DNA of 64,000 bases from Arsukibacterium perlucidum DSM 18276 (GTDB lineage: Bacteria; Pseudomonadota; Gammaproteobacteria; Enterobacterales; Alteromonadaceae): the NCBI RefSeq assembly GCF_000382165.1, contig NZ_KB907712.1, forward strand, positions 1-64,000. The letters are read 5' to 3'. The notes under the pieces were generated by a model. That model saw only the letters and a list, made by a program, of their open reading frames with translations. It was not told where the DNA came from and searched no databases. The position numbers and the translations under genes are program-made. Shown one piece after another: positions 1-64,000 of the stretch. Position 1 is the stretch's first letter, and every line of letters starts with the position of its first letter.

Positions 1-147
1 GTGAATTCCACGGCCAAGCTGGGTAATGGTTAGCTTGTTCTGATGCACTGCACTTTTCACACAGGCTTCAAGCGCCTGTCGGCGCTGGCTGTGCATATTG
101 GGCGTGACGGCTTTCACAAAACGGGTTAGCATTTGCAGAACATTCAT
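1..147 (-). CDS. IS4-family transposase, N-terminal part (runs off the window)
   Basis: Forty-nine codons are visible, starting at an ATG at 147 preceded by AAGGA. The peptide begins MNVLQMLTRFVKAVTP and continues with a basic stretch and the segment KLTITQLGRGIH, typical of the N-terminal helical domain of IS4-family transposases. The catalytic DDE residues would lie outside the window, so activity cannot be judged. The reading frame is open throughout the visible part. Translation is probably limited by the upstream foldback repeat at 138-207. Confidence 0.7.
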   Translation of the reverse strand, partial: MNVLQMLTRFVKAVTPNMHSQRRQALEACVKSAVHQNKLTITQLGRGIH

Positions 148-207
148 GGCGTGTCCTTGATAGGTTTGTTTGGCGATAGATCTGATCACCGAACGCCATG
201 AATGTTC
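138..207 (-). promoter_or_regulatory. Foldback inverted repeat over the transposase start codon
   Basis: Positions 138-152 (GAACATTCATGGCGT) and 193-207 (ACGCCATGAATGTTC) are a perfect 15-bp inverted repeat with a 40-base loop. On the minus strand the inner arm contains the transposase ATG. Transcripts entering from flanking DNA would carry both arms and hide the start codon, as in the foldback inhibition known for IS10 and IS50. A weak promoter (TTCATG at 197-202, TCTATC at 175-180, 16-bp spacer) would start inside the outer arm, and a GATC touches its -10. The repeat is observed; the promoter call is an inference. Confidence 0.7.
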
Positions 208-259
208 CTTCTGAATTCATCTTTTTGTTTTAGCTAACAATTTTGTGGGGATACCTCAG

Positions 260-477
260 CCTCTGAGGTATTTAATAACCTGATGCGTGAAATTGCCGAA
301 CAGCAGGAAAACATTGGCGCTGCCATCCGGATTTTTAACCAGAACGTTGAAGACTTTAACAACGGCATTCAGGTGTTTCCCAACTCGCTGGTAAATGCCA
401 GCCTGAATAAAAAAAGCCGGGTTACCCCCTTTCATGACAGTGAGGCAGAGGCCGGCTTTGAATATAAGTTAAAGTAG
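260..477 (+). pseudogene. lemA: lemA C-terminal remnant cut by the insertion sequence
   Basis: From about position 262 the plus strand encodes the last 70 or so residues of a LemA-family protein: a helical stretch ending in IRIFNQNVEDFNNGIQVFPN, then the characteristic FEYK tail before the stop. LemA proteins are about 180-200 residues with an N-terminal membrane segment, so the first two thirds are missing here and the insertion sequence begins at the break. An ATG at 283 would give a 64-residue peptide, but there is no convincing ribosome site, and it is best read as a broken gene. Confidence 0.75.
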
Positions 478-493
478 TTCTATATCATCCAGC

Positions 494-931
494 TCAAAGC
501 AGGGTAATGGCAAGCTCAGTTTTATCTTTGACCTCAAACTTGGCCTTGCTCCATGGTGCAGGGCCATAGGCACCCCCATTGTTAGAAAAACCATAGCCTT
601 CTTTGGGCATCCCCAGCAAATTGGTGTCGAGCTTTCTGTTATCGTTTTCATCGTGGATGACCTTGATGCCATACTCACCCGCTTCCACCTCCTCGAAAAC
701 CACCTGGTGCTCCGCTTCAGTCACTTTCACTTTATGAAGCTTATAGGGGGTATTGTTGTTGTAGTTTTCCTCGCCTTTAAACATCGAAATCAACAGGTGC
801 CCCTGCAATTTGCGGATATCCTTGATGGTAAGGGCCACTTCATCGGCCAACGCCGGGGCCATAGCGCCAAACAACAACATACCGGCGGTCGCCGCAGTAA
901 CAATAGATTTTTTCAAGTTAAGTTGTGACAT
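494..931 (-). CDS. DUF2141 family exported protein
   Basis: This 145-residue protein has a clear Sec signal peptide (KKSIVTAATAG... ending at ALA around residue 29). It is followed by a compact beta-rich domain with the DUF2141 hallmarks: HDENDNRKLDTNLLGMPKEG (residues about 93-112) and a GFSNN turn. Members are small periplasmic proteins of unknown function. It is the last gene of a minus-strand series, 37 bp after the second permease, and has its own site (CAGGAGTG) upstream. Co-transcription with the exporter is likely but unproven. The family call is firm; no biochemical role is known. Confidence 0.88.
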   Translation of the reverse strand: MSQLNLKKSIVTAATAGMLLFGAMAPALADEVALTIKDIRKLQGHLLISMFKGEENYNNNTPYKLHKVKVTEAEHQVVFEEVEAGEYGIKVIHDENDNRKLDTNLLGMPKEGYGFSNNGGAYGPAPWSKAKFEVKDKTELAITLL

Positions 932-968
932 GGTTTACACTCCTGAGTAAATAAAAAAAGCGGTAGCA

Positions 969-2174
969 TCAGTCGCCCCGAATGGCGAGAGATACCGGAA
1001 TTCTGATGGCATGGATGGCCGGCAGTATGCCGCCCAACAGACCGATAGCGACGGCAAGCAGTAACGCCTGGACCATCCATAATGGTGAAATGCTAAAGTT
1101 AAACATGATCTGGCTCAGGTTGGCGGCATTGTTGGTGGCCGCCGTGACGCCATTAAGGCCGATGTATAACGGCAATATACCGATGATGCCACCAATGATG
1201 GCCAACAGAATCGATTCGAACACGACTGACAGGGCAATAGCGCTTGGATGGAAACCGATGGCCTTGTGCACAGCAATTTCCTTGCTGCGTCCGGCGATGG
1301 CCGAATACATGGTATTAAGCGCCGCCACCACAGCGCCCAGCGCCATTATCAGCGCCAGCGGAATACCCAGCCAACGTATCAAGCGGGTGATGTTTTCAGA
1401 TTGCTGAGCAAAGTAGGCGTTTTCGCTGACCACCCGCACATTAAGCCTGGGGTCGTCCAACCACTGTTGTCGCACCTGTTCTATATCCACATCCCCGGCA
1501 AAGGCGATACGCAACGACTGAATACTACTGCCGCGCTGATAATCGTTTTGCACCGTATTCAAGTCTGCCCAGACTTCCGACTCAAACACACTGTAGTTGT
1601 CAGCAAAAATGCCCGCCACCAGCCACTCTGAACCACCGAGCTTGATGGTCTTGCCCACTTCCAGTTGCGGATACTTGCGGGCAACGCCCTGACCGACAAT
1701 CACCTCACGCAGACCAGGCTTAAAATAACGCCCGGTCACCAGTTTAAAATGTGGACGCATTTGCCCGGCACCGCCACTAACCCCACGCAGCGCCAGACTG
1801 AGCGAGCTGCGTTCGCCGTTCACCTCCGGTAACATAGTCACAGCATTAACAAACATTTCCGCCGAGTACAGTGGTCGGCTGTGCTCATCACGAATGATCT
1901 CAGGATGATTAAGCATGGTGTTCACTTCAACAGGAAACAACACGCTCTGCAGTTCTGAGCTGGAGCCGGCCCGCATGGCAATCAGGGTGCTGTCCCAACC
2001 GGATTTTTCCATAATTTTGTTCATGCCGTGGATAAGCGTCAGGACTGTCAGCAGTACGGCAGTTACACAGGCAATACTGAAGATGGCCACAAAAGAGCCC
2101 GCCATACGTTGCGGCAGACTGAGCAAAGTGATACCGCACAATGCGACCAGCTGTCGGTTAAAAGTATTATTCAC
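969..2174 (-). CDS. ABC transporter permease, FtsX/MacB type (second of two)
   Basis: The protein has the four-helix FtsX/MacB layout: one membrane segment near the N terminus (VAIFSIACVTAVLLTVL), a large periplasmic domain of about 240 residues, and three C-terminal helices. The segment KEIAVHKAIGFHPSAI before the third helix is the usual FtsX cytoplasmic motif. The start is uncertain. The open frame extends to 2237, but that would overlap the previous gene by 61 bp. A GTG at 2174 has GAGG eight bases upstream and sits just after the previous stop, so I chose it (about 401 residues). It probably forms a heterodimer with the product of 2177-3334. Confidence 0.85.
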   Translation of the reverse strand: MNNTFNRQLVALCGITLLSLPQRMAGSFVAIFSIACVTAVLLTVLTLIHGMNKIMEKSGWDSTLIAMRAGSSSELQSVLFPVEVNTMLNHPEIIRDEHSRPLYSAEMFVNAVTMLPEVNGERSSLSLALRGVSGGAGQMRPHFKLVTGRYFKPGLREVIVGQGVARKYPQLEVGKTIKLGGSEWLVAGIFADNYSVFESEVWADLNTVQNDYQRGSSIQSLRIAFAGDVDIEQVRQQWLDDPRLNVRVVSENAYFAQQSENITRLIRWLGIPLALIMALGAVVAALNTMYSAIAGRSKEIAVHKAIGFHPSAIALSVVFESILLAIIGGIIGILPLYIGLNGVTAATNNAANLSQIMFNFSISPLWMVQALLLAVAIGLLGGILPAIHAIRIPVSLAIRGD

Positions 2175-2176
2175 AT

Positions 2177-3334
2177 TCACGTCCTCAAAGTGTGGCTGAT
2201 GCCCAATCGATAAATACGGATGATCGGTGTCAGGCAACAGACGGCTGCCAGCACCACCGCTATGCCGCCGACTTTCCAGTAGGTAACAGGGTCAATGTGA
2301 ATGCCCGGCAAAAAAGTGGCAAACTTCATCTGAACCAGATCAATGCTTACCGCGGCACAAATTACCCCGAGTATCGCGCCCGCCAGCACCATGTATAAGG
2401 CCTCCATGTAGATCAGGGTTGCCAGCATATCCGAGGAAAAGCCCAGTGATTTCATCACTGCCAGCTCGTTCATCCTCTCGCGTACCGACTGGCTCATGCT
2501 ATTGGACGCTATTAACAGCAAGGTAAAGAACACCGCCAGCACCACCAGTCGCAGCAGCCAACTCAAGTCCACAAACTGCCGGGCCAGCTCTTTGATAAAC
2601 ACCTGCTCTGTCGTCGTTCGGGTGGCAGCAGGCGAATTGGCAAATAGTTGATCAATCTGGCGGCTGAGCGCTTCGGTATTGCTACCTACCCGGGCTTTGG
2701 CCACCAACCAACTGGCTTCATAACGCCCGTAAGCTCTGGCCTCATCAAAGAAGTCGTGACGCAGAAACAACATTGAATTGATGGTATCCGGGGTGGCGGT
2801 GTCGTAAATGGCCGCCACTTCCATCTCCCAGGTGAATGAACCACTGTCATTGTTAAGCCAGATGGTCGATTGGATCGGCACCTTGTCACCTACCTGCCAC
2901 TGGTGTTTTTCGGCCAGCTTCCGGCCAACCACCATGCCGCTTTTCAGCCGGTTCCAGTTAATTCTGTCCTCAGCCGTCAACAGGTACTCGGGGTATATGA
3001 GCTGATAACTCTCAGGCTCCACCGCTACTGCATGCAACTGGTTGCTTTCATCCCGGAAAAAACCACCAAACCAGCTGACATGAGTCACCTTTTCCACCTC
3101 TGGCAACGCCTTTATCTTTTGCCCGTAATGAATGGGCAAACTCGAGGTAATGCAAATTTTATGGGTGGTCATCAGCCGGTACTGGTTGTTGTCGGTACCG
3201 CTGGCTTCAAGAGCAGTATTAATAGCTGAGATCACCGTAAACAGATAAAACGCTACCACGATGGACAGACAGGTCAGCCAGAATCTGGCCGGCCTGCGCA
3301 TGGCATTTTTCCAGGGCAGAATGACATTAATCAT
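2177..3334 (-). CDS. ABC transporter permease, FtsX/MacB type (first of two)
   Basis: This 385-residue protein has an N-terminal membrane helix (residues about 17-36), a large extracytoplasmic domain, and three C-terminal helices. The motif [20 protein letters not shown] marks the FtsX permease family. Its ATG overlaps the stop of the ATPase gene by four bases (ATGA), a sign of translational coupling. The paired, unequal permeases, a LolD-like ATPase and an HlyD-type adaptor together look like a MacAB-like mechanotransmission exporter in which the ATPase is a separate chain. The substrate cannot be told from sequence. Confidence 0.87.
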
Positions 3335-4035
3335 GCCATGGCCTCCGGGATGGCGATGTCAGCATTGTCGTTGATGGTCTGCTCAAGGTTAATCACCCGG
3401 GTGGCAACATCAGCCGCTTTAGCGTCGTGGGTGACCATCACTATGGTTTTGCCAAAATCACGATTAAGGATGTGTAGCAACGACAGAATCGCATCGGCAG
3501 TTTTGCGGTCAAGGTTACCGGTCGGCTCGTCACACAACAGTATATCCGGATCGGATACTATCGCCCGGGCGATGGCTACCCGCTGCTCCTGACCGCCGGA
3601 AAGCTCTCTGGGCAGGTGATTTGCCCGTTCCGACATGCCCACCAATGCCAATGCCGTTGCTACCTGCTTGCGCCGCTCGACTTTGTTAAGCCGGGTCAGG
3701 GCCAGCGGTAACTCGACATTGGCAAAAGCACTTAATACCGGCAGCAGGTGGTTAGACTGGAAGATAAAGCCAACATGTCTGGCCCGCCAGCGGGTAAGCT
3801 CTGCCTCAGAGCTTTTGCTGATAACCTTGTTGCCAACTAACACTTCGCCGGCGGTGGGCCGGTCGAGACCGCCCATCAGGTGCAACGCCGTGGTTTTGCC
3901 CGAGCCGGAAGGCCCCATCAAGGCCACAAATTCACCTTTATCGATAGTGATATTGAGATCATTAAACACCACCACCTTATTACTGCCTTTGTGGTAGATT
4001 TTGCTGATGTTTTGCAACGCTATGCCGTTTTCCAT
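3331..4035 (-). CDS. ABC transporter ATP-binding protein, LolD/MacB type
   Basis: The ATPase carries Walker A GPSGSGKT, the MacB/LolD switch sequence [11 protein letters not shown], the signature [14 protein letters not shown], and Walker [13 protein letters not shown]. The signature Q-E-Q is a small departure from the usual Q-Q-Q. The open frame runs up to 4140, but an ATG at 4035 (MENGIALQ...) gives the normal family length of about 234 residues, starts right at the conserved N-terminal strand and avoids overlap with the adaptor gene. It energises the two permeases encoded directly downstream. Confidence 0.9.
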
Positions 4036-4075
4036 GAGCCTGTCCGCCTTATAACTTATTGATTGCTGGTGATGA

Positions 4076-5161
4076 TTATTTAGCCGCCAGAAAACTGACC
4101 TTGACCGCCATATCCGGTAATATCCGCGCATCGGTTTCAAGCAGCTTAACCCGCACCTTAATGGTGGCCTTCTGACGATTTGCGGTTGGAATAATGGTCA
4201 ACACTTCGGACTTGATGGTCCAGTCCGGGTAAGCATCCAGATGCGCCACCGCCGGTTGCCCCGGGGAAATCCGGTTAATAAAGCTTTCCGCCACGTCGAC
4301 TTCGATTTCCAGCGAACTCATATCAACTATGGTGGCGATACCGGTTCGAATCGAACCGCCGCCAGACATCCCGCCCGAGATCAACTCGCCCACCTGGGCA
4401 TTTTTCTGAATAACCATGCCGGAAAATGGTGCCCTGATGATATGCTGATCGACGCTGTAGCTTGCCAGCTTCACCTGCTGTACCGCTTTTTGGTTCAATG
4501 CCTTGCGATAATCAATTTGCGCGTTGAGCTGAGTAACCAGCAAGCGTGTGGTATCCAACTCTTCCTGAGTAACCACGTTGTTCCCAAGCAGACTTTCAAT
4601 CCGTTTCAGTTGAATTTCTGCCAGCGTAAGCCGGCTGTAAAGCTCGCCAAGGCTTGCGTTACCAGCCTGCAGCTCCGCTTCAGTCCCGGCCAGATGATAC
4701 TTAGCTTGCCGACCATCAAGCTGCGCCAGCACATCATTAGCCTCGACCAGCTGACCCTCCTCAATCAGCAAGGTTTCGACCTTACTGGTCACCAGTGAGG
4801 AAATGGTCGCGACCCGCCGGGCAATGATATGGCCGCTGGCATCCAGCACCTTACCCTTTTGCTTGTCCTCAGCAGAGTCTGTCAAGCCGCTACCGCCCTG
4901 AGCAGCAGTCAATGCCGCGTAACCTGTCTGTGCAACCGGGTTACTCTGCCGGGCAGTAACACCAGCATTGACAGCACCTTGCTGCAACAAAACGGCCATC
5001 GGTGCGACCTGCTGCCGGTTTTTGTCATAGTAAAGATAACTGCCGAAACCAAGGCCCATAACGATCACCAGCACCAGCAGCGGCTTGTTAGTTGAACGAT
5101 GAAAGCCATCGTCCCTGGGCAGCGACAACTGGGCTATTTTAGGGTTGGAGTTCTCACTCAT
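4076..5161 (-). CDS. HlyD/MacA-family periplasmic adaptor of an ABC exporter
   Basis: The 361-residue protein has a short cytoplasmic N terminus and one membrane anchor (LLVLVIVMGLGFGSYLYY). A low-complexity linker follows, then a split biotinyl-lipoyl domain around a coiled coil (residues about 165-225, with repeated Q, E and L). The second lipoyl half is IIRAPFSGMVIQKNAQVGEL, and a beta-barrel region ends at the C terminus. This is the normal order for membrane-fusion adaptors. The gene starts 46 bp after the amidohydrolase and ends 40 bp before the ATPase. No outer-membrane channel gene is nearby, so it probably uses a shared TolC. Confidence 0.88.
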   Translation of the reverse strand: MSENSNPKIAQLSLPRDDGFHRSTNKPLLVLVIVMGLGFGSYLYYDKNRQQVAPMAVLLQQGAVNAGVTARQSNPVAQTGYAALTAAQGGSGLTDSAEDKQKGKVLDASGHIIARRVATISSLVTSKVETLLIEEGQLVEANDVLAQLDGRQAKYHLAGTEAELQAGNASLGELYSRLTLAEIQLKRIESLLGNNVVTQEELDTTRLLVTQLNAQIDYRKALNQKAVQQVKLASYSVDQHIIRAPFSGMVIQKNAQVGELISGGMSGGGSIRTGIATIVDMSSLEIEVDVAESFINRISPGQPAVAHLDAYPDWTIKSEVLTIIPTANRQKATIKVRVKLLETDARILPDMAVKVSFLAAK

Positions 5162-5207
5162 CAGTTTAGTCTTTTCGCTTGTAAGTTAATTGACGATCTA
5201 AAACAGG

Positions 5208-6989
5208 CTATTCCAGCTCGATTATTGCTATTTCAAACTCAAAGCTACCGGCAGGGCCAATCCAACTCAGCACGTTAACAGCTGACATATCGAGTGCCCG
5301 AAAACCTGCCAGGGGTAAGGTTACCGCTTGCCAGTCCTCTGTTACGGTGAAAGGCTGACTGGATGGCATCCAACTGCCAACAGTGAACGCATCCAGCCGG
5401 TACTGGCCGGGGGTGCCGCGAATGTTAAATTTAATACGGGTAATCTCACTAAAGTCACTGCCGGTATCTATGCTGGCAGCAGTTTGCCAGGCCACACCAG
5501 CCCAGGGGTAAGCAAAACCAGGACGGGTAGTTCCCGTTACCTTTAATACCCCTTGCTGCACGCTAATTTCTGCCGATGACTTTCCCTGCACCATGCTGTC
5601 GCTGCTGGCAGCAAAGCCGCCACTGCGGGCAGTTAAACCAGTATTAAAATCAGCGACCAGCCCGGCAGTTACAGCGGTGCTCTTAGCGGGCAATTCAGGC
5701 TGATGCAACCAGCCGTTTTTCCAGATAGCAGCAGGCGTCAACAAGCTGGTTAACTCTGTCATAGGATCCTGACTCAGCAGTAACATATCGGCCTTGTAAC
5801 CCGGCCGCAGATAACCGACATCTGTCAGGCCAAAGGCCTTAGCCGGGGCCGAGGTCGCACTTTGCAGTACCTGCAGGCCTGACACACCAGCACGTTGCAG
5901 CAGTACCATCTCTACCAAAAGGCTGACGCCATGGGCGGTATTAGGGTTGGGTGCATCTGAACCAGCCAGCAGCAAGATACCGGCCCCGGCCATTTTTGCG
6001 GTATTAGTGGCCAATACCTGGTAGCGCTCCTGCGGGATCTGAAAATTACCAAAGCGCTGCTGCAAACTGCTGATAGCGGCAGCAGTAAGCTGTGCGGGCG
6101 GTGCCTGCAGCAGTAACTCGTCATTAATCTGATTAACAATCATCCCTTCCATTACGGTCATGGTGGGGATAATAAAGCGCTGCTCATCGGCCATCAGCTG
6201 CAGCAGCTCTGCGCTTACCGGCTCACTGAAGAAACTATGTACCAGGCCATCAGCCCCGGCGGCTATTGCTTCCTCGGCTGAGGGTAAATCAGCAATATGC
6301 ACTACCGCCAGCACGCCCTGCTCTTTGGCTGCGGCTATTACTGCCTGCAGGGTTGCCAGGTCTATCGAGGGCGAGAAACGCCGCAAGGCTTTAGCGGAGG
6401 TATAGACGATTTTAATAAAATCAGAGCCCTCGGCCAGGCGATCACTAACAAACTTACTGGCCTGCACAGGGTTTTCAATTACCGGTATTGCCATACCATA
6501 TTGAGTACCATGACCTTTCGGAGCGGTTACCAGTGTGCCAGCGCCATAGATATCAGCTTGTTTAGTGCGTTCAGTACCGGCCCTTGCTGCTTTTTGTGCT
6601 AGCAGAAACTGATGATCGCCAAACATATCCAGTACCGTGGTAACGCCAAAATCAAGCGCTTGTTGCAAGGCATCACCCCAGGCATGCACATGGCCATCAA
6701 TCAGCCCCGGCATTAACCATTGATTATTACCGTCTATCAGTGGCAACTCGCTATCGGGTTTATCCAGATGCAATTGGCTTACCCGGCCAGCACGTACTTC
6801 AACATAGCGTTCTTCACGCCACTGCTGGCCATCAAACAACTTCACCGGTCCCAGCACAAAACTGTTGCTGCTAACGTCTGATGCGGCGGTGGCAGCGGGT
6901 TTAAGCTGATAAGTTGCGTCCGGTTGCGGCAACAACATAAAAACCAAGGCAAGCAGCACCGCAGTACCAATAAATACTAAGGTTTTCAT
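5208..6989 (-). CDS. Exported or anchored amidohydrolase with C-terminal CIA30-like domain
   Basis: An N-terminal hydrophobic segment (residues 3-20) leads into a metal-dependent amidohydrolase fold. Visible ligands are H100 and H102 (GLIDGHVHAWGD), K193 as candidate carbamylated lysine (DFIKIV), H231, H251 and D345 (LLAGSDAPNP). These fit the imidazolonepropionase/Xaa-Pro dipeptidase-like branch. Residues about 445-593 are a beta-sandwich resembling the CIA30 family, unusual as a tail on this enzyme. The gene overlaps the ABC-2 permease by one base (TAATG) and precedes the adaptor gene, so it probably acts outside the cytoplasm on a substrate linked to these transporters. That link is inference. 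Confidence 0.82.
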   Translation of the reverse strand: MKTLVFIGTAVLLALVFMLLPQPDATYQLKPAATAASDVSSNSFVLGPVKLFDGQQWREERYVEVRAGRVSQLHLDKPDSELPLIDGNNQWLMPGLIDGHVHAWGDALQQALDFGVTTVLDMFGDHQFLLAQKAARAGTERTKQADIYGAGTLVTAPKGHGTQYGMAIPVIENPVQASKFVSDRLAEGSDFIKIVYTSAKALRRFSPSIDLATLQAVIAAAKEQGVLAVVHIADLPSAEEAIAAGADGLVHSFFSEPVSAELLQLMADEQRFIIPTMTVMEGMIVNQINDELLLQAPPAQLTAAAISSLQQRFGNFQIPQERYQVLATNTAKMAGAGILLLAGSDAPNPNTAHGVSLLVEMVLLQRAGVSGLQVLQSATSAPAKAFGLTDVGYLRPGYKADMLLLSQDPMTELTSLLTPAAIWKNGWLHQPELPAKSTAVTAGLVADFNTGLTARSGGFAASSDSMVQGKSSAEISVQQGVLKVTGTTRPGFAYPWAGVAWQTAASIDTGSDFSEITRIKFNIRGTPGQYRLDAFTVGSWMPSSQPFTVTEDWQAVTLPLAGFRALDMSAVNVLSWIGPAGSFEFEIAIIELE

Positions 6990-7738
6990 TATTTAGCTCC
7001 AATAACACGACGAAACACAAACAGACATAACAGGGTTAGCCCGGCAGTGGTGAGTAACAGCAATGCCAGATGCAGCAGTGCAGCATGCCCCTGATCCATT
7101 GCCAGTAATTTCAAGCCCAGTTGTGATAAATGATAACTCGGCCACAGCCACGCCAACTGCTGCATAACGTGTGGCAGCATAGTAACGGGCACCCATAAGC
7201 CAGATAAGAATGCCATCGGCAAATACAGCAGATTGACTACCCCGGGCGCAGCCTTATCGCTTAAGGTTAAGCCCAACAGCAAGCCAATTAGCGCAAATGG
7301 CACTGTACCCAGTAACATCAGCAGGGCTAAACTTAACCACTGGCTGTGGTACAGCCGCACTTCACCAAATATCGCAGCGGCGCTGAATAACAGCAGAATA
7401 ATAACCAGTGCAAACACCAGGCTGGTGGCCATTTTTGCCAGCAGGTAGGCGCTGAATGGCATCGGTGACAAACGCTTTAAGGTTAACCAGCCCTGCGCCC
7501 TTTCACTGGCAATATTCATCGCAAAATTAAACATCGCCGGGCCCATAATGCCAAAACAGCTGTACGTCACCAGCATATAAGCGGCATGGCTATTGCTGCC
7601 AGAAGGGCTGAACAGCACGCCAAAAAACAGATAAAACACCAGCGGAAAAGTCAATGACGGTATAACAAAACCCGGGGTGCGCCAGACGCTGACTAAATCG
7701 TACCAGGCTTCTTTTTGATATATCGTTATAACACTCAT
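6989..7738 (-). CDS. ABC-2 type transporter permease
   Basis: This 249-residue protein has six predicted membrane helices and the ABC-2 pattern: an amphipathic N terminus (IYQKEAWYDLVSVWRTPGF), then helices, and the segment LPMAFLSGLWVPVTMLP between helices five and six. The start overlaps the ATPase stop by four bases. Together with the product of 7735-8691 it forms a two-gene exporter of the kind often paired with DesK/DesR-like regulators, which here lie divergently upstream. Such pairs often export lipids, peptides or antibiotics; the substrate here is unknown. Confidence 0.88.
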   Translation of the reverse strand: MSVITIYQKEAWYDLVSVWRTPGFVIPSLTFPLVFYLFFGVLFSPSGSNSHAAYMLVTYSCFGIMGPAMFNFAMNIASERAQGWLTLKRLSPMPFSAYLLAKMATSLVFALVIILLLFSAAAIFGEVRLYHSQWLSLALLMLLGTVPFALIGLLLGLTLSDKAAPGVVNLLYLPMAFLSGLWVPVTMLPHVMQQLAWLWPSYHLSQLGLKLLAMDQGHAALLHLALLLLTTAGLTLLCLFVFRRVIGAK

Positions 7739-8691
7739 GCGGCGTGCTCCTGTTTTGCTGAGTCAGCATGTTCACTTCCAGGAGACTGGGTAAGTTGTAA
7801 AAAGGCCTGCTCCAATGCCACCTGCTTCACCTCCAGCTGACTCACAGTGTCATCCAGGCTTAGTAAAGCCAGTACCGTTTGTTCAGCGTGGCTGCTATGT
7901 AAGGTAATGCCATCCTGTTGGCGGCTTAGTTGCAACACCCCCGGCAGCGCCAGTAAGGCCGCATCAGTTAAGGCGCTGCAACATTTAATCACTTTGTACT
8001 GAGTGAGGGCTTTTAATTCGCCGGGGCTGCCATTGGCAATAAACTTGCCCTGATGCAGCACCATAATCCGATTAGCCAGTTGTTCAGCCTCTTCCAGATA
8101 ATGAGTGGTCAGCACTATGCTTATCCCTTGCTGCTGCAGTTGGCTGATTTGCTGCCACAAATTGCGCCGGGCCTCAACATCCATGCCCAGAGTCGGTTCA
8201 TCCAGAAACAACAGCCGCGGCTTGCCGGCTAAGGCAAGGGCAAATAACAGGCGCTGCTTCTGGCCACCAGACAAGCGGCCAAAACGTTGTTTGGCGTGCG
8301 CTTCCAGCCCGGCCAGCGTTACCAGTTCTGTCGCGCTGTAGCCGGCCGGATAGTAACTGGCAAATAAATCACAGTGTTCGGCCACCGTTAAGGTGGCTGG
8401 TAAGCTGCCAATTTGCAGCATCACGCCCAGTTGCCGGCGCAGCGCTGCACTGCGGCTGGCGCCTTGCTGCAATTGGCCCAGCAAATGAATTTCTCCGCTA
8501 TCTGCAGCAATAAGCCCTAAAATTGCCGAGATAAGGGTGGTTTTACCGGCGCCATTAGGCCCGAGAATACACAGCACTTCGCCAGCCTTAACTTTTAAAT
8601 CAACACCGTCCAGCACGCTCTTGCCGGCAAAGCTTTTACTAAGCCCTTTTAGCTGTAACAGAGTAAGTTTGTTATTGATTGCTGAATTCAT
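7735..8691 (-). CDS. ABC transporter ATP-binding protein (drug/lipid export type)
   Basis: The protein has Walker A GPNGAGKTT, signature LSGGQKQRLLFALAL, Walker B LLFLDEPTLGMD and an H-loop (TTHYLEEAEQ), followed by the approximately 80-residue C-terminal extension seen in CcmA/DrrA-like ATPases. The frame is open to 8766, but ATG 8691 (MNSAINNK) has AAAGGAG upstream and begins at the usual place, giving 318 residues. It is the first gene of the minus-strand series and is read divergently from the histidine kinase, so both probably answer to the response regulator. Confidence 0.88.
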   Translation of the reverse strand: MNSAINNKLTLLQLKGLSKSFAGKSVLDGVDLKVKAGEVLCILGPNGAGKTTLISAILGLIAADSGEIHLLGQLQQGASRSAALRRQLGVMLQIGSLPATLTVAEHCDLFASYYPAGYSATELVTLAGLEAHAKQRFGRLSGGQKQRLLFALALAGKPRLLFLDEPTLGMDVEARRNLWQQISQLQQQGISIVLTTHYLEEAEQLANRIMVLHQGKFIANGSPGELKALTQYKVIKCCSALTDAALLALPGVLQLSRQQDGITLHSSHAEQTVLALLSLDDTVSQLEVKQVALEQAFLQLTQSPGSEHADSAKQEHAA

Positions 8692-8760
8692 AAGTTCGGG
8701 CTCCTTTGCTGGTGAGGGTAAGTATGCGCCGGGTACCGGGCAGCGCGCAGTGTGCTTTGT

Positions 8761-8826
8761 CAGCAAATGCTGATGACAAATGTCACTGGCTTAAGCCTGG
8801 CTGACAGTTAATAATCAGCTTAAGCA
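8761..8826. promoter_or_regulatory. Palindrome cluster in the divergent control region
   Basis: The 155-bp gap between the ABC gene and the kinase gene holds several palindromes: CAGCAAATGCTG (8761-8772), TGACAAATGTCA (8774-8785), GGCTTAAGCC (8788-8797) and a second GCTTAAGC (8818-8825, centres 29 bp apart). The first two share the form five bases, AA, five complementary bases. They are candidate response-regulator sites for both directions. The palindromes are seen; their use is inferred. Confidence 0.45.
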
Positions 8827-8846
8827 TTCAATAAACGGTGGTGGCA

Positions 8847-9938
8847 ATGGATAAAAGGCTGAGCCTGGAGCGGAAAATGAGTTGGGTTTATCTGATAAAC
8901 CTTATTTTCTATTTTATCCCGCTTTTTACCGTGCGCTTTGCAGTATGGCAGTACGTCAGTATGGCTGTGGCTTTGCTGCTGTTTCTGGCCTGCTATTTTT
9001 GGGCTCACCGCAGCAGCCGCAATAAGATGCACTGGCCCATTTTAGGCATAGTGCTGGTGGCGACGCTGATCACCCCGATTAATCCCGGCTCAGTGTCCAT
9101 GTTTGCCTATGCCGGCTTTTTTATTGGTTTTGCCTATGCTTTGCGCCGTTATCTGCTACTGATGAGTCTGTTAATCGGCTTGCTGGTGCTGCTGGATTTA
9201 ACCCTTGATATTCGCTGGAACCTGTTTTTAATTATGGGCATACCCATTGTGTTAGCGGTCAGCTTTCTGGGCCGGGCTGAGCAGGCAAAGCAGCGCCATT
9301 ATCTGTCTAGCCAACAAAGTGAAGATGAAATAAAGCAACTGGCGGCCATGGTCGAGCGCGAGCGGATTGGCCGCGACCTGCATGATATATTGGGCCACAC
9401 CTTATCGAGTGTTATCCTGAAAGCCGATCTTGCGGCAAAACTGTTAGCGCATCAGCAAACGGAGCACGCCCAACAACAGTTAACCGAGCTTAGCCAGATT
9501 GCCCGCGATGCGCTAAGCCAGGTGCGGCAAAGTGTCTCGGGTTACAAACATCAGGGGCTGACCGCCGAAGTAGCTAAACTGCTTGGCCGGCTGCGTGATG
9601 CCGGTTTTCAGGCCGAATTAACCGGAGAAGTACCAAGGTTGGACAACCGGCGCGAAACGGCAATTATTCTGGCGCTGACAGAGCTGGTTACCAATGTGAT
9701 GCGCCATAGTAAAGGCGACAGCTGCCAATTAAGTTTTCAGCAACAAGGGCCTGCGTTGCATATTTGCCTGAATGATAACGGCCAGTATGCACAGATGAAA
9801 GAGGGCAACGGCCTGACCGGTTTACGTGAACGGTTAGCCGCAATGGGCGGCACCCTGACACTGCAACAGCAAGATGGTGTCTCAGCCATTATTCAGCTGC
9901 CGCTGCAGGAGCCCTCACTGTTACAGGACGCTACGTAA
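8847..9938 (+). CDS. Sensor histidine kinase, DesK/NarL-partner type
   Basis: Five or six membrane helices fill residues 12-140 with almost no outside loops, the DesK-like membrane-sensing layout. A HisKA_3 dimerisation domain follows with phospho-acceptor H179 in RERIGRDLHDILGHTLSS. The ATPase domain has the N box ELVTNVMRHSKG and the G box GNGLTGLRERL. A GTG at 8838 in the same frame is possible, but ATG 8847 is more likely. Its stop overlaps the response regulator start (TAATG). Kinases of this class usually sense membrane state or cell-envelope stress and control a neighbouring ABC transporter, as placed here. Confidence 0.9.
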   Translation: MDKRLSLERKMSWVYLINLIFYFIPLFTVRFAVWQYVSMAVALLLFLACYFWAHRSSRNKMHWPILGIVLVATLITPINPGSVSMFAYAGFFIGFAYALRRYLLLMSLLIGLLVLLDLTLDIRWNLFLIMGIPIVLAVSFLGRAEQAKQRHYLSSQQSEDEIKQLAAMVERERIGRDLHDILGHTLSSVILKADLAAKLLAHQQTEHAQQQLTELSQIARDALSQVRQSVSGYKHQGLTAEVAKLLGRLRDAGFQAELTGEVPRLDNRRETAIILALTELVTNVMRHSKGDSCQLSFQQQGPALHICLNDNGQYAQMKEGNGLTGLRERLAAMGGTLTLQQQDGVSAIIQLPLQEPSLLQDAT

Positions 9939-10534
9939 TGAATATTTTACTGGCGGAAGATCAGGCCATGATCCGTACTGCGCTGGCAAGCCTGCTGCGA
10001 CTGGAGGCAGGCTTTGCAGTAACAGAGGCCGCTGACGGTAACGCCGCACTGGAACAACTTAAACAACAGCCATTTGATTTGTTGCTAAGTGATATTGAAA
10101 TGCCCGGGCAAACCGGAATTGAACTGGCACAATTCGTTCAACAGCAAAAATTGATGACCAAAGTAATCATTATTACCACCTTTGGCCGGGCCGGCTATGT
10201 TAAGCGGGCGATGGACGCCGGGGTAGGTGGTTTTTTATTGAAAGATGCGCCGGTAGAGCAACTGGTGCAAGCCATCCAGCAGGTGATGGCGGGTAAAAAA
10301 GTGGTCGACAGTGAACTGCTGTTAAACTCGCTGGGCGAGCAAGACCCGTTAAGTGATAAAGAGCGCCAGGCACTGCGCCTGGCGGCAGATGGCAAAAGCA
10401 CCAGCGAAATAGCTGCCGCGCTTTTTATTGCCGAGGGCACTGCCCGTAACTATTTGTCAGAAGCCATTAGCAAACTGCACGCCGCCAACCGGATTGACGC
10501 GGCGAGGATTGCCCGGCAAAAAGGCTGGCTGTGA
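9938..10534 (+). CDS. Response regulator, NarL/FixJ (DesR-like) type
   Basis: The 198-residue protein has a receiver domain with acidic pocket E7-D8, phosphorylation site D52 (LLLSDIEMPG) and conserved lysine in FLLKDAP. A LuxR-type helix-turn-helix follows (LSDKERQALRLAADGKSTSE onward, ending in the recognition helix GTARNYLSEAISKLHA). It is translationally coupled to the kinase. The most likely targets are the kinase operon itself and the divergent ABC/amidohydrolase operon across the palindrome-rich gap. Confidence 0.92.
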   Translation: MNILLAEDQAMIRTALASLLRLEAGFAVTEAADGNAALEQLKQQPFDLLLSDIEMPGQTGIELAQFVQQQKLMTKVIIITTFGRAGYVKRAMDAGVGGFLLKDAPVEQLVQAIQQVMAGKKVVDSELLLNSLGEQDPLSDKERQALRLAADGKSTSEIAAALFIAEGTARNYLSEAISKLHAANRIDAARIARQKGWL

Positions 10535-10550
10535 TACTACTTTGCTGGAG

Positions 10551-10730
10551 GGTTGGCTTTGATCAACAACAGTTTCGATTAGAAGTAACCGATTAACCCT
10601 AAGCCAACCGTTGAAGCCCTGGACGGGCGGATAAATTTGTCAGGAACGAATTTAAACAGCCTTGCTGGCCCGCAGGGTAAACTTCATGGATGAAGTTTAT
10701 AAACGAGCCCCCATGGATGGGTTCACGGCG
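10551..10730. repeat. Cluster of intergenic hairpins in a 308-bp gap
   Basis: The gap between the regulator and dgt contains no plausible gene but several stems: GGTTGGCTT (10551-10559) with AAGCCAACC (10601-10609), AAATT...AATTT around 10635-10655, AAACTTCATggATGAAGTTT (about 10679-10698) and CCCATggATGGG (about 10709-10720). The two short-loop hairpins share a GG centre, a form seen in dispersed intergenic repeats of this bacterial group. No terminator-like T run follows, so these do not look like ordinary terminators. Confidence 0.5.
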
Positions 10731-10842
10731 TGTTGGCGTGGGTTAACCGGTTGCGACCAAACTGCCTGTTATCCTAAAAGCTTTACAGCCAAGCGCATTT
10801 TACGCCACACTGAGATCATTTGCTGCAATAGCGGACATTGAT

Positions 10843-12315
10843 ATGGATTTTCGCAATAAAATCAAAGCCGACAGGCCACTACAAAGCCGCAGTGGCGATT
10901 TGCAAAGCGCGCTGGAAAGTGACCGTGGCCGGATTATTAATTCGGCCGCCGTGCGCCGGCTGCAGCAAAAAACCCAGGTATTTCCGCTGGAGCGCAATGC
11001 CGCGGTACGCAGCCGGTTAACCCATTCATTAGAAGTACAACAAACCGGCCGCTTTATTGTCCAGACCATCTTCCGGCTGCTATCAGTTGAACAACAGGCC
11101 GCCTATGGATTGACCGGCTTAGAGCGGCCAATAGAGTCGCTGGTAGAAATGGCTTGTCTGCTGCACGATGTCGGCAACCCACCCTTTGGCCATAGCGGTG
11201 AAAGCGCCATAAACAGCTGGTTTAGCCAGATATTGCCTGAACTTAGTGCCCGCCATCAGTTGCAGGATAGTCAGCTATGGCACACCCTGAGCATTGAGCT
11301 GGCCCAGTTTGAAGGTAATGCTCAGGCAATCCGGTTGGTACATAGCCTGCAACGGATGAACCTGACCTATTCACAAGTTGCCTGCATTTTAAAATACACC
11401 CGCTTAGCTACTGAGCGTAAACCCGATAAAAGTCACAACCAAAGCTATTTACAGAAAAAGCCCGGCTATTACTTTGCCGAGCAAACGTTTGTAGAGCAGC
11501 TATGGCAACAATTAGCAACCGAACCCGGCAACCGCCACCCGCTCACTTATATTATGGAAGCCGCCGACGATATCTCCTATTGTCTGGCTGATTTGGAAGA
11601 CGCGGTAGAAAAAGGCCTGTTCAGCCTAGCCGAGCTGGCCCGGCAGCTTAACCTGGCTTTTGCCAAACTGGAGCCGCTGGGCCGGCTGATTGCCACCCAC
11701 AGTGGCGCCAGTGAGAGCTTTTCAGCATTGGTCAAAGCCGCACTGGATAAAGCGCAAGCCGAGCCGATTAACAAAAACTCCGAGTTTTTTATCAAGTTGC
11801 GGGTTGGCATGATCCACCCCCTGGTGCGCCATGCCGCCGAACAGTTTATCGCCAATATCGATAAGGTGTATCACGGCAGCTTAAACCGCGCCTTGCTGGA
11901 AGATGACAGCCAGTACCATGCCATTACCGCCACCTTTAAGCAGGTGGCCCGCCAGTTTGTATTTAACCAAGCCGAAGTTGAAACCCTGGAGTTACAGGGC
12001 CAGCGGATTATTGGCGGCCTGCTTGAATGCTACCAACCGCTGTTGATGCTGGCGGCCACCGATTTTACTGCCGCGCTGGCCGACCAGGGTTATGCTTTTG
12101 GCCGGGAACAGCGGCTGGCACACCGCTTGCCGAATAAACATGTGGCCGCCTATCAGCTGGCGGTCGCCGCGATCAGTGACGACCACACCGGACATGACCA
12201 GCACTCAACGTTAGAGCTGTACTACCGCTGCCGGCTGCTGCAGGACTTTATCAGCGGTATGACTGACCATTTTGCATTTGATGAATATCAGGCGCTGGTG
12301 CTTTGCACCAGCTAA
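10843..12315 (+). CDS. dgt: Deoxyguanosinetriphosphate triphosphohydrolase (dGTPase)
   Basis: The 490-residue protein is an HD-domain dNTP triphosphohydrolase. The metal ligands are visible as H61 (SRLTHSLEVQ), H108-D109 (LLHDVGNPPFGHSGE) and H117, and the second aspartate as YIMEAADDISYCLAD near residue 243. The length and the N-terminal DRGRIINSAAVRRLQQKTQV block match the E. coli type-1 Dgt subfamily rather than the shorter type. It hydrolyses dGTP to deoxyguanosine and tripolyphosphate and affects nucleotide pools and phage resistance in the family. It has no operon partner upstream. Confidence 0.93.
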   Translation: MDFRNKIKADRPLQSRSGDLQSALESDRGRIINSAAVRRLQQKTQVFPLERNAAVRSRLTHSLEVQQTGRFIVQTIFRLLSVEQQAAYGLTGLERPIESLVEMACLLHDVGNPPFGHSGESAINSWFSQILPELSARHQLQDSQLWHTLSIELAQFEGNAQAIRLVHSLQRMNLTYSQVACILKYTRLATERKPDKSHNQSYLQKKPGYYFAEQTFVEQLWQQLATEPGNRHPLTYIMEAADDISYCLADLEDAVEKGLFSLAELARQLNLAFAKLEPLGRLIATHSGASESFSALVKAALDKAQAEPINKNSEFFIKLRVGMIHPLVRHAAEQFIANIDKVYHGSLNRALLEDDSQYHAITATFKQVARQFVFNQAEVETLELQGQRIIGGLLECYQPLLMLAATDFTAALADQGYAFGREQRLAHRLPNKHVAAYQLAVAAISDDHTGHDQHSTLELYYRCRLLQDFISGMTDHFAFDEYQALVLCTS

Positions 12316-12452
12316 CTGTTTAGCCATTGCCACTGCCGTAGCGGCAGGGTTTGACGGTTGCCTTATCCAACCACTTTGCGGTTTTTACGGTTCGCTTCTA
12401 TGCTTGCTGTTTGTTGTAAATGTCTTGTTTAAAATTTTCAAGGAGGAACATC

Positions 12453-13004
12453 ATGCAAGATCGTAAACGCTTATCAAAAAGTACTTTCGCCTGTACCCTG
12501 TCTATTGGCTTAATGAGTTTAAGCCTGCCTGCCAGTGCAAACAGCCTGAAACTGGATATTGAACCAGGCTTATGGCAACACAGTTTCAGCATTAAAACCG
12601 CCAGTGGCGAGCTGGAACGTGCCATGCAGCAGCTGGAGCAACAATTGGCCAGCATGCCTGCAGCCCAGCGGCAAATGATGGAAAGTATGATGGCCAGCCA
12701 GGGCATGTCTTTTGATTTAAAAGGCAGCTCTATCCAGGTTTGCCTAACCCAGCAGGAAATTGATCGCGGCCAGCTGCCACAACAGGACGGCTGTGAGCAG
12801 CAAATAAGCCAGACCGGCGACAACAGCTATAGTTTTTCCTTTAGCTGCGACACCAAACCACCCACCAGTGGTGAAGGTGATATGACCTTTAGCAGCCGCA
12901 AGGCGTATAGTGGCAGTGCCAGTTTTACCACTGAAGTAAATGGCAAAGCCGAACAAATGACCATGCAACAAAGCGGCAAGTGGCTTAAAGCTGATTGTGG
13001 CTGA
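12453..13004 (+). CDS. DUF3617 family exported protein
   Basis: The chosen ATG at 12453 has a strong AAGGAGG seven bases upstream and gives 183 residues with a signal peptide (FACTLSIGLMSLSLPASA). The mature part begins with the DUF3617 hallmark KLDIEPGLWQHS, carries a central Q/M-rich stretch (residues about 60-85), a conserved cysteine pattern (VCLTQQE, DGCEQQ, SCDTKPP) and ends WLKADCG. The family is periplasmic, function unknown. A hairpin (CTGCCGtagCGGCAG, about 12333-12350) lies between dgt and this gene but lacks a T run. Confidence 0.88.
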   Translation: MQDRKRLSKSTFACTLSIGLMSLSLPASANSLKLDIEPGLWQHSFSIKTASGELERAMQQLEQQLASMPAAQRQMMESMMASQGMSFDLKGSSIQVCLTQQEIDRGQLPQQDGCEQQISQTGDNSYSFSFSCDTKPPTSGEGDMTFSSRKAYSGSASFTTEVNGKAEQMTMQQSGKWLKADCG

Positions 13005-13030
13005 CTTTTTAAGCTAATACAGGACCCGTT

Positions 13031-14023
13031 ATGCCCGCTACTGTCACAACCCAGAACTGTTATCCGCTGGCTAACCAGCTGCGCCAGCACAGCCGCTTAG
13101 TGTTTGGCTGTATGAGTTTAGGCGGAGGCTGGAACAATAACCCGCTGTGCGCTGCTGATATTACTGAAACCCATAAGGTGATAGACGCCGCGTTGGAAGG
13201 GGGCATCCGGATATTTGATCATGCTGATATTTATACCTTTGGTAAAGCCGAGCAGGCCTTTGGTAAGGTATTAGCAGAGCGCCCCGAACTACGGCAGCAA
13301 ATGTCGCTGCAATCGAAATGCGGGATCCGTTTTGCAGATGATAAAGGCCCGCAACGCTACGATTTTTCAGCAGCGTGGTTAACCCAGTCGGTAGATGGTA
13401 TTTTGCGCCGGCTGCAAATCGAACAGCTGGATATCTTGCTACTGCACCGGCCTGATCCGTTAATGCAGCCAGAGGAAGTGGCGGCCACGTTTGGCCAGCT
13501 GATCCAGAGCGGCAAGGTAAAACACTTTGGCGTGTCAAATATGCAGCAACACCAGTTAATGTTGCTGCAAAGTGCGCTGGTTGACCCTTTACTGGTTAAT
13601 CAGCTGGAGCTGAGTTTAAGCCATCTGGCCTGGCTGGATGAGGGCACCACCGCAGGTTGCAGTGAGCAGCCAGCCGTCAACTTCAGCGCCGGCACGATAG
13701 AATATTGCCGCCGCCATAAAGTTCAGCTGCAGGCATGGGGCAGCTTAAGCCAGGGTCTGTTCAGCGGCAAAGATATCAGCGAGGCGCCAGAGCATATCCG
13801 GGCAACAGCTATGCTGGTGCAGCAATTAGCGGCCGAATATCAGGTAACTAAAGAAGCGATAGTATTAGGTTGGTTAATGCGCCACCCGGCGCATATTCAA
13901 CCGGTAATAGGCACTACCAATATTCAACGGATTAAAGCCTGTGCAGAGGCCGGGGCAGTGCAATTAAGCCGCGAGCACTGGTATGCGTTGTACCTAAGTG
14001 CCCGCGGTACCCCATTACCATAA
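13031..14023 (+). CDS. Aldo/keto reductase, YdhF-like
   Basis: The 330-residue TIM-barrel oxidoreductase shows the catalytic tetrad in FDHADIYTFGKAE (Asp, Tyr), LQSKCGIR (Lys) and LLHRPDPL (His). The segment HFGVSNMQQHQ and the C-terminal VIGTTNIQRIKA form the NADP-binding site. These spellings match the YdhF branch of the family. It starts 26 bp after the DUF3617 gene with AGGA upstream, so they may be co-transcribed. It converges on the LacI gene. The substrate is unknown; a link to sugar metabolism is only suggested by position. Confidence 0.9.
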   Translation: MPATVTTQNCYPLANQLRQHSRLVFGCMSLGGGWNNNPLCAADITETHKVIDAALEGGIRIFDHADIYTFGKAEQAFGKVLAERPELRQQMSLQSKCGIRFADDKGPQRYDFSAAWLTQSVDGILRRLQIEQLDILLLHRPDPLMQPEEVAATFGQLIQSGKVKHFGVSNMQQHQLMLLQSALVDPLLVNQLELSLSHLAWLDEGTTAGCSEQPAVNFSAGTIEYCRRHKVQLQAWGSLSQGLFSGKDISEAPEHIRATAMLVQQLAAEYQVTKEAIVLGWLMRHPAHIQPVIGTTNIQRIKACAEAGAVQLSREHWYALYLSARGTPLP

Positions 14024-14050
14024 GTTTGCCACCCAGGTGCCCGAGGGTAT

Positions 14051-15058
14051 TTAAGTAACGGCAGCCTCTGCAACAGAGTCACGAGGAATAAGATGGGGAT
14101 CAAACACTTGTTGAACATTAATACTGCTTTGCTGGTAAACCTGCTTTAGCACCCAACGCGCTGCCATCTGCCCCATTGCACTGACTGGATAATCAATCGT
14201 TGATAACTTGGGGTAAGTATAATAAGCAAAGTTGACGTTATCGAAGCCCATTACCGAAAAGTCAGCCGGCACTTCATAGCCCAGCTCGCGGGCGGCGGTC
14301 AGGGCACCCGATGCCATTTCGTCATTGGCACAAACTACAGCACTGAATGGCCGGCCGCTGGCCAACAGCGCCTGCAGCCCTTTACTGCCGCCAGTTTCGC
14401 GAAAATCACCTTCAAAGAACAAAGCATCTTCGGCTGTTAACTGATACCCGGCCAGTGCCCGTTGATGGCCATGAAAGCGATCGCGGGCATCGGTTTTCCA
14501 CATCGGCCCGGCAATGTAGGCAATATGGCGGTGGCCTTGCTCTAACAGGTAACGGGTGGCTAAATAGCCACCGAGCTCGTTGTCCAGGCTAATACAGCGA
14601 TCCGCCAGCGCTGTTACCTGGCGGTTTAGCAATACAAAAGGGGTTTCTTTTTTGCTTAACTCAATTAAATACTGATCGCTGACTGCCTCTACATGCAAAA
14701 TAAGCGCATCACAATTGCGGCTCAGCAAAAACTCGATACCATCTTCTTCGGTGGCCCGCTCACTGTGACCGGCCGCGATAATAACGTGCTTGCCCGCCGC
14801 CCGGAACTCGGCTTCAATCCCGGTCAGCATTTCACCATAAAAGGGACCATGTAATTCAGAAACCAGAATACCTATGCTGTTAGAACGACTGGACGCCAAA
14901 GACTGGGCAATAGAATTAGGCCGGTAACCAAGCTGCTCCATTGCCTGCAACACCTTATTGCGGGTGGCTTCGCTAACCTTAACATTATTATTCATTACCC
15001 GGGATACAGTAGCCAGTGATACCCCTGCTAATTCAGATACTTGGTAAATGGTTGCCAT
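14051..15058 (-). CDS. LacI-family regulator of the beta-glucan locus
   Basis: The N terminus is a classical LacI helix-turn-helix (TIYQVSELAGVSLATVSRVMNNN, with the hinge helix SIAQSLASSRSNSIG). A periplasmic-binding-protein-like sensor domain follows to residue 335. It is the last gene of a minus-strand operon after GH1 and the GPH symporter, 57 bp downstream of the latter in transcript order reversed by position. Two LacI-type palindromes built on AAGCGCTT, at 17918-17931 and 33486-33499, are the obvious targets. The inducer is probably a glucose oligosaccharide. Assignment of the sites to this protein is inference from co-location. Confidence 0.9.
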   Translation of the reverse strand: MATIYQVSELAGVSLATVSRVMNNNVKVSEATRNKVLQAMEQLGYRPNSIAQSLASSRSNSIGILVSELHGPFYGEMLTGIEAEFRAAGKHVIIAAGHSERATEEDGIEFLLSRNCDALILHVEAVSDQYLIELSKKETPFVLLNRQVTALADRCISLDNELGGYLATRYLLEQGHRHIAYIAGPMWKTDARDRFHGHQRALAGYQLTAEDALFFEGDFRETGGSKGLQALLASGRPFSAVVCANDEMASGALTAARELGYEVPADFSVMGFDNVNFAYYTYPKLSTIDYPVSAMGQMAARWVLKQVYQQSSINVQQVFDPHLIPRDSVAEAAVT

Positions 15059-15115
15059 GACTATCCTGTATTAACCCTAACCGAAAGTAAGCAGGCGGCT
15101 AGCTTAGCACGCTGC

Positions 15116-16441
15116 CTATGATTTAGCAGCCAACTCAGCCGACACTTGCTGCACCCGCTGATTACTTAAGCGATACCGGGTCATCACCAGCGCCACCAAT
15201 ACCGAACATAATGCCGGCCATAGCGTGAAGCTTAGCAGTAAGCCATTAAGGGTCTCGGCTGACTGCGCTTGCCCCGCCTGATAGCCATACCAGGCCAGCA
15301 GCCAGCCAGCCATTGCACCGCCAATAGCTAAACCTAATTTAATAAAAAATACGATGGAAGAATACACCAGGCCAGTGACCCTCAGGCCGGTTTTAACATG
15401 ACCATAGTCCACGGTGTCGGCCATTTTTGCCCATAACAACGGCGTGGCCATTTGCAGAAAAAAGCACCACAGAACATGCATAATAAAGGCCAGTTGCAGC
15501 TGATCAGGAGCAATAAAGAAACCCAGCGCACAAATCACTGCTGAAATCAGCTGTAAGCCGATATACGCCTTCACCTTATCAACCTTAGTGGCCAGATAAG
15601 ACGCTAAGGCAACACCGGCAATATTACCGATCATACCCAACGTCATAAACCAACTGATTAAATCATCCCGCGCCAAATAATATTTAACATAGTAAATAGC
15701 CAGCGTATTACGCAGCACCATGCCAGTTAGCAGTATCATGGCGGCAACGCAAAGCACCCGCCACTGATCATTTTGCCACAGGGTTTGCAAGCTGCTTTTA
15801 AAGGTGAGCTTTTGACCAATCGGCGCTTGTACCCGCTCTTTCGTGCCGGCAAAGCACATTAAAAACAGAATTAAACCAAACAGGCTCATCGCCGCTATGG
15901 TCCACTGATAGCCTTTAGCCTGATCACCCTGCCCAAAAAACTGCACTAGCGGCAGGGTGCAGGCAGTCACAATTAAACCACCGAGCATACCAAACACAAA
16001 ACGATAACTCTGTACTGACACACGCTCATTCGGATTGGCTGTTAGCACGCCGCCCAAAGCTGAGTAGGGAATATTAATAGCAGTATAAGCCAGCATTAAC
16101 AGGGTATAGGTAACAAAGGCATACCATACTTTACCGTTTTCAGAAAACTCCGGCGTGGTAAAGGCCAGCACACTGCAAAAGGCAAACGGCAGTGCCAGCC
16201 ACAATAAATAAGGCCGATACTGGCCATAGCGGCTGTGGGTGTTATCTGCCAGAGCGCCCATGAGCGGATCGGTTACCGCGTCGATAATCCTTACCAGCAG
16301 AAACATGCTGCCCACTACCGCCGGTGAAATGCCAAAAATATCGGTATAAAAGAAGGTTAAAAACAGCATTACCGTCTGAAACACAATATTGCTGGCCGTA
16401 TCACCGAGGCCGTAGGCCACTTTTTCTTTTTTTGTCAGCAT
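15116..16441 (-). CDS. GPH-family sugar:cation symporter
   Basis: This 441-residue, 12-helix MFS protein has the glycoside-pentoside-hexuronide signature: KKEKVAYGLGDTASNIVFQT at the start and IIDAVTDPLMGALADNTHSR with the invariant DAVTDP and RYGQYRPYLLW motifs after helix 2. Relatives include MelB and oligosaccharide importers. It sits between GH1 and the LacI gene (gaps 33 and 57 bp), so it most likely imports short beta-glucosides that GH1 then splits in the cytoplasm. The cation used and exact sugar cannot be read from sequence. Confidence 0.9.
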   Translation of the reverse strand: MLTKKEKVAYGLGDTASNIVFQTVMLFLTFFYTDIFGISPAVVGSMFLLVRIIDAVTDPLMGALADNTHSRYGQYRPYLLWLALPFAFCSVLAFTTPEFSENGKVWYAFVTYTLLMLAYTAINIPYSALGGVLTANPNERVSVQSYRFVFGMLGGLIVTACTLPLVQFFGQGDQAKGYQWTIAAMSLFGLILFLMCFAGTKERVQAPIGQKLTFKSSLQTLWQNDQWRVLCVAAMILLTGMVLRNTLAIYYVKYYLARDDLISWFMTLGMIGNIAGVALASYLATKVDKVKAYIGLQLISAVICALGFFIAPDQLQLAFIMHVLWCFFLQMATPLLWAKMADTVDYGHVKTGLRVTGLVYSSIVFFIKLGLAIGGAMAGWLLAWYGYQAGQAQSAETLNGLLLSFTLWPALCSVLVALVMTRYRLSNQRVQQVSAELAAKS

Positions 16442-16474
16442 GCTAACCCCATGATGGCGTGTTAATAGTACTTA

Positions 16475-17836
16475 TTATTTTTTGTTAGCAATTTTTCTGG
16501 CTGGAGCCTGTCTGTTGGCAAAACAGTCACGCAAGGCAATAGCACTGGCTTTTAAAATACGCTGTTGCGTGGCGTAATCTACATAGACTATACCAAAACG
16601 CTTGGCGTAGCCTTCGGCCCATTCAAAATTATCCATCAGGCTCCAGGCAAAGTAGCCGTCGATCCGCATGCCGGCATTTATCGCATCTGCCACGGCTTGC
16701 AGGTGTTGCTGAAAATAGGCTACCCGCTCATAGTCATTTACCTGCCCTTGCTGCAAGCTGTCTGGCATCGCCGCACCATTTTCAGTGATATAAACCGGCG
16801 GCAACTTATAGCGGCTATTAATATCCAACAAAATTTCAGTCAGCCCTGCCGGATAAATTTCCCAGCCCATGTCCGTTAATGGCGGGGAGGTTGGTGGCAC
16901 ATCACTGAACCAGCCTTTGCCATTATCGCGGTACACCGTGCGGGTATAGTAGTTAACACCCAGAAAATCCAGCGGCTGGGCAATAATTGCCATATCAGTT
17001 GCGCCAATTTCCGGCTGTTCACTAACGGGTAACTGGTGCAATAGTTCAGGGTAATGGCCTGCCATTAATGGCTGAATATACCACTGATTATGATACTGAT
17101 CGGCCATCCGGGCTGCCCGCATATCGGCATCGCTGCTGCTGGCCGGATGGCAGGGACTGAAATTCAATACGATGCCGTTTAGTGCGCCGGGGGCATTCTG
17201 TTGTAATACCTGCATAGCCAGACCGTGGGCCAGCAGTAAATGATGAGCCACCTGACGCCCCTGCTTCCTGTTTTGAACGCCAGGTGCGTGAATACCAGCT
17301 TCGTAGCTTAAATAGGCGCTACAAAACGGTTCGTTTAACGTGGCATAAGAATATACCCTGTCGCCAAAAGCCTGACTTACCTTGTCTGCATACTCTGCAA
17401 ATTTATACGCCGTTTCCCGGTTTAACCAACCACCGTTATCCTGCAGATACTGCGGCAAATCCCAATGGTACAGTGTGACAAAAGCTTTAATATTACGCTG
17501 CTGCAGTGCATCCAGCAGTTGCAGGTAAAAATCCAGTCCGGCCTGGTTAACGCTACCATCAATATTGATCACCCGGCCCCAGGAAATCGAAAAGCGGTAA
17601 GCATCCACACCCAGCGCAGCAATAAGCTCAATATCTTCGCGCCAGCGATGAATATGATCACAGGCCACCAAGCCATCTGAACCATCTTTAATCCGGCCCG
17701 GTTCGGCACAAAAGGTGTCCCATATACAGGGCAGGCGGCTGTCGGCAGCACCTTCAATCTGGAACGAGGCCGTCGCTACGCCAAAGGTAAAGTCGGGCTT
17801 TAGTAGGGCTGAATTAGCAGCTAAGGAGATTTTCAT
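16475..17836 (-). CDS. GH1 beta-glucosidase
   Basis: The protein covers a full GH1 barrel: N-terminal FTFGVATASFQIEGA, acid/base glutamate E169 in TLNEPFCSAYL, nucleophile E352 in VYITENGAAMPD, and the sugar-site block GYFAWSLMDNFEWAEGYAKRFG near the end. There is no signal peptide, so it acts in the cytoplasm on imported cellobiose- or laminaribiose-like sugars. ATG 17836 is preceded by an in-frame TTG at 17839; either could serve. It is first in the operon GH1, GPH symporter, LacI, read away from the operator at 17918-17931. Confidence 0.94.
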   Translation of the reverse strand: MKISLAANSALLKPDFTFGVATASFQIEGAADSRLPCIWDTFCAEPGRIKDGSDGLVACDHIHRWREDIELIAALGVDAYRFSISWGRVINIDGSVNQAGLDFYLQLLDALQQRNIKAFVTLYHWDLPQYLQDNGGWLNRETAYKFAEYADKVSQAFGDRVYSYATLNEPFCSAYLSYEAGIHAPGVQNRKQGRQVAHHLLLAHGLAMQVLQQNAPGALNGIVLNFSPCHPASSSDADMRAARMADQYHNQWYIQPLMAGHYPELLHQLPVSEQPEIGATDMAIIAQPLDFLGVNYYTRTVYRDNGKGWFSDVPPTSPPLTDMGWEIYPAGLTEILLDINSRYKLPPVYITENGAAMPDSLQQGQVNDYERVAYFQQHLQAVADAINAGMRIDGYFAWSLMDNFEWAEGYAKRFGIVYVDYATQQRILKASAIALRDCFANRQAPARKIANKK

Positions 17837-17889
17837 CAATTTGGCTATCTTCCGAACGTAAAGTTACTGGCAGCTGGACGACAAAAAAT

Positions 17890-17932
17890 TTGCCAACAGC
17901 GTGATATATGCTATAAATGAAAGCGCTTACAT
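17890..17932 (+). promoter_or_regulatory. Promoter with LacI-type operator for the FucP-type transporter/GH3 operon
   Basis: TTGCCA (17890-17895), a 16-bp spacer and TATAAA (17912-17917) form a plausible sigma-70 promoter. Directly after the -10 lies TGAAAGCGCTTACA (17918-17931), one mismatch from a perfect 14-bp palindrome. A repressor there would cover the start point. The region is shared with the divergent GH1 operon, so both directions may be controlled. The same palindrome in perfect form stands at 33486-33499 in front of GH16 in the same relation to its -10. Confidence 0.75.
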
Positions 17933-18008
17933 AATACTAGACGGCCCTGACGTGAACGTCAATAACCAGTCCGTCAATAAAAAACACTATGCACCCGAGG
18001 GGGACAAG

Positions 18009-19298
18009 ATGGCAGCATCACCATTACCAACAACAGCAGGCATAAGTGCCGGTGGCGGCAACGAAAACTACCGCTTTGCACTGACTGCCCTGACCTCACT
18101 GTTTTTTATGTGGGGCTTTATTACCTGTTTGAATGACATTTTGATCCCCTACTTAAAAATGTTATTCGATTTGAACTACACCCAGGCTATGTTGATCCAG
18201 TTCTGCTTTTTTGGTGCTTACTTTGTTGTCTCAGTGCCGGCCGGCATGTTAGTCAGCAAAATTGGCTATAAAGCAGGTATCGTTACCGGCTTACTGATTG
18301 CCGGTGCTGGCTGCCTGTTGTTTGTACCCGCTGCCGCCATGCATGTGTACGCCATGTTTCTGCTGGCGCTGTTTGTCCTGGCCTCCGGCATTACTATTTT
18401 ACAGGTCGCCGCCAACCCCTATGTCAGTGTGCTGGGCCAACCTGAAACCGCTTCCAGTCGCTTAACCATGACCCAGGCCTTTAACTCACTGGGCACCACG
18501 GTAGCACCATTTTTCGGCGCCTGGCTTATTTTTGGCGGTTTAGATGCGCCTGAGCCGGTACCTGGCACCGTTACCGAGTCAACAGTGCAGTTACCTTATA
18601 TTATCCTGGCCGCCAGCCTGGTGCTGCTGGCAATTATCTTTGCCTGGTTAAAACTACCGGCGATGGGTAAAAAAGATCCTGCCGAAGCCTTACCGCTTGG
18701 TGGTGAAGCGTGGAAGCAGCGCCACTTAATGCTGGGCGCGCTGGGTATTTTTGTTTATGTCGGCGCTGAAGTTGGCATTGGCAGTTTTCTGGTCAGCTAT
18801 TTATCAATGCCGGAAATTGGCGGCATGTCTAAAGGCGCAGCGTCGCATTATATTGCCTGGTATTTCGGTGGTGCTATGGTTGGCCGCTTTATTGGTGCGG
18901 TAGTAATGCAAAAAGTAGATGCCGGCAAAGTGCTGGCCTTTAATGCCGTTTGTGCCGTGTTATTACTGGCACTCACCATTTTATCGTCCGGCAAGCTGGC
19001 AATGTGGTCGCTGTTATTAGTGGGCCTTTGCAATTCAATTATGTTCCCAACCATTTTCAGTTTAGCGATAGCCGGCTTAAAACAATACACCAGTCAGGGC
19101 TCAGGTATTTTATGTCTGGCGATAGTGGGCGGTGCCATACTGCCATTGTTGCAGGGCGCATTAGCTGACAGCATTGGCGTGCAGCTGGCGTTTATCCTAC
19201 CGTTGTTGTGTTATATCTATATCGCTTTTTACGGCCTGAATGGCTGCAAACCGCGCACAGTGGTGCCGGCTGCCAGCGTGACCAAGGAAGTATTATGA
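18009..19298 (+). CDS. MFS sugar transporter, FucP/GluP family
   Basis: The start at 18009 has GAGGGGGAC upstream; the open frame further 5' covers the promoter and operator and is not real coding. The 429-residue, 12-helix protein shows the FucP-family features: [19 protein letters not shown] in helix 1 and the segment [13 protein letters not shown] with the NPY motif in helix 4 to 5. The family imports glucose, galactose or fucose with protons or sodium. It probably takes up glucose released outside the cytoplasm by the GH3 enzyme, with which it overlaps by four bases. Confidence 0.92.
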
Positions 19299-21862
19299 TG
19301 TTATTTACCAAGCCTGTTTATGCAGAAACCTATTTAAAGCCTTTGCTGCTGGCATTAAGCAGTGCGTTGTTGCTGGCGGCATGCAGTAAGCCTACACCTG
19401 ATTCGTCAGTCGCGGAGCAACCAGCCCCTGCAATAACTGACATTAGCATCTGGCCAAAGCTGGCGCTGCCCGTGCAGCAGGACCCCGTGATGGAACAGGC
19501 CATTACTGAGTTAATGGCTACGATGACCCTGCAGCAAAAAATCGCTCAGATGATCCAGCCGGAAATTCGCGATATTACCGTGGAAGATATGCGCCAGTAT
19601 GGTTTTGGCTCTTACTTAAATGGCGGCGGCGCTTTTCCGAATGACGATAAGTACGCCACCCCGGCCGACTGGATAGCGCTGGCCGAGAGCATGTACCAGG
19701 CATCGGTGGATGTCAGCCTGGATGGCAGCAGTATTCCTACTATGTGGGGTACCGATGCGGTGCACGGCCATAACAATGTGATTGGTGCCACTATTTTTCC
19801 GCATAATATTGGCCTCGGCGCTGCCAATAACCCGGCGCTCATAGAACAAATAGCCAAAGTTACCGCCCGCGAAGTCATGGTAACCGGCATCGACTGGGTG
19901 TTTGCCCCTACGGTGGCGGTAGTGCGCGATGATCGCTGGGGCCGCACTTATGAAGGTTACTCAGAACACCCGCAAATAGTGCATGACTACGCCGCAGCCA
20001 TTGTTAAAGGCTTGCAGGGCGCAGCCGAGGGCGACTTTCTTGGTGATGATAAAGTGATCAGTACTGTTAAGCACTTTGTTGGCGATGGCGGTACCACCGG
20101 TGGCATTGATCAGGGTAACACTGAAGTGACTGAACAGCAGCTGTTTGCTATTCATGCCCAGGGTTATGTTGGTGGCCTGCAGGCAGGCGCGCAGTCAGTG
20201 ATGGCCTCTTTTAACAGCTGGAATGGCAGTAAAATTCATGGCGATCAGTATTTGCTGACCGATGTGCTGAAAAACCGGATGGGTTTTGATGGTTTTATTG
20301 TCGGCGACTGGAATGGCCATGGCCAGATCCCCGGTTGCACCAACGAAGACTGTCCACAGGCAGCCAATGCCGGGCTGGATATTTATATGGTACCAACCGC
20401 AGCCTGGAAACCACTGTATTACAACCTGATTAAGCAGGTTGAGGCCGGCGAAATCAGCATGGCGCGGATAGACGATGCCGTACGGCGTATTTTGCGGGTG
20501 AAAAAGCGCGCTGGCTTGTTCGACAAACCCAGCCCGGCGCAGCGGCCACTGGCCGGTAAAACCGAACTGATTGGCGCAGACGAGCACAGAGCAGTCGCCC
20601 GTGATGCGGTGCGTCAGTCACTGGTGTTGCTGAAAAACCAGAACCAGTTATTGCCGTTAAATCCGCAGCAGCGATTATTGGTTACCGGCCCAGGCGCCGA
20701 CAATATCGGCCAGCAAGCCGGCGGCTGGACCATCAGCTGGCAGGGTACCGGTAATACTAACGCCGATTTTCCGGGCGGCAGTTCTATTTATGACGGTATT
20801 GCCCGTCAGGTTGCTGCAGCCGGTGGCTCAGTAGAGCTGTCAGCCGATGGCAGCTATCAGCAAAAGCCTGATGTCGCCATAGTAGTGTTTGGTGAAGAGC
20901 CTTACGCCGAGGGCAATGGTGATATTGATAACCTGGAATATCAGCGCGGCAATAAAACAGATTTAGCGCTGCTTAAAAAGTTAAAAGCAGAGGGTATACC
21001 GGTGGTAGCGCTGTTTATCAGCGGCCGGCCACTGTGGGTTAACCCCGAACTGAATGCTGCTGACGCCTTTGTCGCAATATGGCTACCCGGTAGCGAAGGA
21101 GAAGGGGTAGCAGACGTTATTCTGGCCAACGCCGATGGTGCTGTACAGTATGACTTTCATGGCAAACTGCCCTTTTCCTGGCCGGCCACGCCACAACAGC
21201 ATGCTAATGTCGGTGATGCCGATTACCAGCCGTTGCTGCCTTATGGTTTTGGCCTGCGTTATGGCGATAGCAATACGCTGAGCAATCAGTTGAATGAGCA
21301 GGTAGCGGCGGATAACAGCCTGGATGATTTAGTGCTATTTGAACGCGCCGTGAAACCGCCGTATCAGCTGGTGCTGCACAGTGGCGATAGCAGCCAAACC
21401 ATGGACAGTAGTGTGGCGCAGCTGGGTAATATCGCCGTGCGTACTTTTGATAACAAGGTGCAGGAAGATGCCCGCCGGTTAAGTTTTAGCGGCGCCGCTA
21501 AAGTCAGTTTAACCAGCGCCTTTCCGGCCGATTTACGCTCATACCATGAAGCAGGTAGTGCCTTGGTGGTTGAGCTACAGTACAGCGGAGTGGTGCCAGA
21601 CAATGTTCTACTGGGCATGAACTGCGCAGATAGCTGCGATGCCAGCATTAATGTTGCGTCACAATTACGAGCGTTGCCAAACAGCCAATGGCATAGCTTT
21701 AGCATCGATTTGAGCTGCTTTGCTAAGCAAGGTGCAGATTTCAGTCAAATCTTTACGCCTCTGTCTGTGCAAACAGATGCAGCGATGCAGTTAAGCTTTG
21801 CTGATATCCGTCTGGTGCCAGCACGGGCCACCAACGCCAGCATTAGCTGTCAGGCCGAGTAA
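19295..21862 (+). CDS. GH3 lipoprotein exo-beta-glucosidase (ExoP-like)
   Basis: From ATG 19295 (AAGGAAG upstream, ATGA overlap with the transporter) the 855-residue protein has a lipoprotein signal with lipobox LLAAC (Cys 30). The two GH3 domains and a C-terminal jelly-roll domain follow. The nucleophile is D338 in [24 protein letters not shown] and [16 protein letters not shown] are typical of bacterial exo-1,3/1,4-beta-glucosidases such as Pseudoalteromonas ExoP, including the tail domain. It would trim laminarin or mixed-linkage glucan ends to glucose in the periplasm. A strong terminator follows at 21903. Confidence 0.93.
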
Positions 21863-21902
21863 AACCCAGCGCCTGAGCACCATTTCTCTTGCGTGTGAAT
21901 TT

Positions 21903-21929
21903 CTGCCAGCATTAGCTGGCAGTTTTTTT
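21903..21929 (+). terminator. Rho-independent terminator after GH3
   Basis: CTGCCAGC (21903-21910), loop ATTA, GCTGGCAG (21915-21922) is a perfect 8-bp stem followed by seven T. It ends the FucP-type transporter/GH3 operon. Confidence 0.9.
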
Positions 21930-21959
21930 ATCTGAAAAGAAGCCCGGCGTGAGATATCC

Positions 21960-22013
21960 CCAATTATTTGGTAAAAAAATCTAAGATGGCTCATGACCTA
22001 CCCAATTAATTGG
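21960..22013. promoter_or_regulatory. Twin CCAATTAATTGG-type palindromes upstream of the GGDEF/EAL gene
   Basis: Within the 332-bp gap after GH3 lie CCAATTATTTGG (21960-21971, one mismatch) and CCAATTAATTGG (22002-22013, perfect). Their centres are 42 bp apart, about four helical turns, which would suit two dimers on one DNA face. They are candidate operators for the GGDEF/EAL gene at 22195; no regulator can be named. The rest of the gap is AT-rich with no gene. Confidence 0.45.
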
Positions 22014-22194
22014 CAAGCAAGTAGTAACATTAAGACAACTCAGGTAGTGCAAATACCTGAAAAGGTTTCAGGCAGACTGGAACACACTGCAATAATAGTG
22101 AATACTCATTGATATAGATAAAAGCCGACCAAATACTCGCGACTAAATCGGTTATAAATGGCACTATTTACGTGCAAATTGACAGGCGTTATTT

Positions 22195-24696
22195 ATGAAA
22201 ATTGCGCATAACGTAAAACTTTTACGTTTACTTAATGTTGTGCCACCGCTTCTAGTAACTGCGTTTGCTGTCATGTTCATATTTGTTGTTGTTAATAATA
22301 ATCAGATGAAACTGGAAAACGATTTACAAACACTTCGTGACGACTTCGTTTCATCAAGAAAAAGCATGGTTAAAGCACAGGTAGAGCAACTTGTGCAACA
22401 AATAGATTATGAAAAAAGTCGAACGGAGTTGATTTTAAAAGAAGATATAAAGCATCAAATATACACCGCTCATACAATATCAATGAATATTTTCAAAGAA
22501 AATAGCGATAAATCAGAGCAGGTTGTTACTAAGCTAATTAAATCTGCTTTGCGAGACATTCGTTTTAACAATGGGCGTGGTTATTTTTTCATTTATAAGA
22601 CGAATGGCGAAAGCATTATGCATCCTGTTATTCCGTCCATGGAAGGTACTCAACAGATTGGCTTGCAGGATGTTAGAGGAAATTACATTGTTCGTGATAT
22701 GGGCAGTTTAGCTAAAAAGAATGGTGAAACTTACTACACCTGGTGGTTTGTAAAGCCAGAGAATAAAAACGTAGAGTTTAAAAAAATAGGATTTGGTAAA
22801 CATTTCGAACCTTACGACTGGTTTATTGGCACTGGGGAGTACATTGCTGATGTAGAAAATGACATAAAAAATACTGTTATAGATAACATCTCAAATATAA
22901 GGTTTGGAGACAACGGTTATGCTTTTCTCTATGACTATAGTGGCATTGTATTAGCCCATTTTGATAAAGAATTTCAGCATAGCAATTTGTATAACCATCA
23001 AAATCCGCTGATACGGGAAACAGGAAAAACTATCATTTCTACTGCACAACAAGGCGGAGGCTTTGTTAGCTACTTTAGCCAGTTCAAACCATTAACCGGA
23101 AAACCGGAGAGTAAAACTAGCTTTATTCGTGGTGTTCCAGAGTGGGAATGGGCTCTAGGCATGGGCTTCTATGAGAGCGAAATTGAAGATCCGCTTAATA
23201 AACGGGAATCAGAAATACTACAGGAAAACCAAAAACAATTATTTGAACTGTTGTGGTTAAGCGTACTTGTTGCAATGTTGTTTATCATTATTTCATTATA
23301 TTTTACGAAAAAGCTTTCAAAGAGTTTTATGAGTTATGAAGATAAAATTAATAATGATTTTGATGAGTTGAATAAAGTTAAAGTGCAGATGCAATATCAG
23401 GCTTTGCACGACTCACTGACCAGGTTGCCTAACAGGGTGTTGCTAGAAGATCATATTTTCCAAGGGATTAATCTGTCTCGCAAAAATAATAACTTGTTAG
23501 CTGTAATATTTGTTGATCTTGATGATTTTAAAAAAATAAACGACTCTTATGGGCATTCAATAGGAGATGAATTTCTAAAGCTGATGGGCGAGTTATTTCA
23601 TAAAGTTAAGGGTGCTAAAGATTCTGTTGCTCGATTTGGCGGGGATGAATTTATTTTTTGCTGCCCTGACATTGAAAGTTTAGGCGAGGCAGAAAATAAA
23701 GTTAGAGAAATACTGTCTATTTTTCACCAGAAATTCGAAGTCGCAGGTAAATCATTTTATTCTACCTGTAGTATTGGTGTATCAGTTTATCCAAAAGATG
23801 GTAGCAAAGCAGAACAGTTGATTAGCAAAGCAGACATCGCGCTTTATAAGTCAAAATCTTCGGCGAAAGGAAGGGCATTGTTTTTTAATGGCAGTGTCGA
23901 TGAAGCCGTAAAGAGAGCTTTTGCGATAGAAACTGAATTACGAACGGCACTGCTAAATGAAGAGATTAGTATTGTTTATCAGCCACAAATTTGTGCGAAA
24001 ACCGGAAACATTGTTGGCGTTGAGGCGCTTACACGTTGGCATAGCAAAAAATTGGGGGTTGTGTCGCCTGCTGAGTTTATCCCAATCGCAGAAAACAGCG
24101 GTACAATTAATGCGTTAGGCGATTATGTCATTTATAAAGCACTATTCGATATCAATTCGTTTAACATCAACAACGCCTTTAAACTGAATCTTTCTATTAA
24201 TATTTCGCCAAAACAGCTACTAGAGCCTAACTTTGTCGAGAGTGTGGTTCAGGCTAGCGAAGATCTTGCATTTGATCGGCAATTTATAACCCTGGAAATC
24301 ACCGAGAATGTCCTCATTACAGATTTATCAGTAGTGCTGCCTATTCTGCTTGAGCTCAGAGAGAAAAATTTTAAATTGTCGTTAGATGATTTTGGTACCG
24401 GTTATTCCTCGTTAAGCTACTTAAGTAACCTGCCAATCAACGAAATAAAAATAGATCGTACTTTCATAGATAAGTTTCTAACGAATCACCAGAGTGAATC
24501 ACTGGTAAAAACGATCATCGCCATTGGGGGCTTTTGCGATTTTACCGTGGTGGCAGAGGGTGTAGAAACTAAGGCACAATTAGACAGACTTACCCAATTC
24601 CATTGCGATCTTATTCAGGGTTATTATTTTGACAAGCCACTTCCCTTCAACGACTTAATCGCTAAATATCAATCTTGTAATGTTAGTTGTGATTAG
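22195..24696 (+). CDS. Cache-sensor GGDEF/EAL cyclic-di-GMP enzyme
   Basis: The 833-residue protein has an N-terminal membrane helix (residues 12-33). A long extracytoplasmic region follows with two Cache repeats (RGYFFIYKTNGESIMHP..., then NGYAFLYDYSGIVLAH..., each ending in a WALGMGFY/WFIGTGEY type strand), a second helix near 365, then GGDEF and EAL domains. GGDEF is intact at 482-486 and EAL at 610-612, so both synthesis and breakdown are possible. Codon use is rich in AAA, AAT and TTT compared with the flanking glucan genes, which hints at a separate origin. It is followed closely by a TonB receptor. Confidence 0.92.
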   Translation: MKIAHNVKLLRLLNVVPPLLVTAFAVMFIFVVVNNNQMKLENDLQTLRDDFVSSRKSMVKAQVEQLVQQIDYEKSRTELILKEDIKHQIYTAHTISMNIFKENSDKSEQVVTKLIKSALRDIRFNNGRGYFFIYKTNGESIMHPVIPSMEGTQQIGLQDVRGNYIVRDMGSLAKKNGETYYTWWFVKPENKNVEFKKIGFGKHFEPYDWFIGTGEYIADVENDIKNTVIDNISNIRFGDNGYAFLYDYSGIVLAHFDKEFQHSNLYNHQNPLIRETGKTIISTAQQGGGFVSYFSQFKPLTGKPESKTSFIRGVPEWEWALGMGFYESEIEDPLNKRESEILQENQKQLFELLWLSVLVAMLFIIISLYFTKKLSKSFMSYEDKINNDFDELNKVKVQMQYQALHDSLTRLPNRVLLEDHIFQGINLSRKNNNLLAVIFVDLDDFKKINDSYGHSIGDEFLKLMGELFHKVKGAKDSVARFGGDEFIFCCPDIESLGEAENKVREILSIFHQKFEVAGKSFYSTCSIGVSVYPKDGSKAEQLISKADIALYKSKSSAKGRALFFNGSVDEAVKRAFAIETELRTALLNEEISIVYQPQICAKTGNIVGVEALTRWHSKKLGVVSPAEFIPIAENSGTINALGDYVIYKALFDINSFNINNAFKLNLSINISPKQLLEPNFVESVVQASEDLAFDRQFITLEITENVLITDLSVVLPILLELREKNFKLSLDDFGTGYSSLSYLSNLPINEIKIDRTFIDKFLTNHQSESLVKTIIAIGGFCDFTVVAEGVETKAQLDRLTQFHCDLIQGYYFDKPLPFNDLIAKYQSCNVSCD

Positions 24697-24759
24697 TGGG
24701 CAGAGTACGTTTATTATCAGCTACAATTGCCAATAGACTAATAGACTTGGACGCTGTGT

Positions 24760-27312
24760 ATGACGGCAAAATTTAATCTGCACCCGCTTGCGCTGTTTGT
24801 GTTGTTTGCCGCTGAAACAGCTAAAGCTGAAGCGCAAAGTGATATTTCCACAATTGAAGTCATCGAAGTTACTGCTCAAAAACGTAGCCAAGCGATCAGT
24901 GAAATTCCGATGGCCATATCTGCCTTTAATGATAAGCAGTTACAAGAATTAGGTGTTGAAGATACTACCGATCTGGCAATGGTAGTACCGGGCTTCAACT
25001 ATAGCGATACTGCTTTTGGACCACCGGTATATACGTTAAGGGGCGTTGGCTTTAACGAGTCAAGTGCACAAGCAACCTCTACAGTCGGCATCTATATTGA
25101 TGAAATCACCATTCCTTTTCCTATTATGACCAAAGCAGCGAACCTTGACCTGGCCAGAGTGGAGATTTTAAAAGGACCACAAGGTACGTTGTTTGGCCGT
25201 AATGCTACCGCAGGTGCGATTAACTATATTGCTGCAAAACCTACAGAGAGTTTTGAAACCGGTGTCATTGCCAGTGTGGGCAGTTTTCGATCGCTTAGTA
25301 CAGAAGGCTTTGTCACTGGCGCCTTAACGGAGAATTTAAATGCACGTTTAGCAATACGGGCAATTTACTCGGGCGAAGGCTGGCAACAAAGTGTATCCAG
25401 AGATGACAGACTGGGTGAAAAAGACCGGCTCGCTGCCAGAGTGAGTTTTGACTGGACTGTTAACGGTAAAACAACTGCGCACATTGCGGTAAATTACAAC
25501 AGCGATAGATCAGAAACACTTGCTCCTCAAGCGATAGAATATATAGCAGCAAAAGCAGGCAATGCGATCAATGGCTCTTTTGATGTTTTTGGCCCAATAC
25601 TAGATCCCGTAACAAATCCACAGTTTTTTCCTGGCAATCGCCGTGACATTCGCGCAGCAGATTGGACGGCAGATAGAACGCCGGCACTGGCGCATAACAT
25701 GTATTCCTTATCGCTAAATGTTCAGCATGCATATTCGGACACGTTGCGATTTGTGTCATTAACCGGTTTGCATCGATTTGAAGACAACGGCTCTGAATAC
25801 GAAAGAGGCGGCGCCGCAGGCGTTAGCGCAGGATATATTCGGAATTTAACCGGCGGCTCGTTGGACACTGTTTTTAATGGGATATACCAAGATTTCTATG
25901 AAGGCCATTTACATGGAGATTACGCCTTTATAGCGGATGAAGAATATGTCACATCAGACTATGTTTTTCAGCAGGGTGAAATTGACTCATTCTCGCAAGA
26001 GTTCAGGTTTATAAAAGAGCTGCCACGCCATGTCTGGATTGCCGGCGTCTATTTAAGCAACAGCAAAGTGGACTACCGTACAACACAGGATTGGGGGTTA
26101 GCGACAAACGTAAATATATTGCCGGCACTGGGATTTGGCTTTAATAAATTACGTAATGTTGTGGTGCAGGAAACATCAACACGTTCGGCTTTCACCAGTG
26201 TTGATTGGCATTACAATGACAAGTTAACCTACACCTTTGGTTTGCGCTATTCGTATGATGTTGCCAAATACGATGGTTGCACAGAAGATTTAGACGGTGC
26301 AGGATTGGCATTATTTAACCAGTTTTTTTTCGGCGGAAACGATTCTGGCGGTACAGTGAAAGGTTGCGTGACGGTTATAGACTTTGGCCAACCAGGCCAA
26401 CGAGTTGGTAACATAGAAGACTCATTAAAAGAAGATTCTCTGTCATGGCGTTTTGCCGCAAATTACCAATGGTCGCCCGCCATATCGGTTTATGCTTCGT
26501 ACAATCGAGGATTTAAAGCCGGCAGTTACCCTTCTTTAGCCGCTATTGTGGCCAACCAACTCGATCCGGTTGTGCAGGAGCAGTTAGACGCTTTTGAATT
26601 AGGTATTAAAGCCTCGCTGGCAGAGAATACAGCACAACTCAACCTCGCTGCTTTTTACTACGATTATAAAGACAAGCAACTGCTGACCAAAAAAACTATT
26701 CCGGTATTTAGAACGGCTTTTACCCTGGGTAATATCGATGAATCTTATATACGGGGCGTTGAGTTGGACTTGCAATGGTTTGCAACAAACAGGTTATTTA
26801 TTGGTGCTACAGCCAGTTATATTGATTCAGAAGTAACCAGCGGCAATGGCTTTAACCAGCTGGGCCAGTCGCTGGATTTTGCAGGCTCACCCTTACCCTA
26901 TACATCAAGCTATCAAGCTAATCTTTTAGCAAAATATGAATGGAATTTGCAAAAAGAATACAGCATGTTTGTTGCTGTTGAAGGGGCCTTTAGTAGTCAG
27001 TTTAATGCTGATTTCAAAGCTAATGTCAGTCAAACTAGCCCAGTGGCAGATTTCATTGGCAGCCCGGTAGAAGTATTCATTCCAGCCGAGCCATATTTGT
27101 ACGATGATCGCTTTACTCAACCTGATTATTTTATAGCAAATGCAAGGTTAGGCTTCGAAAGCAAGGCGGGAGATTGGCGGGCATATTTTTGGATCAAAAA
27201 TCTAACTGACGAATATTATGTCTCTAGTGTCGTTAAAAATAATGAAATGGTAGCCGCTTATCCAGGCACCACCAGAACATTCGGTTTAACATTCGAAATG
27301 ACCTTTTTTTGA
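24760..27312 (+). CDS. TonB-dependent outer-membrane receptor
   Basis: The 850-residue protein has a signal peptide and a TonB-box-like stretch (IEVIEVTAQKR). The plug domain includes RVEILKGPQGTLFGRNATAG, and a 22-strand barrel ends in the outer-membrane signature with terminal phenylalanine (FEMTFF). The plug wording is of the type common in sphingomonad and alteromonad receptors for organic compounds. It starts 63 bp after the GGDEF/EAL gene and shares its AT-rich codon use. The ligand is unknown: its position inside a glucan locus suggests oligosaccharides, but it lacks the operator seen at the locus ends. Confidence 0.9.
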   Translation: MTAKFNLHPLALFVLFAAETAKAEAQSDISTIEVIEVTAQKRSQAISEIPMAISAFNDKQLQELGVEDTTDLAMVVPGFNYSDTAFGPPVYTLRGVGFNESSAQATSTVGIYIDEITIPFPIMTKAANLDLARVEILKGPQGTLFGRNATAGAINYIAAKPTESFETGVIASVGSFRSLSTEGFVTGALTENLNARLAIRAIYSGEGWQQSVSRDDRLGEKDRLAARVSFDWTVNGKTTAHIAVNYNSDRSETLAPQAIEYIAAKAGNAINGSFDVFGPILDPVTNPQFFPGNRRDIRAADWTADRTPALAHNMYSLSLNVQHAYSDTLRFVSLTGLHRFEDNGSEYERGGAAGVSAGYIRNLTGGSLDTVFNGIYQDFYEGHLHGDYAFIADEEYVTSDYVFQQGEIDSFSQEFRFIKELPRHVWIAGVYLSNSKVDYRTTQDWGLATNVNILPALGFGFNKLRNVVVQETSTRSAFTSVDWHYNDKLTYTFGLRYSYDVAKYDGCTEDLDGAGLALFNQFFFGGNDSGGTVKGCVTVIDFGQPGQRVGNIEDSLKEDSLSWRFAANYQWSPAISVYASYNRGFKAGSYPSLAAIVANQLDPVVQEQLDAFELGIKASLAENTAQLNLAAFYYDYKDKQLLTKKTIPVFRTAFTLGNIDESYIRGVELDLQWFATNRLFIGATASYIDSEVTSGNGFNQLGQSLDFAGSPLPYTSSYQANLLAKYEWNLQKEYSMFVAVEGAFSSQFNADFKANVSQTSPVADFIGSPVEVFIPAEPYLYDDRFTQPDYFIANARLGFESKAGDWRAYFWIKNLTDEYYVSSVVKNNEMVAAYPGTTRTFGLTFEMTFF

Positions 27313-27670
27313 AAAATAAAACGAGAGGTAGATCGGCACTCGGCCACTTCAAAAACAAAGTCTGATTAATGCACTTGGTAAGTAGCCACATCCTTGTTAT
27401 CTGGCTTTGGCTGAAGCTGAGCGGCAACAAGCCTAACGTGATATGTTCGAAGGCGAAGTGAGTGCAGCCTTGTTGTGTGATATTTGAAGTGCGACGAAAA
27501 GTGGTATGGCGCTGGGTAATGACAGGTTTAAACAGGAAGTTGCGGATTTATCGGGACGGCGGCAGCAAATGGGGCAGAGGGGACGGTCGACAGGGTGGCA
27601 AGAGCCGATTTAATTTTAATCTAACCCTAATTATCAATATAAATATCAGTGCAATATACAAAATCAGCGC
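27313..27670. other. Gap with no supported gene
   Basis: Between the two convergent TonB receptor genes there are short open frames only, with no ribosome site or recognisable product. One paired stretch (CAACAAG near 27425 with CTTGTTG near 27469, and GCCTAAC inside) resembles half of an integron attC site but lacks the matching GTTAGGC-type end. It may be decayed mobile DNA. Confidence 0.4.
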
Positions 27671-27696
27671 AAAAAAAGTGCCCGCATGCGGGCACT
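27671..27696 (-). terminator. Rho-independent terminator after the TIGR01782-type receptor
   Basis: AGTGCCCGCATGCGGGCACT (27677-27696) is a perfect self-complementary stem. On the minus strand it is followed by seven T. It ends the GH16/receptor operon, 38 bp after the receptor stop. Confidence 0.88.
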
Positions 27697-27733
27697 AAAC
27701 CGGAGTTACAACAGGGAGGGTATTACAGTATGA

Positions 27734-30700
27734 TCAATTGCCCATGGTGTATCTGACACCAATGGCGTACCTTGGCCCATATTGCGCAGCACTTAAGAAC
27801 TGCCGTTCGAACCGGCCAAAGCTGCGCTCGGTTTCATTGGTCAGGTTAATACCTTCGAAGAATACGGTCAGGTTTTCATTAACGTCGTAGTTAACGCTTA
27901 GATCCCACTGTAAGTATTCTTCAACATAATTAGGCGGCGCATCAGTTGTGTCTGGCTGGCCCTGTCCCGCCAGATATTCGTCACGCCATGCGGCCGTTAA
28001 CCGGACCGACCAGCCTTCTTTCTCGTAGAATACCTGCCAGTTGGCCGAGTTACTCAGACCGGGCAGAATCGCCTGTGCCGCCAGCACGAAATTATCGTAC
28101 TCCACATCACCGTCCACCAGGGTGCCGTTGATTCCCGTGCCGAAACCACTGTCGCCAAACACGTGCTGAACCGCAAATTCCAGGCCGTTTACTTTTCTGG
28201 CACCGACGTTTTCAGGAGAATTGATTGTCCACGAAATCAACGGATCGGTAGCAGGATCCGGTAACACACGGTTGTTTTCACCTATACCCACACCATTGGC
28301 AACAATCTCGTTGTAAATGGCTGCATCGGTAGCCTGCTCGCCACGAGCCTGAATGGCCGCAACCGCATTATTCCAACGCTGGCCCTGATAAACGTCATGC
28401 AAGCCCTCGAAGGTTGTGGTGACTTGTGAGTTATCGATCCAATCGTCAACGTCTTTCCAAAACAGGCCTATGGCCGCATAACTTGCATCGCCGTAGTAAT
28501 ATTCCAGCGAGAGGTCCAGGTTGGTTGATTCAAATGGTTTCAGATTAGGGTTGCCGCGGCTGCCACTTCTGGCGCCTATCTTGGGTGAAGGTGTCAGACT
28601 AAGGTTGCCAAGCATCTGCCCCAGGGTGGGCCGGGTAATGGTTTTGCCTGCCGAGAAACGTCCAACCCAGTCTTCGGTGATATCGACTTTCACGTCAAAC
28701 ATGGGCAGCAGTAAGTCATAGTTGCCGGTGAACTCGACCTCTACCAGTTCACCGCCACTGGCGAACTGCGTCAGCCACTCTGACCCTCCGGCCCAATAGA
28801 CATACTCAGGCACGCGGCTCCGAGCCGGGCTGACAATGTCGGTTTCTTCATAGCGTAAACCGAGGTTCACATCGACATAGTAACCTTTGACTTCAAATTC
28901 CCACTCCGTTGAAACATAAAGGCTGAGCGTTTCTTCTTCGATGCGATTCACCGGGAACATCTCCGGCCCGAATGTGCCAATCTCGTAAGCATCAGCGCCC
29001 AGCACATCCTGTGTGAGGAAGGCCATTTGCCGGATGATGGCTTCATCGATATCAAAGGTATAAGCATACCCGGGGGATACCCCATCTGGTCCGAAGGCAA
29101 ATTGATTCAGAAAGTCACTCAAGTCAACACGTTCAAACATGCTATCCGGGAAAATTTCGGCAAAGGTGCCGTTGTTGAATCCCGGCGCGTTGGCGTTATT
29201 GGAGCCACCAGACCCGCTAAGAGATTGCTTGGTGTAAGCCGCACCGAATGAAACACCCATCAGGCCATAACCAAGATCGGGCAGCCAATCCCCGCCAAAC
29301 TGATACTGAGTAACTTCTGATTCACCCGGGGTACGGGTGAAGATGCTGAAGTTCGATCCTATTTCACTCGGGCTGAGTTCATTGGAGCCATTTTGCCAGC
29401 TGATGTTGTAGCCTGGAATATCACCCTCGCGGAAAAAATACTCCTTAGATAACAGAGCAGCCGACCCCAGAATGACCCGTGCCTGTGCCCCTAATCCCTT
29501 ATCCTTGCCATTGTCTGTGGTGGTTTTGGACGTATGGGCATCAAAGCTGAAGTTTAATGAATCAGAAAACGCCCATGCGACGTTAAAACCAGTAGCTTTT
29601 GAGTCGACTTCGCCAGTCTCCCTGAAACCGGTAAAAGAGCCATCATCGCCGGATGAGTTGTAATAAATGGCCGTGCCATTTTCATCTAACTCATAGGCAT
29701 TAGCATTGCCACCAAAGGAACCGTTCCACACGCCCCACGACAGCGAGTTATTGCCGGTCACCGCATTGGAAATGGTGTGATCCAGCGTCAGGATCACATC
29801 ATCCGTTGCCGCAAACTGAAAGGTCACCTGACCATTGGTTCGCTCACGTTGAATATCATCGCGGGCGAAACTGATTTCCTGAGGAAAGAATGCTGCGGTA
29901 ACAGGCTGTAAATCGCCGTTGGCATCAGGTGCCCAGAAACGGGGAATGACCTCGCCGTTGGCATCCATCGGCCGGCCATCCACAACATCCGACGCATCCA
30001 CTGACAAGGACGGGTTTAACTGCCAGGAGCGGATATTTGCAGACTGCCGCTGGAAGTCTCTGCGGTGGAAGGAAAAGTTAGCGGTAACGCCAAAACGGTC
30101 ATCCATAAAGGTATTGCTGTAAATACCCGCAAATTCAGGCGTCAGGTCGTCACCGGCTTTATTCGAGGAGTCATGCAGGCCCTTCGCCATAAAGGAGTAA
30201 CGCTCTCCCGGATTTTGCAGAGGTTTAGCAGTAACAATATTGACCGTTGCGCCCAGGCCACCTGTTGGCACATCTGCTCGGGCGGTTTTGTATACCTCTA
30301 ACGCACTGACTCCCTCGGAAGATAAGTTTTCAAAGTTAAACGACCGTGAAAAACCTGTTCCGGCCATCTGACGACCATTGAGGGTAACCAGGTTGAATTC
30401 AGGACCAAAGCCCCTGACAGTAATCTGACTGCCTTCACCGTTTGCCCGACTAACCGATACCCCGGTAATACGCTGCAACGATTCAGCCAGGTTAGTGTCG
30501 GGAAACTTACCCATTTCCTCTGCTGAAATGGCATCCACCACGCCCGAGGCTTCGCGTTTCACGTCCATCGAACGCGCTAAACTACCACGAATCCCCTTTA
30601 CCTGAACAATCTCAATATTGACGTCCTGCGCCTGTTCTGGCTCTTGTTCCGCTTCCTGCGCCTGCACCGGCATGAGCAGGCCGGCTGTCAGTACGACTGA

Positions 30701-30745
30701 TACCGCAATGGCAACCCGGCTTTTATTAAATAATATTGGTTTCAT
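27734..30745 (-). CDS. TonB-dependent receptor, Xanthomonas/Caulobacter type (TIGR01782-like)
   Basis: From ATG 30745 the protein is 1003 residues with a signal peptide ending AQA. The N-terminal motif VKGIRGSLARSMDVKREA with FPDTNLAESLQRITGVSVSR is the hallmark of the TonB-Xanth-Caul group, receptors for plant or algal oligosaccharides. The usual terminal aromatic residue is displaced by two residues (YTMGN). It lies 25 bp downstream of the GH16 gene in the same direction, so the pair forms an outer-membrane glucan-binding and import unit under the operator at 33486. A start at 30814 would overlap GH16 and is rejected. Confidence 0.92.
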   Translation of the reverse strand: MKPILFNKSRVAIAVSVVLTAGLLMPVQAQEAEQEPEQAQDVNIEIVQVKGIRGSLARSMDVKREASGVVDAISAEEMGKFPDTNLAESLQRITGVSVSRANGEGSQITVRGFGPEFNLVTLNGRQMAGTGFSRSFNFENLSSEGVSALEVYKTARADVPTGGLGATVNIVTAKPLQNPGERYSFMAKGLHDSSNKAGDDLTPEFAGIYSNTFMDDRFGVTANFSFHRRDFQRQSANIRSWQLNPSLSVDASDVVDGRPMDANGEVIPRFWAPDANGDLQPVTAAFFPQEISFARDDIQRERTNGQVTFQFAATDDVILTLDHTISNAVTGNNSLSWGVWNGSFGGNANAYELDENGTAIYYNSSGDDGSFTGFRETGEVDSKATGFNVAWAFSDSLNFSFDAHTSKTTTDNGKDKGLGAQARVILGSAALLSKEYFFREGDIPGYNISWQNGSNELSPSEIGSNFSIFTRTPGESEVTQYQFGGDWLPDLGYGLMGVSFGAAYTKQSLSGSGGSNNANAPGFNNGTFAEIFPDSMFERVDLSDFLNQFAFGPDGVSPGYAYTFDIDEAIIRQMAFLTQDVLGADAYEIGTFGPEMFPVNRIEEETLSLYVSTEWEFEVKGYYVDVNLGLRYEETDIVSPARSRVPEYVYWAGGSEWLTQFASGGELVEVEFTGNYDLLLPMFDVKVDITEDWVGRFSAGKTITRPTLGQMLGNLSLTPSPKIGARSGSRGNPNLKPFESTNLDLSLEYYYGDASYAAIGLFWKDVDDWIDNSQVTTTFEGLHDVYQGQRWNNAVAAIQARGEQATDAAIYNEIVANGVGIGENNRVLPDPATDPLISWTINSPENVGARKVNGLEFAVQHVFGDSGFGTGINGTLVDGDVEYDNFVLAAQAILPGLSNSANWQVFYEKEGWSVRLTAAWRDEYLAGQGQPDTTDAPPNYVEEYLQWDLSVNYDVNENLTVFFEGINLTNETERSFGRFERQFLSAAQYGPRYAIGVRYTMGN

Positions 30746-30770
30746 AATGGTTTTACTCTCGTCGCACTGA

Positions 30771-33407
30771 TTAGTTATTAGAAATTTCAGCGTTATCAAT
30801 TTGATACACCGCACCCGTGCCAGTACCCCAGGCTGGGAATACCATAATTACACTGATGTCGCTGATATCTAAGCCAGCGTCAAACAGGCTTTGTAACGGA
30901 AAGCTGTAACGTTGCCATTCGCCGGTTACCGGTGTCTGGTCGTTGTTACCCGCCGCTAACGGCAGCTCTACCGCACTGGCAGCACCAGAGGACTCGATTT
31001 TAAATAGCCAGCTTGAATCCGGATTGGCAGGGGCATCTACTACCCGCATGTCAAAACTTACACTGCCATTGGCCAGCAGTGGCGTAGCGTCAAAAGATAC
31101 GCCCGGGTTGGCTAAAAAGCCCTGTACGGTTTCTGGCGAGCCCAATACTGAAAACTGCGCGACGTTACCGTAAGGAGCACCTGCATCAACAACCTGCGGC
31201 GTAGAGCCGGCACAACAATCCCACAGAGTCCAGTCCGGGTTAACGTCGTCCCGGAACAGCGTTAACAAGCCGGCATTCTGGGCATTAGGGTTATAGATCC
31301 TGACATTATCCAGCCGGTATATCGCGCCCTCGCCAGTACCCCAGGCAGGAAATACCATCAACACATCAATGGCACTGATATCAAGGCCGGCATCTGACAA
31401 GCTTTGAATGCTGAAGGTATAAGTGGCCCACTCACCGGTAACAGGCTCATTTCCGGCATTGCCAGCACTGAGCGGCAGTTCTACAGCAGAAGCCGCGTTA
31501 TCTGCTTCAATTTTAAACATCCAGCTCGAATCCGGGTTAGCCGGTGCTGCTACCACTTTCATTTCAAACTGCACTACGCCCTCAGCCAGCAAGGCTGATG
31601 CATCAAACGGCTCACCAGAACCATCTGGCGCACGGTTAATAAAGCCCATAACGGTTGGAGAAGCGCCAATAGTGAACTCGGCGGTCAGGCCATGTGCTTC
31701 GTCATCCATTGCTTCAACCGGAGTTGAACCGCCACAACAATCCCACATAGGCCAGGCCGGGTTCTGGCCATCGGTAAAAATAGTCAGCTCGGGCGAGGCA
31801 CCATCAGGCTGCGCAATTTTTACGTTGTCTACCCGATAAACCGCACCATTACCGGTATCCCAGGCTGGGAAAATCATGACAACATCGATAGCTGATAAAT
31901 CCAGGCCGGCATCGGCCAGCATTTGAAGCGGGAAAGTATAGGTTTGCCATTGACCGGTAACTGGCGCAATGCCCTCGCTACTGGCGGTAATAGGCAGTTC
32001 GGCGAAGGTGGTGTTTTCATTGCTTTCTACTTTAAACATCCAGCTTGAACCGGGGTTAGATGGCGCAGACACTACCTGCATATCAAAGCTGATACTGCCA
32101 TTTTCAATTAAGGGTGAGGCGTCAAACGGGCTGGCCACACCTGCCGGATCAGTAATAAAAGCTGAGCGGGTAATAAAGCCATTTACGGTAGGCTGAGCAT
32201 TAACAACAAACTCGTACACATTACCACGGCCCTCAACTTCAAGCAGAGCAGGGGTAGAGCCACCACAGCAATCCCAGGCAGGCCAGTTCGGGTTAGGCGT
32301 GTCAGCAAAAATCGTCAGATTCTGGGCAACATCGGTAGAAGGTGGCGACGGGATCGGGGCTTCGCCTGTGACCAGAGTTTCTTCATCTTTATAGCCGGCA
32401 CGCACCGTCTCACAACCTTTGCCGCTGTCTAAATCCTGGCCGCATTGGTATACCCGGACATAATCAATTTCGTAAGTCTGGCCATCAGCAAAAGCAGCAG
32501 CGTCAATTCCCAGGTTGTTGACATTCTCCGGCCAGTTACCGCCAACTGCCAGATTCAGCAATAAGTGGAAGCGCTGGTCAAATGGCGCGTTATTCCACTG
32601 CGTTTCCAGTGCGCCGGTGACAATATTATAATACTCAGCAAACCAGCCCCGGTGACTGAGGCCCACCGCTTCGCCGCGGCTGTTAAAGCGCACTTTAGAC
32701 GCCATTTGAGTCTGATACAGATAATCGTCAACATACCAGCGAATTTCGCCTTCATTCCACTCAATAGCATAGGTATGGAAATCATCAGCAGGGTTAACAC
32801 CCTCTGGCAACAAATAGGCCTTGCCTGAGCTGGCGTTATTCGGCCAGTCGCGACCATAATGGATAGTGCCGTGGACATTGGCTTCTGCCACGCTATCTTC
32901 ACCAACCACTTTCAGGTTAACTGCTTCGACAATGTCGATTTCACCCGATTTCGGCCAGCCGCCATACACTTCATCAGTAGGCAGCATCCAGAACGCCGGC
33001 CAGCTACCCTGACCCGAGGGCAATTTGGCCCGCATTTCAAAGCGGCCATATTTAAAATCGCCCTGGTATTTGGTATTCAGCCGGGCCGAAGTATAAGGCA
33101 AAGGAGCGCCTTCTGCTGCAGGTAACGCTACGATCTTCAGAGTGCCGTCTGATACAAAAGAGTTTTCCGGGCTGTCGGTATAGCATTGTTTTTCATTATT
33201 ACCGCCACCGGCGCAATTTACTTCATGCGTCCACTTTCTGTTGTCGATGCTGGTGCCATCAAACTCGTCACTCCAAACCAGTTGCCAGTCACTTACCGGC
33301 GCGGTTGGGTTAACCGCGGTTAAATCGGTATTAGTGGCAGTATCGCCACCACAACCGGCCAGGCCTGCCGCCATTAGTAAGGCGGTTAACGTTGAAATAT
33401 GTTTCAT
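30771..33407 (-). CDS. GH16 lipoprotein endo-beta-glucanase (laminarinase) with three repeat modules
   Basis: From ATG 33407 the protein is 878 residues. A lipobox LAGC (Cys 19) is followed by a GH16 domain (residues about 40-322) with the catalytic motif GEIDIVEAVN: E156 nucleophile, D158, E161 acid/base. GRFEMRAKLPSGQGSWPAFW is typical of laminarinases. Three copies of a module of about 165 residues follow (about 364-534, 541-708, 714-877), each with a WDCC[GA]GSTP motif near its start and YR[VL]DN near its end. It should sit on the outer membrane and cut beta-1,3-glucan for the neighbouring receptor. Confidence 0.93.
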   Translation of the reverse strand: MKHISTLTALLMAAGLAGCGGDTATNTDLTAVNPTAPVSDWQLVWSDEFDGTSIDNRKWTHEVNCAGGGNNEKQCYTDSPENSFVSDGTLKIVALPAAEGAPLPYTSARLNTKYQGDFKYGRFEMRAKLPSGQGSWPAFWMLPTDEVYGGWPKSGEIDIVEAVNLKVVGEDSVAEANVHGTIHYGRDWPNNASSGKAYLLPEGVNPADDFHTYAIEWNEGEIRWYVDDYLYQTQMASKVRFNSRGEAVGLSHRGWFAEYYNIVTGALETQWNNAPFDQRFHLLLNLAVGGNWPENVNNLGIDAAAFADGQTYEIDYVRVYQCGQDLDSGKGCETVRAGYKDEETLVTGEAPIPSPPSTDVAQNLTIFADTPNPNWPAWDCCGGSTPALLEVEGRGNVYEFVVNAQPTVNGFITRSAFITDPAGVASPFDASPLIENGSISFDMQVVSAPSNPGSSWMFKVESNENTTFAELPITASSEGIAPVTGQWQTYTFPLQMLADAGLDLSAIDVVMIFPAWDTGNGAVYRVDNVKIAQPDGASPELTIFTDGQNPAWPMWDCCGGSTPVEAMDDEAHGLTAEFTIGASPTVMGFINRAPDGSGEPFDASALLAEGVVQFEMKVVAAPANPDSSWMFKIEADNAASAVELPLSAGNAGNEPVTGEWATYTFSIQSLSDAGLDISAIDVLMVFPAWGTGEGAIYRLDNVRIYNPNAQNAGLLTLFRDDVNPDWTLWDCCAGSTPQVVDAGAPYGNVAQFSVLGSPETVQGFLANPGVSFDATPLLANGSVSFDMRVVDAPANPDSSWLFKIESSGAASAVELPLAAGNNDQTPVTGEWQRYSFPLQSLFDAGLDISDISVIMVFPAWGTGTGAVYQIDNAEISNN
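30777..32318 (-). repeat. Three tandem copies of a beta-rich module within the GH16 gene
   Basis: The repeats encode LT[IL]F, then W..WDCC[GA]GSTP, a central FD[AM] and SSW[ML]FK[IV]E, then PVTG[QE]W..Y and FPAW.TG.GA.YR.DN. The spelling is well conserved among copies, consistent with internal duplication. The order suggests a galactose-binding-like sandwich, probably carbohydrate-binding, similar in outline to the ExoP tail domain. The neighbouring cysteine pair in each copy is unusual. Confidence 0.8.
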
Positions 33408-33485
33408 TTTAATTATCATCCCCTGGGTCTTTGCTACCTGCTGACTGAAACGCCAACACCAATAAAGGTATCTGCAACACAAAAA

Positions 33486-33529
33486 TGTAAGCGCTTACAA
33501 AAGGTAGATGATTAAATTTCAGCCGTCAA
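33486..33529 (-). promoter_or_regulatory. Promoter with perfect LacI-type operator for GH16/receptor operon
   Basis: On the minus strand TTGACG (33524-33529), a 17-bp spacer and TACCTT (33501-33506) are followed at once by TGTAAGCGCTTACA (33486-33499), a perfect palindrome. This is the same design as at 17890-17932: operator immediately after the -10, where a repressor blocks initiation. It supports control by the LacI protein at 14051-15058. Confidence 0.8.
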
Positions 33530-33619
33530 TAGCGCTGCGACAAAAAGCCGAACCAAAGCAGGGCAGGTTATGTCAACTAAATGACTTTTTTATTAAGTTT
33601 CAAGCAATAAGCATGCACA

Positions 33620-33645
33620 AATAAAAAAGGGCCCTCAGGCCCTTT
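33620..33645 (-). terminator. Orphan terminator, apparently the former glmS terminator
   Basis: AAAGGGCC (33626-33633), loop CTCA, GGCCCTTT (33638-33645), with a T run on the minus strand. It lies 18 bp after the stop of the second glmS 3' end and now has no intact gene in front of it. Confidence 0.8.
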
Positions 33646-33662
33646 GCTAACTTTTGGTGCAG

Positions 33663-33706
33663 CTTATTCGACAGTAACCGATTTTGCCAGATTACGTGGC
33701 TGGTCT
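33663..33706 (-). repeat. Second copy of the glmS 3' end (attachment-site-like)
   Basis: Positions 33663-33706 match 35114-35157, the end of glmS, at 42 of 44 bases, with 33 contiguous identities. Both encode [13 protein letters not shown] and a stop in the same orientation. The two differences are both silent third-position changes (ACT/ACG and GTC/GTG). Upstream of the match the sequences are unrelated. The two copies flank the Fic gene. Confidence 0.85.
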
Positions 33707-33911
33707 TGCGTTAAGTTGATGACACGAGTATGCCGGCAAGTCTCATGTACAATATCCTTACTTGTTCACTAAAATGGCTTTCCTGTACGTTTCAGCTTTT
33801 CAGATATAGGAAATCAATAAATTTATACATATCCGCCTCAATGTGTATAGTTTTTTGAATTTTTTATACATACTGTATCAACATATATATAAAAATCACC
33901 GGGAACTTTGC

Positions 33912-34991
33912 ATGTCCTACGTATTAGCAGCACTGCCACTACCAAGCATTGAACAATGGGAAACCCGCGCGGTATTAAAGAAGACAGCAGAAGCGCATCG
34001 TTATCTAGCCGAACTGAAAGGTGTTGCTGCGAGTATCCCCAACGAAGCCATACTGATCAACACGCTAAGTTTGCAAGAAGCAAAAGACAGCTCAGAAATA
34101 GAAAACATCATCACCACTCACGATGAATTATATAAAGCCAATCTGTTTACAGATGCGGTTACCAACCCTGCCGCCAAAGAGGTGCAGGACTATGTGTTTG
34201 CCTTAAAAGAAGGTTTTCAAACTGTTAGACGGCAAAAACTAATTCGACTGACCGATATATTGCAAGTGCAGGAAAATCTGGAGAGAAACCAGGCAGGTTT
34301 ACGCAAACTGCCGGGAACAGATCTCAAAAACGCCCACACAGGAGAAATCATTTATACGCCACCACAGCATGCAGAAACCATAGCTGGGTTAATGCACAAC
34401 CTTATCGAATACATTAACAATGATGAACTCTGTGATGCTGACCCGCTGGTAAAAATGGCGATTATCCATCACCAGTTTGAAAGCATACATCCATTCTACG
34501 ACGGTAATGGCCGCACAGGCCGGATCCTGAACATTTTGTATCTGGTGGCCAAAGAACTACTAAACCTGCCGGTTTTGTACCTAAGTAGATTTATGATTCG
34601 TGACAAAGCAGCTTATTACGCGCAATTACAGCAACTGCGCGAAACTGGTGATTGGGAGTCATGGCTGATCTATATGCTTGATGGTGTAATAGATACTGCA
34701 ATTAATACCATTTCGCTGATCACTGAAATAAAAACCCTGATGGAAACCTACAAACACCGAATCCGGGACGAGCTACCCAAAATTTATCGTCAGGAGTTGC
34801 TGAACAATGTGTTCAACCATCCGTATACTAAAATTGAGTTCGTAATGATTGACCTTGGAGTATCCCGCATTACCGCAACTAAGTATTTAGAAGAACTTGT
34901 CCAGCATGGTTTTCTGCACAAAGAAAAAATTGGCCGCAGTAACTATTACATTAACCATCTGCTGTATAGTTTACTGATGCTGCATGCTTAA
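33912..34991 (+). CDS. Fic-domain AMPylase, class II (SoFic-like)
   Basis: From ATG 33912 the 360-residue protein has a Fic N-terminal helical domain. The inhibitory helix motif [ST]xxxE[GN] is seen as S60...E64-N65, and the full catalytic motif HPFYDGNGRTGR occupies 193-204. A C-terminal winged-helix region follows (residues about 300-355, GVSRITATKYLEELVQHGFL). The wording closely follows Shewanella SoFic from memory. Fic enzymes transfer AMP from ATP to Ser, Thr or Tyr of target proteins, and class II forms are self-inhibited. An earlier in-frame ATG at 33843 lies in AT-rich leader DNA and is unlikely. Confidence 0.92.
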   Translation: MSYVLAALPLPSIEQWETRAVLKKTAEAHRYLAELKGVAASIPNEAILINTLSLQEAKDSSEIENIITTHDELYKANLFTDAVTNPAAKEVQDYVFALKEGFQTVRRQKLIRLTDILQVQENLERNQAGLRKLPGTDLKNAHTGEIIYTPPQHAETIAGLMHNLIEYINNDELCDADPLVKMAIIHHQFESIHPFYDGNGRTGRILNILYLVAKELLNLPVLYLSRFMIRDKAAYYAQLQQLRETGDWESWLIYMLDGVIDTAINTISLITEIKTLMETYKHRIRDELPKIYRQELLNNVFNHPYTKIEFVMIDLGVSRITATKYLEELVQHGFLHKEKIGRSNYYINHLLYSLLMLHA

Positions 34992-35060
34992 CCACCATGC
35001 AGCGCTTAGAGCCAAATTTCAAACTGAAAGCAGGCTCTTAAAAACCTCCAAACTCAACAG

Positions 35061-35097
35061 ATAAAAAGGCCATCACAATATACTGTTGATGGCCTTT
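35061..35097 (-). terminator. Current glmS terminator
   Basis: AAAGGCCATCA (35065-35075) and TGATGGCCTTT (35087-35097) form a perfect 11-bp stem with an 11-base loop, followed on the minus strand by TTTTTAT. It differs in sequence from the orphan terminator at 33620-33645, as expected if inserted DNA brought its own. Confidence 0.85.
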
Positions 35098-35114
35098 AAC
35101 GTTATTACAGTACC

Positions 35115-36944
35115 TTATTCCACCGTAACCGATTTTGCCAGATTACGTGGCTGGTCTACATCGGTGCCTTTAATAATGGCAACGTAGTAGCTGAGTAACT
35201 GCAACGGCAGGGTGTAGACGATGGGAGCCAAAATGTCGGCGACGTGGGGCACGTTAATTACCCGCATGGTAGCGTCTGACTGGAACCTGGCATCAGCATC
35301 AGCGAACACGTATAAAATGCCGCCGCGGGCCCGCACTTCTTCGACGTTCGACTTCAGCTTCTCTAACAGGTCGTTATTTGGCGCCACTACAATAATCGGC
35401 ATCTGGGCATCAATCAGCGCCAGCGGGCCGTGCTTAAGCTCGCCTGCGGCGTAGGCTTCAGCGTGAATGTAGGAAATTTCTTTGAGTTTTAACGCACCCT
35501 CCATGGCGATAGGGTATTGATCGCCACGGCCTAAAAACAGTGCATGGTGCTTGTCGGCAAATTCTTCGGCCAGCGCTTCAATTTGCGGCGCCAGCGCCAG
35601 CGTTTGCTCCAGTTTACCCGGTAAGCTTTGCAGGGCTTCTGTCAGCTCGCGCTGCTGCGCATCAGTTAAACCATTATATTTACCAATGGCCAGGGTTAGC
35701 ATGGCCAGCCCCACTAACTGAGTGATAAAGGCTTTGGTCGACGCCACACCAATTTCGGCGCCGGCGCGGGTCATAAAGGCTAAGTCTGATTCGCGCACCA
35801 GGGATGAGCCCGCCACATTACAAATGGTTAAGCTGCCAACATAACCGGCTTCTTTGGCCAGCCGCAACGCGGCTAAGGTATCGGCGGTTTCACCGGACTG
35901 GGAAATACTGACCAGCAGGCTGTTCGGCTGCACGAACGATTTGCGGTAGCGAAACTCTGAGGCAATTTCGACATTACAGGAAATGCCACCCAATGATTCT
36001 AACCAGTAGCGCGCCACCATACCGGAATGATAACTGGTACCGCAGGCAACAATCTGCACATGCTTAACTTTTTTAAACAGCTCGGCGGCGCCGTTACCAA
36101 AGGTTTCGTCCAGCACCGAATCCCGGCTTAAGCGGCCTTCCAGGGTGTTGTTGATGGCATGCGGCTGTTCGTAAATTTCCTTTAGCATAAAGTGACGGTA
36201 CTGGCCTTTATCGCCAGCATCATAACTGACATTAGACTCATGCACTTCGCGCTCAACGGCGTTGCCGTTGCTATCGAAAATACTGACGCTGTGGCGGGTA
36301 ATTTCTGCCACATCACCTTCTTCTAAAAAGATAAAACGGCGGGTAACCGGCAACAATGCCAGTTGATCAGAAGCGATAAAGTTCTCACCAATGCCCAGGC
36401 CAATCACCAGCGGGCTGCCTGAGCGGGCTACCACTACCCGACTCGGGTCAGTTTTATCCAGCAACACAGTGCCATAGGCGCCATGCAGCTGTTTTACTGT
36501 TTTTTGCACGGCCGCTAACAAAGAACCGGCGCTTTTTAACTCTTCCTCTACCAGGTGAGCAATAACTTCAGTATCGGTGTCAGAAGTAAATACATAGCCT
36601 TTGGCTTTCAGATCGTCGCGCAGCGGGCTGTGGTTTTCGATAATGCCGTTATGTACCACAGTAATATTGCTGGAAAGATGCGGGTGGGCATTACGCTCGC
36701 TTGGCTCGCCATGTGTGGCCCAGCGGGTGTGGGCGATACCGGTGCCGCCGGTGGCCGGCGTAGCCGCTACTGCGTCGGCTAACTCTTTTACTTTGCCTAA
36801 ACGACGCAGCCGGGTCAGCTCGCCACTGGCGTTAACCACTGCTACCCCGGCAGAATCGTAACCGCGGTACTCGAGGCGGCGCAAGCCTTCAACCAGAATA
36901 TCCACGACATCACGTTGCGCCACAGCGCCGACTATTCCACACAT
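35115..36944 (-). CDS. glmS: Glucosamine-6-phosphate synthase (isomerizing glutamine aminotransferase)
   Basis: The 609-residue enzyme begins with the Ntn nucleophile cysteine ([12 protein letters not shown], Cys 2 after Met removal Cys 1). It carries the glutaminase domain with [18 protein letters not shown], two SIS sugar-isomerase domains ([24 protein letters not shown]) and the conserved tail LAKSVTVE. It makes glucosamine-6-phosphate from fructose-6-phosphate and glutamine, the first step to UDP-GlcNAc, which GlmU in this window completes. Its 3' end is repeated at 33663-33706. A DeoR-type regulator lies 45 bp upstream on the same strand. Confidence 0.97.
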
Positions 36945-36989
36945 ATTCTCTCTCCATTAGTCCGTTAAATTTAATTGCAGGGGAATTGA

Positions 36990-37757
36990 TCAGGGCGCAA
37001 CCCTGATTACCTTTACACCTTGTTCGGTTATGCTGGCTGCGGCATCGTCACTTAAGCCATCGTCGCTAACCAATACTTTTATCATGGCCCAGGGGAGTTC
37101 CAGATTGTGGATTTTTCGCCCCAGCTTGTCAGATTCCAGCATTACTATCACTTCGCGGGCGCTTTCGGCCATTACCCGGCTTAAACTGTACAGCTCATTA
37201 TAAGTTGTAGTGCCGCGCGTCAAATCGACACCATCAGCGCCAATAAACAACTGATCAAAATCGTAGGCGCGCAGCACTTGTTCTGCCAGCTGGCCCTGAA
37301 AGGCTTCCGATTGCGGATCCCAGGTACCGCCGGTCATCAGCAAAGTGGGCTCATTTTCCAGCTCGCGCAGGGCATTGGCAATGCCCAGTGAGTTAGTCAT
37401 CACCACCAGGCCTTGTTTACTGGCCAGCTCTGGCAATAAAGCAGCCGTAGTGCGGCCGCTATCAATAATAATCCGGTAATGGTCTTTAATCAGCCCGGCC
37501 GCGGCTTTGGCGATGGCCAGTTTTCGCTTTGAAACTTTCTCGAAGCTGGAATCGGCAATAAAGTCCTGCGGTACCGGTACGGCACCACCATAGCGACGCA
37601 ATAATAATCCTGCCTGCTCCAGCACTGTCAGGTCTTTGCGAATAGTCACTTCTGAAGTCTGAAACTGCTCAGCCAACTGCTCGACTGACAACTCGCCCTG
37701 CTGTTGTAATTGGCTAACAATCAGATGGCGCCGCTGTTGGGTATTACGTTTATTCAT
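36990..37757 (-). CDS. DeoR-family regulator upstream of glmS
   Basis: The 255-residue protein has the DeoR helix-turn-helix at the N terminus (RRHLIVSQLQQQGELSVEQL, then TSEVTIRKDLTVLEQAGLLLRRYGGAV). A DeoR sugar-phosphate sensor domain follows, with the DSGRTTAALLPEL phosphate loop and IGADGVDLTRGTTTYNE. It precedes glmS by 45 bp in the same direction, so it may be co-transcribed with and control it, sensing an amino-sugar or hexose phosphate. Repeats of TCTTTCGA in its own upstream region suggest self-control. No exact known regulator is identified. Confidence 0.88.
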   Translation of the reverse strand: MNKRNTQQRRHLIVSQLQQQGELSVEQLAEQFQTSEVTIRKDLTVLEQAGLLLRRYGGAVPVPQDFIADSSFEKVSKRKLAIAKAAAGLIKDHYRIIIDSGRTTAALLPELASKQGLVVMTNSLGIANALRELENEPTLLMTGGTWDPQSEAFQGQLAEQVLRAYDFDQLFIGADGVDLTRGTTTYNELYSLSRVMAESAREVIVMLESDKLGRKIHNLELPWAMIKVLVSDDGLSDDAAASITEQGVKVIRVAP

Positions 37758-37772
37758 TGGCTTCGCTTATTT

Positions 37773-37814
37773 TCTTTCGACAAAATCTTTCGATTAAGTT
37801 TCAAACCGAAAGAT
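37773..37814 (-). promoter_or_regulatory. Candidate DeoR-type operator
   Basis: TCTTTCGA occurs at 37773-37780 and 37786-37793 (13-bp period). ATCTTTCG (37785-37792) pairs exactly with CGAAAGAT (37807-37814). DeoR-family proteins such as GlpR commonly bind repeated TTTCG-type half sites, so self-regulation of the DeoR/glmS unit is likely. Confidence 0.6.
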
Positions 37815-37889
37815 ATTCTAGAGATCTGGTGCTTAATTGCAAGATGCTGCTGTAAATTACCGCAAAAAAACCTTTAAAACAGCCAAATT

Positions 37890-37933
37890 CTTAATGATAA
37901 TCGTTTGCATTTAAAGTGTTGCTGGTTTATAGT
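37890..37933 (+). promoter_or_regulatory. Fur box overlapping a sigma-70 promoter
   Basis: Positions 37890-37908 match 14 of 19 bases of the Fur consensus, including a run TAATGATAATC. They overlap the -35 TTGCAT (37905-37910), which is 17 bp from the -10 TATAGT (37928-37933). Fur bound to iron would block this promoter. No coding gene follows on the plus strand; a terminator lies about 100 bp downstream. Confidence 0.78.
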
Positions 37934-37939
37934 TCTTGC

Positions 37940-38036
37940 CGTCACGGACTGACACAGACTGGCCCGGGACAGGCCGCCTCTGGTCGTTGTTTTACTTGTC
38001 TTGCACTTTGGGGTAGCTAACGCTGCCCCTTTTTTT
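37940..38036 (+). ncRNA. Candidate Fur-controlled small RNA
   Basis: The predicted transcript of about 97 bases runs from some seven bases after the TATAGT box to the T run of a strong terminator. It has no ATG-led open frame with a ribosome site. An internal GGCC...GGCC hairpin (37961-37975) and the single-stranded, U-rich part at about 37982-38009 resemble the layout of iron-responsive antisense RNAs. It lies between two minus-strand genes and is read against both. I do not see the RyhB or PrrF core, so it would be a separate family or a diverged one. Confidence 0.7.
38010..38036 (+). terminator. Rho-independent terminator of the candidate small RNA
   Basis: GGGGTAGC (38010-38017), loop TAAC, GCTGCCCC (38022-38029) make an 8-bp stem with one G-T pair, followed by seven T (38030-38036). 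Confidence 0.88.
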
Positions 38037-38121
38037 AAATACGGCTTGGCAGCCGCTCTAAAGCTGGCAGTCCAGTTCGCAGCAACCAGAGTGCTGCTAA
38101 ACAGGTATTTACTGCACTTTA

Positions 38122-38682
38122 CTACCGGCTGCTGGGGCTAAACGCCAGCTTGCCGTCCTGCACGGCCATATTTAACGGCATTGAGGTCAGCAATTTAATG
38201 GTGGGGTTGGTTTGGTCAAGCCGGTACACCGGGTTCGACGCCAGATAACCATTTACCAGCTGCAGCAGTTCATTGCTTACCGGCGCTAAATTGCCACGAT
38301 AACCGGCTGCTTCAATACTGCTATCCAGCAATTTCACCGAGCGGATAAAAATAGCCTTTTCAGTAGCGTCATAATAAGGCGCGCCCTCAATTTGTAGCTG
38401 CAAATTAGCCGGGTAACTTAAACCAAATAACGACAATACAGCTGACGCATCGGTATTAATCCGCACCAGATCACTGTTATCGGGGCCGATATCAACCTGC
38501 ATTTTCTCCACTGCCATTTTCAGCGGAATACCTGCCACATTGGCCTGGCGTGTTAGTTTAGGTAGCTGTGAGCTTAGCATCTGCTCTAAATCCGCTTCGC
38601 TGACATTATAAGTAGATAACGAGCTAAGCTGAGCACAGCTGGCTAGCAACAATATAAACATTAAACTCAGAACACTACGCAT
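38122..38682 (-). CDS. DUF1439 (YceB-like) lipoprotein
   Basis: The start at 38682 (AGGA seven bases upstream) gives 186 residues with a lipoprotein signal and lipobox LLASC. The mature part follows the DUF1439 pattern: a helical segment LSTYNVSEADLEQMLSSQLP and later VNGYLASNPVYRLDQ. The fold is probably a TULIP-like lipid-binding barrel, and the E. coli relative is YceB. It stands alone on the minus strand between the small-RNA locus and the divergent ABC operon. Function is unknown; envelope lipid handling is a guess from fold. Confidence 0.85.
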   Translation of the reverse strand: MRSVLSLMFILLLASCAQLSSLSTYNVSEADLEQMLSSQLPKLTRQANVAGIPLKMAVEKMQVDIGPDNSDLVRINTDASAVLSLFGLSYPANLQLQIEGAPYYDATEKAIFIRSVKLLDSSIEAAGYRGNLAPVSNELLQLVNGYLASNPVYRLDQTNPTIKLLTSMPLNMAVQDGKLAFSPSSR

Positions 38683-38844
38683 ACGCTTTTCCTGTAAAAC
38701 CAAATTATCCGGCTAACACCTTAACCGTTGTAACTTAGTATAACCTGAATAAGGAGTTGTTAAGCCATTATCACAAAACTGCATTGTGACTATTTTGTTA
38801 TTTTTGTTTAAAACCAACTTGTATCTCAGAGCTAACTGCATTAG

Positions 38845-38856
38845 TGTATTAATACA
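38845..38856. promoter_or_regulatory. Candidate GntR (YtrA-type) operator
   Basis: TGTATTAATACA is a perfect 12-bp palindrome with the GT...AC core common in GntR-family sites. It lies 22 bp before the ATPase start of the operon that ends with a GntR regulator, so self-repression is the simplest reading. Confidence 0.6.
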
Positions 38857-38877
38857 GTTTGTCGTCGAGATAGGGAT

Positions 38878-39756
38878 ATGCCCGATATTATTGAGATCAC
38901 CCGGCTGCACCGCCGTTATAACGAGCAGCCGGTGCTGCAGAATATAACTACCAGCGCGCAGCAAGGTGATGTTATCGCCTTACTGGGAAAAAATGGCGCC
39001 GGTAAAACCACCTTACTGGAAACACTTCTTGGTTTTGCGATACCAGAGCAAGGCGAGGTGCGATTGTTTGGCACGCCCACTACCGAAATAGATGCCAGGG
39101 AAAAACAGCTGATCGGCTTTGTGCCACAACAGGATGAGTTACTGGCGCAGTTGAACGCTTACGAGCATTTACAACTGTTTGCCCGCTTTCAACCCAGCTG
39201 GGACCAGGCATTATGTGACCGGCTTTGTCACAGCTGGGAAATTCCGTTATACACCCGCATTAGCACCTTATCTGTTGGTTCGCGGCAGAAGCTGGCAATT
39301 ATCCTGGCGCTTTGCCATAAACCGCAACTACTGGTGCTGGATGAACCGGTTGCCAGCCTGGACCCTATTGCCCGGCGCCAGTTTTTAACCGAGCTGGTTA
39401 ATATCGCAGCTGATCAACAAAGTGTCATTATTTTTTCCTCGCATATCGTGTTTGATATGGAACGGGTTGCTAATAAAGTGTGGTTGTTAAAAGACCATCA
39501 GCTTGCCTGGCAAGGCGAACTCGACACTCTGAAAGAGTCGGTAGTGCGGCTGCATATCAATGCCGCAACGCTATTACCCAATCCACTGACATTACCCAAT
39601 ATTTTGCGTCAGCGGGTACAGGGAACAAGCGCCACAATAACAGTACAACACTGGCAGAATACAGAGCTGACGTTGCTTGAGGAGCAACTGCAAGCAAACA
39701 TCCGGGTCGAGCAGCTTAACCTGGAAGATATTTTCCTGGAGTTGCATGAATGCTAA
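38878..39756 (+). CDS. ABC transporter ATP-binding protein (YtrB-like)
   Basis: The 292-residue ATPase has Walker A GKNGAGKTTLLE, a Q loop FVPQQDELL, the signature LSVGSRQKLAIIL (G replaced in part, as in many YtrB-type ATPases), Walker B LLVLDEPVASLD and an H-loop SSHIVFDMERVAN. It is first in an operon with a membrane protein (13 bp later) and a YtrA-type GntR regulator. Operons like this usually answer to cell-wall antibiotics or envelope stress in other bacteria. The export substrate is unknown. Confidence 0.9.
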   Translation: MPDIIEITRLHRRYNEQPVLQNITTSAQQGDVIALLGKNGAGKTTLLETLLGFAIPEQGEVRLFGTPTTEIDAREKQLIGFVPQQDELLAQLNAYEHLQLFARFQPSWDQALCDRLCHSWEIPLYTRISTLSVGSRQKLAIILALCHKPQLLVLDEPVASLDPIARRQFLTELVNIAADQQSVIIFSSHIVFDMERVANKVWLLKDHQLAWQGELDTLKESVVRLHINAATLLPNPLTLPNILRQRVQGTSATITVQHWQNTELTLLEEQLQANIRVEQLNLEDIFLELHEC

Positions 39757-39769
39757 GGATGAGCCTGCA

Positions 39770-41032
39770 ATGACATCAAAATTATCTTTACCGGTTCTTG
39801 TTCAGTTTTATCGTTTATTAATATTGCGTGAAACTGATTTTTTCTGTTGGCTTTTTATCGCCTTTTTTTGGTTGATTGGTGTAGCAGTACCTTCCTATTC
39901 CGTTGCCGCTAATTTTTTCCTTTTTACATACTATTACTTGCGGGTTTTACCTGCCGCAGGTTCACTGCTGAAAAGCCATTACGGACGGTTTTTTTTCAGC
40001 TCGTACTTGCGGGCAAGCGTGCCTGCGGTATTTGTAATTCTGCTGACATTGTTAACCCTACCGGGTTTTCTGCAATATGCTAATTTGCCCTTCGCAGAAA
40101 TACTGGCACTGTTATTGTTCAGTCACGCCGTCTTACATATTTTGGTATTTATTGTTAGGGCCGAACAACGCTATTTCTGGCTTGTATTGTCGATAATAGT
40201 ACTACAAGTTAATCCCGGCTGGTTGATTCAGCTGTCTGGGCCCTATGCAATAGAAGTATATCTGGTGCTAGCAATTACCGCGTTGCTGTACCTTGTAACT
40301 TTCCATATAAGTTCGTCACATGGTGCTCGAAGCAAAACAAATAACAGCTGGCGTTTTTGGCTCCGACCGATACCGCGTAATCATTCTTCGTTAGCAAATA
40401 GTTTGTTGTTTCAAAATAATGCAAGTCTGACATCACGGTTAGTAATTTTCAGTAGTGCTTGCTTCACATTACCCTTAACTAACAGTGTAATTAACTACTG
40501 CTTAACCAGACAATGGCTATGGATGCCCGATAACGGCTGGCAAATTTTAGAGGATTTTTATTTTACAATGCCATTATTTTATTGGTATTACACCGTCTCA
40601 ATTACGGTCAGCAGGCTCAAGTTAAGCTGGCTACAGATCCCAGTGTCACGCCAGTATATGTTTAACTACATCGAGCGTTACTTCTCACTCCAGTTAGTTA
40701 TATTTAGCGTGCCGATATTAGCGCTGCTGTACCTGTGGCAGCCAGCTAATCCGAATTTTGCAGCATCTGCAATCCTGACTCTCAGCACGTTAGTATTTCT
40801 AACATATTCTTTTTTATGTTTTTTCAACAACAACACAGTAGCAATTGCCAGCGGTTTTGTATTGTACAGCTCAATGTCACATTGGCTTTATTTATCAAAG
40901 CAGTCGCTACAACTGGAAATAGCAATAGCCCTACTTCTAATAAGCTTAATAGTGCGTTTCATCGCTTTTAAACGCTGGTCAAAACTCGACTTTACAAAAG
41001 GCGGGTTCAGGCTCAGGAGGCGCCATGTTTAG
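39770..41032 (+). CDS. Multi-helix membrane protein, probable ABC permease
   Basis: The 420-residue product from ATG 39770 (AAGGATGAG upstream; 39746 is an alternative) has about ten to twelve hydrophobic helices rich in Phe, Tyr, Trp and Leu and only short loops. I recognise no family motif. Its place between an ATPase and a YtrA-type regulator, with an 8-base overlap with the latter, makes a permease role the best guess. The open frame extends upstream into the ATPase gene, which is not used. Confidence 0.7.
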   Translation: MTSKLSLPVLVQFYRLLILRETDFFCWLFIAFFWLIGVAVPSYSVAANFFLFTYYYLRVLPAAGSLLKSHYGRFFFSSYLRASVPAVFVILLTLLTLPGFLQYANLPFAEILALLLFSHAVLHILVFIVRAEQRYFWLVLSIIVLQVNPGWLIQLSGPYAIEVYLVLAITALLYLVTFHISSSHGARSKTNNSWRFWLRPIPRNHSSLANSLLFQNNASLTSRLVIFSSACFTLPLTNSVINYCLTRQWLWMPDNGWQILEDFYFTMPLFYWYYTVSITVSRLKLSWLQIPVSRQYMFNYIERYFSLQLVIFSVPILALLYLWQPANPNFAASAILTLSTLVFLTYSFLCFFNNNTVAIASGFVLYSSMSHWLYLSKQSLQLEIAIALLLISLIVRFIAFKRWSKLDFTKGGFRLRRRHV

Positions 41033-41420
41033 TATCAACCCGAGCAGTGGCGAACCTATTTACCGCCAGCTTACCGGCCAAATTAAACGAATGGTGGCCG
41101 GCGGCCAGTTAAAAGCCGGTGATGAGCTACCATCAGTCCGGGAGCTTGCTTCGCAGTATGCGGTAAACCCGATGACCATCTCCAAAGCCTATAGCCTGCT
41201 TGAAGCCGAGGGGGTGTTAGAGCGCCAGCGTGGTAAACTGATGACAGTTGCAACCCAGGCTTCGCCTGCGCAAACTGAACACAGCAGGTTGCAACAGCTG
41301 TTGCCACAACTGGAGCAACTGGCAATGGCCGCCCGGCAGCTGCAGCTACCAAAAAAAAGGGTATTAACAGCGCTTTGTGAATTATTTGAACGGATGTCTG
41401 ATACCACCCCGAAACGCTAG
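41025..41420 (+). CDS. GntR-family regulator, YtrA subfamily
   Basis: The 131-residue protein has the GntR winged helix (PIYRQLTGQIKRMVAGGQLK, then LPSVRELASQYAVNPMTISKAYSLLEAEGVL) and only a short dimerisation tail of about 50 residues, the defining feature of the YtrA subfamily. It overlaps the membrane protein gene by eight bases. The palindrome at 38845-38856 is the likely operator for the whole operon. Confidence 0.92.
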   Translation: MFSINPSSGEPIYRQLTGQIKRMVAGGQLKAGDELPSVRELASQYAVNPMTISKAYSLLEAEGVLERQRGKLMTVATQASPAQTEHSRLQQLLPQLEQLAMAARQLQLPKKRVLTALCELFERMSDTTPKR

Positions 41421-41446
41421 GACATAGCAAACAGCAAAGTAAAGTA

Positions 41447-41462
41447 TGCTTCACGTGAAACA
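41447..41462. promoter_or_regulatory. parS centromere site
   Basis: TGCTTCACGTGAAACA matches the widely conserved ParB-binding site TGTTTCACGTGAAACA at 15 of 16 positions. It lies in the 213-bp gap between the GntR gene and the MASE3 gene, in no coding sequence. Chromosomal parS sites cluster near the replication origin, and the atp operon at the right edge usually adjoins parAB and mnmG/rsmG, so location supports the call. Confidence 0.85.
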
Positions 41463-41633
41463 TCTTAAGCTGAAAATCAGTAAGTTTAAAAAACCGGGCT
41501 GAGCAGCATTTACCTGAACCTGAAATTATTCAACAAGTTATTCTGAAACAAACAACTGGTTAAAGCTGCTTGAAAATACAGTCAAAGCGGGTATTCTACA
41601 ATGAGTATTTTCTAATTTATTTAGAACGAATGC

Positions 41634-44522
41634 ATGCTAAATCAAGCCTCTTTGACAACAAAAGCCTTATCCCAGTCACAGGTCAAGCTGGTGTTGTTTC
41701 TAATGGCGTTGATTCTGATAACGTTCTTACCTTTACTGCTGAATATCGATCTACCTGAACTAAGCCATCAGGCTTATCTGCCGTTACATACCGTACTTGA
41801 GATTTTAGCTATTGTTATTGCGGCAATGATTTTTGCTATTATCCGTGAGCAAGCACTGGTAAACATGACCCTGCGGGGAGTGGTTTTAGCTTGTTCATTT
41901 TTTACTATTTTCTGGTTAGATCTGGCGCACCTGCTGTCTTATCAGGGCATGCCTGATTATTTCACTGTTAACGACCAACAAAAAGCTATTAACTTTTGGC
42001 TGGCAGCACGGTTAATTGCCGCATTTGCCCTGTGTTTTGCTGTTTTACCTGTTGCCGACAAAAGTACCGGCTTAACCACTTACTACAAGATACTTTTAGC
42101 AGCGATAGCCACAGTAATTAGTCTGAATTATTGGTTTGTTAATCACCCCAATACCTTACCGGTATTTTATATTGATGGTGTTGGCCTGACTAAAGCAAAA
42201 ATTATTGCTGAATATGTGGTTATCTTTATCAACCTGATAACAGTATTTTTTATTTTACATTACCGCGGGCATCAGCGGCCTTTTCATACACCAGCGCTGT
42301 TTGCTGCTGTTGTTACTATGATCCTGAGCGAGTTTTATTTCACCTTGTATGGCAAATTCAGTGACAGCTTTAATATTTTAGGCCATGCCCTGAAACTCTT
42401 GTCGTATTTATTTTTATACCGGGCTCTGGTTTTTGAAACGCTGGCAGCGCCTTTTGCGCAGATGCTGCAATCGAAAGCGGAGCTTTCAGCTACCCTGGCT
42501 GCGGTACCTGATATTTTATTTGATGTTGATCTTGAAGGACGCTTTCATCGCGTTCATTCCAGACCCGATAGCAAACTTTATCTTAGCCCCGATCTGTTTA
42601 TTGGCAAAACAGCTACCGAAGTGCTGCCGGATAACGTGGCGAAAGCCATGCAAAAAGCGATAAACGAAGCCTACAGTCATCAGGGCTGCTCAGATGCCCA
42701 TCAATATGCCCTGACAATTGAGCAGGATGCTGACCCAAGCTGGTTTCAGGTTATTGCTGCAGTAAAAACAGATAACAACGTCATACCACACTTTATCCTG
42801 GCCGTAAGGGACATTACCGCACAAAAAAATATGCAGGCGACAGAGCAGCTTAATGCTCTGGCATTTCACACCCGCGAAGCCATCATGATTACTGATGCAG
42901 AGCGGCGTATTATCCGGGTAAACCCGACCTTTACCGAGATTACCGGGTACAACGAAGCCGAAGTTATTGGTCAGAAGCCATCGGTGCTTAGTTCTGGCCT
43001 GCACGATCCGTCTTTTTACCAACATATGATGCAAATGCTGGAGCAGTATGATGTCTGGAGTGGCGAGATTTACAACCGACGAAAAAATGGACAAGTTTAT
43101 CCTGAACATGTTGTGATTAATGCCCTGAAAAATAATGAAGGCCTGGTTACCCATTACATCGCCAGTTTTAACGATATCAGTAAAGCCAAGGCAGATCAGC
43201 AACGCATCCACCGGTTAGCATTTTATGATCCCTTAACGCACTTACCAAATAGGCGTTTACTGCTGGAGAAAATTAAGGAGGCACAGCTTGAGTGCCAGCG
43301 TAGCGGCGACTTCGCAGCCTTACTGTTTATCGACTTAGATCACTTTAAACGGCTTAATGACAGCTTTGGCCATTCATTTGGTGACGACTTACTGCGCCAG
43401 TTGGCAGAGCGGCTGCAGTTAAGTATTCGCGCTACCGATACCCTGGCCCGGCCTGGTGGTGACGAGTTTATCTTGCTGGCCAGGTTGCAAACCGCAGATC
43501 CGGTAACAGCAGCCGCAGACGCTGAGATTCTCGGCAATAAATTATTAGCGGAAATACGCCTGCCCTTTGTGTTGAAGGGTCATCATTACCAAATAACCGC
43601 CAGCATTGGCGTTGCCCTGTTTAATAACAATAGTAAAGGTATAGATGAGTTAATGTCGTCAGCTGATTTGGCTATGTACCACTCAAAAGAACATGGCCGT
43701 GATCAACTCTACTTCTTTGAACAACAAATGCAGCAGCAGTTGCGACAGCGACAAAAGCTGGAACATGAATTAAAACTAGCGTTAACAGAGCAGCAATTCT
43801 CGCTGTATTACCAACCCAAAGTTAATAGTGTACGGCAATTAGCAGGCTATGAAGCTTTGATTCGTTGGCATCATCCAGAGCAAGGTATGGTTTCGCCGGA
43901 TCTTTTTATCCCGTTAGCAGAGAGCTCTGGACTGATTATTGATATTGGCACATGGGTACTGAAAACCGCCTGTCTGCAAATTAAATACTTTATGGATCAG
44001 GGAAGCCGGTTAGTTATTGCTGTCAACGTTAGCCAACGCCAGTTGGTGCAAAAGGATTTTGTCGATACTGTTAAGCAAATCATAAAAGATACCGGTATTC
44101 AGGCTAACTTATTGGAGCTGGAAATTACCGAGAGCATGCTACATGATGATCTGGTAGCGACACGTAAAAAGTTACTGGCCCTTAGTGATATAGGTGTCAC
44201 ATTTTCACTGGACGATTTTGGTACCGGCTATTCGTCATTATCTTATTTAAAAAATCTGCCTATACATGTGCTGAAAATTGACCAGTCATTTGTTAAAGAA
44301 TTTCTGATAGAAAAGACCGATCGCGCCATTGTACTTACCATTATAGCGATGGCTGAAACGCTGGGTCTAACAGTGGTAGCTGAAGGCGTTGAGCAACAGC
44401 AACAATTTGAGGCACTGGCTGAAATGGGCTGCGCTCTGTTTCAGGGTTACCTGTTTGGCAAGCCAGCACCATTACCTGAGCTGATGTCGGAAAAAATAAA
44501 TTTAATTGATGCAAAGCAATAA
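41634..44522 (+). CDS. MASE3-PAS-PAS-GGDEF-EAL cyclic-di-GMP protein
   Basis: The 962-residue protein starts with a seven- or eight-helix MASE3-type membrane sensor (residues about 18-270). Two PAS domains follow (about 280-395 and 405-520, the second with ITGYNEAEVIGQKPSVLSSG). GGDEF is intact at 608-612 in RPGGDEFILL, and EAL is intact at 740-742 in YEALIRWHHPEQG. Both activities may be present, with local sensing deciding the balance. It starts 171 bp after parS and ends 61 bp before the PCMT/GspE fusion gene in the same direction, so it may share that transcript. Confidence 0.92.
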   Translation: MLNQASLTTKALSQSQVKLVLFLMALILITFLPLLLNIDLPELSHQAYLPLHTVLEILAIVIAAMIFAIIREQALVNMTLRGVVLACSFFTIFWLDLAHLLSYQGMPDYFTVNDQQKAINFWLAARLIAAFALCFAVLPVADKSTGLTTYYKILLAAIATVISLNYWFVNHPNTLPVFYIDGVGLTKAKIIAEYVVIFINLITVFFILHYRGHQRPFHTPALFAAVVTMILSEFYFTLYGKFSDSFNILGHALKLLSYLFLYRALVFETLAAPFAQMLQSKAELSATLAAVPDILFDVDLEGRFHRVHSRPDSKLYLSPDLFIGKTATEVLPDNVAKAMQKAINEAYSHQGCSDAHQYALTIEQDADPSWFQVIAAVKTDNNVIPHFILAVRDITAQKNMQATEQLNALAFHTREAIMITDAERRIIRVNPTFTEITGYNEAEVIGQKPSVLSSGLHDPSFYQHMMQMLEQYDVWSGEIYNRRKNGQVYPEHVVINALKNNEGLVTHYIASFNDISKAKADQQRIHRLAFYDPLTHLPNRRLLLEKIKEAQLECQRSGDFAALLFIDLDHFKRLNDSFGHSFGDDLLRQLAERLQLSIRATDTLARPGGDEFILLARLQTADPVTAAADAEILGNKLLAEIRLPFVLKGHHYQITASIGVALFNNNSKGIDELMSSADLAMYHSKEHGRDQLYFFEQQMQQQLRQRQKLEHELKLALTEQQFSLYYQPKVNSVRQLAGYEALIRWHHPEQGMVSPDLFIPLAESSGLIIDIGTWVLKTACLQIKYFMDQGSRLVIAVNVSQRQLVQKDFVDTVKQIIKDTGIQANLLELEITESMLHDDLVATRKKLLALSDIGVTFSLDDFGTGYSSLSYLKNLPIHVLKIDQSFVKEFLIEKTDRAIVLTIIAMAETLGLTVVAEGVEQQQQFEALAEMGCALFQGYLFGKPAPLPELMSEKINLIDAKQ

Positions 44523-44583
44523 GTTGAACTTTGCCTGACCCTACACTAAGTAACAGCAGAGAGCAGTAGCAGATGAGCAGCCT

Positions 44584-46824
44584 ATGACGAGTGCAAATAA
44601 TAACGTCGCAGAACCGATCCAGCGGCATCTTTTTGTCAGCAAACCGCAAACCGCCGGGCTGGTTTCTGGCCACAGTATGCCAACTCAGGCTGCTGTACAG
44701 CGCATTTTGCAGCTAATCCCTGAAATCAAACCTCAGCACACTGTTATGCATATCGGTGCCGGCACCGGCTACCTTAGTGCAGTTTTATCTGCATTGGCTG
44801 CAAAAGTATATGCGGTAGAACGCGATGCCAGGCTAATCAGTGATGCCAGTCAACGCTTTGCCGCCTTGGGTATTCATAATATTCAGCTGGTGCTGGCAGA
44901 TGTCAACGACAGTGTGCCGGCAAGCGAGCCCTGCCAGCTTATTCTGGTAACCTGTTTGCTGCAAAGCTACCAGCACCTGCTATCGCCACTGGCAGAAAAT
45001 GGCTTGCTTGCGGTGATCGAGGATGAAAAGGATCATGTTTCAAGTTTAGTGTTATACCAAAAACAGCAGGGGCAATTTAAACGGCTTAGTAATCTGGGCT
45101 GGATTGATTTCAGCCGCAGACTGGAGGATATGGTAACAGACCTCGGTTATGCTGATGACACCGCCCTGGCCGAAGCAAGGCTGGAAGCAAAACGCAATAA
45201 TGAGCCAATTGCACAGGCCCTAAACCGCAAAATTCAGCAGCAAAGTAAACCTTTATACGAGGCCATGGCGGCTGAACGAAAACTGCCTTTCATCGATTAT
45301 GACAACCTGATAAAGCAAGTAGACCCCGGTTTATTCAGTCATTTTGCCCGCACCTTTCTTGACCGCAACAGGGCGTTGCCGGTAAACCTGCTGGACAACC
45401 GGCTTATGATAATTACCGATAACCCGGATGCAGATCTGGCTGAGCTGGCTGTAATGAATGGCAATGGCAAAGTTCACTGCGCCCTGGTAACACCAGAAGA
45501 TTTTCACCGGATATGGACCCAGCTGGATATTAGTTCCAAAGCGCTGCAGCAATCAAATTTTGCCAGTAAGTCAGATAAAGATGACGCGGTAACAGACCCT
45601 TTACCAAACCCGGTAAGCCCCTACCTGGTGTCACTTTATGAGGCGCTTCTGATGGAAGCGGTCAGTGAGCACGCCAGCGATATTCATCTGGAGTGTTATC
45701 AGAAGTTGCCGAGAGTCCGGCTTAGAATTGACGGCGACCTGCACGACTTAACAAATTTTGAAATCAGTATGTCGGAACTGACAGGCCTGATTAACGTGAT
45801 CAAAATTCGTGCAGAGCTGGACATCGCGGAGCGGCGATTACCGCAAGGTGGTCGCAGCCAGGTAAAACAAGCCAATCATCTGTACGATTTACGGGTGCAA
45901 ACCCAACCAGCATTACACGCCGAACATGTGGTTATCCGCTTGCTAAAACACACTGGCCGGGCCATGACCATGCAAGATCTGGGAATGTCAGCAAGAGTTG
46001 CCAGCATGTACCAACGTTTACTGAATAATCCGGCAGGGCTGGTGTTAGTTGTCGGTCCAACCGGCTCAGGCAAATCCACTACGCTATATGCCGGCCTGCA
46101 AGAGCTGGCAGATGATGGCAAACGCAAAGTTATCACAGTTGAAGACCCGATAGAGTACTCAATAGATAAAGTACAACAAACCCGGGTAAGAGCCGATATC
46201 GGCTTTGATTTCCCCGACGCGGTGCGGGCCTTTGTCCGACAAGATCCCGACGTGATTCTGGTAGGCGAAATCCGTGACCACCCAACCGCGCTGGAGGCAG
46301 CCAGGGCCTCTCAAACCGGCCATCTGGTGCTATCCACTTTGCACTGCAACGATGCCGTTGATGCCATCCAACGGCTCAGAGATCTCGATATTCACCCTAA
46401 TTCTATAGCCAGCGAACTGCTCGCCGTTATCGCCCAACGCTTAGCAAAACGTATTTGTCCGGACTGCCGGGCCCTTGCCGAACCCGACCCAACCATCCTG
46501 GCCGAACTATTCCCCGAAGGGGTACCAGGTAATTTTCGCTGTTTTGCCGGCGCTGGTTGTAAACGCTGTCATGGCAGAGGCACCCTTGGCCGGATTGCTG
46601 TAGTCGAGTTTTTGCTGATGAATACCGACATTCGTAATGCGATTTCCAGAGAAAATACGGCTATCGAATTACGTTGGCAGGCGTTAGATGCCGGCATGAT
46701 CACAATGCGCGACAGTGCGCTTAATCTGATAATTGACGGCATCATCCCATTAAGTGAGCTGCCCAAAGTATTGCTGCAGGAGCGGATGGCGCCCGAGCAT
46801 CGGGGGGGCGTGAGGGAGCAATGA
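44584..46824 (+). CDS. Fusion of a PCMT-like methyltransferase domain, MshEN-like region and GspE/PilB-type ATPase
   Basis: Residues about 10-165 form a SAM-dependent methyltransferase domain of the protein-isoaspartate type: MPTQAAVQ (32-39) and motif I VMHIGAGTGYLSAVLS (54-69), with VYAVERD as motif II. Residues about 177-240 look like a degenerate MshEN c-di-GMP-binding segment ending LPFIDYD. The ATPase has an Asp box ASDIHLE, Walker A GPTGSGKS (491-498), Walker B PDVILVGEIRD (555-565), a His box GHLVLSTLH and a four-cysteine zinc motif (C625, C628, C659, C662). Secretion ATPases normally lack the first domain. No pilus or secretin genes are near. Confidence 0.88.
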   Translation: MTSANNNVAEPIQRHLFVSKPQTAGLVSGHSMPTQAAVQRILQLIPEIKPQHTVMHIGAGTGYLSAVLSALAAKVYAVERDARLISDASQRFAALGIHNIQLVLADVNDSVPASEPCQLILVTCLLQSYQHLLSPLAENGLLAVIEDEKDHVSSLVLYQKQQGQFKRLSNLGWIDFSRRLEDMVTDLGYADDTALAEARLEAKRNNEPIAQALNRKIQQQSKPLYEAMAAERKLPFIDYDNLIKQVDPGLFSHFARTFLDRNRALPVNLLDNRLMIITDNPDADLAELAVMNGNGKVHCALVTPEDFHRIWTQLDISSKALQQSNFASKSDKDDAVTDPLPNPVSPYLVSLYEALLMEAVSEHASDIHLECYQKLPRVRLRIDGDLHDLTNFEISMSELTGLINVIKIRAELDIAERRLPQGGRSQVKQANHLYDLRVQTQPALHAEHVVIRLLKHTGRAMTMQDLGMSARVASMYQRLLNNPAGLVLVVGPTGSGKSTTLYAGLQELADDGKRKVITVEDPIEYSIDKVQQTRVRADIGFDFPDAVRAFVRQDPDVILVGEIRDHPTALEAARASQTGHLVLSTLHCNDAVDAIQRLRDLDIHPNSIASELLAVIAQRLAKRICPDCRALAEPDPTILAELFPEGVPGNFRCFAGAGCKRCHGRGTLGRIAVVEFLLMNTDIRNAISRENTAIELRWQALDAGMITMRDSALNLIIDGIIPLSELPKVLLQERMAPEHRGGVREQ

Positions 46825-47909
46825 TGACAACAGCTAAAGCACAGAAAAGACCGGCTGAGCAGCACTATGCCGCCGAACTACAGCGACTGCAGCAAGCAGA
46901 TACTGCACCAGTGCCACCCGGCTGGTTTATGTCAGCTGTTGCCGTGGAAAAATTTATCAATGGCGATGCAGAGCTGACAATAGAGCGCAAATTTGTCGCC
47001 GAACCGGGCGTGGTTACCCGGATCATCCTGGCTCTATGTACGCAGCGAGGCGCATTGCTTACCGGCGAACCCGGCACGGCAAAGTCATGGCTATCCGAGC
47101 TGCTCAGCGCCGCAATCAGTGCCGACTCTACTAAGATTATTCAGGGTGGCGCAGTCAGTAATATTAATCAATTGCTATACAGCTGGAACCCGCAACTGCT
47201 GCAACAACGCGGGCCCTGCGTCGAAGCTCTGGTAACAACGCCCTTATACCGGGCAATGCGGGATGGCAAAATATTGCGTTTTGAGGAAATATCCCGTTGT
47301 CCGCAGCCATTGCAAGACGCAATATTATCGATTTTATCTGAGCGAATGTTAGTGGTACCGGAACTGCCCGCCGCGCAGAGTACGCTTTATGCCAAAGCGG
47401 GTTTTAATATTGTTGCCAGTGCTAACAGTATTGATGAAGGTTTGCAACGAATGAGCGCGGCGTTAAAGCGCAGGCTCAGTTTTGAACATATTCGGCCCAT
47501 TCGCCATATCGACGATGAAATGGATGTTATTTTGTGGGAAACCAGCAAATTAATGGCAGCTAATAACATTGATAGCACCGCAGATGCCGAGCTGATTGAG
47601 GTGCTGGCAACTATTTTTCATGAATTGCGCAATGGGCAGACTCTTGATGGCCGCAGTACAGACCGGCTGGCCGGGGCGACTATGTCTACCGCCGAAGCAG
47701 TTAGTGTGGCTCATGCCATTTATACCCATGCCTACTATTATCAACAAACTAAGCCAGATGCCCAACTGCTGTTGCATGTTTTACTGGGCTCGGCATTAAA
47801 AGATCATCCGCAGGACAGGCGCAGATTAAAACACTACGTGGAAACTGAGTTTGCAGAGCGTAAAGGTAAATACTGGCAGGCACTGTACCAATACCGATCG
47901 CTAATATAA
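46821..47909 (+). CDS. MoxR-type AAA+ ATPase
   Basis: The 362-residue ATPase has Walker A GEPGTAKS (82-89), Walker B ILRFEEIS (151-158), a sensor 1 region NIVASAN (196-202) and arginines at KRRLSFE (216-222). This is the MoxR/AAA_5 style usually paired with a von Willebrand-factor protein. No such partner is present. Its start overlaps the fusion gene's stop by four bases, so the two are translationally coupled, which suggests a joint function such as remodelling or loading a complex. Confidence 0.87.
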   Translation: MMTTAKAQKRPAEQHYAAELQRLQQADTAPVPPGWFMSAVAVEKFINGDAELTIERKFVAEPGVVTRIILALCTQRGALLTGEPGTAKSWLSELLSAAISADSTKIIQGGAVSNINQLLYSWNPQLLQQRGPCVEALVTTPLYRAMRDGKILRFEEISRCPQPLQDAILSILSERMLVVPELPAAQSTLYAKAGFNIVASANSIDEGLQRMSAALKRRLSFEHIRPIRHIDDEMDVILWETSKLMAANNIDSTADAELIEVLATIFHELRNGQTLDGRSTDRLAGATMSTAEAVSVAHAIYTHAYYYQQTKPDAQLLLHVLLGSALKDHPQDRRRLKHYVETEFAERKGKYWQALYQYRSLI

Positions 47910-47924
47910 TAAGAGGAACATATT

Positions 47925-48266
47925 ATGCTGGAAAGTGGTGACCTTTTACTGATCTGTTATCGCAGATTATTCAGCAACGATGAAAATCGTTTTTTCCTGG
48001 GCAAGGTAGATGACTATCAGGCTGGCATTGTCAAAATAACCGGTCACAGTTTTTTGCGTGACAGTGTTACCGGCAAGATGGCAGAAAAGTCTGATCTGGC
48101 TACCAAAATTCTGTCAATCAGCTCAGGTTCGCTTATCGTCTATCAATTGCCATCCACCCTGATGCTGGCTGATTTGCGCTTTGAGCAAAAGATGATGCAA
48201 CTTATATTGCTTGATGATCAAGGGTTTTCGCTGGACCTGACCGAGAAATTACAACGGCAAAACTAA
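47925..48266 (+). CDS. Small conserved-looking protein of unknown function
   Basis: The 113-residue protein starts with a good AAGAGGAA site 15 bp after the AAA gene. It has no signal peptide or membrane helix. The pattern of short beta strands (GDLLLICYRRLF, FFLGKVDDYQ, SLIVYQLP) suggests a small beta-barrel or SH3-like fold. I do not recognise a family. As third gene of the fusion/AAA operon it may be an adaptor or partner. Confidence 0.7.
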   Translation: MLESGDLLLICYRRLFSNDENRFFLGKVDDYQAGIVKITGHSFLRDSVTGKMAEKSDLATKILSISSGSLIVYQLPSTLMLADLRFEQKMMQLILLDDQGFSLDLTEKLQRQN

Positions 48267-48416
48267 CAAGCTAAATTGGCTTAGTGCCATGATTCACTCC
48301 ACTTAAAACACAGCCGACCAGCTAACGCAGTCAGCTGTGACAACTTATGTTATGCTCAGCCGCGACAATCCTGAGTTGTAATACATATAACAAAAACTTT
48401 ATATAACGAGAAGATT

Positions 48417-49556
48417 ATGGCGCTAATTTTAAAACTGATTGCCGGTATTGTGCTGGGCATGCTGCTTGGCCTGTATGCTCCACATTGGCTTACCCAAATT
48501 CTGATTACTTTTAAAGCACTGTTTGGCCAACTGTTGTTTTTTACCATTCCGCTGCTTATTCTATTTTTCATTACCAGCGGTATTGCCGCCTTGCCGCAAA
48601 AATCCGGTAAGTTACTCGGTCGCACCCTGGGCATTGCTTATTTATCGACGATTTTAGCCGGCACCCTGGCTTTTTTAGTGGCGGCGATAGTAGTACCGAT
48701 GCTGGCACCTGCTGCTGCAGCAACGTCAACCGGCGTAGTGGCAGACTTAACACCTTATATTGAAATGAATATCCCACCGGTTTTCGGCATTATGACCGCG
48801 CTGGCACTGGCCTTTATTTTTGGTTTAGGTATTGCTGCTACCCAGGCACAACAACTGAAACAGCTGTCAGATCAGGGCCGCGACATCATTCAACTGCTGC
48901 TGTTAAAAGTGATTATTCCACTGTTACCCATTTATATCGCCGGGGTATTTGCCCAACTGGCCGCAGCCGGTACCGTGTTTGCGACCCTGCAAACTTTTGG
49001 CGTAGTGTTAATTCTGGCGCTGCTGCTGCACTGGCTATGGATTATTGTGCTGTACAGCATTGCTGGCGTTAAAGCCGGTAAATCGCCACTATTGCTGATT
49101 AAAAATATGCTGCCGGCCTACTTTACCGCGCTGGGCACCATGTCGAGCGCAGCAACCATTCCGGTATCACTGCAGGCCACCAAAGCCAATGGCGTAAAAC
49201 CTAATATTGCTGATTTTACTGTACCGCTATGTGCCACTACTCATTTAGCCGGCTCAACCATTACTATTGTCAGCTGTGCTGTGGCGGTAATGGTGATGCA
49301 AAATGGCCTGGAAATTCCGTCCCTGCTTACTATGCTGCCATTTATTTTAACCTTAGGCGTAGTGATGCTGGCCGCCCCTGGTGTGCCGGGTGGTGCGGTA
49401 ATGTCGGCGGTTGGCTTGCTGGGCTCCATGCTCGGCTTTGGTGAAGCGGCAGTAGCGATGATGATAGCGCTGTATATGGCGCAGGACAGCTTTGGTACCG
49501 CCTGTAATGTTACCGGCGATGGTGCTATTGCGGTGTTAGTGGATAAAGCAGAATAG
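48417..49556 (+). CDS. Dicarboxylate/amino acid:cation symporter (SDF/DAACS family)
   Basis: The 379-residue protein shows the glutamate transporter homologue fold: TM segments with GTMSSAATIPVSLQATKANG (serine-rich HP1 loop), the TM7 region and APGVPGGAVMSA (HP2 loop), and the C-terminal DSFGTACNVTGDGAIAVLVDK with the substrate aspartate. It is shorter than the typical 420 residues, mainly at the N terminus and TM4 loops. It imports a dicarboxylate or an amino acid with sodium or protons. It stands alone and shares a bidirectional terminator with glmU. Confidence 0.9.
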   Translation: MALILKLIAGIVLGMLLGLYAPHWLTQILITFKALFGQLLFFTIPLLILFFITSGIAALPQKSGKLLGRTLGIAYLSTILAGTLAFLVAAIVVPMLAPAAAATSTGVVADLTPYIEMNIPPVFGIMTALALAFIFGLGIAATQAQQLKQLSDQGRDIIQLLLLKVIIPLLPIYIAGVFAQLAAAGTVFATLQTFGVVLILALLLHWLWIIVLYSIAGVKAGKSPLLLIKNMLPAYFTALGTMSSAATIPVSLQATKANGVKPNIADFTVPLCATTHLAGSTITIVSCAVAVMVMQNGLEIPSLLTMLPFILTLGVVMLAAPGVPGGAVMSAVGLLGSMLGFGEAAVAMMIALYMAQDSFGTACNVTGDGAIAVLVDKAE

Positions 49557-49567
49557 ACGGTATCAGA

Positions 49568-49686
49568 TTGCGCAGGTTGGAATCCCGATTTGGGCGTCAC
49601 AGAGTGTCTGAGCCCGGCCGCAGGCTTTAGGGCGAGTTGCTGTGACGAGCCAAAGCGGGAGTTGCAACCGAAGCCTGACGCAGCTT
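49568..49686. repeat. Long imperfect inverted repeat (REP/MITE-like)
   Basis: Two arms of about 50 bases face each other: TGCGCAGGTTGGAATCCCGA... on the left and its near complement ...GGGAGTTGCAACC, AAGCCTGACGCA on the right. The inner arms CGTCACAG (49595-49602) and CTGTGACG (49640-49647) are perfect. It lies right after the symporter gene and before the terminator at 49703. The size and the paired arms suggest a dispersed palindromic element. Confidence 0.6.
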
Positions 49687-49702
49687 AAATAGTCATGCAA
49701 AT

Positions 49703-49730
49703 AAAACAGCCCGCATTTGCGGGCTGTTTT
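49703..49730. terminator. Bidirectional terminator between symporter and glmU
   Basis: AAAACAGCCCGC (49703-49714), loop ATTT, GCGGGCTGTTTT (49719-49730) is a perfect 12-bp stem with T or A runs on both sides, able to stop transcripts from either convergent gene. Confidence 0.9.
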
Positions 49731-49757
49731 ATTAGTGCTTTGTCAGTTCTGAAGTAA

Positions 49758-51134
49758 TTACTTTTTAATCTTCACCGGCCGCTGCCAGCCTGCAATATGC
49801 CTTTGCTTAGCACGGGCGACCACTAACTCGCCATCGGCGGCGTCACGGGTTAGCACACTTCCCGCACCGACAGTGGCATTAACGCCCACCGTTACCGGCG
49901 CTACCAGTGAGCTGTTCGAGCCGATAAAGGCACCGTCTTTAATAGTGGTAACAAACTTATTAGCGCCATCGTAGTTGCAGGTAATGGTACCAGCACCAAC
50001 GTTAACCTTATCGCCAATCACTGCATCACCCAGATAAGTTAAGTGGTTGGCTTTTGAGCCTTTACCCAGAGTGGTTTTTTTCATTTCAACAAAATTGCCA
50101 ACATGGCTGTCATCCAGCATCACGCTGTCTGGCCGTAAACGGGCATAAGGGCCCACCGAGCAGTCACTGCCAACCGTGGCTTTTTCAATCATTGAATTGG
50201 CTTTAATTTCAGTGTTATCGCCAATGCTGCAATCTTTTAAAATACAGTTGGCACCGATGGTCACGCCTTTACCCAGCACCACTTTGCCTTCGAGAATAAC
50301 GTTGATGTCGATCATCACGTCATTACCCACCTCTACGCTGCCACGCACATCAAGCCGTGCCGGATCGCGCAGGTTTGCCCCTGCGAGCATCAGCTCTTCT
50401 GCTTTGCGCTGCTGGTAAGCCCGTTCCAGCGCAGCCAGTTGCATCCTGTTGTTAGCGCCTTCTACTTCCATCGCATCTTGCGGCTGGGCCGTGGCAATCT
50501 CAATGCCTTCACGGTGCGCCATGGCAATCACATCCGTTAAATAATATTCGCCCTGCGCATTGCTGTTCGAGAGCTTACCCAGCCAGCTTTTCAGCTGCTT
50601 ACCTGGCAGGGCCATAATGCCACTGTTTACTTCGTTAATTTGCAATTGTGCTGGGGTGGCATCTTTTTGCTCGACAATACCCACTACCTTGCCGCTATTA
50701 TTTTCACCAGCACGTATAATCCGGCCATAACCCGTCGGGTTCGCTAAATTCACCGTTAAAATCGCCAGGCCATTAGCCGGCTTAACCGCCAATAACTGCT
50801 GCAAGGTATCCAGTCGGGTTAACGGCACATCGCCATACAGCACCAGTACGGTATCATCATCAGCGATATTCGGGTTAGCCTGAGCCACTGCATGGCCCGT
50901 ACCTAACTGCTCAGCTTGTAAAACCCAATGCAACGGTTGTTCGCCAAGTGCTGTTTTTAATGCTTCAGCACCATAACCATATACCAGCTGTGGTTTATCT
51001 GCACCCAGTGCCCGCGCTGTTTCAATAACATGTTGCACCATTGGCCGCTCTGCCACTTTATGCAATACCTTGGGTAAGTCTGATTTCATCCGTGTGCCTT
51101 TGCCGGCCGCCAGAATTACAACATTTAAAGCCAT
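49758..51134 (-). CDS. glmU: Bifunctional GlmU: GlcN-1-P acetyltransferase / GlcNAc-1-P uridyltransferase
   Basis: The 458-residue enzyme has the uridyltransferase signature [18 protein letters not shown] at the N terminus, [14 protein letters not shown] and LYGDVPL. From about residue 250 a left-handed beta-helix of hexapeptide repeats ([20 protein letters not shown]...) carries the acetyltransferase site [14 protein letters not shown] and NYDGANK. It makes UDP-GlcNAc for peptidoglycan and LPS. In many gammaproteobacteria glmU directly follows atpC; here about 6 kb of other genes lies between them. Confidence 0.97.
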
Positions 51135-51184
51135 AAAATAAATCCCTGTAATCTCGTCTCAATGATAGTACGCTAAATCTAGTT

Positions 51185-51216
51185 GGTGCTTATTCTAATA
51201 GGTGCTTATTCTAATA
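51185..51216. repeat. Two tandem copies of a 16-bp unit upstream of glmU
   Basis: GGTGCTTATTCTAATA occurs twice in perfect tandem (51185-51200, 51201-51216), about 50-80 bp before the glmU start. Such a pair could be a slippage product or a double binding site; nothing more can be said. Confidence 0.6.
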
Positions 51217-51260
51217 GATAGGGGCGTAGATTACAGGGATGGGGTGAAGTTTTGCTGAAT

Positions 51261-51288
51261 GCAAAACGCCACCCTAAGGTGGCGTTGC
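51261..51288 (-). terminator. Terminator after the S9 peptidase gene
   Basis: AACGCCACC (51265-51273) and GGTGGCGTT (51278-51286) pair perfectly around CTAA; on the minus strand the stem is followed by TTTTGC. It lies 21 bp after the peptidase stop. Confidence 0.82.
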
Positions 51289-51308
51289 AGATTATGGCTT
51301 GGTAAAGG

Positions 51309-53250
51309 TTAGTTCTTTTCAGTTTCACCGATATATTTATCAAAGAAGGCCAGCATTCTCTGCCAGCGTTCCACGTTATTTTCTGGTTTATAGAAGCCGT
51401 GGCCTTCCTTCTCTTTTACCAGCCATTCAAATGGGTGATTTCGTTTCTCCAGTTCCTCCCGCAGCCGTTTAGCATGGATAACCGGCACCCGACGGTCTTC
51501 TTCACCATGAATAATAAATACCGGCGCTTTTAACTTATCAAGCTGCTTAATAGGCGACTGCGCATCCAGTTGCGCCTGATCGCGGCCAATAGCCATCTCC
51601 AGATAGTTAATACCACTTTGCCGCTCTGGAATATCACCATCGGTATACATCAGATTTAAGTCAAACACTCCGACAAAACCAACAGTACACTTGTATAAAT
51701 CAGGCTCGCGCACGGCACTCATTAACGCAGCATAACCACCATAAGAACCGCCATAAGCACATACCCGGTTCTTATCGACCATACCTTGCTCTACCAGATG
51801 CATAACGCCGTCGGTCATGTCGTTAATCATGGTCGTGCCCCAGTTCTGGTAACCAGCCTGCAAAAAAATACGACCAAACCCGCCTGAACCGCGGAAATTT
51901 GGTTGCAGCACAGCATAGCCATGCTGAGCCAGCACTTTGGCATCTGTGTCAATCTCCAAAACATCACGCGGCCCATGTGGACCGCCATGTGGCAGCATTA
52001 TCAGCGGCAGGTTCTTAGCATCTTTGTCCCGCGGTAAGGTTAAAATGGCATGAATATCTAAACCGTCGCGGCTTTTATAAATAATGGCTTTGGTTTGGGC
52101 TAATAACTCTGGTTTCATCCAGGGCCGGCCATTCAGTAAAAAGCTTAGCTGGTTATTTTTGGTATCGAACAGGTAGAATTCTGGCGGATGATTGGCCGAA
52201 CGGGCGGTCAGCACTAAAATACTGTTGTCGCGGGTTGCTGAATTGATTGCGATTTTTTTACCCGGAAAGGCCGCTTTCAGGCTTTGTAAATAACCACTGA
52301 ACGTTTTGTCTTTAAATATCAGCAAAAAATACGTCTTCATGGGTATCGTACTCATAAGAAGCGCCGATCACCTCTTTTAAAAAGCCATCTTCAATGCTGA
52401 ATTTTGGGGCAACATCTACTTTAGGATGATGAGCCAGCACTTCTTCCTTGCCGGTTTCCGGGTCCATAATACTGATTGCTTTGGTGTCTGTTTGGGTATC
52501 ACTCAAGCCAACAATACGTTTGTTGTCTGGTAAAAACGCTATCGGATTAAAACTGCCATCACGCTGGCCATAACGACGCAACGTTACCCAGTCTGCTTTA
52601 TCATCTTTGCGGTACATCAGCACCATTTCATTGTCATTGTTCTGATCTTCGCCAACTGACATGCGGGCCACGCCGTTATTGTCGGTAATCATGCCGGAAG
52701 AGCGCATCGGTGCCCGGGCAATTTGCCGGGTCCGCCCATTTTCAATGTTTAAGCGTTTCACCAGACTGAAGGATCCACGGCGGCTGGGCGAACTGGTTAC
52801 AATCAATACGAATTTATCGTCGTCAGGCAAATAGTTGATCACCTGTGCAGCGTCTTTCTCATTATCCGCCCGATACCCCGTTAACATTCTGGCATTACTA
52901 CCATCGGCGTTTACTGCGAAAATCTCACCAGTTGGCACCGGCTGCTCTAAAGCGCCGATGTCTCTTACCAGAGTAATCAACAACCGCTCATTATTGGCCC
53001 AGTCAATTGAACCAATAGAATCGCGGCCGGTAAAATGGCGGACACTGATAATTTTGTTTGATTTAATATCAATAACATTCAGGTAAATATTGCCTTCTTC
53101 GCTGCGGCTGGTGGCTGCCAGATATTTACCAGTTGGCGAAATTTCAATTTCCAGAAACTGGGATGGTCTGGCGTAATCTTCCAGGGTCAGCTCCGCTGCC
53201 TGCACGCCGGCAAAGGCACAAAGCAGCCAGCTCAACAGTATTACTCTCAT
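51309..53250 (-). pseudogene. S9-family prolyl oligopeptidase, broken by a frameshift
   Basis: Two overlapping frames together make one exported peptidase. The 312-residue part (52312-53250) has a signal peptide and a beta-propeller ending EDVFFADI. The second part (from about 52320 down to 51309) resumes with KDKTFSGYLQSLKAAFPGKK and carries the alpha/beta hydrolase domain, with the nucleophile serine in GGSYGGYAAL, the aspartate in HGEEDRRVPV and the histidine in EGHGFYKPEN. The break is near T-runs at 52312-52331 and needs a one-base loss or two-base gain to mend. It may be a true pseudogene, a read error or a slippage site. An ATG at 52355 in the second frame has no ribosome site. Confidence 0.85.
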
Positions 53251-53335
53251 TTGCTATTACCTCATTAACCAGTCAGGGCCCGGGTATTCCTGGCTGCCAG
53301 TCAGTTGTTATTGTTATATACAGCTGTATTACCTG

Positions 53336-53452
53336 CTAGCTGACCAAAGGATTCTGCAACAACAAAAAATGCAAAAGCAGCCAGCTGCCGAACCAAATTA
53401 AGCCCCAGCCCACTACCCGGGCTGGTTCTGGCTTATTTAACAGTTTTAACAT
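53336..53452 (-). CDS. 38-residue membrane micro-protein
   Basis: This short open frame starts at ATG 53452 with AAGGAAG eight bases upstream and reads MLKLLNKPEPARVVGWGLIW as its first 20 residues. A strongly hydrophobic helix then ends at NPLVS and a TAG at 53336. The basic, proline-containing N terminus and single helix fit a small inner-membrane protein with its N terminus inside. It lies 38 bp after the TraB gene in the same direction, so it could be co-transcribed. No family is recognised. Coding status rests on the ribosome site and the clean helix. Confidence 0.55.
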   Translation of the reverse strand: MLKLLNKPEPARVVGWGLIWFGSWLLLHFLLLQNPLVS

Positions 53453-53490
53453 TACCGGCTTCCTTGCTGATTAACAACGTTGTGCCCTGA

Positions 53491-54375
53491 TTATTTTACT
53501 TGCTGAACCTGATAGCCGGCTTGTTGCAACAACGCCAGCACACTGTCTTCGCCAGCTAAATGACCACCACCGACCAGCACCAGCTCTTTGCTGTCGTTAC
53601 CAAACATTTTTTCAATTTGCGGCAACCAGGCATTATTTCGTTTTACAAATAATGCCTGATACAACACCGGGTCCAGTTCCCGGGCTGGCTCGACCGCCAG
53701 TTTATTCAGCGCCTCCATATCGCCGGCGCGCCAGGCGGTGATCATTGCAGCAAAATAATTTTCAAAGTCGCTAACCTGCTCCAGGTTCATCTTAATAAAC
53801 GCATCTTCATAGCCTTCACCCATATTTGCCAGCAGGTTTAACTGGCTCTCGACAGTTTCCAGATAAGCCATAGTTTTGCCATCAGCTTGGGCTTTTTTAT
53901 CAAAGTAACTGTCGACACCTTCACCGGCCATCTGGGCTTTCATCATCTCCAGCGCCAACATCTGTAAGGCGACAAATCCTGGCTTAAAACCATCGAGCTG
54001 CTGCAACTGCACGCCATAAGGGGCGAAATAATCACTAACCTGCTGGTACACCTCTGGCGACAATACTTTGGTCAGACTGCGACCATCGGTATAGGCCATT
54101 GCCTGCAACATGGCGTTTTGTGCTGCAGCATCCGTCAGGTCCGGCATTTTTACTTCCAGCACCAGGGTATCAGTCGCCTGATAGGCTGCATCGAACTCAG
54201 CCGGCAGCGGAAACGCGGACTCTGGCAACAGATGCACGGTACCGCCGATGTACAGGTAGTCATTACCCTTACTGACTTTCCACATTGATGTTTCAGCCAG
54301 CACCGAAGCAGAGCTAAACGCCGCGGCCAGTAACGCTGCGCCAACACTTACTTTAAAGATTTTTGTTAATTTCAT
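53491..54375 (-). CDS. TraB/GumN family exported protein
   Basis: The 294-residue protein has a signal peptide (VGAALLAAAFSSASVLA) and the family's paired motifs: LYIGGTVHLLPES near the start of the mature chain and VLVGGGHLAGEDSVLALLQQ near the end. Conserved glutamate and histidine residues in these motifs resemble metal-ligand sets of Tiki/TraB proteases. GumN and relatives are periplasmic or lipoprotein-like in bacteria. It is the middle of a possible short operon with the 84-residue exported protein before it and the micro-ORF after it. Confidence 0.9.
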   Translation of the reverse strand: MKLTKIFKVSVGAALLAAAFSSASVLAETSMWKVSKGNDYLYIGGTVHLLPESAFPLPAEFDAAYQATDTLVLEVKMPDLTDAAAQNAMLQAMAYTDGRSLTKVLSPEVYQQVSDYFAPYGVQLQQLDGFKPGFVALQMLALEMMKAQMAGEGVDSYFDKKAQADGKTMAYLETVESQLNLLANMGEGYEDAFIKMNLEQVSDFENYFAAMITAWRAGDMEALNKLAVEPARELDPVLYQALFVKRNNAWLPQIEKMFGNDSKELVLVGGGHLAGEDSVLALLQQAGYQVQQVK

Positions 54376-54445
54376 TTTTGTTATCCTGTTTAATTTTATT
54401 TTGGCAGGTAAAGCGCAGTAAAAGCGCTGCCCTCTGTTTATCTGG

Positions 54446-54700
54446 TTAAGGTAGTAACGCTTTTACCGACTCAGCGATATTGCTGACAGCACTGTTTACC
54501 TGCTGTTTAATGCTGTTGGTAAGTTGTTGCTGTAAATCCTCTACCAGGTTTGCCTTAACCTCGGTTAGCTCTTTTGCCACCTCGTTTTGCAGCTGAACCA
54601 CTGTTACTTGTTGTTCCGTTTCTTCTGCCTTTACTGCTGCACTGGCCAACAGTGCACTAACCATGATTACGCGGCTAATGTTAGTCGTTAAGTTTTTCAT
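54446..54700 (-). CDS. Small exported helical protein, family not recognised
   Basis: The 84-residue product has a Sec signal peptide (SRVIMVSALLASAAVKA) and a mature chain of about 58 residues made of heptad-like repeats rich in Q, E, V and L (LQNEVAKELTEVKANLVEDL). This predicts one long amphipathic helix or coiled coil without cysteines. The start has AAGGAACAG upstream. It is read towards the TraB gene, 70 bp away, and may be a periplasmic partner of it. Confidence 0.75.
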   Translation of the reverse strand: MKNLTTNISRVIMVSALLASAAVKAEETEQQVTVVQLQNEVAKELTEVKANLVEDLQQQLTNSIKQQVNSAVSNIAESVKALLP

Positions 54701-55005
54701 TTTGCTGTTCCTTATTTTTCAGTAAGTGTCGTGTTTGTCGGTTGACAACGGCGGACTCACTGCCTGTCCGTTTTGTTGTTGAGCTCAATCTAGAGCAGCC
54801 ACCGCAAAAAGTCGCTTATCTGAAGCTAAGCAATTTATTGCTAAGGAAATAACATTTAAGTAATTGTTTTTGTGAGCAATAAAAAACCTTATTTAAACCT
54901 TATGATGAAATAGCAGCCAAAAATCACCTAAGTTAATTTCGCTTGAATCACCATTAGTATCTGTTAAAGTTACAGCGCATTTAAAAACGGAAAAATAATT
55001 AACAA
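54701..55005. other. Divergent control region, no gene seen
   Basis: This 305-bp AT-rich gap separates the small exported protein gene (minus) from the CadC-like regulator gene (plus). I see no open frame with a ribosome site. A minus-strand TTGTCA near 54755 with a 17-bp spacer to a poor -10 is the best promoter candidate for the minus side. The plus side has no clear -10/-35 pair. Confidence 0.4.
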
Positions 55006-57186
55006 ATGGAAAAAATTGTTCTGGGCCCGTGGGTTTTTACCCCCAGCGAATATACTATCAGCGATGGCTCAACCGAAACCGAGCTGGAGCCGCTGCTAAC
55101 GAAGCTATTGCACTATTTTGCCGTTAACCCAGGAAAGATTTTATCGCGCCAGCAGCTGGTTGATACCATCTGGCAACAAAGCTATGTCGATGACAATGCG
55201 ATAAACCGGGCCATTTCCGAGCTTCGTAAAGCCTTACAGCACCCGGCACTAAGCCAGACACCAATTAAAACGCACCACCGCAAGGGCTATAGTTTACAGT
55301 TGCAACCACTAACCAGCCCTGCCATTTCAACTATTGCGGCAACTGCAGCCGGACAATTTAGTGAGCCCCAGACTGCCACAATTTCAGTAACTAAAAAGCA
55401 CACTTCAGTTTTTTGGCTTGCTCCGCTGGCCTTGCTGTTACTTGGTATCGGCGGCATGATGTTTTACTTTTTTCCTGCCGAACCAGAGCCTGTAACGCAA
55501 AGCCGGCAAAGCGATGGCAAACCTCAGATAATCGAAGTTGATATTGTTAACCAGCAAAAAATCACCTGGTATAAAGGCATCGAATCCCGGCCATTGCTGT
55601 CACCAGATAAACAACTTCTTGCCTACAGCCACTCTCAACCTGATGGCGCCATCAGAGTATTAATCCGAAAATTAGGGATCAGTTCAGGCAATACCTTACA
55701 GGAGGTAGCGATAGAAAGTAATGATGCTTTATACAGCGTGCAAACCTGGCAACCACAAAGCCTTAACCTGCTTATTCAGGCTGTCAGCAAAGATGGCAAG
55801 CAATGTGAATACCTGAACTATGACTTTAGTCAGTATCCGAAGTATCAGGTAACGAAACTTACCCAATGTTCCGGTTTGGTCCTGGGAGTAGCCCAAGTCA
55901 GCCTGGATAGCCAATGGCTGTATTACAGCAAAAGCAGCGGCGGCATGTACTCCAGCAATGCCTTAATAGCTGAAAACCTGATCAGTGGCACTACACAAAC
56001 ATTGCATGCTGCACCATCTGCCGGGCTAGGGGTAACCATGCTGGCCTTGTCTGGGGATGGCAGTAAGCTGGCATACATTCTAATGCCGGAATCAAATAAG
56101 CCTGATATTTATTTGTATGACCCCGCTACCCGTGAACATAGCCTGGTCGGCAGCCTGCCATTTGCCATATTGTTATTAGGCCTGGAATGGAGTATTGATC
56201 AGGCCAGCTTAATATTGCCCGGTGCCGACGGCATTTTGCAGTATAGGCTGGCAGATAAAAGCCTCACCTTGTTAAAGCTACCAGACGGTGTCACGGTCGG
56301 TGAATTGTCGCTGCTCGACCACAACCAGGCCTATATTTCGGCGCTGACTGCCGCCATTGCTACTCAGGGCAGTTTTCAACTAGTTCGAATCAACCTGCCT
56401 TTTAATGAAGCAGAGCGGCAAATACATTTTGTAAATGATGCAGCGGGCAGTTCAATGGCGTTGGCCGTATCACCAACCGATGTCAGTAAATACGCTTTTG
56501 CTGCAAACTGGACCGGGGGCTGGCAACTGTGGCTTAACAATGATGGCAAAAACATCCAGCTCACTGAACTGGCGCAAGACGACCCAATGCCCATCAACAG
56601 CATCAGCTGGTCTGGTGATGGCCGCTATATTGCATTTATTAAGCAAGCTAACCTTTATTTGTACGATACCCAGCGCCATCAACTGATCCCTAAACGACAA
56701 AGCAACGATGTCGGCCAGCCGATTTGGCTGCCTGACAACAGCGGCCTGGTGCTAACCCTGGTTCAGGGGAAAAGTCAGAACCTGTGGCAGTTAGATTTAG
56801 TCAGTAATGATTTAAGCCAACTTACTTTTACTGCCGGCAATTTTGCCCAATACGATAGCAATGGCCAGTTGCTCTATCATCGGGATGGCAAGCTGTATCA
56901 GTTTGTCGATGGTGCAAAACAGGATATTGAGCTCAAAGCTAATTCTGACAGTAACTATATGGCTATGTGGACGCTGCAGGCTGATCAGCAATATCGTTAT
57001 AGTATGTTGGGGCATATTGAGCAGTTTGATGTGATTAGCGGTGAAACCCGCCAAAGCCAATTGCCTTACCAGCTTGTTGGACTACACCCTGACCCGCATA
57101 ACCCCGATAACCTATATGCCACAGTGTTTGTCACACCAGAGCTGGCGCTGGAGTTTATTCAGTGGCAGCCAGCCGTGGCTAAATAG
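55006..57186 (+). CDS. CadC/ToxR-like membrane regulator with beta-propeller sensor
   Basis: Residues 1-105 are an OmpR/PhoB-type winged helix (LSRQQLVDTIWQQSYVDDNA, then RAISELRKALQHP and THHRKGYSL). A linker, one membrane helix (about 137-160) and a periplasmic region of some 560 residues follow. The last shows repeated TolB/WD40-like strands (SGDGSKLAYI, SWSGDGRYIAFI, WLPDNSGLVLTL). This is the common transmembrane transcriptional regulator plan in Alteromonadales, where the outside propeller senses a signal and the inside domain binds DNA. Its targets are unknown; the divergent exported-protein genes are candidates. Confidence 0.9.
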   Translation: MEKIVLGPWVFTPSEYTISDGSTETELEPLLTKLLHYFAVNPGKILSRQQLVDTIWQQSYVDDNAINRAISELRKALQHPALSQTPIKTHHRKGYSLQLQPLTSPAISTIAATAAGQFSEPQTATISVTKKHTSVFWLAPLALLLLGIGGMMFYFFPAEPEPVTQSRQSDGKPQIIEVDIVNQQKITWYKGIESRPLLSPDKQLLAYSHSQPDGAIRVLIRKLGISSGNTLQEVAIESNDALYSVQTWQPQSLNLLIQAVSKDGKQCEYLNYDFSQYPKYQVTKLTQCSGLVLGVAQVSLDSQWLYYSKSSGGMYSSNALIAENLISGTTQTLHAAPSAGLGVTMLALSGDGSKLAYILMPESNKPDIYLYDPATREHSLVGSLPFAILLLGLEWSIDQASLILPGADGILQYRLADKSLTLLKLPDGVTVGELSLLDHNQAYISALTAAIATQGSFQLVRINLPFNEAERQIHFVNDAAGSSMALAVSPTDVSKYAFAANWTGGWQLWLNNDGKNIQLTELAQDDPMPINSISWSGDGRYIAFIKQANLYLYDTQRHQLIPKRQSNDVGQPIWLPDNSGLVLTLVQGKSQNLWQLDLVSNDLSQLTFTAGNFAQYDSNGQLLYHRDGKLYQFVDGAKQDIELKANSDSNYMAMWTLQADQQYRYSMLGHIEQFDVISGETRQSQLPYQLVGLHPDPHNPDNLYATVFVTPELALEFIQWQPAVAK

Positions 57187-57203
57187 CACAGTAGAATGTG
57201 TAA

Positions 57204-57230
57204 TAAAAAAGCCACCCGCAGGTGGCTTTT
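57204..57230. terminator. Bidirectional terminator between the CadC-like gene and atpC
   Basis: AAAAGCCACC (57207-57216), loop CGCA, GGTGGCTTTT (57221-57230) is a perfect stem with A and T runs on both sides. It serves the regulator gene and the atp operon, which converge here. Confidence 0.9.
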
Positions 57231-57245
57231 CTGACAAACTTAAAC

Positions 57246-57662
57246 TTACTTTTTGCGCAGTTTCTGAATAACCCGCAGCTGGGCAATGGCTTCAGCCAGT
57301 TGCGCTGCTGCTTCGGCATAGTTGAAATCTGCCCCGGCATGTTGCATTGCTTCAGTCGCCCGTTTCTGGGCATCTAATGCGGCTTGCTCATCCAGGTCTT
57401 CGCCGCGTACCGCGACATCGGCCAGCACGGTAATGCTGTCGGGTTGTACTTCAAGTACGCCACCGGCTACATAAATTACGTGCTCTTCACCGAATTGCTT
57501 CACGATACGGACCATGCCAGGTTTCAGAGGAGTCAGTAACGGGGCGTGGAAAGGTAAAATACCTAACTCGCCCTCACTGCCTGTGACCTGCACGGACTCG
57601 ACAAGGCCAGAGAAAATTTTCTCTTCAGCACTTACTACATCCAGTTGCACTGTCATCGCCAT
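57246..57662 (-). CDS. atpC: F1Fo ATP synthase epsilon subunit
   Basis: The 138-residue protein has the N-terminal beta-sandwich with [22 protein letters not shown], followed by the two-helix C-terminal domain ([17 protein letters not shown]...) that in relatives inhibits hydrolysis. The start has AGGAG seven bases upstream. It is the last gene of the atp operon and is followed by the terminator at 57204-57230. Confidence 0.96.
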
Positions 57663-57686
57663 TTCGCTCTCCTAAAGCCTGGTTGC

Positions 57687-59081
<1,395 letters not shown>

Positions 59082-59105
59082 TCAAATTTCTCAAAACTGT
59101 TCACC

Positions 59106-59969
59106 TTAGCCTACAGCTGCCGCACCTGCGACAATTTCGCTGAGCTCCTGGGTAATAGCGGCCTGACGTGCTTTGTTATACACCAGCTTCAGGTCGTCCA
59201 TTAAATTACCGGCATTGTCGGTAGCGGCTTTCATCGCCACCATTCGCGCTGCATGTTCACTGGCAGCGTTTTCAACAACCCCCTGGTAAACCTGCGACTC
59301 GATATAGCGGTCCAGCAACATATCTAAGATAGGCTGCGGGTCCGGCTCGTACAGGTAATCCCATTTATGCTCTTTTGGCGAAACTTCTGTTTGCGGCAAA
59401 GGTAAGAGTTGATCGATCACTGGCTCTTGCTTCATGGTATTTACAAAAGTGTTATATACCAGGAATAAGCGGTCAATCCGGCCATCCAGGTATGCCTGCA
59501 GCATAACCTTGACCGAACCAATCACATCAGCCAAACGTGGTACGTCACCTGAACCCGTTTGTTGTGCTACGACTTTACCGCCGAAACGCTTAAAGAACGC
59601 GGTGGCTTTGTTACCGATAACGGCAAACTCTGCTTCCACGTTCTGGCTTTTCCAGCTTTTCATTTCCAGCACAACTTTCTTAAACTCGTTGGTATTCAGG
59701 CCACCGCAAAGACCGCGATCGGTTGAAATAATAATGTAGCCAACCCGTTTAACGTCACGCTCCGATAAATACGGGTGACGGTATTCGATGTTGCCCTGAG
59801 CAATATTACCGATAACTTTGCGCATACCTTCAGCGTATGGGCGGGTTGCAGCCACGCGCTCCTGCGCTTTGCGCATTTTGCTGACCGCAACTTTTTCCAT
59901 AGCACTGGTGATCTTGCGAGTATTGTTAATACTCCCGATCTTACTTTTTATCTCTTTACCACCGGCCAT
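59106..59969 (-). CDS. atpG: F1Fo ATP synthase gamma subunit
   Basis: The 287-residue rotor subunit has the N-terminal helix [33 protein letters not shown] and the C-terminal signature [20 protein letters not shown] with [20 protein letters not shown], the two coiled strands of the central stalk. The middle domain has [13 protein letters not shown]. Order and spacing are standard within the operon. Confidence 0.97.
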
Positions 59970-60023
59970 GACTGTATCTCCGTTTCATTCAACGAACGGG
60001 GTGGCTGTTGCCACCCGCGTAAT

Positions 60024-61565
60024 TTACCAAGTCTGAGTTGCTTTAAACTTCTCAATTGCCGCTTTCAGCGACGACTCGATTTGATCGTTGTAGTTACCGG
60101 TTTTCGCGATATCAGCCATCAGCTCGGCATATTCGGCTTTCATAAAACTGATTAAAGCAGCTTCAAAATCCTGGATTTTGGCCACTTCAACATCTTTCAA
60201 AAAGCCTTTTTCGATAGCGAAAATAGACACACCCATTTCGCCAACGCTCATCGGGCTGTACTGCAGCTGTTTCATCAGCTCAGTAACCTTCTGACCGTGC
60301 TCTAACTGGGCGCGGGTTGCTTCATCCAGGTCAGACGCAAACTGAGCGAATGCCGCCAGTTCTGAGTACTGAGCTAATGCCAGACGAATACCACCACCTA
60401 ATTTCTTGATGATCTTGGTTTGTGCCGCACCACCTACCCGCGATACTGAAATACCAGCGTTAACCGCAGGGCGGATACCGGCATTAAACAAATCAGATTC
60501 TAAGAAGATCTGACCATCAGTAATCGAGATTACGTTGGTAGGAACGAACGCTGATACGTCACCGGCTTGGGTTTCAATAATTGGCAGGGCGGTTAATGAA
60601 CCGGTCTGGCCTTTTACTTCACCATTAGTTAAACGCTCAACATAGTCGGCATTAACGCGTGATGCCCGCTCCAGCAAACGTGAGTGAAGATAAAATACGT
60701 CACCCGGGTAGGCTTCACGGCCTGGTGGACGGCGTAACAGCAACGAGATTTGACGATAAGCAACAGCTTGTTTAGACAAATCATCATAAACGATCAGTGC
60801 ATCTTCACCGCGGTCACGGAAGTATTCGCCCATGGTACAACCAGAGTATGGCGCCAGGAACTGCAACGCGGCGGCTTCAGAAGCAGAAGCGACTACCACG
60901 ATAGTATTTGCCAGCGCACCGTGCTCTTCCAGCTTACGCACTACGTTAGCAATGGTAGAGGCTTTCTGACCGATAGCGACATAAATACATTTAACACCAG
61001 TGGTTTTCTGGTTGATGATGGCATCAATTGCTAAGGCTGTTTTACCGGTCTGACGGTCGCCGATTAACAATTCACGCTGGCCACGACCGATAGGGATCAT
61101 CGCATCAACCGACTTATAACCGGTTTGCATCGGCTGGTCGACTGACTGACGGTCGATTACGCCCGGGGCGATTTTTTCTACCGGGGCATAACCCGCAGCT
61201 TCAATCGGGCCTTTACCATCGATAGGCGCACCTAAGGTATTAACTACCCGGCCTAACAGCTGTGGACCAACCGGTACTTCTAAGATACGGCCGGTGCTTT
61301 TTACTTTAGTACCTTCGGTTAAGTCCGCGTACGGACCCATTACCACAGCACCAACAGAATTGCGCTCTAAGTTAAGCGCGATAGCATAACGATTGCCAGG
61401 AAGCTCGATCATCTCACCTTGCATACAATCAGCAAGGCCATTAATCCGGATAATACCGTCAGTTACCTGAACGATAGTACCTTCGTTACGAGCTTCACTG
61501 ACCACTTCAAACTGAGCAATTCTACTCTTGATCAGTTCTGAAATTTCAGTGGAATTCAGTTGCAT
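60024..61565 (-). CDS. atpA: F1Fo ATP synthase alpha subunit
   Basis: The 513-residue protein has the Walker [14 protein letters not shown], the conserved [24 protein letters not shown] block and the arginine-finger region [13 protein letters not shown]. It binds non-catalytic nucleotides and completes the catalytic sites of beta. It follows atpH by 14 bp and precedes atpG by 54 bp. Confidence 0.98.
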
Positions 61566-61579
61566 ACTCTATTCCCCAA

Positions 61580-62113
61580 TTACGACTGCAGCGCAGTTGC
61601 TAAACGATCCAACTTACCGCGGACCGAGCCATCAATAACCATGTCACCTGCTTTGATCAGCATGCCGCCGACCATGTCAGGATTGACGCTACAGTTCAAT
61701 TTAACTTTGCGTGCCAAACGTTGCGATAATGCAGCTATCAGCTTGTCTTGTTGAGCTTTATCAAGGGCAGTAGCAGAAGTAACCTCGACGGTTATTTCTT
61801 TCTCATATGCCGCTTTATGTTCAACAAAGGCAACCAATACTTCAGGCAACGCCAACAAGCGGTGATTTTCTGCCAGTACCTTTATAAAGTTCTGACCCTG
61901 CTCGTTGAGTTGCTCACCACAAACCTGCAAAAACAGGTCGGCTTGCTTTTCAGCAACCCCAGAAGTACGCAACAGTGCTGCAACCTGGTCGTTTTCTGCG
62001 ACTTGCGCAGCAAAGGCCAGCATTTGCAGCCAGGCATCCAGCGCTTTTTGCTCAACAGCAAAATCGAAGGCCGCCTTGGCGTACGGACGAGCAATATTCG
62101 TCAAATCAGACAT
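61580..62113 (-). CDS. atpH: F1Fo ATP synthase delta subunit
   Basis: The 177-residue protein is the OSCP-type stalk subunit: N-terminal helical bundle starting IARPYAKAAFDFAVEQKALD, and the C-terminal VNPDMVGGMLIKAGDMVIDGSVRGKL, the family signature. It connects F1 to the peripheral b stalk. Confidence 0.96.
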   Translation of the reverse strand: MSDLTNIARPYAKAAFDFAVEQKALDAWLQMLAFAAQVAENDQVAALLRTSGVAEKQADLFLQVCGEQLNEQGQNFIKVLAENHRLLALPEVLVAFVEHKAAYEKEITVEVTSATALDKAQQDKLIAALSQRLARKVKLNCSVNPDMVGGMLIKAGDMVIDGSVRGKLDRLATALQS

Positions 62114-62125
62114 AGCTCATCCCCA

Positions 62126-62596
62126 TTACAGTTCTTGTACCAGTTTTTCCAGAATGTCGCTGTGAGCAGCTTCGTCGATAGAACGTTGCAGAATTCTCTC
62201 TGCACCGGCTACCGCTAAGGCAGCTACCTGCTTGCGTAAATCTTCGCGTAAACGATTCCGTTCCGCTTCAACTTCGGCTTTGGTCTGCGCCAGGATGTTA
62301 TCCCGCTCAGCATTCGCTTTCTGGGCCGCTTCCTCAATCATCTTCGCTTCGCGTTTTCTCGCTTGCTCAATAATTTCAGCAGCTTGTGCTTTAGCATCTT
62401 TTAACTGATCTTTGGCTTTGTCCTGGGCTAACGCCAGGTCTTTTTCCGCCCGATCAGAAGCTGCTAAACCGTCAGCAATTTTTTGTTGGCGCGTTTCGAT
62501 GGCATTCATCAGCGGCGGCCATACAAACTTCATACAAAAAAGTACGAAGACGGTAAAAGCGATTAATTCACCTAACAGAGTGGCGTTTAAGTTCAC
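62126..62596 (-). CDS. atpF: F1Fo ATP synthase b subunit
   Basis: The 156-residue protein has one N-terminal membrane helix ([20 protein letters not shown]) and a long charged coiled coil rich in A, K, E and Q. The start codon is GTG (62596) with AAGGAGGAG upstream, an unusual start that the strong ribosome site may offset. It forms the peripheral stalk as a homodimer. Confidence 0.96.
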
Positions 62597-62642
62597 GTCC
62601 GCTCCTCCTTATTTAGTTGTTCGACGATTAAAAAACCTTCAA

Positions 62643-63799
<1,157 letters not shown>

Positions 63800-63812
63800 T
63801 CATCCCAATAGT

Positions 63813-64000
63813 TTAATGTTTAAAGAAAAACGGTGCTGTCCACTGTGTCAGTAAGGTGATCAGGAAACCAGTAATAAATGCCTCTGGTACTAAATGCTCC
63901 TGTTGTAACACTACTGCACACAATATAACAGTTAACAATACTTTCAAACTGTGGCCACGCATCAGCGCTGCCGCTACTCTCTCTGCCTGCTCTGCGCCAC
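63813..64000 (-). CDS. atpI: ATP synthase assembly protein AtpI, C-terminal part (runs off the window)
   Basis: The visible 61 codons end with LLTQWTAPFFFKH and a TAA at 63813-63815, preceded by a membrane helix (SLKVLLTVILCAVVLQ) and the ITGF segment. These are features of AtpI, the first gene of the operon. The start lies beyond the window. It helps assemble the c ring in other species. Confidence 0.85.
   Translation of the reverse strand, partial: GAEQAERVAAALMRGHSLKVLLTVILCAVVLQQEHLVPEAFITGFLITLLTQWTAPFFFKH

Follow-up and report, generated by a model that had tools for sequence, protein, structure and literature searches.

A PCMT-headed traffic ATPase paired with a YehL-type MoxR protein in scattered gammaproteobacteria

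A traffic ATPase of the GspE/PilB superfamily that carries a PCMT-like head and a YehL-type MoxR AAA+ ATPase encoded directly downstream of it form a two-gene unit in gammaproteobacteria. We describe this pair from a 64,000-nucleotide stretch of the genome of Arsukibacterium perlucidum DSM 18276 (contig NZ_KB907712.1, positions 1 to 64,000; hereafter the window) and from 30 other loci. We lean, tentatively, towards a reading in which the MoxR protein remodels the PCMT-headed motor and the latter works on a borrowed, resident type IV filament platform.

The fusion gene occupies positions 44584..46824 of the forward strand and encodes a protein of 746 aa, aligned across the 31 loci. Pfam recognises in it a PCMT domain (residues 11-165, 44614..45078; 49 bits against a cut-off of 20.3), an MshEN domain (residues 234-314, 45283..45525; 28.4 bits against 23.1) and a T2SSE ATPase domain (residues 349-725, 45628..46758; 358 bits against 24.9), all on the forward strand. 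Together with the conserved residues, these domains bear out the initial annotation, which had described an N-terminal PCMT-type domain on a complete GspE/PilB-type ATPase with intact motifs; the ORFs of the fusion, the MoxR protein and a small protein also lie where it had placed them. The MshEN domain was absent from that description. The MoxR gene (46821..47909, forward strand) encodes 362 aa with an AAA_5 match of 94 bits, and its start shares a 4-bp overlap, ATGA, with the stop of the fusion gene. In PHROGs, the matches of both proteins belong to general ATPase or methyltransferase families or are of unknown function. Promoter-like sites numbered 13 against 11.8 expected, and terminator-like sites 14 against 8.1 expected.

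The coupling of the two genes extends well beyond the window. In 31/31 loci, from 8 genera and 7 families, MoxR is the next gene after the fusion, on one strand and in constant order, and the genes are thus kept together in relatives. They overlap or are separated by a gap of at most 18 bp (30 loci mapped); three larger overlaps of 13, 113 and 253 bp are taken as start-site calls of the gene caller. Because the fusion keeps a length of 746-777 aa and MoxR lies downstream of it in all 31 loci, the pairing is not a product of chance. The loci are not independent, since 10 come from one genus and two (L041 and L042) are nearly identical. The pair is scattered over the gammaproteobacteria, rare and patchy, and counts of its distribution are lower bounds, with one to three candidates scored per listed genome. 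Its surroundings vary between lineages. The gene caller gives spurious ORFs in GC-rich loci, and the main neighbours were checked by tblastn. A recurrent third partner was rejected, as clustering of the neighbours returned only the fusion and MoxR in all lineages.

The two proteins also seem to share their history. Their distance matrices correlate with r 0.93, as for co-inherited genes, and mean pairwise identity amounts to 72% for the T2SSE part, 62% for MoxR and 38% for the PCMT part. The paired MoxRs form one clade (support 100/100) against 10 YehL-type rows, in a tree that lacks two of the 11 YehL-type loci, L079 and L086, whose gene was missed by the gene caller. Likewise, the fusions form one clade against 43 other rows, among which L014 and L045 are one and the same gene. 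An origin from the genome's own ATPase paralogues was rejected, these being 35-42% identical and lying outside the fusion clade. The stem of this clade is long, an observation that speaks against a borrowed platform: the ATPase may no longer belong to any filament system.

Alignments show the ATPase motifs to be intact in both partners. The key residues of the traffic ATPase, chosen after PMC9765406 and mapped onto the fusion by us, are kept in 31/31 proteins: K497 (Walker A Lys), E520 (Asp-box Glu), E562 (Walker B Glu), H587 and the four cysteines C625/628/659/662. Eight of nine N2-domain arginines are also found in all 31, the ninth, R417, in 18/31. MoxR is likewise invariant (31/31) at its P-loop Lys, Glu pair, Asn202 and Arg217/218. 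The best-matching solved structures belong to type II secretion protein E and to PilB/PilF, and the best NCBIfam scores of the fusion, 402 bits for GspE and 395 bits for PilB, stay below the equivalog cut-offs of 630 and 676. From what is known of this family, the fusion would be expected to form rings.

The MshEN domain is, judged by its motif residues, degenerate. MshEN domains that bind c-di-GMP carry two tandem RLGxx..G..LxxxLxxQ motifs, as outlined in PMC5013675; we sought this pattern at residues 179-231, just ahead of the MshEN match, in a register that we set ourselves. The position of Gln32 is occupied by Ala in 31/31 fusions and those of Gly40 and Gly47 hold Gly in 0/31, while Gly18 is kept in 31/31, Gln61 in 15/31, Arg38 in 10/31 and Gly11 in 6/31. 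With three key positions lost throughout, and some others kept in part of the fusions, c-di-GMP sensing through MshEN was put aside.

The N-terminal head has a methyltransferase fold, with a Z of 16.5 between its structure model and 1dl5, a solved isoaspartyl methyltransferase, and an E-value of 2.4e-12 in a phmmer search of the PDB; beyond residues 41-170, the model of the full-length fusion is of poor quality (mean pLDDT 46.6; six rows). The SAM loop GxGxGY and the GxSxP motif are invariant in 31/31 fusions, and the head is predicted to bind SAM. It is in this fold and in SAM motif I that the head resembles PCMT/PIMT enzymes. Unlike them it is fused to an ATPase, and it departs from them at three further points: the profile match begins at position 37, the N-terminal part of the profile being missing; the Asp of the GDG motif is kept in only 19/31 fusions; and some 10 residues are missing from the stretch that leads up to the active-site loop. 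Measured from Phe to Pro, this stretch spans 27 residues in 7/7 canonical Pcm proteins but 16-17 in 25/29 fusions, the others having 24 (one fusion) or 28 (three); L041 and L042 are the two fusions that the length pattern did not match. On account of these three departures, isoaspartyl repair by the head appears unlikely. The initial annotation had proposed a damage- or methylation-linked assembly motor, and the specific version of it, in which the head would methylate isoaspartyl residues, draws on the PCMT family and fold and on the invariant motifs. We consider it very unlikely, given the departures just described, the fast divergence of the head and the presence, in each of seven genomes, of a full canonical Pcm besides the fusion (205 bits or more).

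PMC3893208 describes MoxR proteins as chaperone-like maturation factors. Over 353 aa, the paired MoxR shares 46% identity with K-12 YehL of E. coli, a protein of equal length that groups with the paired clade (support 99/99), on a long branch and with the exact order unsure. YehL in E. coli belongs to a yehI-K-L-M-P-Q cluster, and 11 non-paired MoxR relatives lie in yeh-like clusters, accompanied by DUF5682 in 10 and VWA in nine. In contrast, the paired MoxRs, a clade of their own, have the fusion beside them instead: tblastn detected no relative of YehI/DUF4132, YehM/DUF5682, YehP/VWA, YehQ/SWIM or DUF5691 in the 31 loci. A VWA partner away from the pair is possible, since each of seven genomes holds one partial VWA_CoxE match elsewhere (31-44 bits, cut-off 26.4; 163-177 bits in yeh-like clusters). 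The literature searched, as far as it treats YehL-type MoxR proteins, names no client for them.

The fusion is equally detached from the usual partners of its motor. No platform gene was detected near the pair in the 31 loci by tblastn, so the stated absence of a nearby platform or VWA partner is borne out in the window and at the 30 other loci; that no pilin or secretin is nearby agrees with the 18 window proteins scanned with Pfam (the window has 57 ORFs of at least 120 aa). The operon is indeed unlike the usual systems of either ATPase, having neither a platform of its own nor a yeh partner beside it. In five genomes, 15/15 platform proteins adjoin another ATPase, and we therefore regard the fusion as an orphan motor. 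At least one platform protein occurs in 31/31 genomes with the pair (7/7 and 24/24), but also in 13/14 control genomes; being near-universal, platforms say little by their presence. The fusion thus shares with the GspE, PilB and MshE extension ATPases the T2SSE key residues, the four cysteines and an MshEN-type domain in front, and differs from them in its scores below cut-off, its PCMT head, its MoxR partner, the lack of an adjacent platform and its separate clade. A parallel is found in Archaea, where type IV pilus loci are linked to MoxR/GvpN together with VWA (PMC4858521). There too, a MoxR-type ATPase is tied to type IV filament genes; the archaeal MoxR, however, is paired with VWA, which is lacking beside the present pair, and the sections of PMC4858521 on these loci describe no PCMT fusion. 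A search of a single literature collection, which covered the fusion, MoxR with PilB or GspE, DUF5682 and the yeh genes, listed no publication on the present pair.

The other neighbours of the pair bear on what it might do. The small protein of 113 aa (47925..48266, forward strand), beta-rich in its model, is an optional, lineage-specific member: among the loci examined, relatives occur only in the window, L059, L060/L039 (one genome) and G353. It is found in 1/295 genomes of the order, the G353 copy being either outside the sample or missed. That a small unknown protein follows the pair is therefore true of this window and does not hold as a general rule. The protein was rejected as a core part, and its gene is a lineage extra. 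Searches of Pfam, NCBIfam, PADLOC and PHROGs, with the limits applied here, and of plasmids gave no match to it, and its model (pLDDT 80, best Z 6.8) yielded only ribosomal-protein and Sm-like barrel matches and no firm fold. Upstream of the fusion lies a MASE3-PAS-GGDEF-EAL gene (41634..44522, forward strand; assigned by Pfam), an associated neighbour and not a core member. A GGDEF-EAL gene also adjoins the pair in L059, L040, L041 and L042, and in the last two its overlap with the start of the fusion is 4 bp; G353 has a different one. In genus g387, DUF2802 ends directly before the fusion in 7/10 loci, with cheW-, parP-, parA-, motA- and cheB-like genes ahead of it (Pfam domains from one locus). 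Such company would suit an output device that tunes flagellar or pilus motility via nearby c-di-GMP and chemotaxis genes. We judge this improbable: besides the loss of the three c-di-GMP positions in every fusion, GGDEF-EAL is missing beside the pair in L039 and split over two frames in L042, DUF2802 is 2.2 kb off in one g387 locus and absent from two, and neither the queried che genes nor GGDEF-EAL were found at 15 loci of five other genera, one of which (L196) carries a MotB-like stretch at a distance of about 5 kb.

In these five genera, most of the neighbours scanned are regulators or metabolic genes with no relation to the pair, which would fit a soluble remodelling machine with no filament role, formed by the fusion and MoxR, in which the head recognises the substrate and uses SAM as cofactor or signal. 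The missing platform genes and the separate, long-stemmed clade point the same way, as do fold matches of the head that include 8qby_t (a Paracoccus complex I entry) and 9oma (PCMTD1 in a CRL5 complex) and may indicate roles other than repair. We nevertheless hold this reading to be rather unlikely, as the motor keeps its traffic-ATPase signature with the four cysteines in every fusion, its T2SSE part is the most conserved, and platforms occur in all pair genomes tested. A defence or mobile-element system, suggested by the rarity of the pair, its differing surroundings and a match of PADLOC mads_2 (56.9 bits) confined to the PCMT part, is most improbable. Matches to mads_8 (20.3 bits) and mads_3 (17.9 bits) also occur, at the P-loop only. 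MoxR and the small protein match no PADLOC model, and no defence set was recognised among the Pfam-scanned neighbours. A phage origin was put aside after the scan run against IMG/VR returned no relative, and a plasmid origin because none of the 5000 matches listed spans 80% of the fusion.

Returning to the borrowed-platform reading, we infer a MoxR-client relation, a platform taken from the host's own systems and the role of the head. The pair would be a self-contained module of motor and remodeller, in which the PCMT-fold SAM-loop head precedes the degenerate MshEN domain of a GspE/PilB-superfamily ATPase. The coupled MoxR, with neither DUF5682 nor VWA adjacent, would take the fusion as its client and load, unlock or recycle it, and the motor would then act on a platform already resident in the cell, either of a type IV filament or of type II secretion, as none belonging to the pair was found. 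The SAM-bound head would act as a docking or sensing surface, and not as an isoaspartyl repair enzyme. The initial annotation is supported in part: the PCMT-type domain on a complete ATPase, the MoxR link and the misfit to the usual systems stand, the fusion may be an assembly motor, and the damage or methylation link is not supported, the head having kept its SAM loop and altered the GDG motif, the pre-active-site stretch and the profile N-terminus.

It is possible, if doubtful, that the pair represents a new class of energy-coupled machine in which a YehL-type MoxR loads or recycles a traffic ATPase with a SAM-sensing PCMT head. If true, a bacterial motor of the type IV filament type would have a dedicated MoxR partner, and a client would be defined for the YehL subfamily, of which little is known. 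The strict pair, in which a single traffic ATPase replaces the DUF5682 and VWA neighbours, would offer a small and testable system for the study of MoxR targets, and it suggests a capacity of type IV filament motors to gain a metabolite-binding head and to lose their dedicated platform.

The window, part of contig C12 of a 4.0 Mb genome, carries at 44584-46824 on the forward strand a gene for a 746-residue protein that joins a PCMT domain (residues 11-165) to an MshEN domain (234-314) and a T2SSE traffic ATPase (349-725), all over the Pfam cut-offs. Its stop codon shares ATGA with the start of a MoxR gene (362 residues, from 46821, same strand), followed 15 bp later by a co-oriented gene for a 113-residue protein. 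Profile searches gave no family match for this small protein, and among the loci examined its relatives occur only in the Arsukibacterium group and in G353. The fusion and the MoxR protein form a unit: MoxR follows the fusion on the same strand in all 31 pair-bearing loci compared, covering eight genera and seven families (gaps mapped in 30 of them), and likewise in L059. Pairwise distances of the ATPase and MoxR parts correlate closely (r 0.93, with none of 2000 permutations as high), which shows shared descent and not contact. On average, sequences are 72% identical in the ATPase part, 62% in MoxR and 38% in the PCMT part.

Among named species, the locus has relatives in Arsukibacterium tuosuense and A. 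ikkense, followed by Alishewanella jeotgali, aestuarii and agri, a list from which relatives very near the window may be left out. Within the genus, a full-length fusion was found in 5 of 25 genomes, and 16 other genomes of the order gave none; with the own genome counted, at least 2 of 394 genomes carry one in the order and at least 2 of 398 in the phylum. In the orders of G761 and G902 the counts are 1 of 9 and at least 24 of 341.

The methyltransferase domain of the fusion is real. It matches the Pfam PCMT profile with 49 bits, beginning at profile position 37 of 210, and its best solved relative is an isoaspartyl methyltransferase (E 2.4e-12). AlphaFold models residues 41-170 with block pLDDT values of 74-88, and a fold search with the head model returned a top match of Z 16.5 (rmsd 2.0 over 143 residues), the 12 best matches all belonging to the PCMT-type family (8qby_t by its entry name). 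GxGxGY and GxSxP show no variation in the alignment of the 31 loci, and strand 2 is followed by an acidic residue, Glu in 28 cases and Asp in 3. We read the head as a PCMT relative that probably binds SAM and probably does not carry out isoaspartyl repair. The span between the Phe and the Pro belonging to the active-site loop is 27 residues in 7/7 canonical Pcm proteins; among the 29 fusions matched by pattern it is 16-17 residues in 25 and 24-28 in the other four. The Asp of the GDG motif is retained in 19/31 fusions, and each of seven pair genomes encodes a separate canonical Pcm of at least 205 bits.

The ATPase part is intact yet orphan. Its Walker A Lys, Asp-box Glu, Walker B Glu, His and four Cys, residues whose roles we mapped onto the fusion from excerpts of PMC9765406, are present in all 31 fusions. 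It falls below the GspE and PilB cut-offs, and a quick tree method placed the 31 fusions in one clade on a long stem against 43 other rows. The own genome also encodes, at G000:C2:267625-268791, a divergent fourth traffic ATPase that has a platform protein to itself and whose branch in the tree of ATPases is very long. For the MshEN part, we compared the c-di-GMP motif taken from excerpts of PMC5013675, with the register set by hand: Gly18 is kept in 31/31, Gln32 is Ala in 31/31, Gly40 and Gly47 are Gly in 0/31, and Gln61, Arg38 and Gly11 are kept in 15, 10 and 6. Binding of c-di-GMP in the mode covered by those excerpts is unlikely.

The MoxR protein is assigned by its sequence to the YehL type, with 46% identity to E. 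coli K-12 YehL, which is set in yehI (DUF4132)-K-L-M-P (VWA)-Q (SWIM). Set against 10 YehL-type rows, all 31 paired MoxRs group in a single clade (support 100/100). Of 369 genomes of the class, 13 gave a MoxR match: the own genome, G761, which also carries the fusion, and a further 11. Those 11 non-paired loci, with Pfam run on five, hold DUF5682 relatives in 10 and VWA relatives in 9 (L084 lacks both, and L086, a 3.4 kb contig, lacks VWA), and none has a PCMT or T2SSE part. These clusters of MoxR, DUF5682 and VWA genes (L079-L089) lie in scattered genomes of the class and exist in two versions, with a DUF4132 or a DUF5691 protein. No relatives of K-12 YehI, YehM, YehP and YehQ, DUF5691 or the other cluster proteins tried were found in the 31 pair loci. 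Each of seven pair genomes does contain, at another place, a single gene that partly matches VWA_CoxE (31-44 bits, above the family cut-off), so a VWA partner elsewhere is possible.

Motility and c-di-GMP genes near the pair are recurrent, not constant. A GGDEF-EAL gene lies upstream of the fusion in the window (MASE3-PAS-GGDEF-EAL by Pfam), L059, L040, L041 and L042, overlapping the fusion in the last two; L039 has none there, and in G353 a response-regulator GGDEF-EAL gene stands downstream of fusion, MoxR and small protein. In Alishewanella aestuarii (L042) the upstream gene occupies two overlapping frames, 13301-15022 and 12118-13530 (L062 7046-8767 and 8538-9950), either a true break or a sequencing error, and fusion and MoxR are intact despite it. 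Genus g387 contributes 10 loci: in seven, DUF2802 ends immediately 5' of the fusion, in one it lies 2.2 kb off, and in two it is missing and the fusion is preceded by a gene that weakly matches ParA (28-29% identity). Ahead of DUF2802 are cheW-, parP-, parA-, motA- and cheB-like genes (Pfam in one locus); the names parP, cheA, cheB and ccm for g387 neighbours are our presumption. In L161 (12135-19673) and the other g387 loci, the pair sits at the end of a chemotaxis/motor cluster that closes with DUF2802; fliK-like and ccm-like genes come next. Neither the che genes queried nor any GGDEF-EAL gene was found in the 15 loci of the five other genera, where the neighbours scanned are mostly unrelated (amidase, penicillin-binding protein, GTP cyclohydrolase, aldehyde dehydrogenase, MMPL transporter, TetR/MerR regulators); in L196 a stretch resembling MotB occurs some 5 kb from the pair. 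Since neighbourhoods differ between lineages, the core consists of the two genes. Immediately 3' of MoxR, two unrelated lineages carry an amidase gene (L078 2706-4322, opposite orientation; L192 6547-7962). Elsewhere in the window, 17901-33482 looks like a beta-glucan use cluster (MFS transporter, GH3, dCache-GGDEF-EAL, two TonB receptors, GH16), and 33843-34991 encodes a SoFic-like Fic protein adenylyltransferase.

Each protein family involved is already known; no description of the PCMT-T2SSE architecture or of its MoxR pairing was found in a search of one literature library. According to excerpts of PMC3893208, MoxR proteins act like chaperones in maturation, usually together with a VWA cofactor, and excerpts of PMC4858521 place linked MoxR/GvpN-VWA pairs in archaeal T4P loci. 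Here VWA and DUF5682 partners do not stand beside MoxR and the traffic ATPase is its sole constant partner, which makes the ATPase the obvious client. On the platform side, the own genome and four congeners hold 15 platform proteins (4, 3, 2, 4 and 2), every one adjoining another ATPase, and relatives of four platform proteins were found in none of the 31 pair loci. At least one platform lies elsewhere in 7/7 and 24/24 of the genomes tested, and also in 13/14 control genomes, so platform presence is weak support for borrowing. Not much less likely than the reading favoured below is an alternative in which the two proteins no longer serve filaments and would remodel a different complex. We tentatively favour, as a possible working of the whole, a MoxR that would load, release or recycle the motor, a motor that would engage a resident platform via its conserved T2SSE part, and a fast-evolving head that may supply target choice or a metabolic signal.
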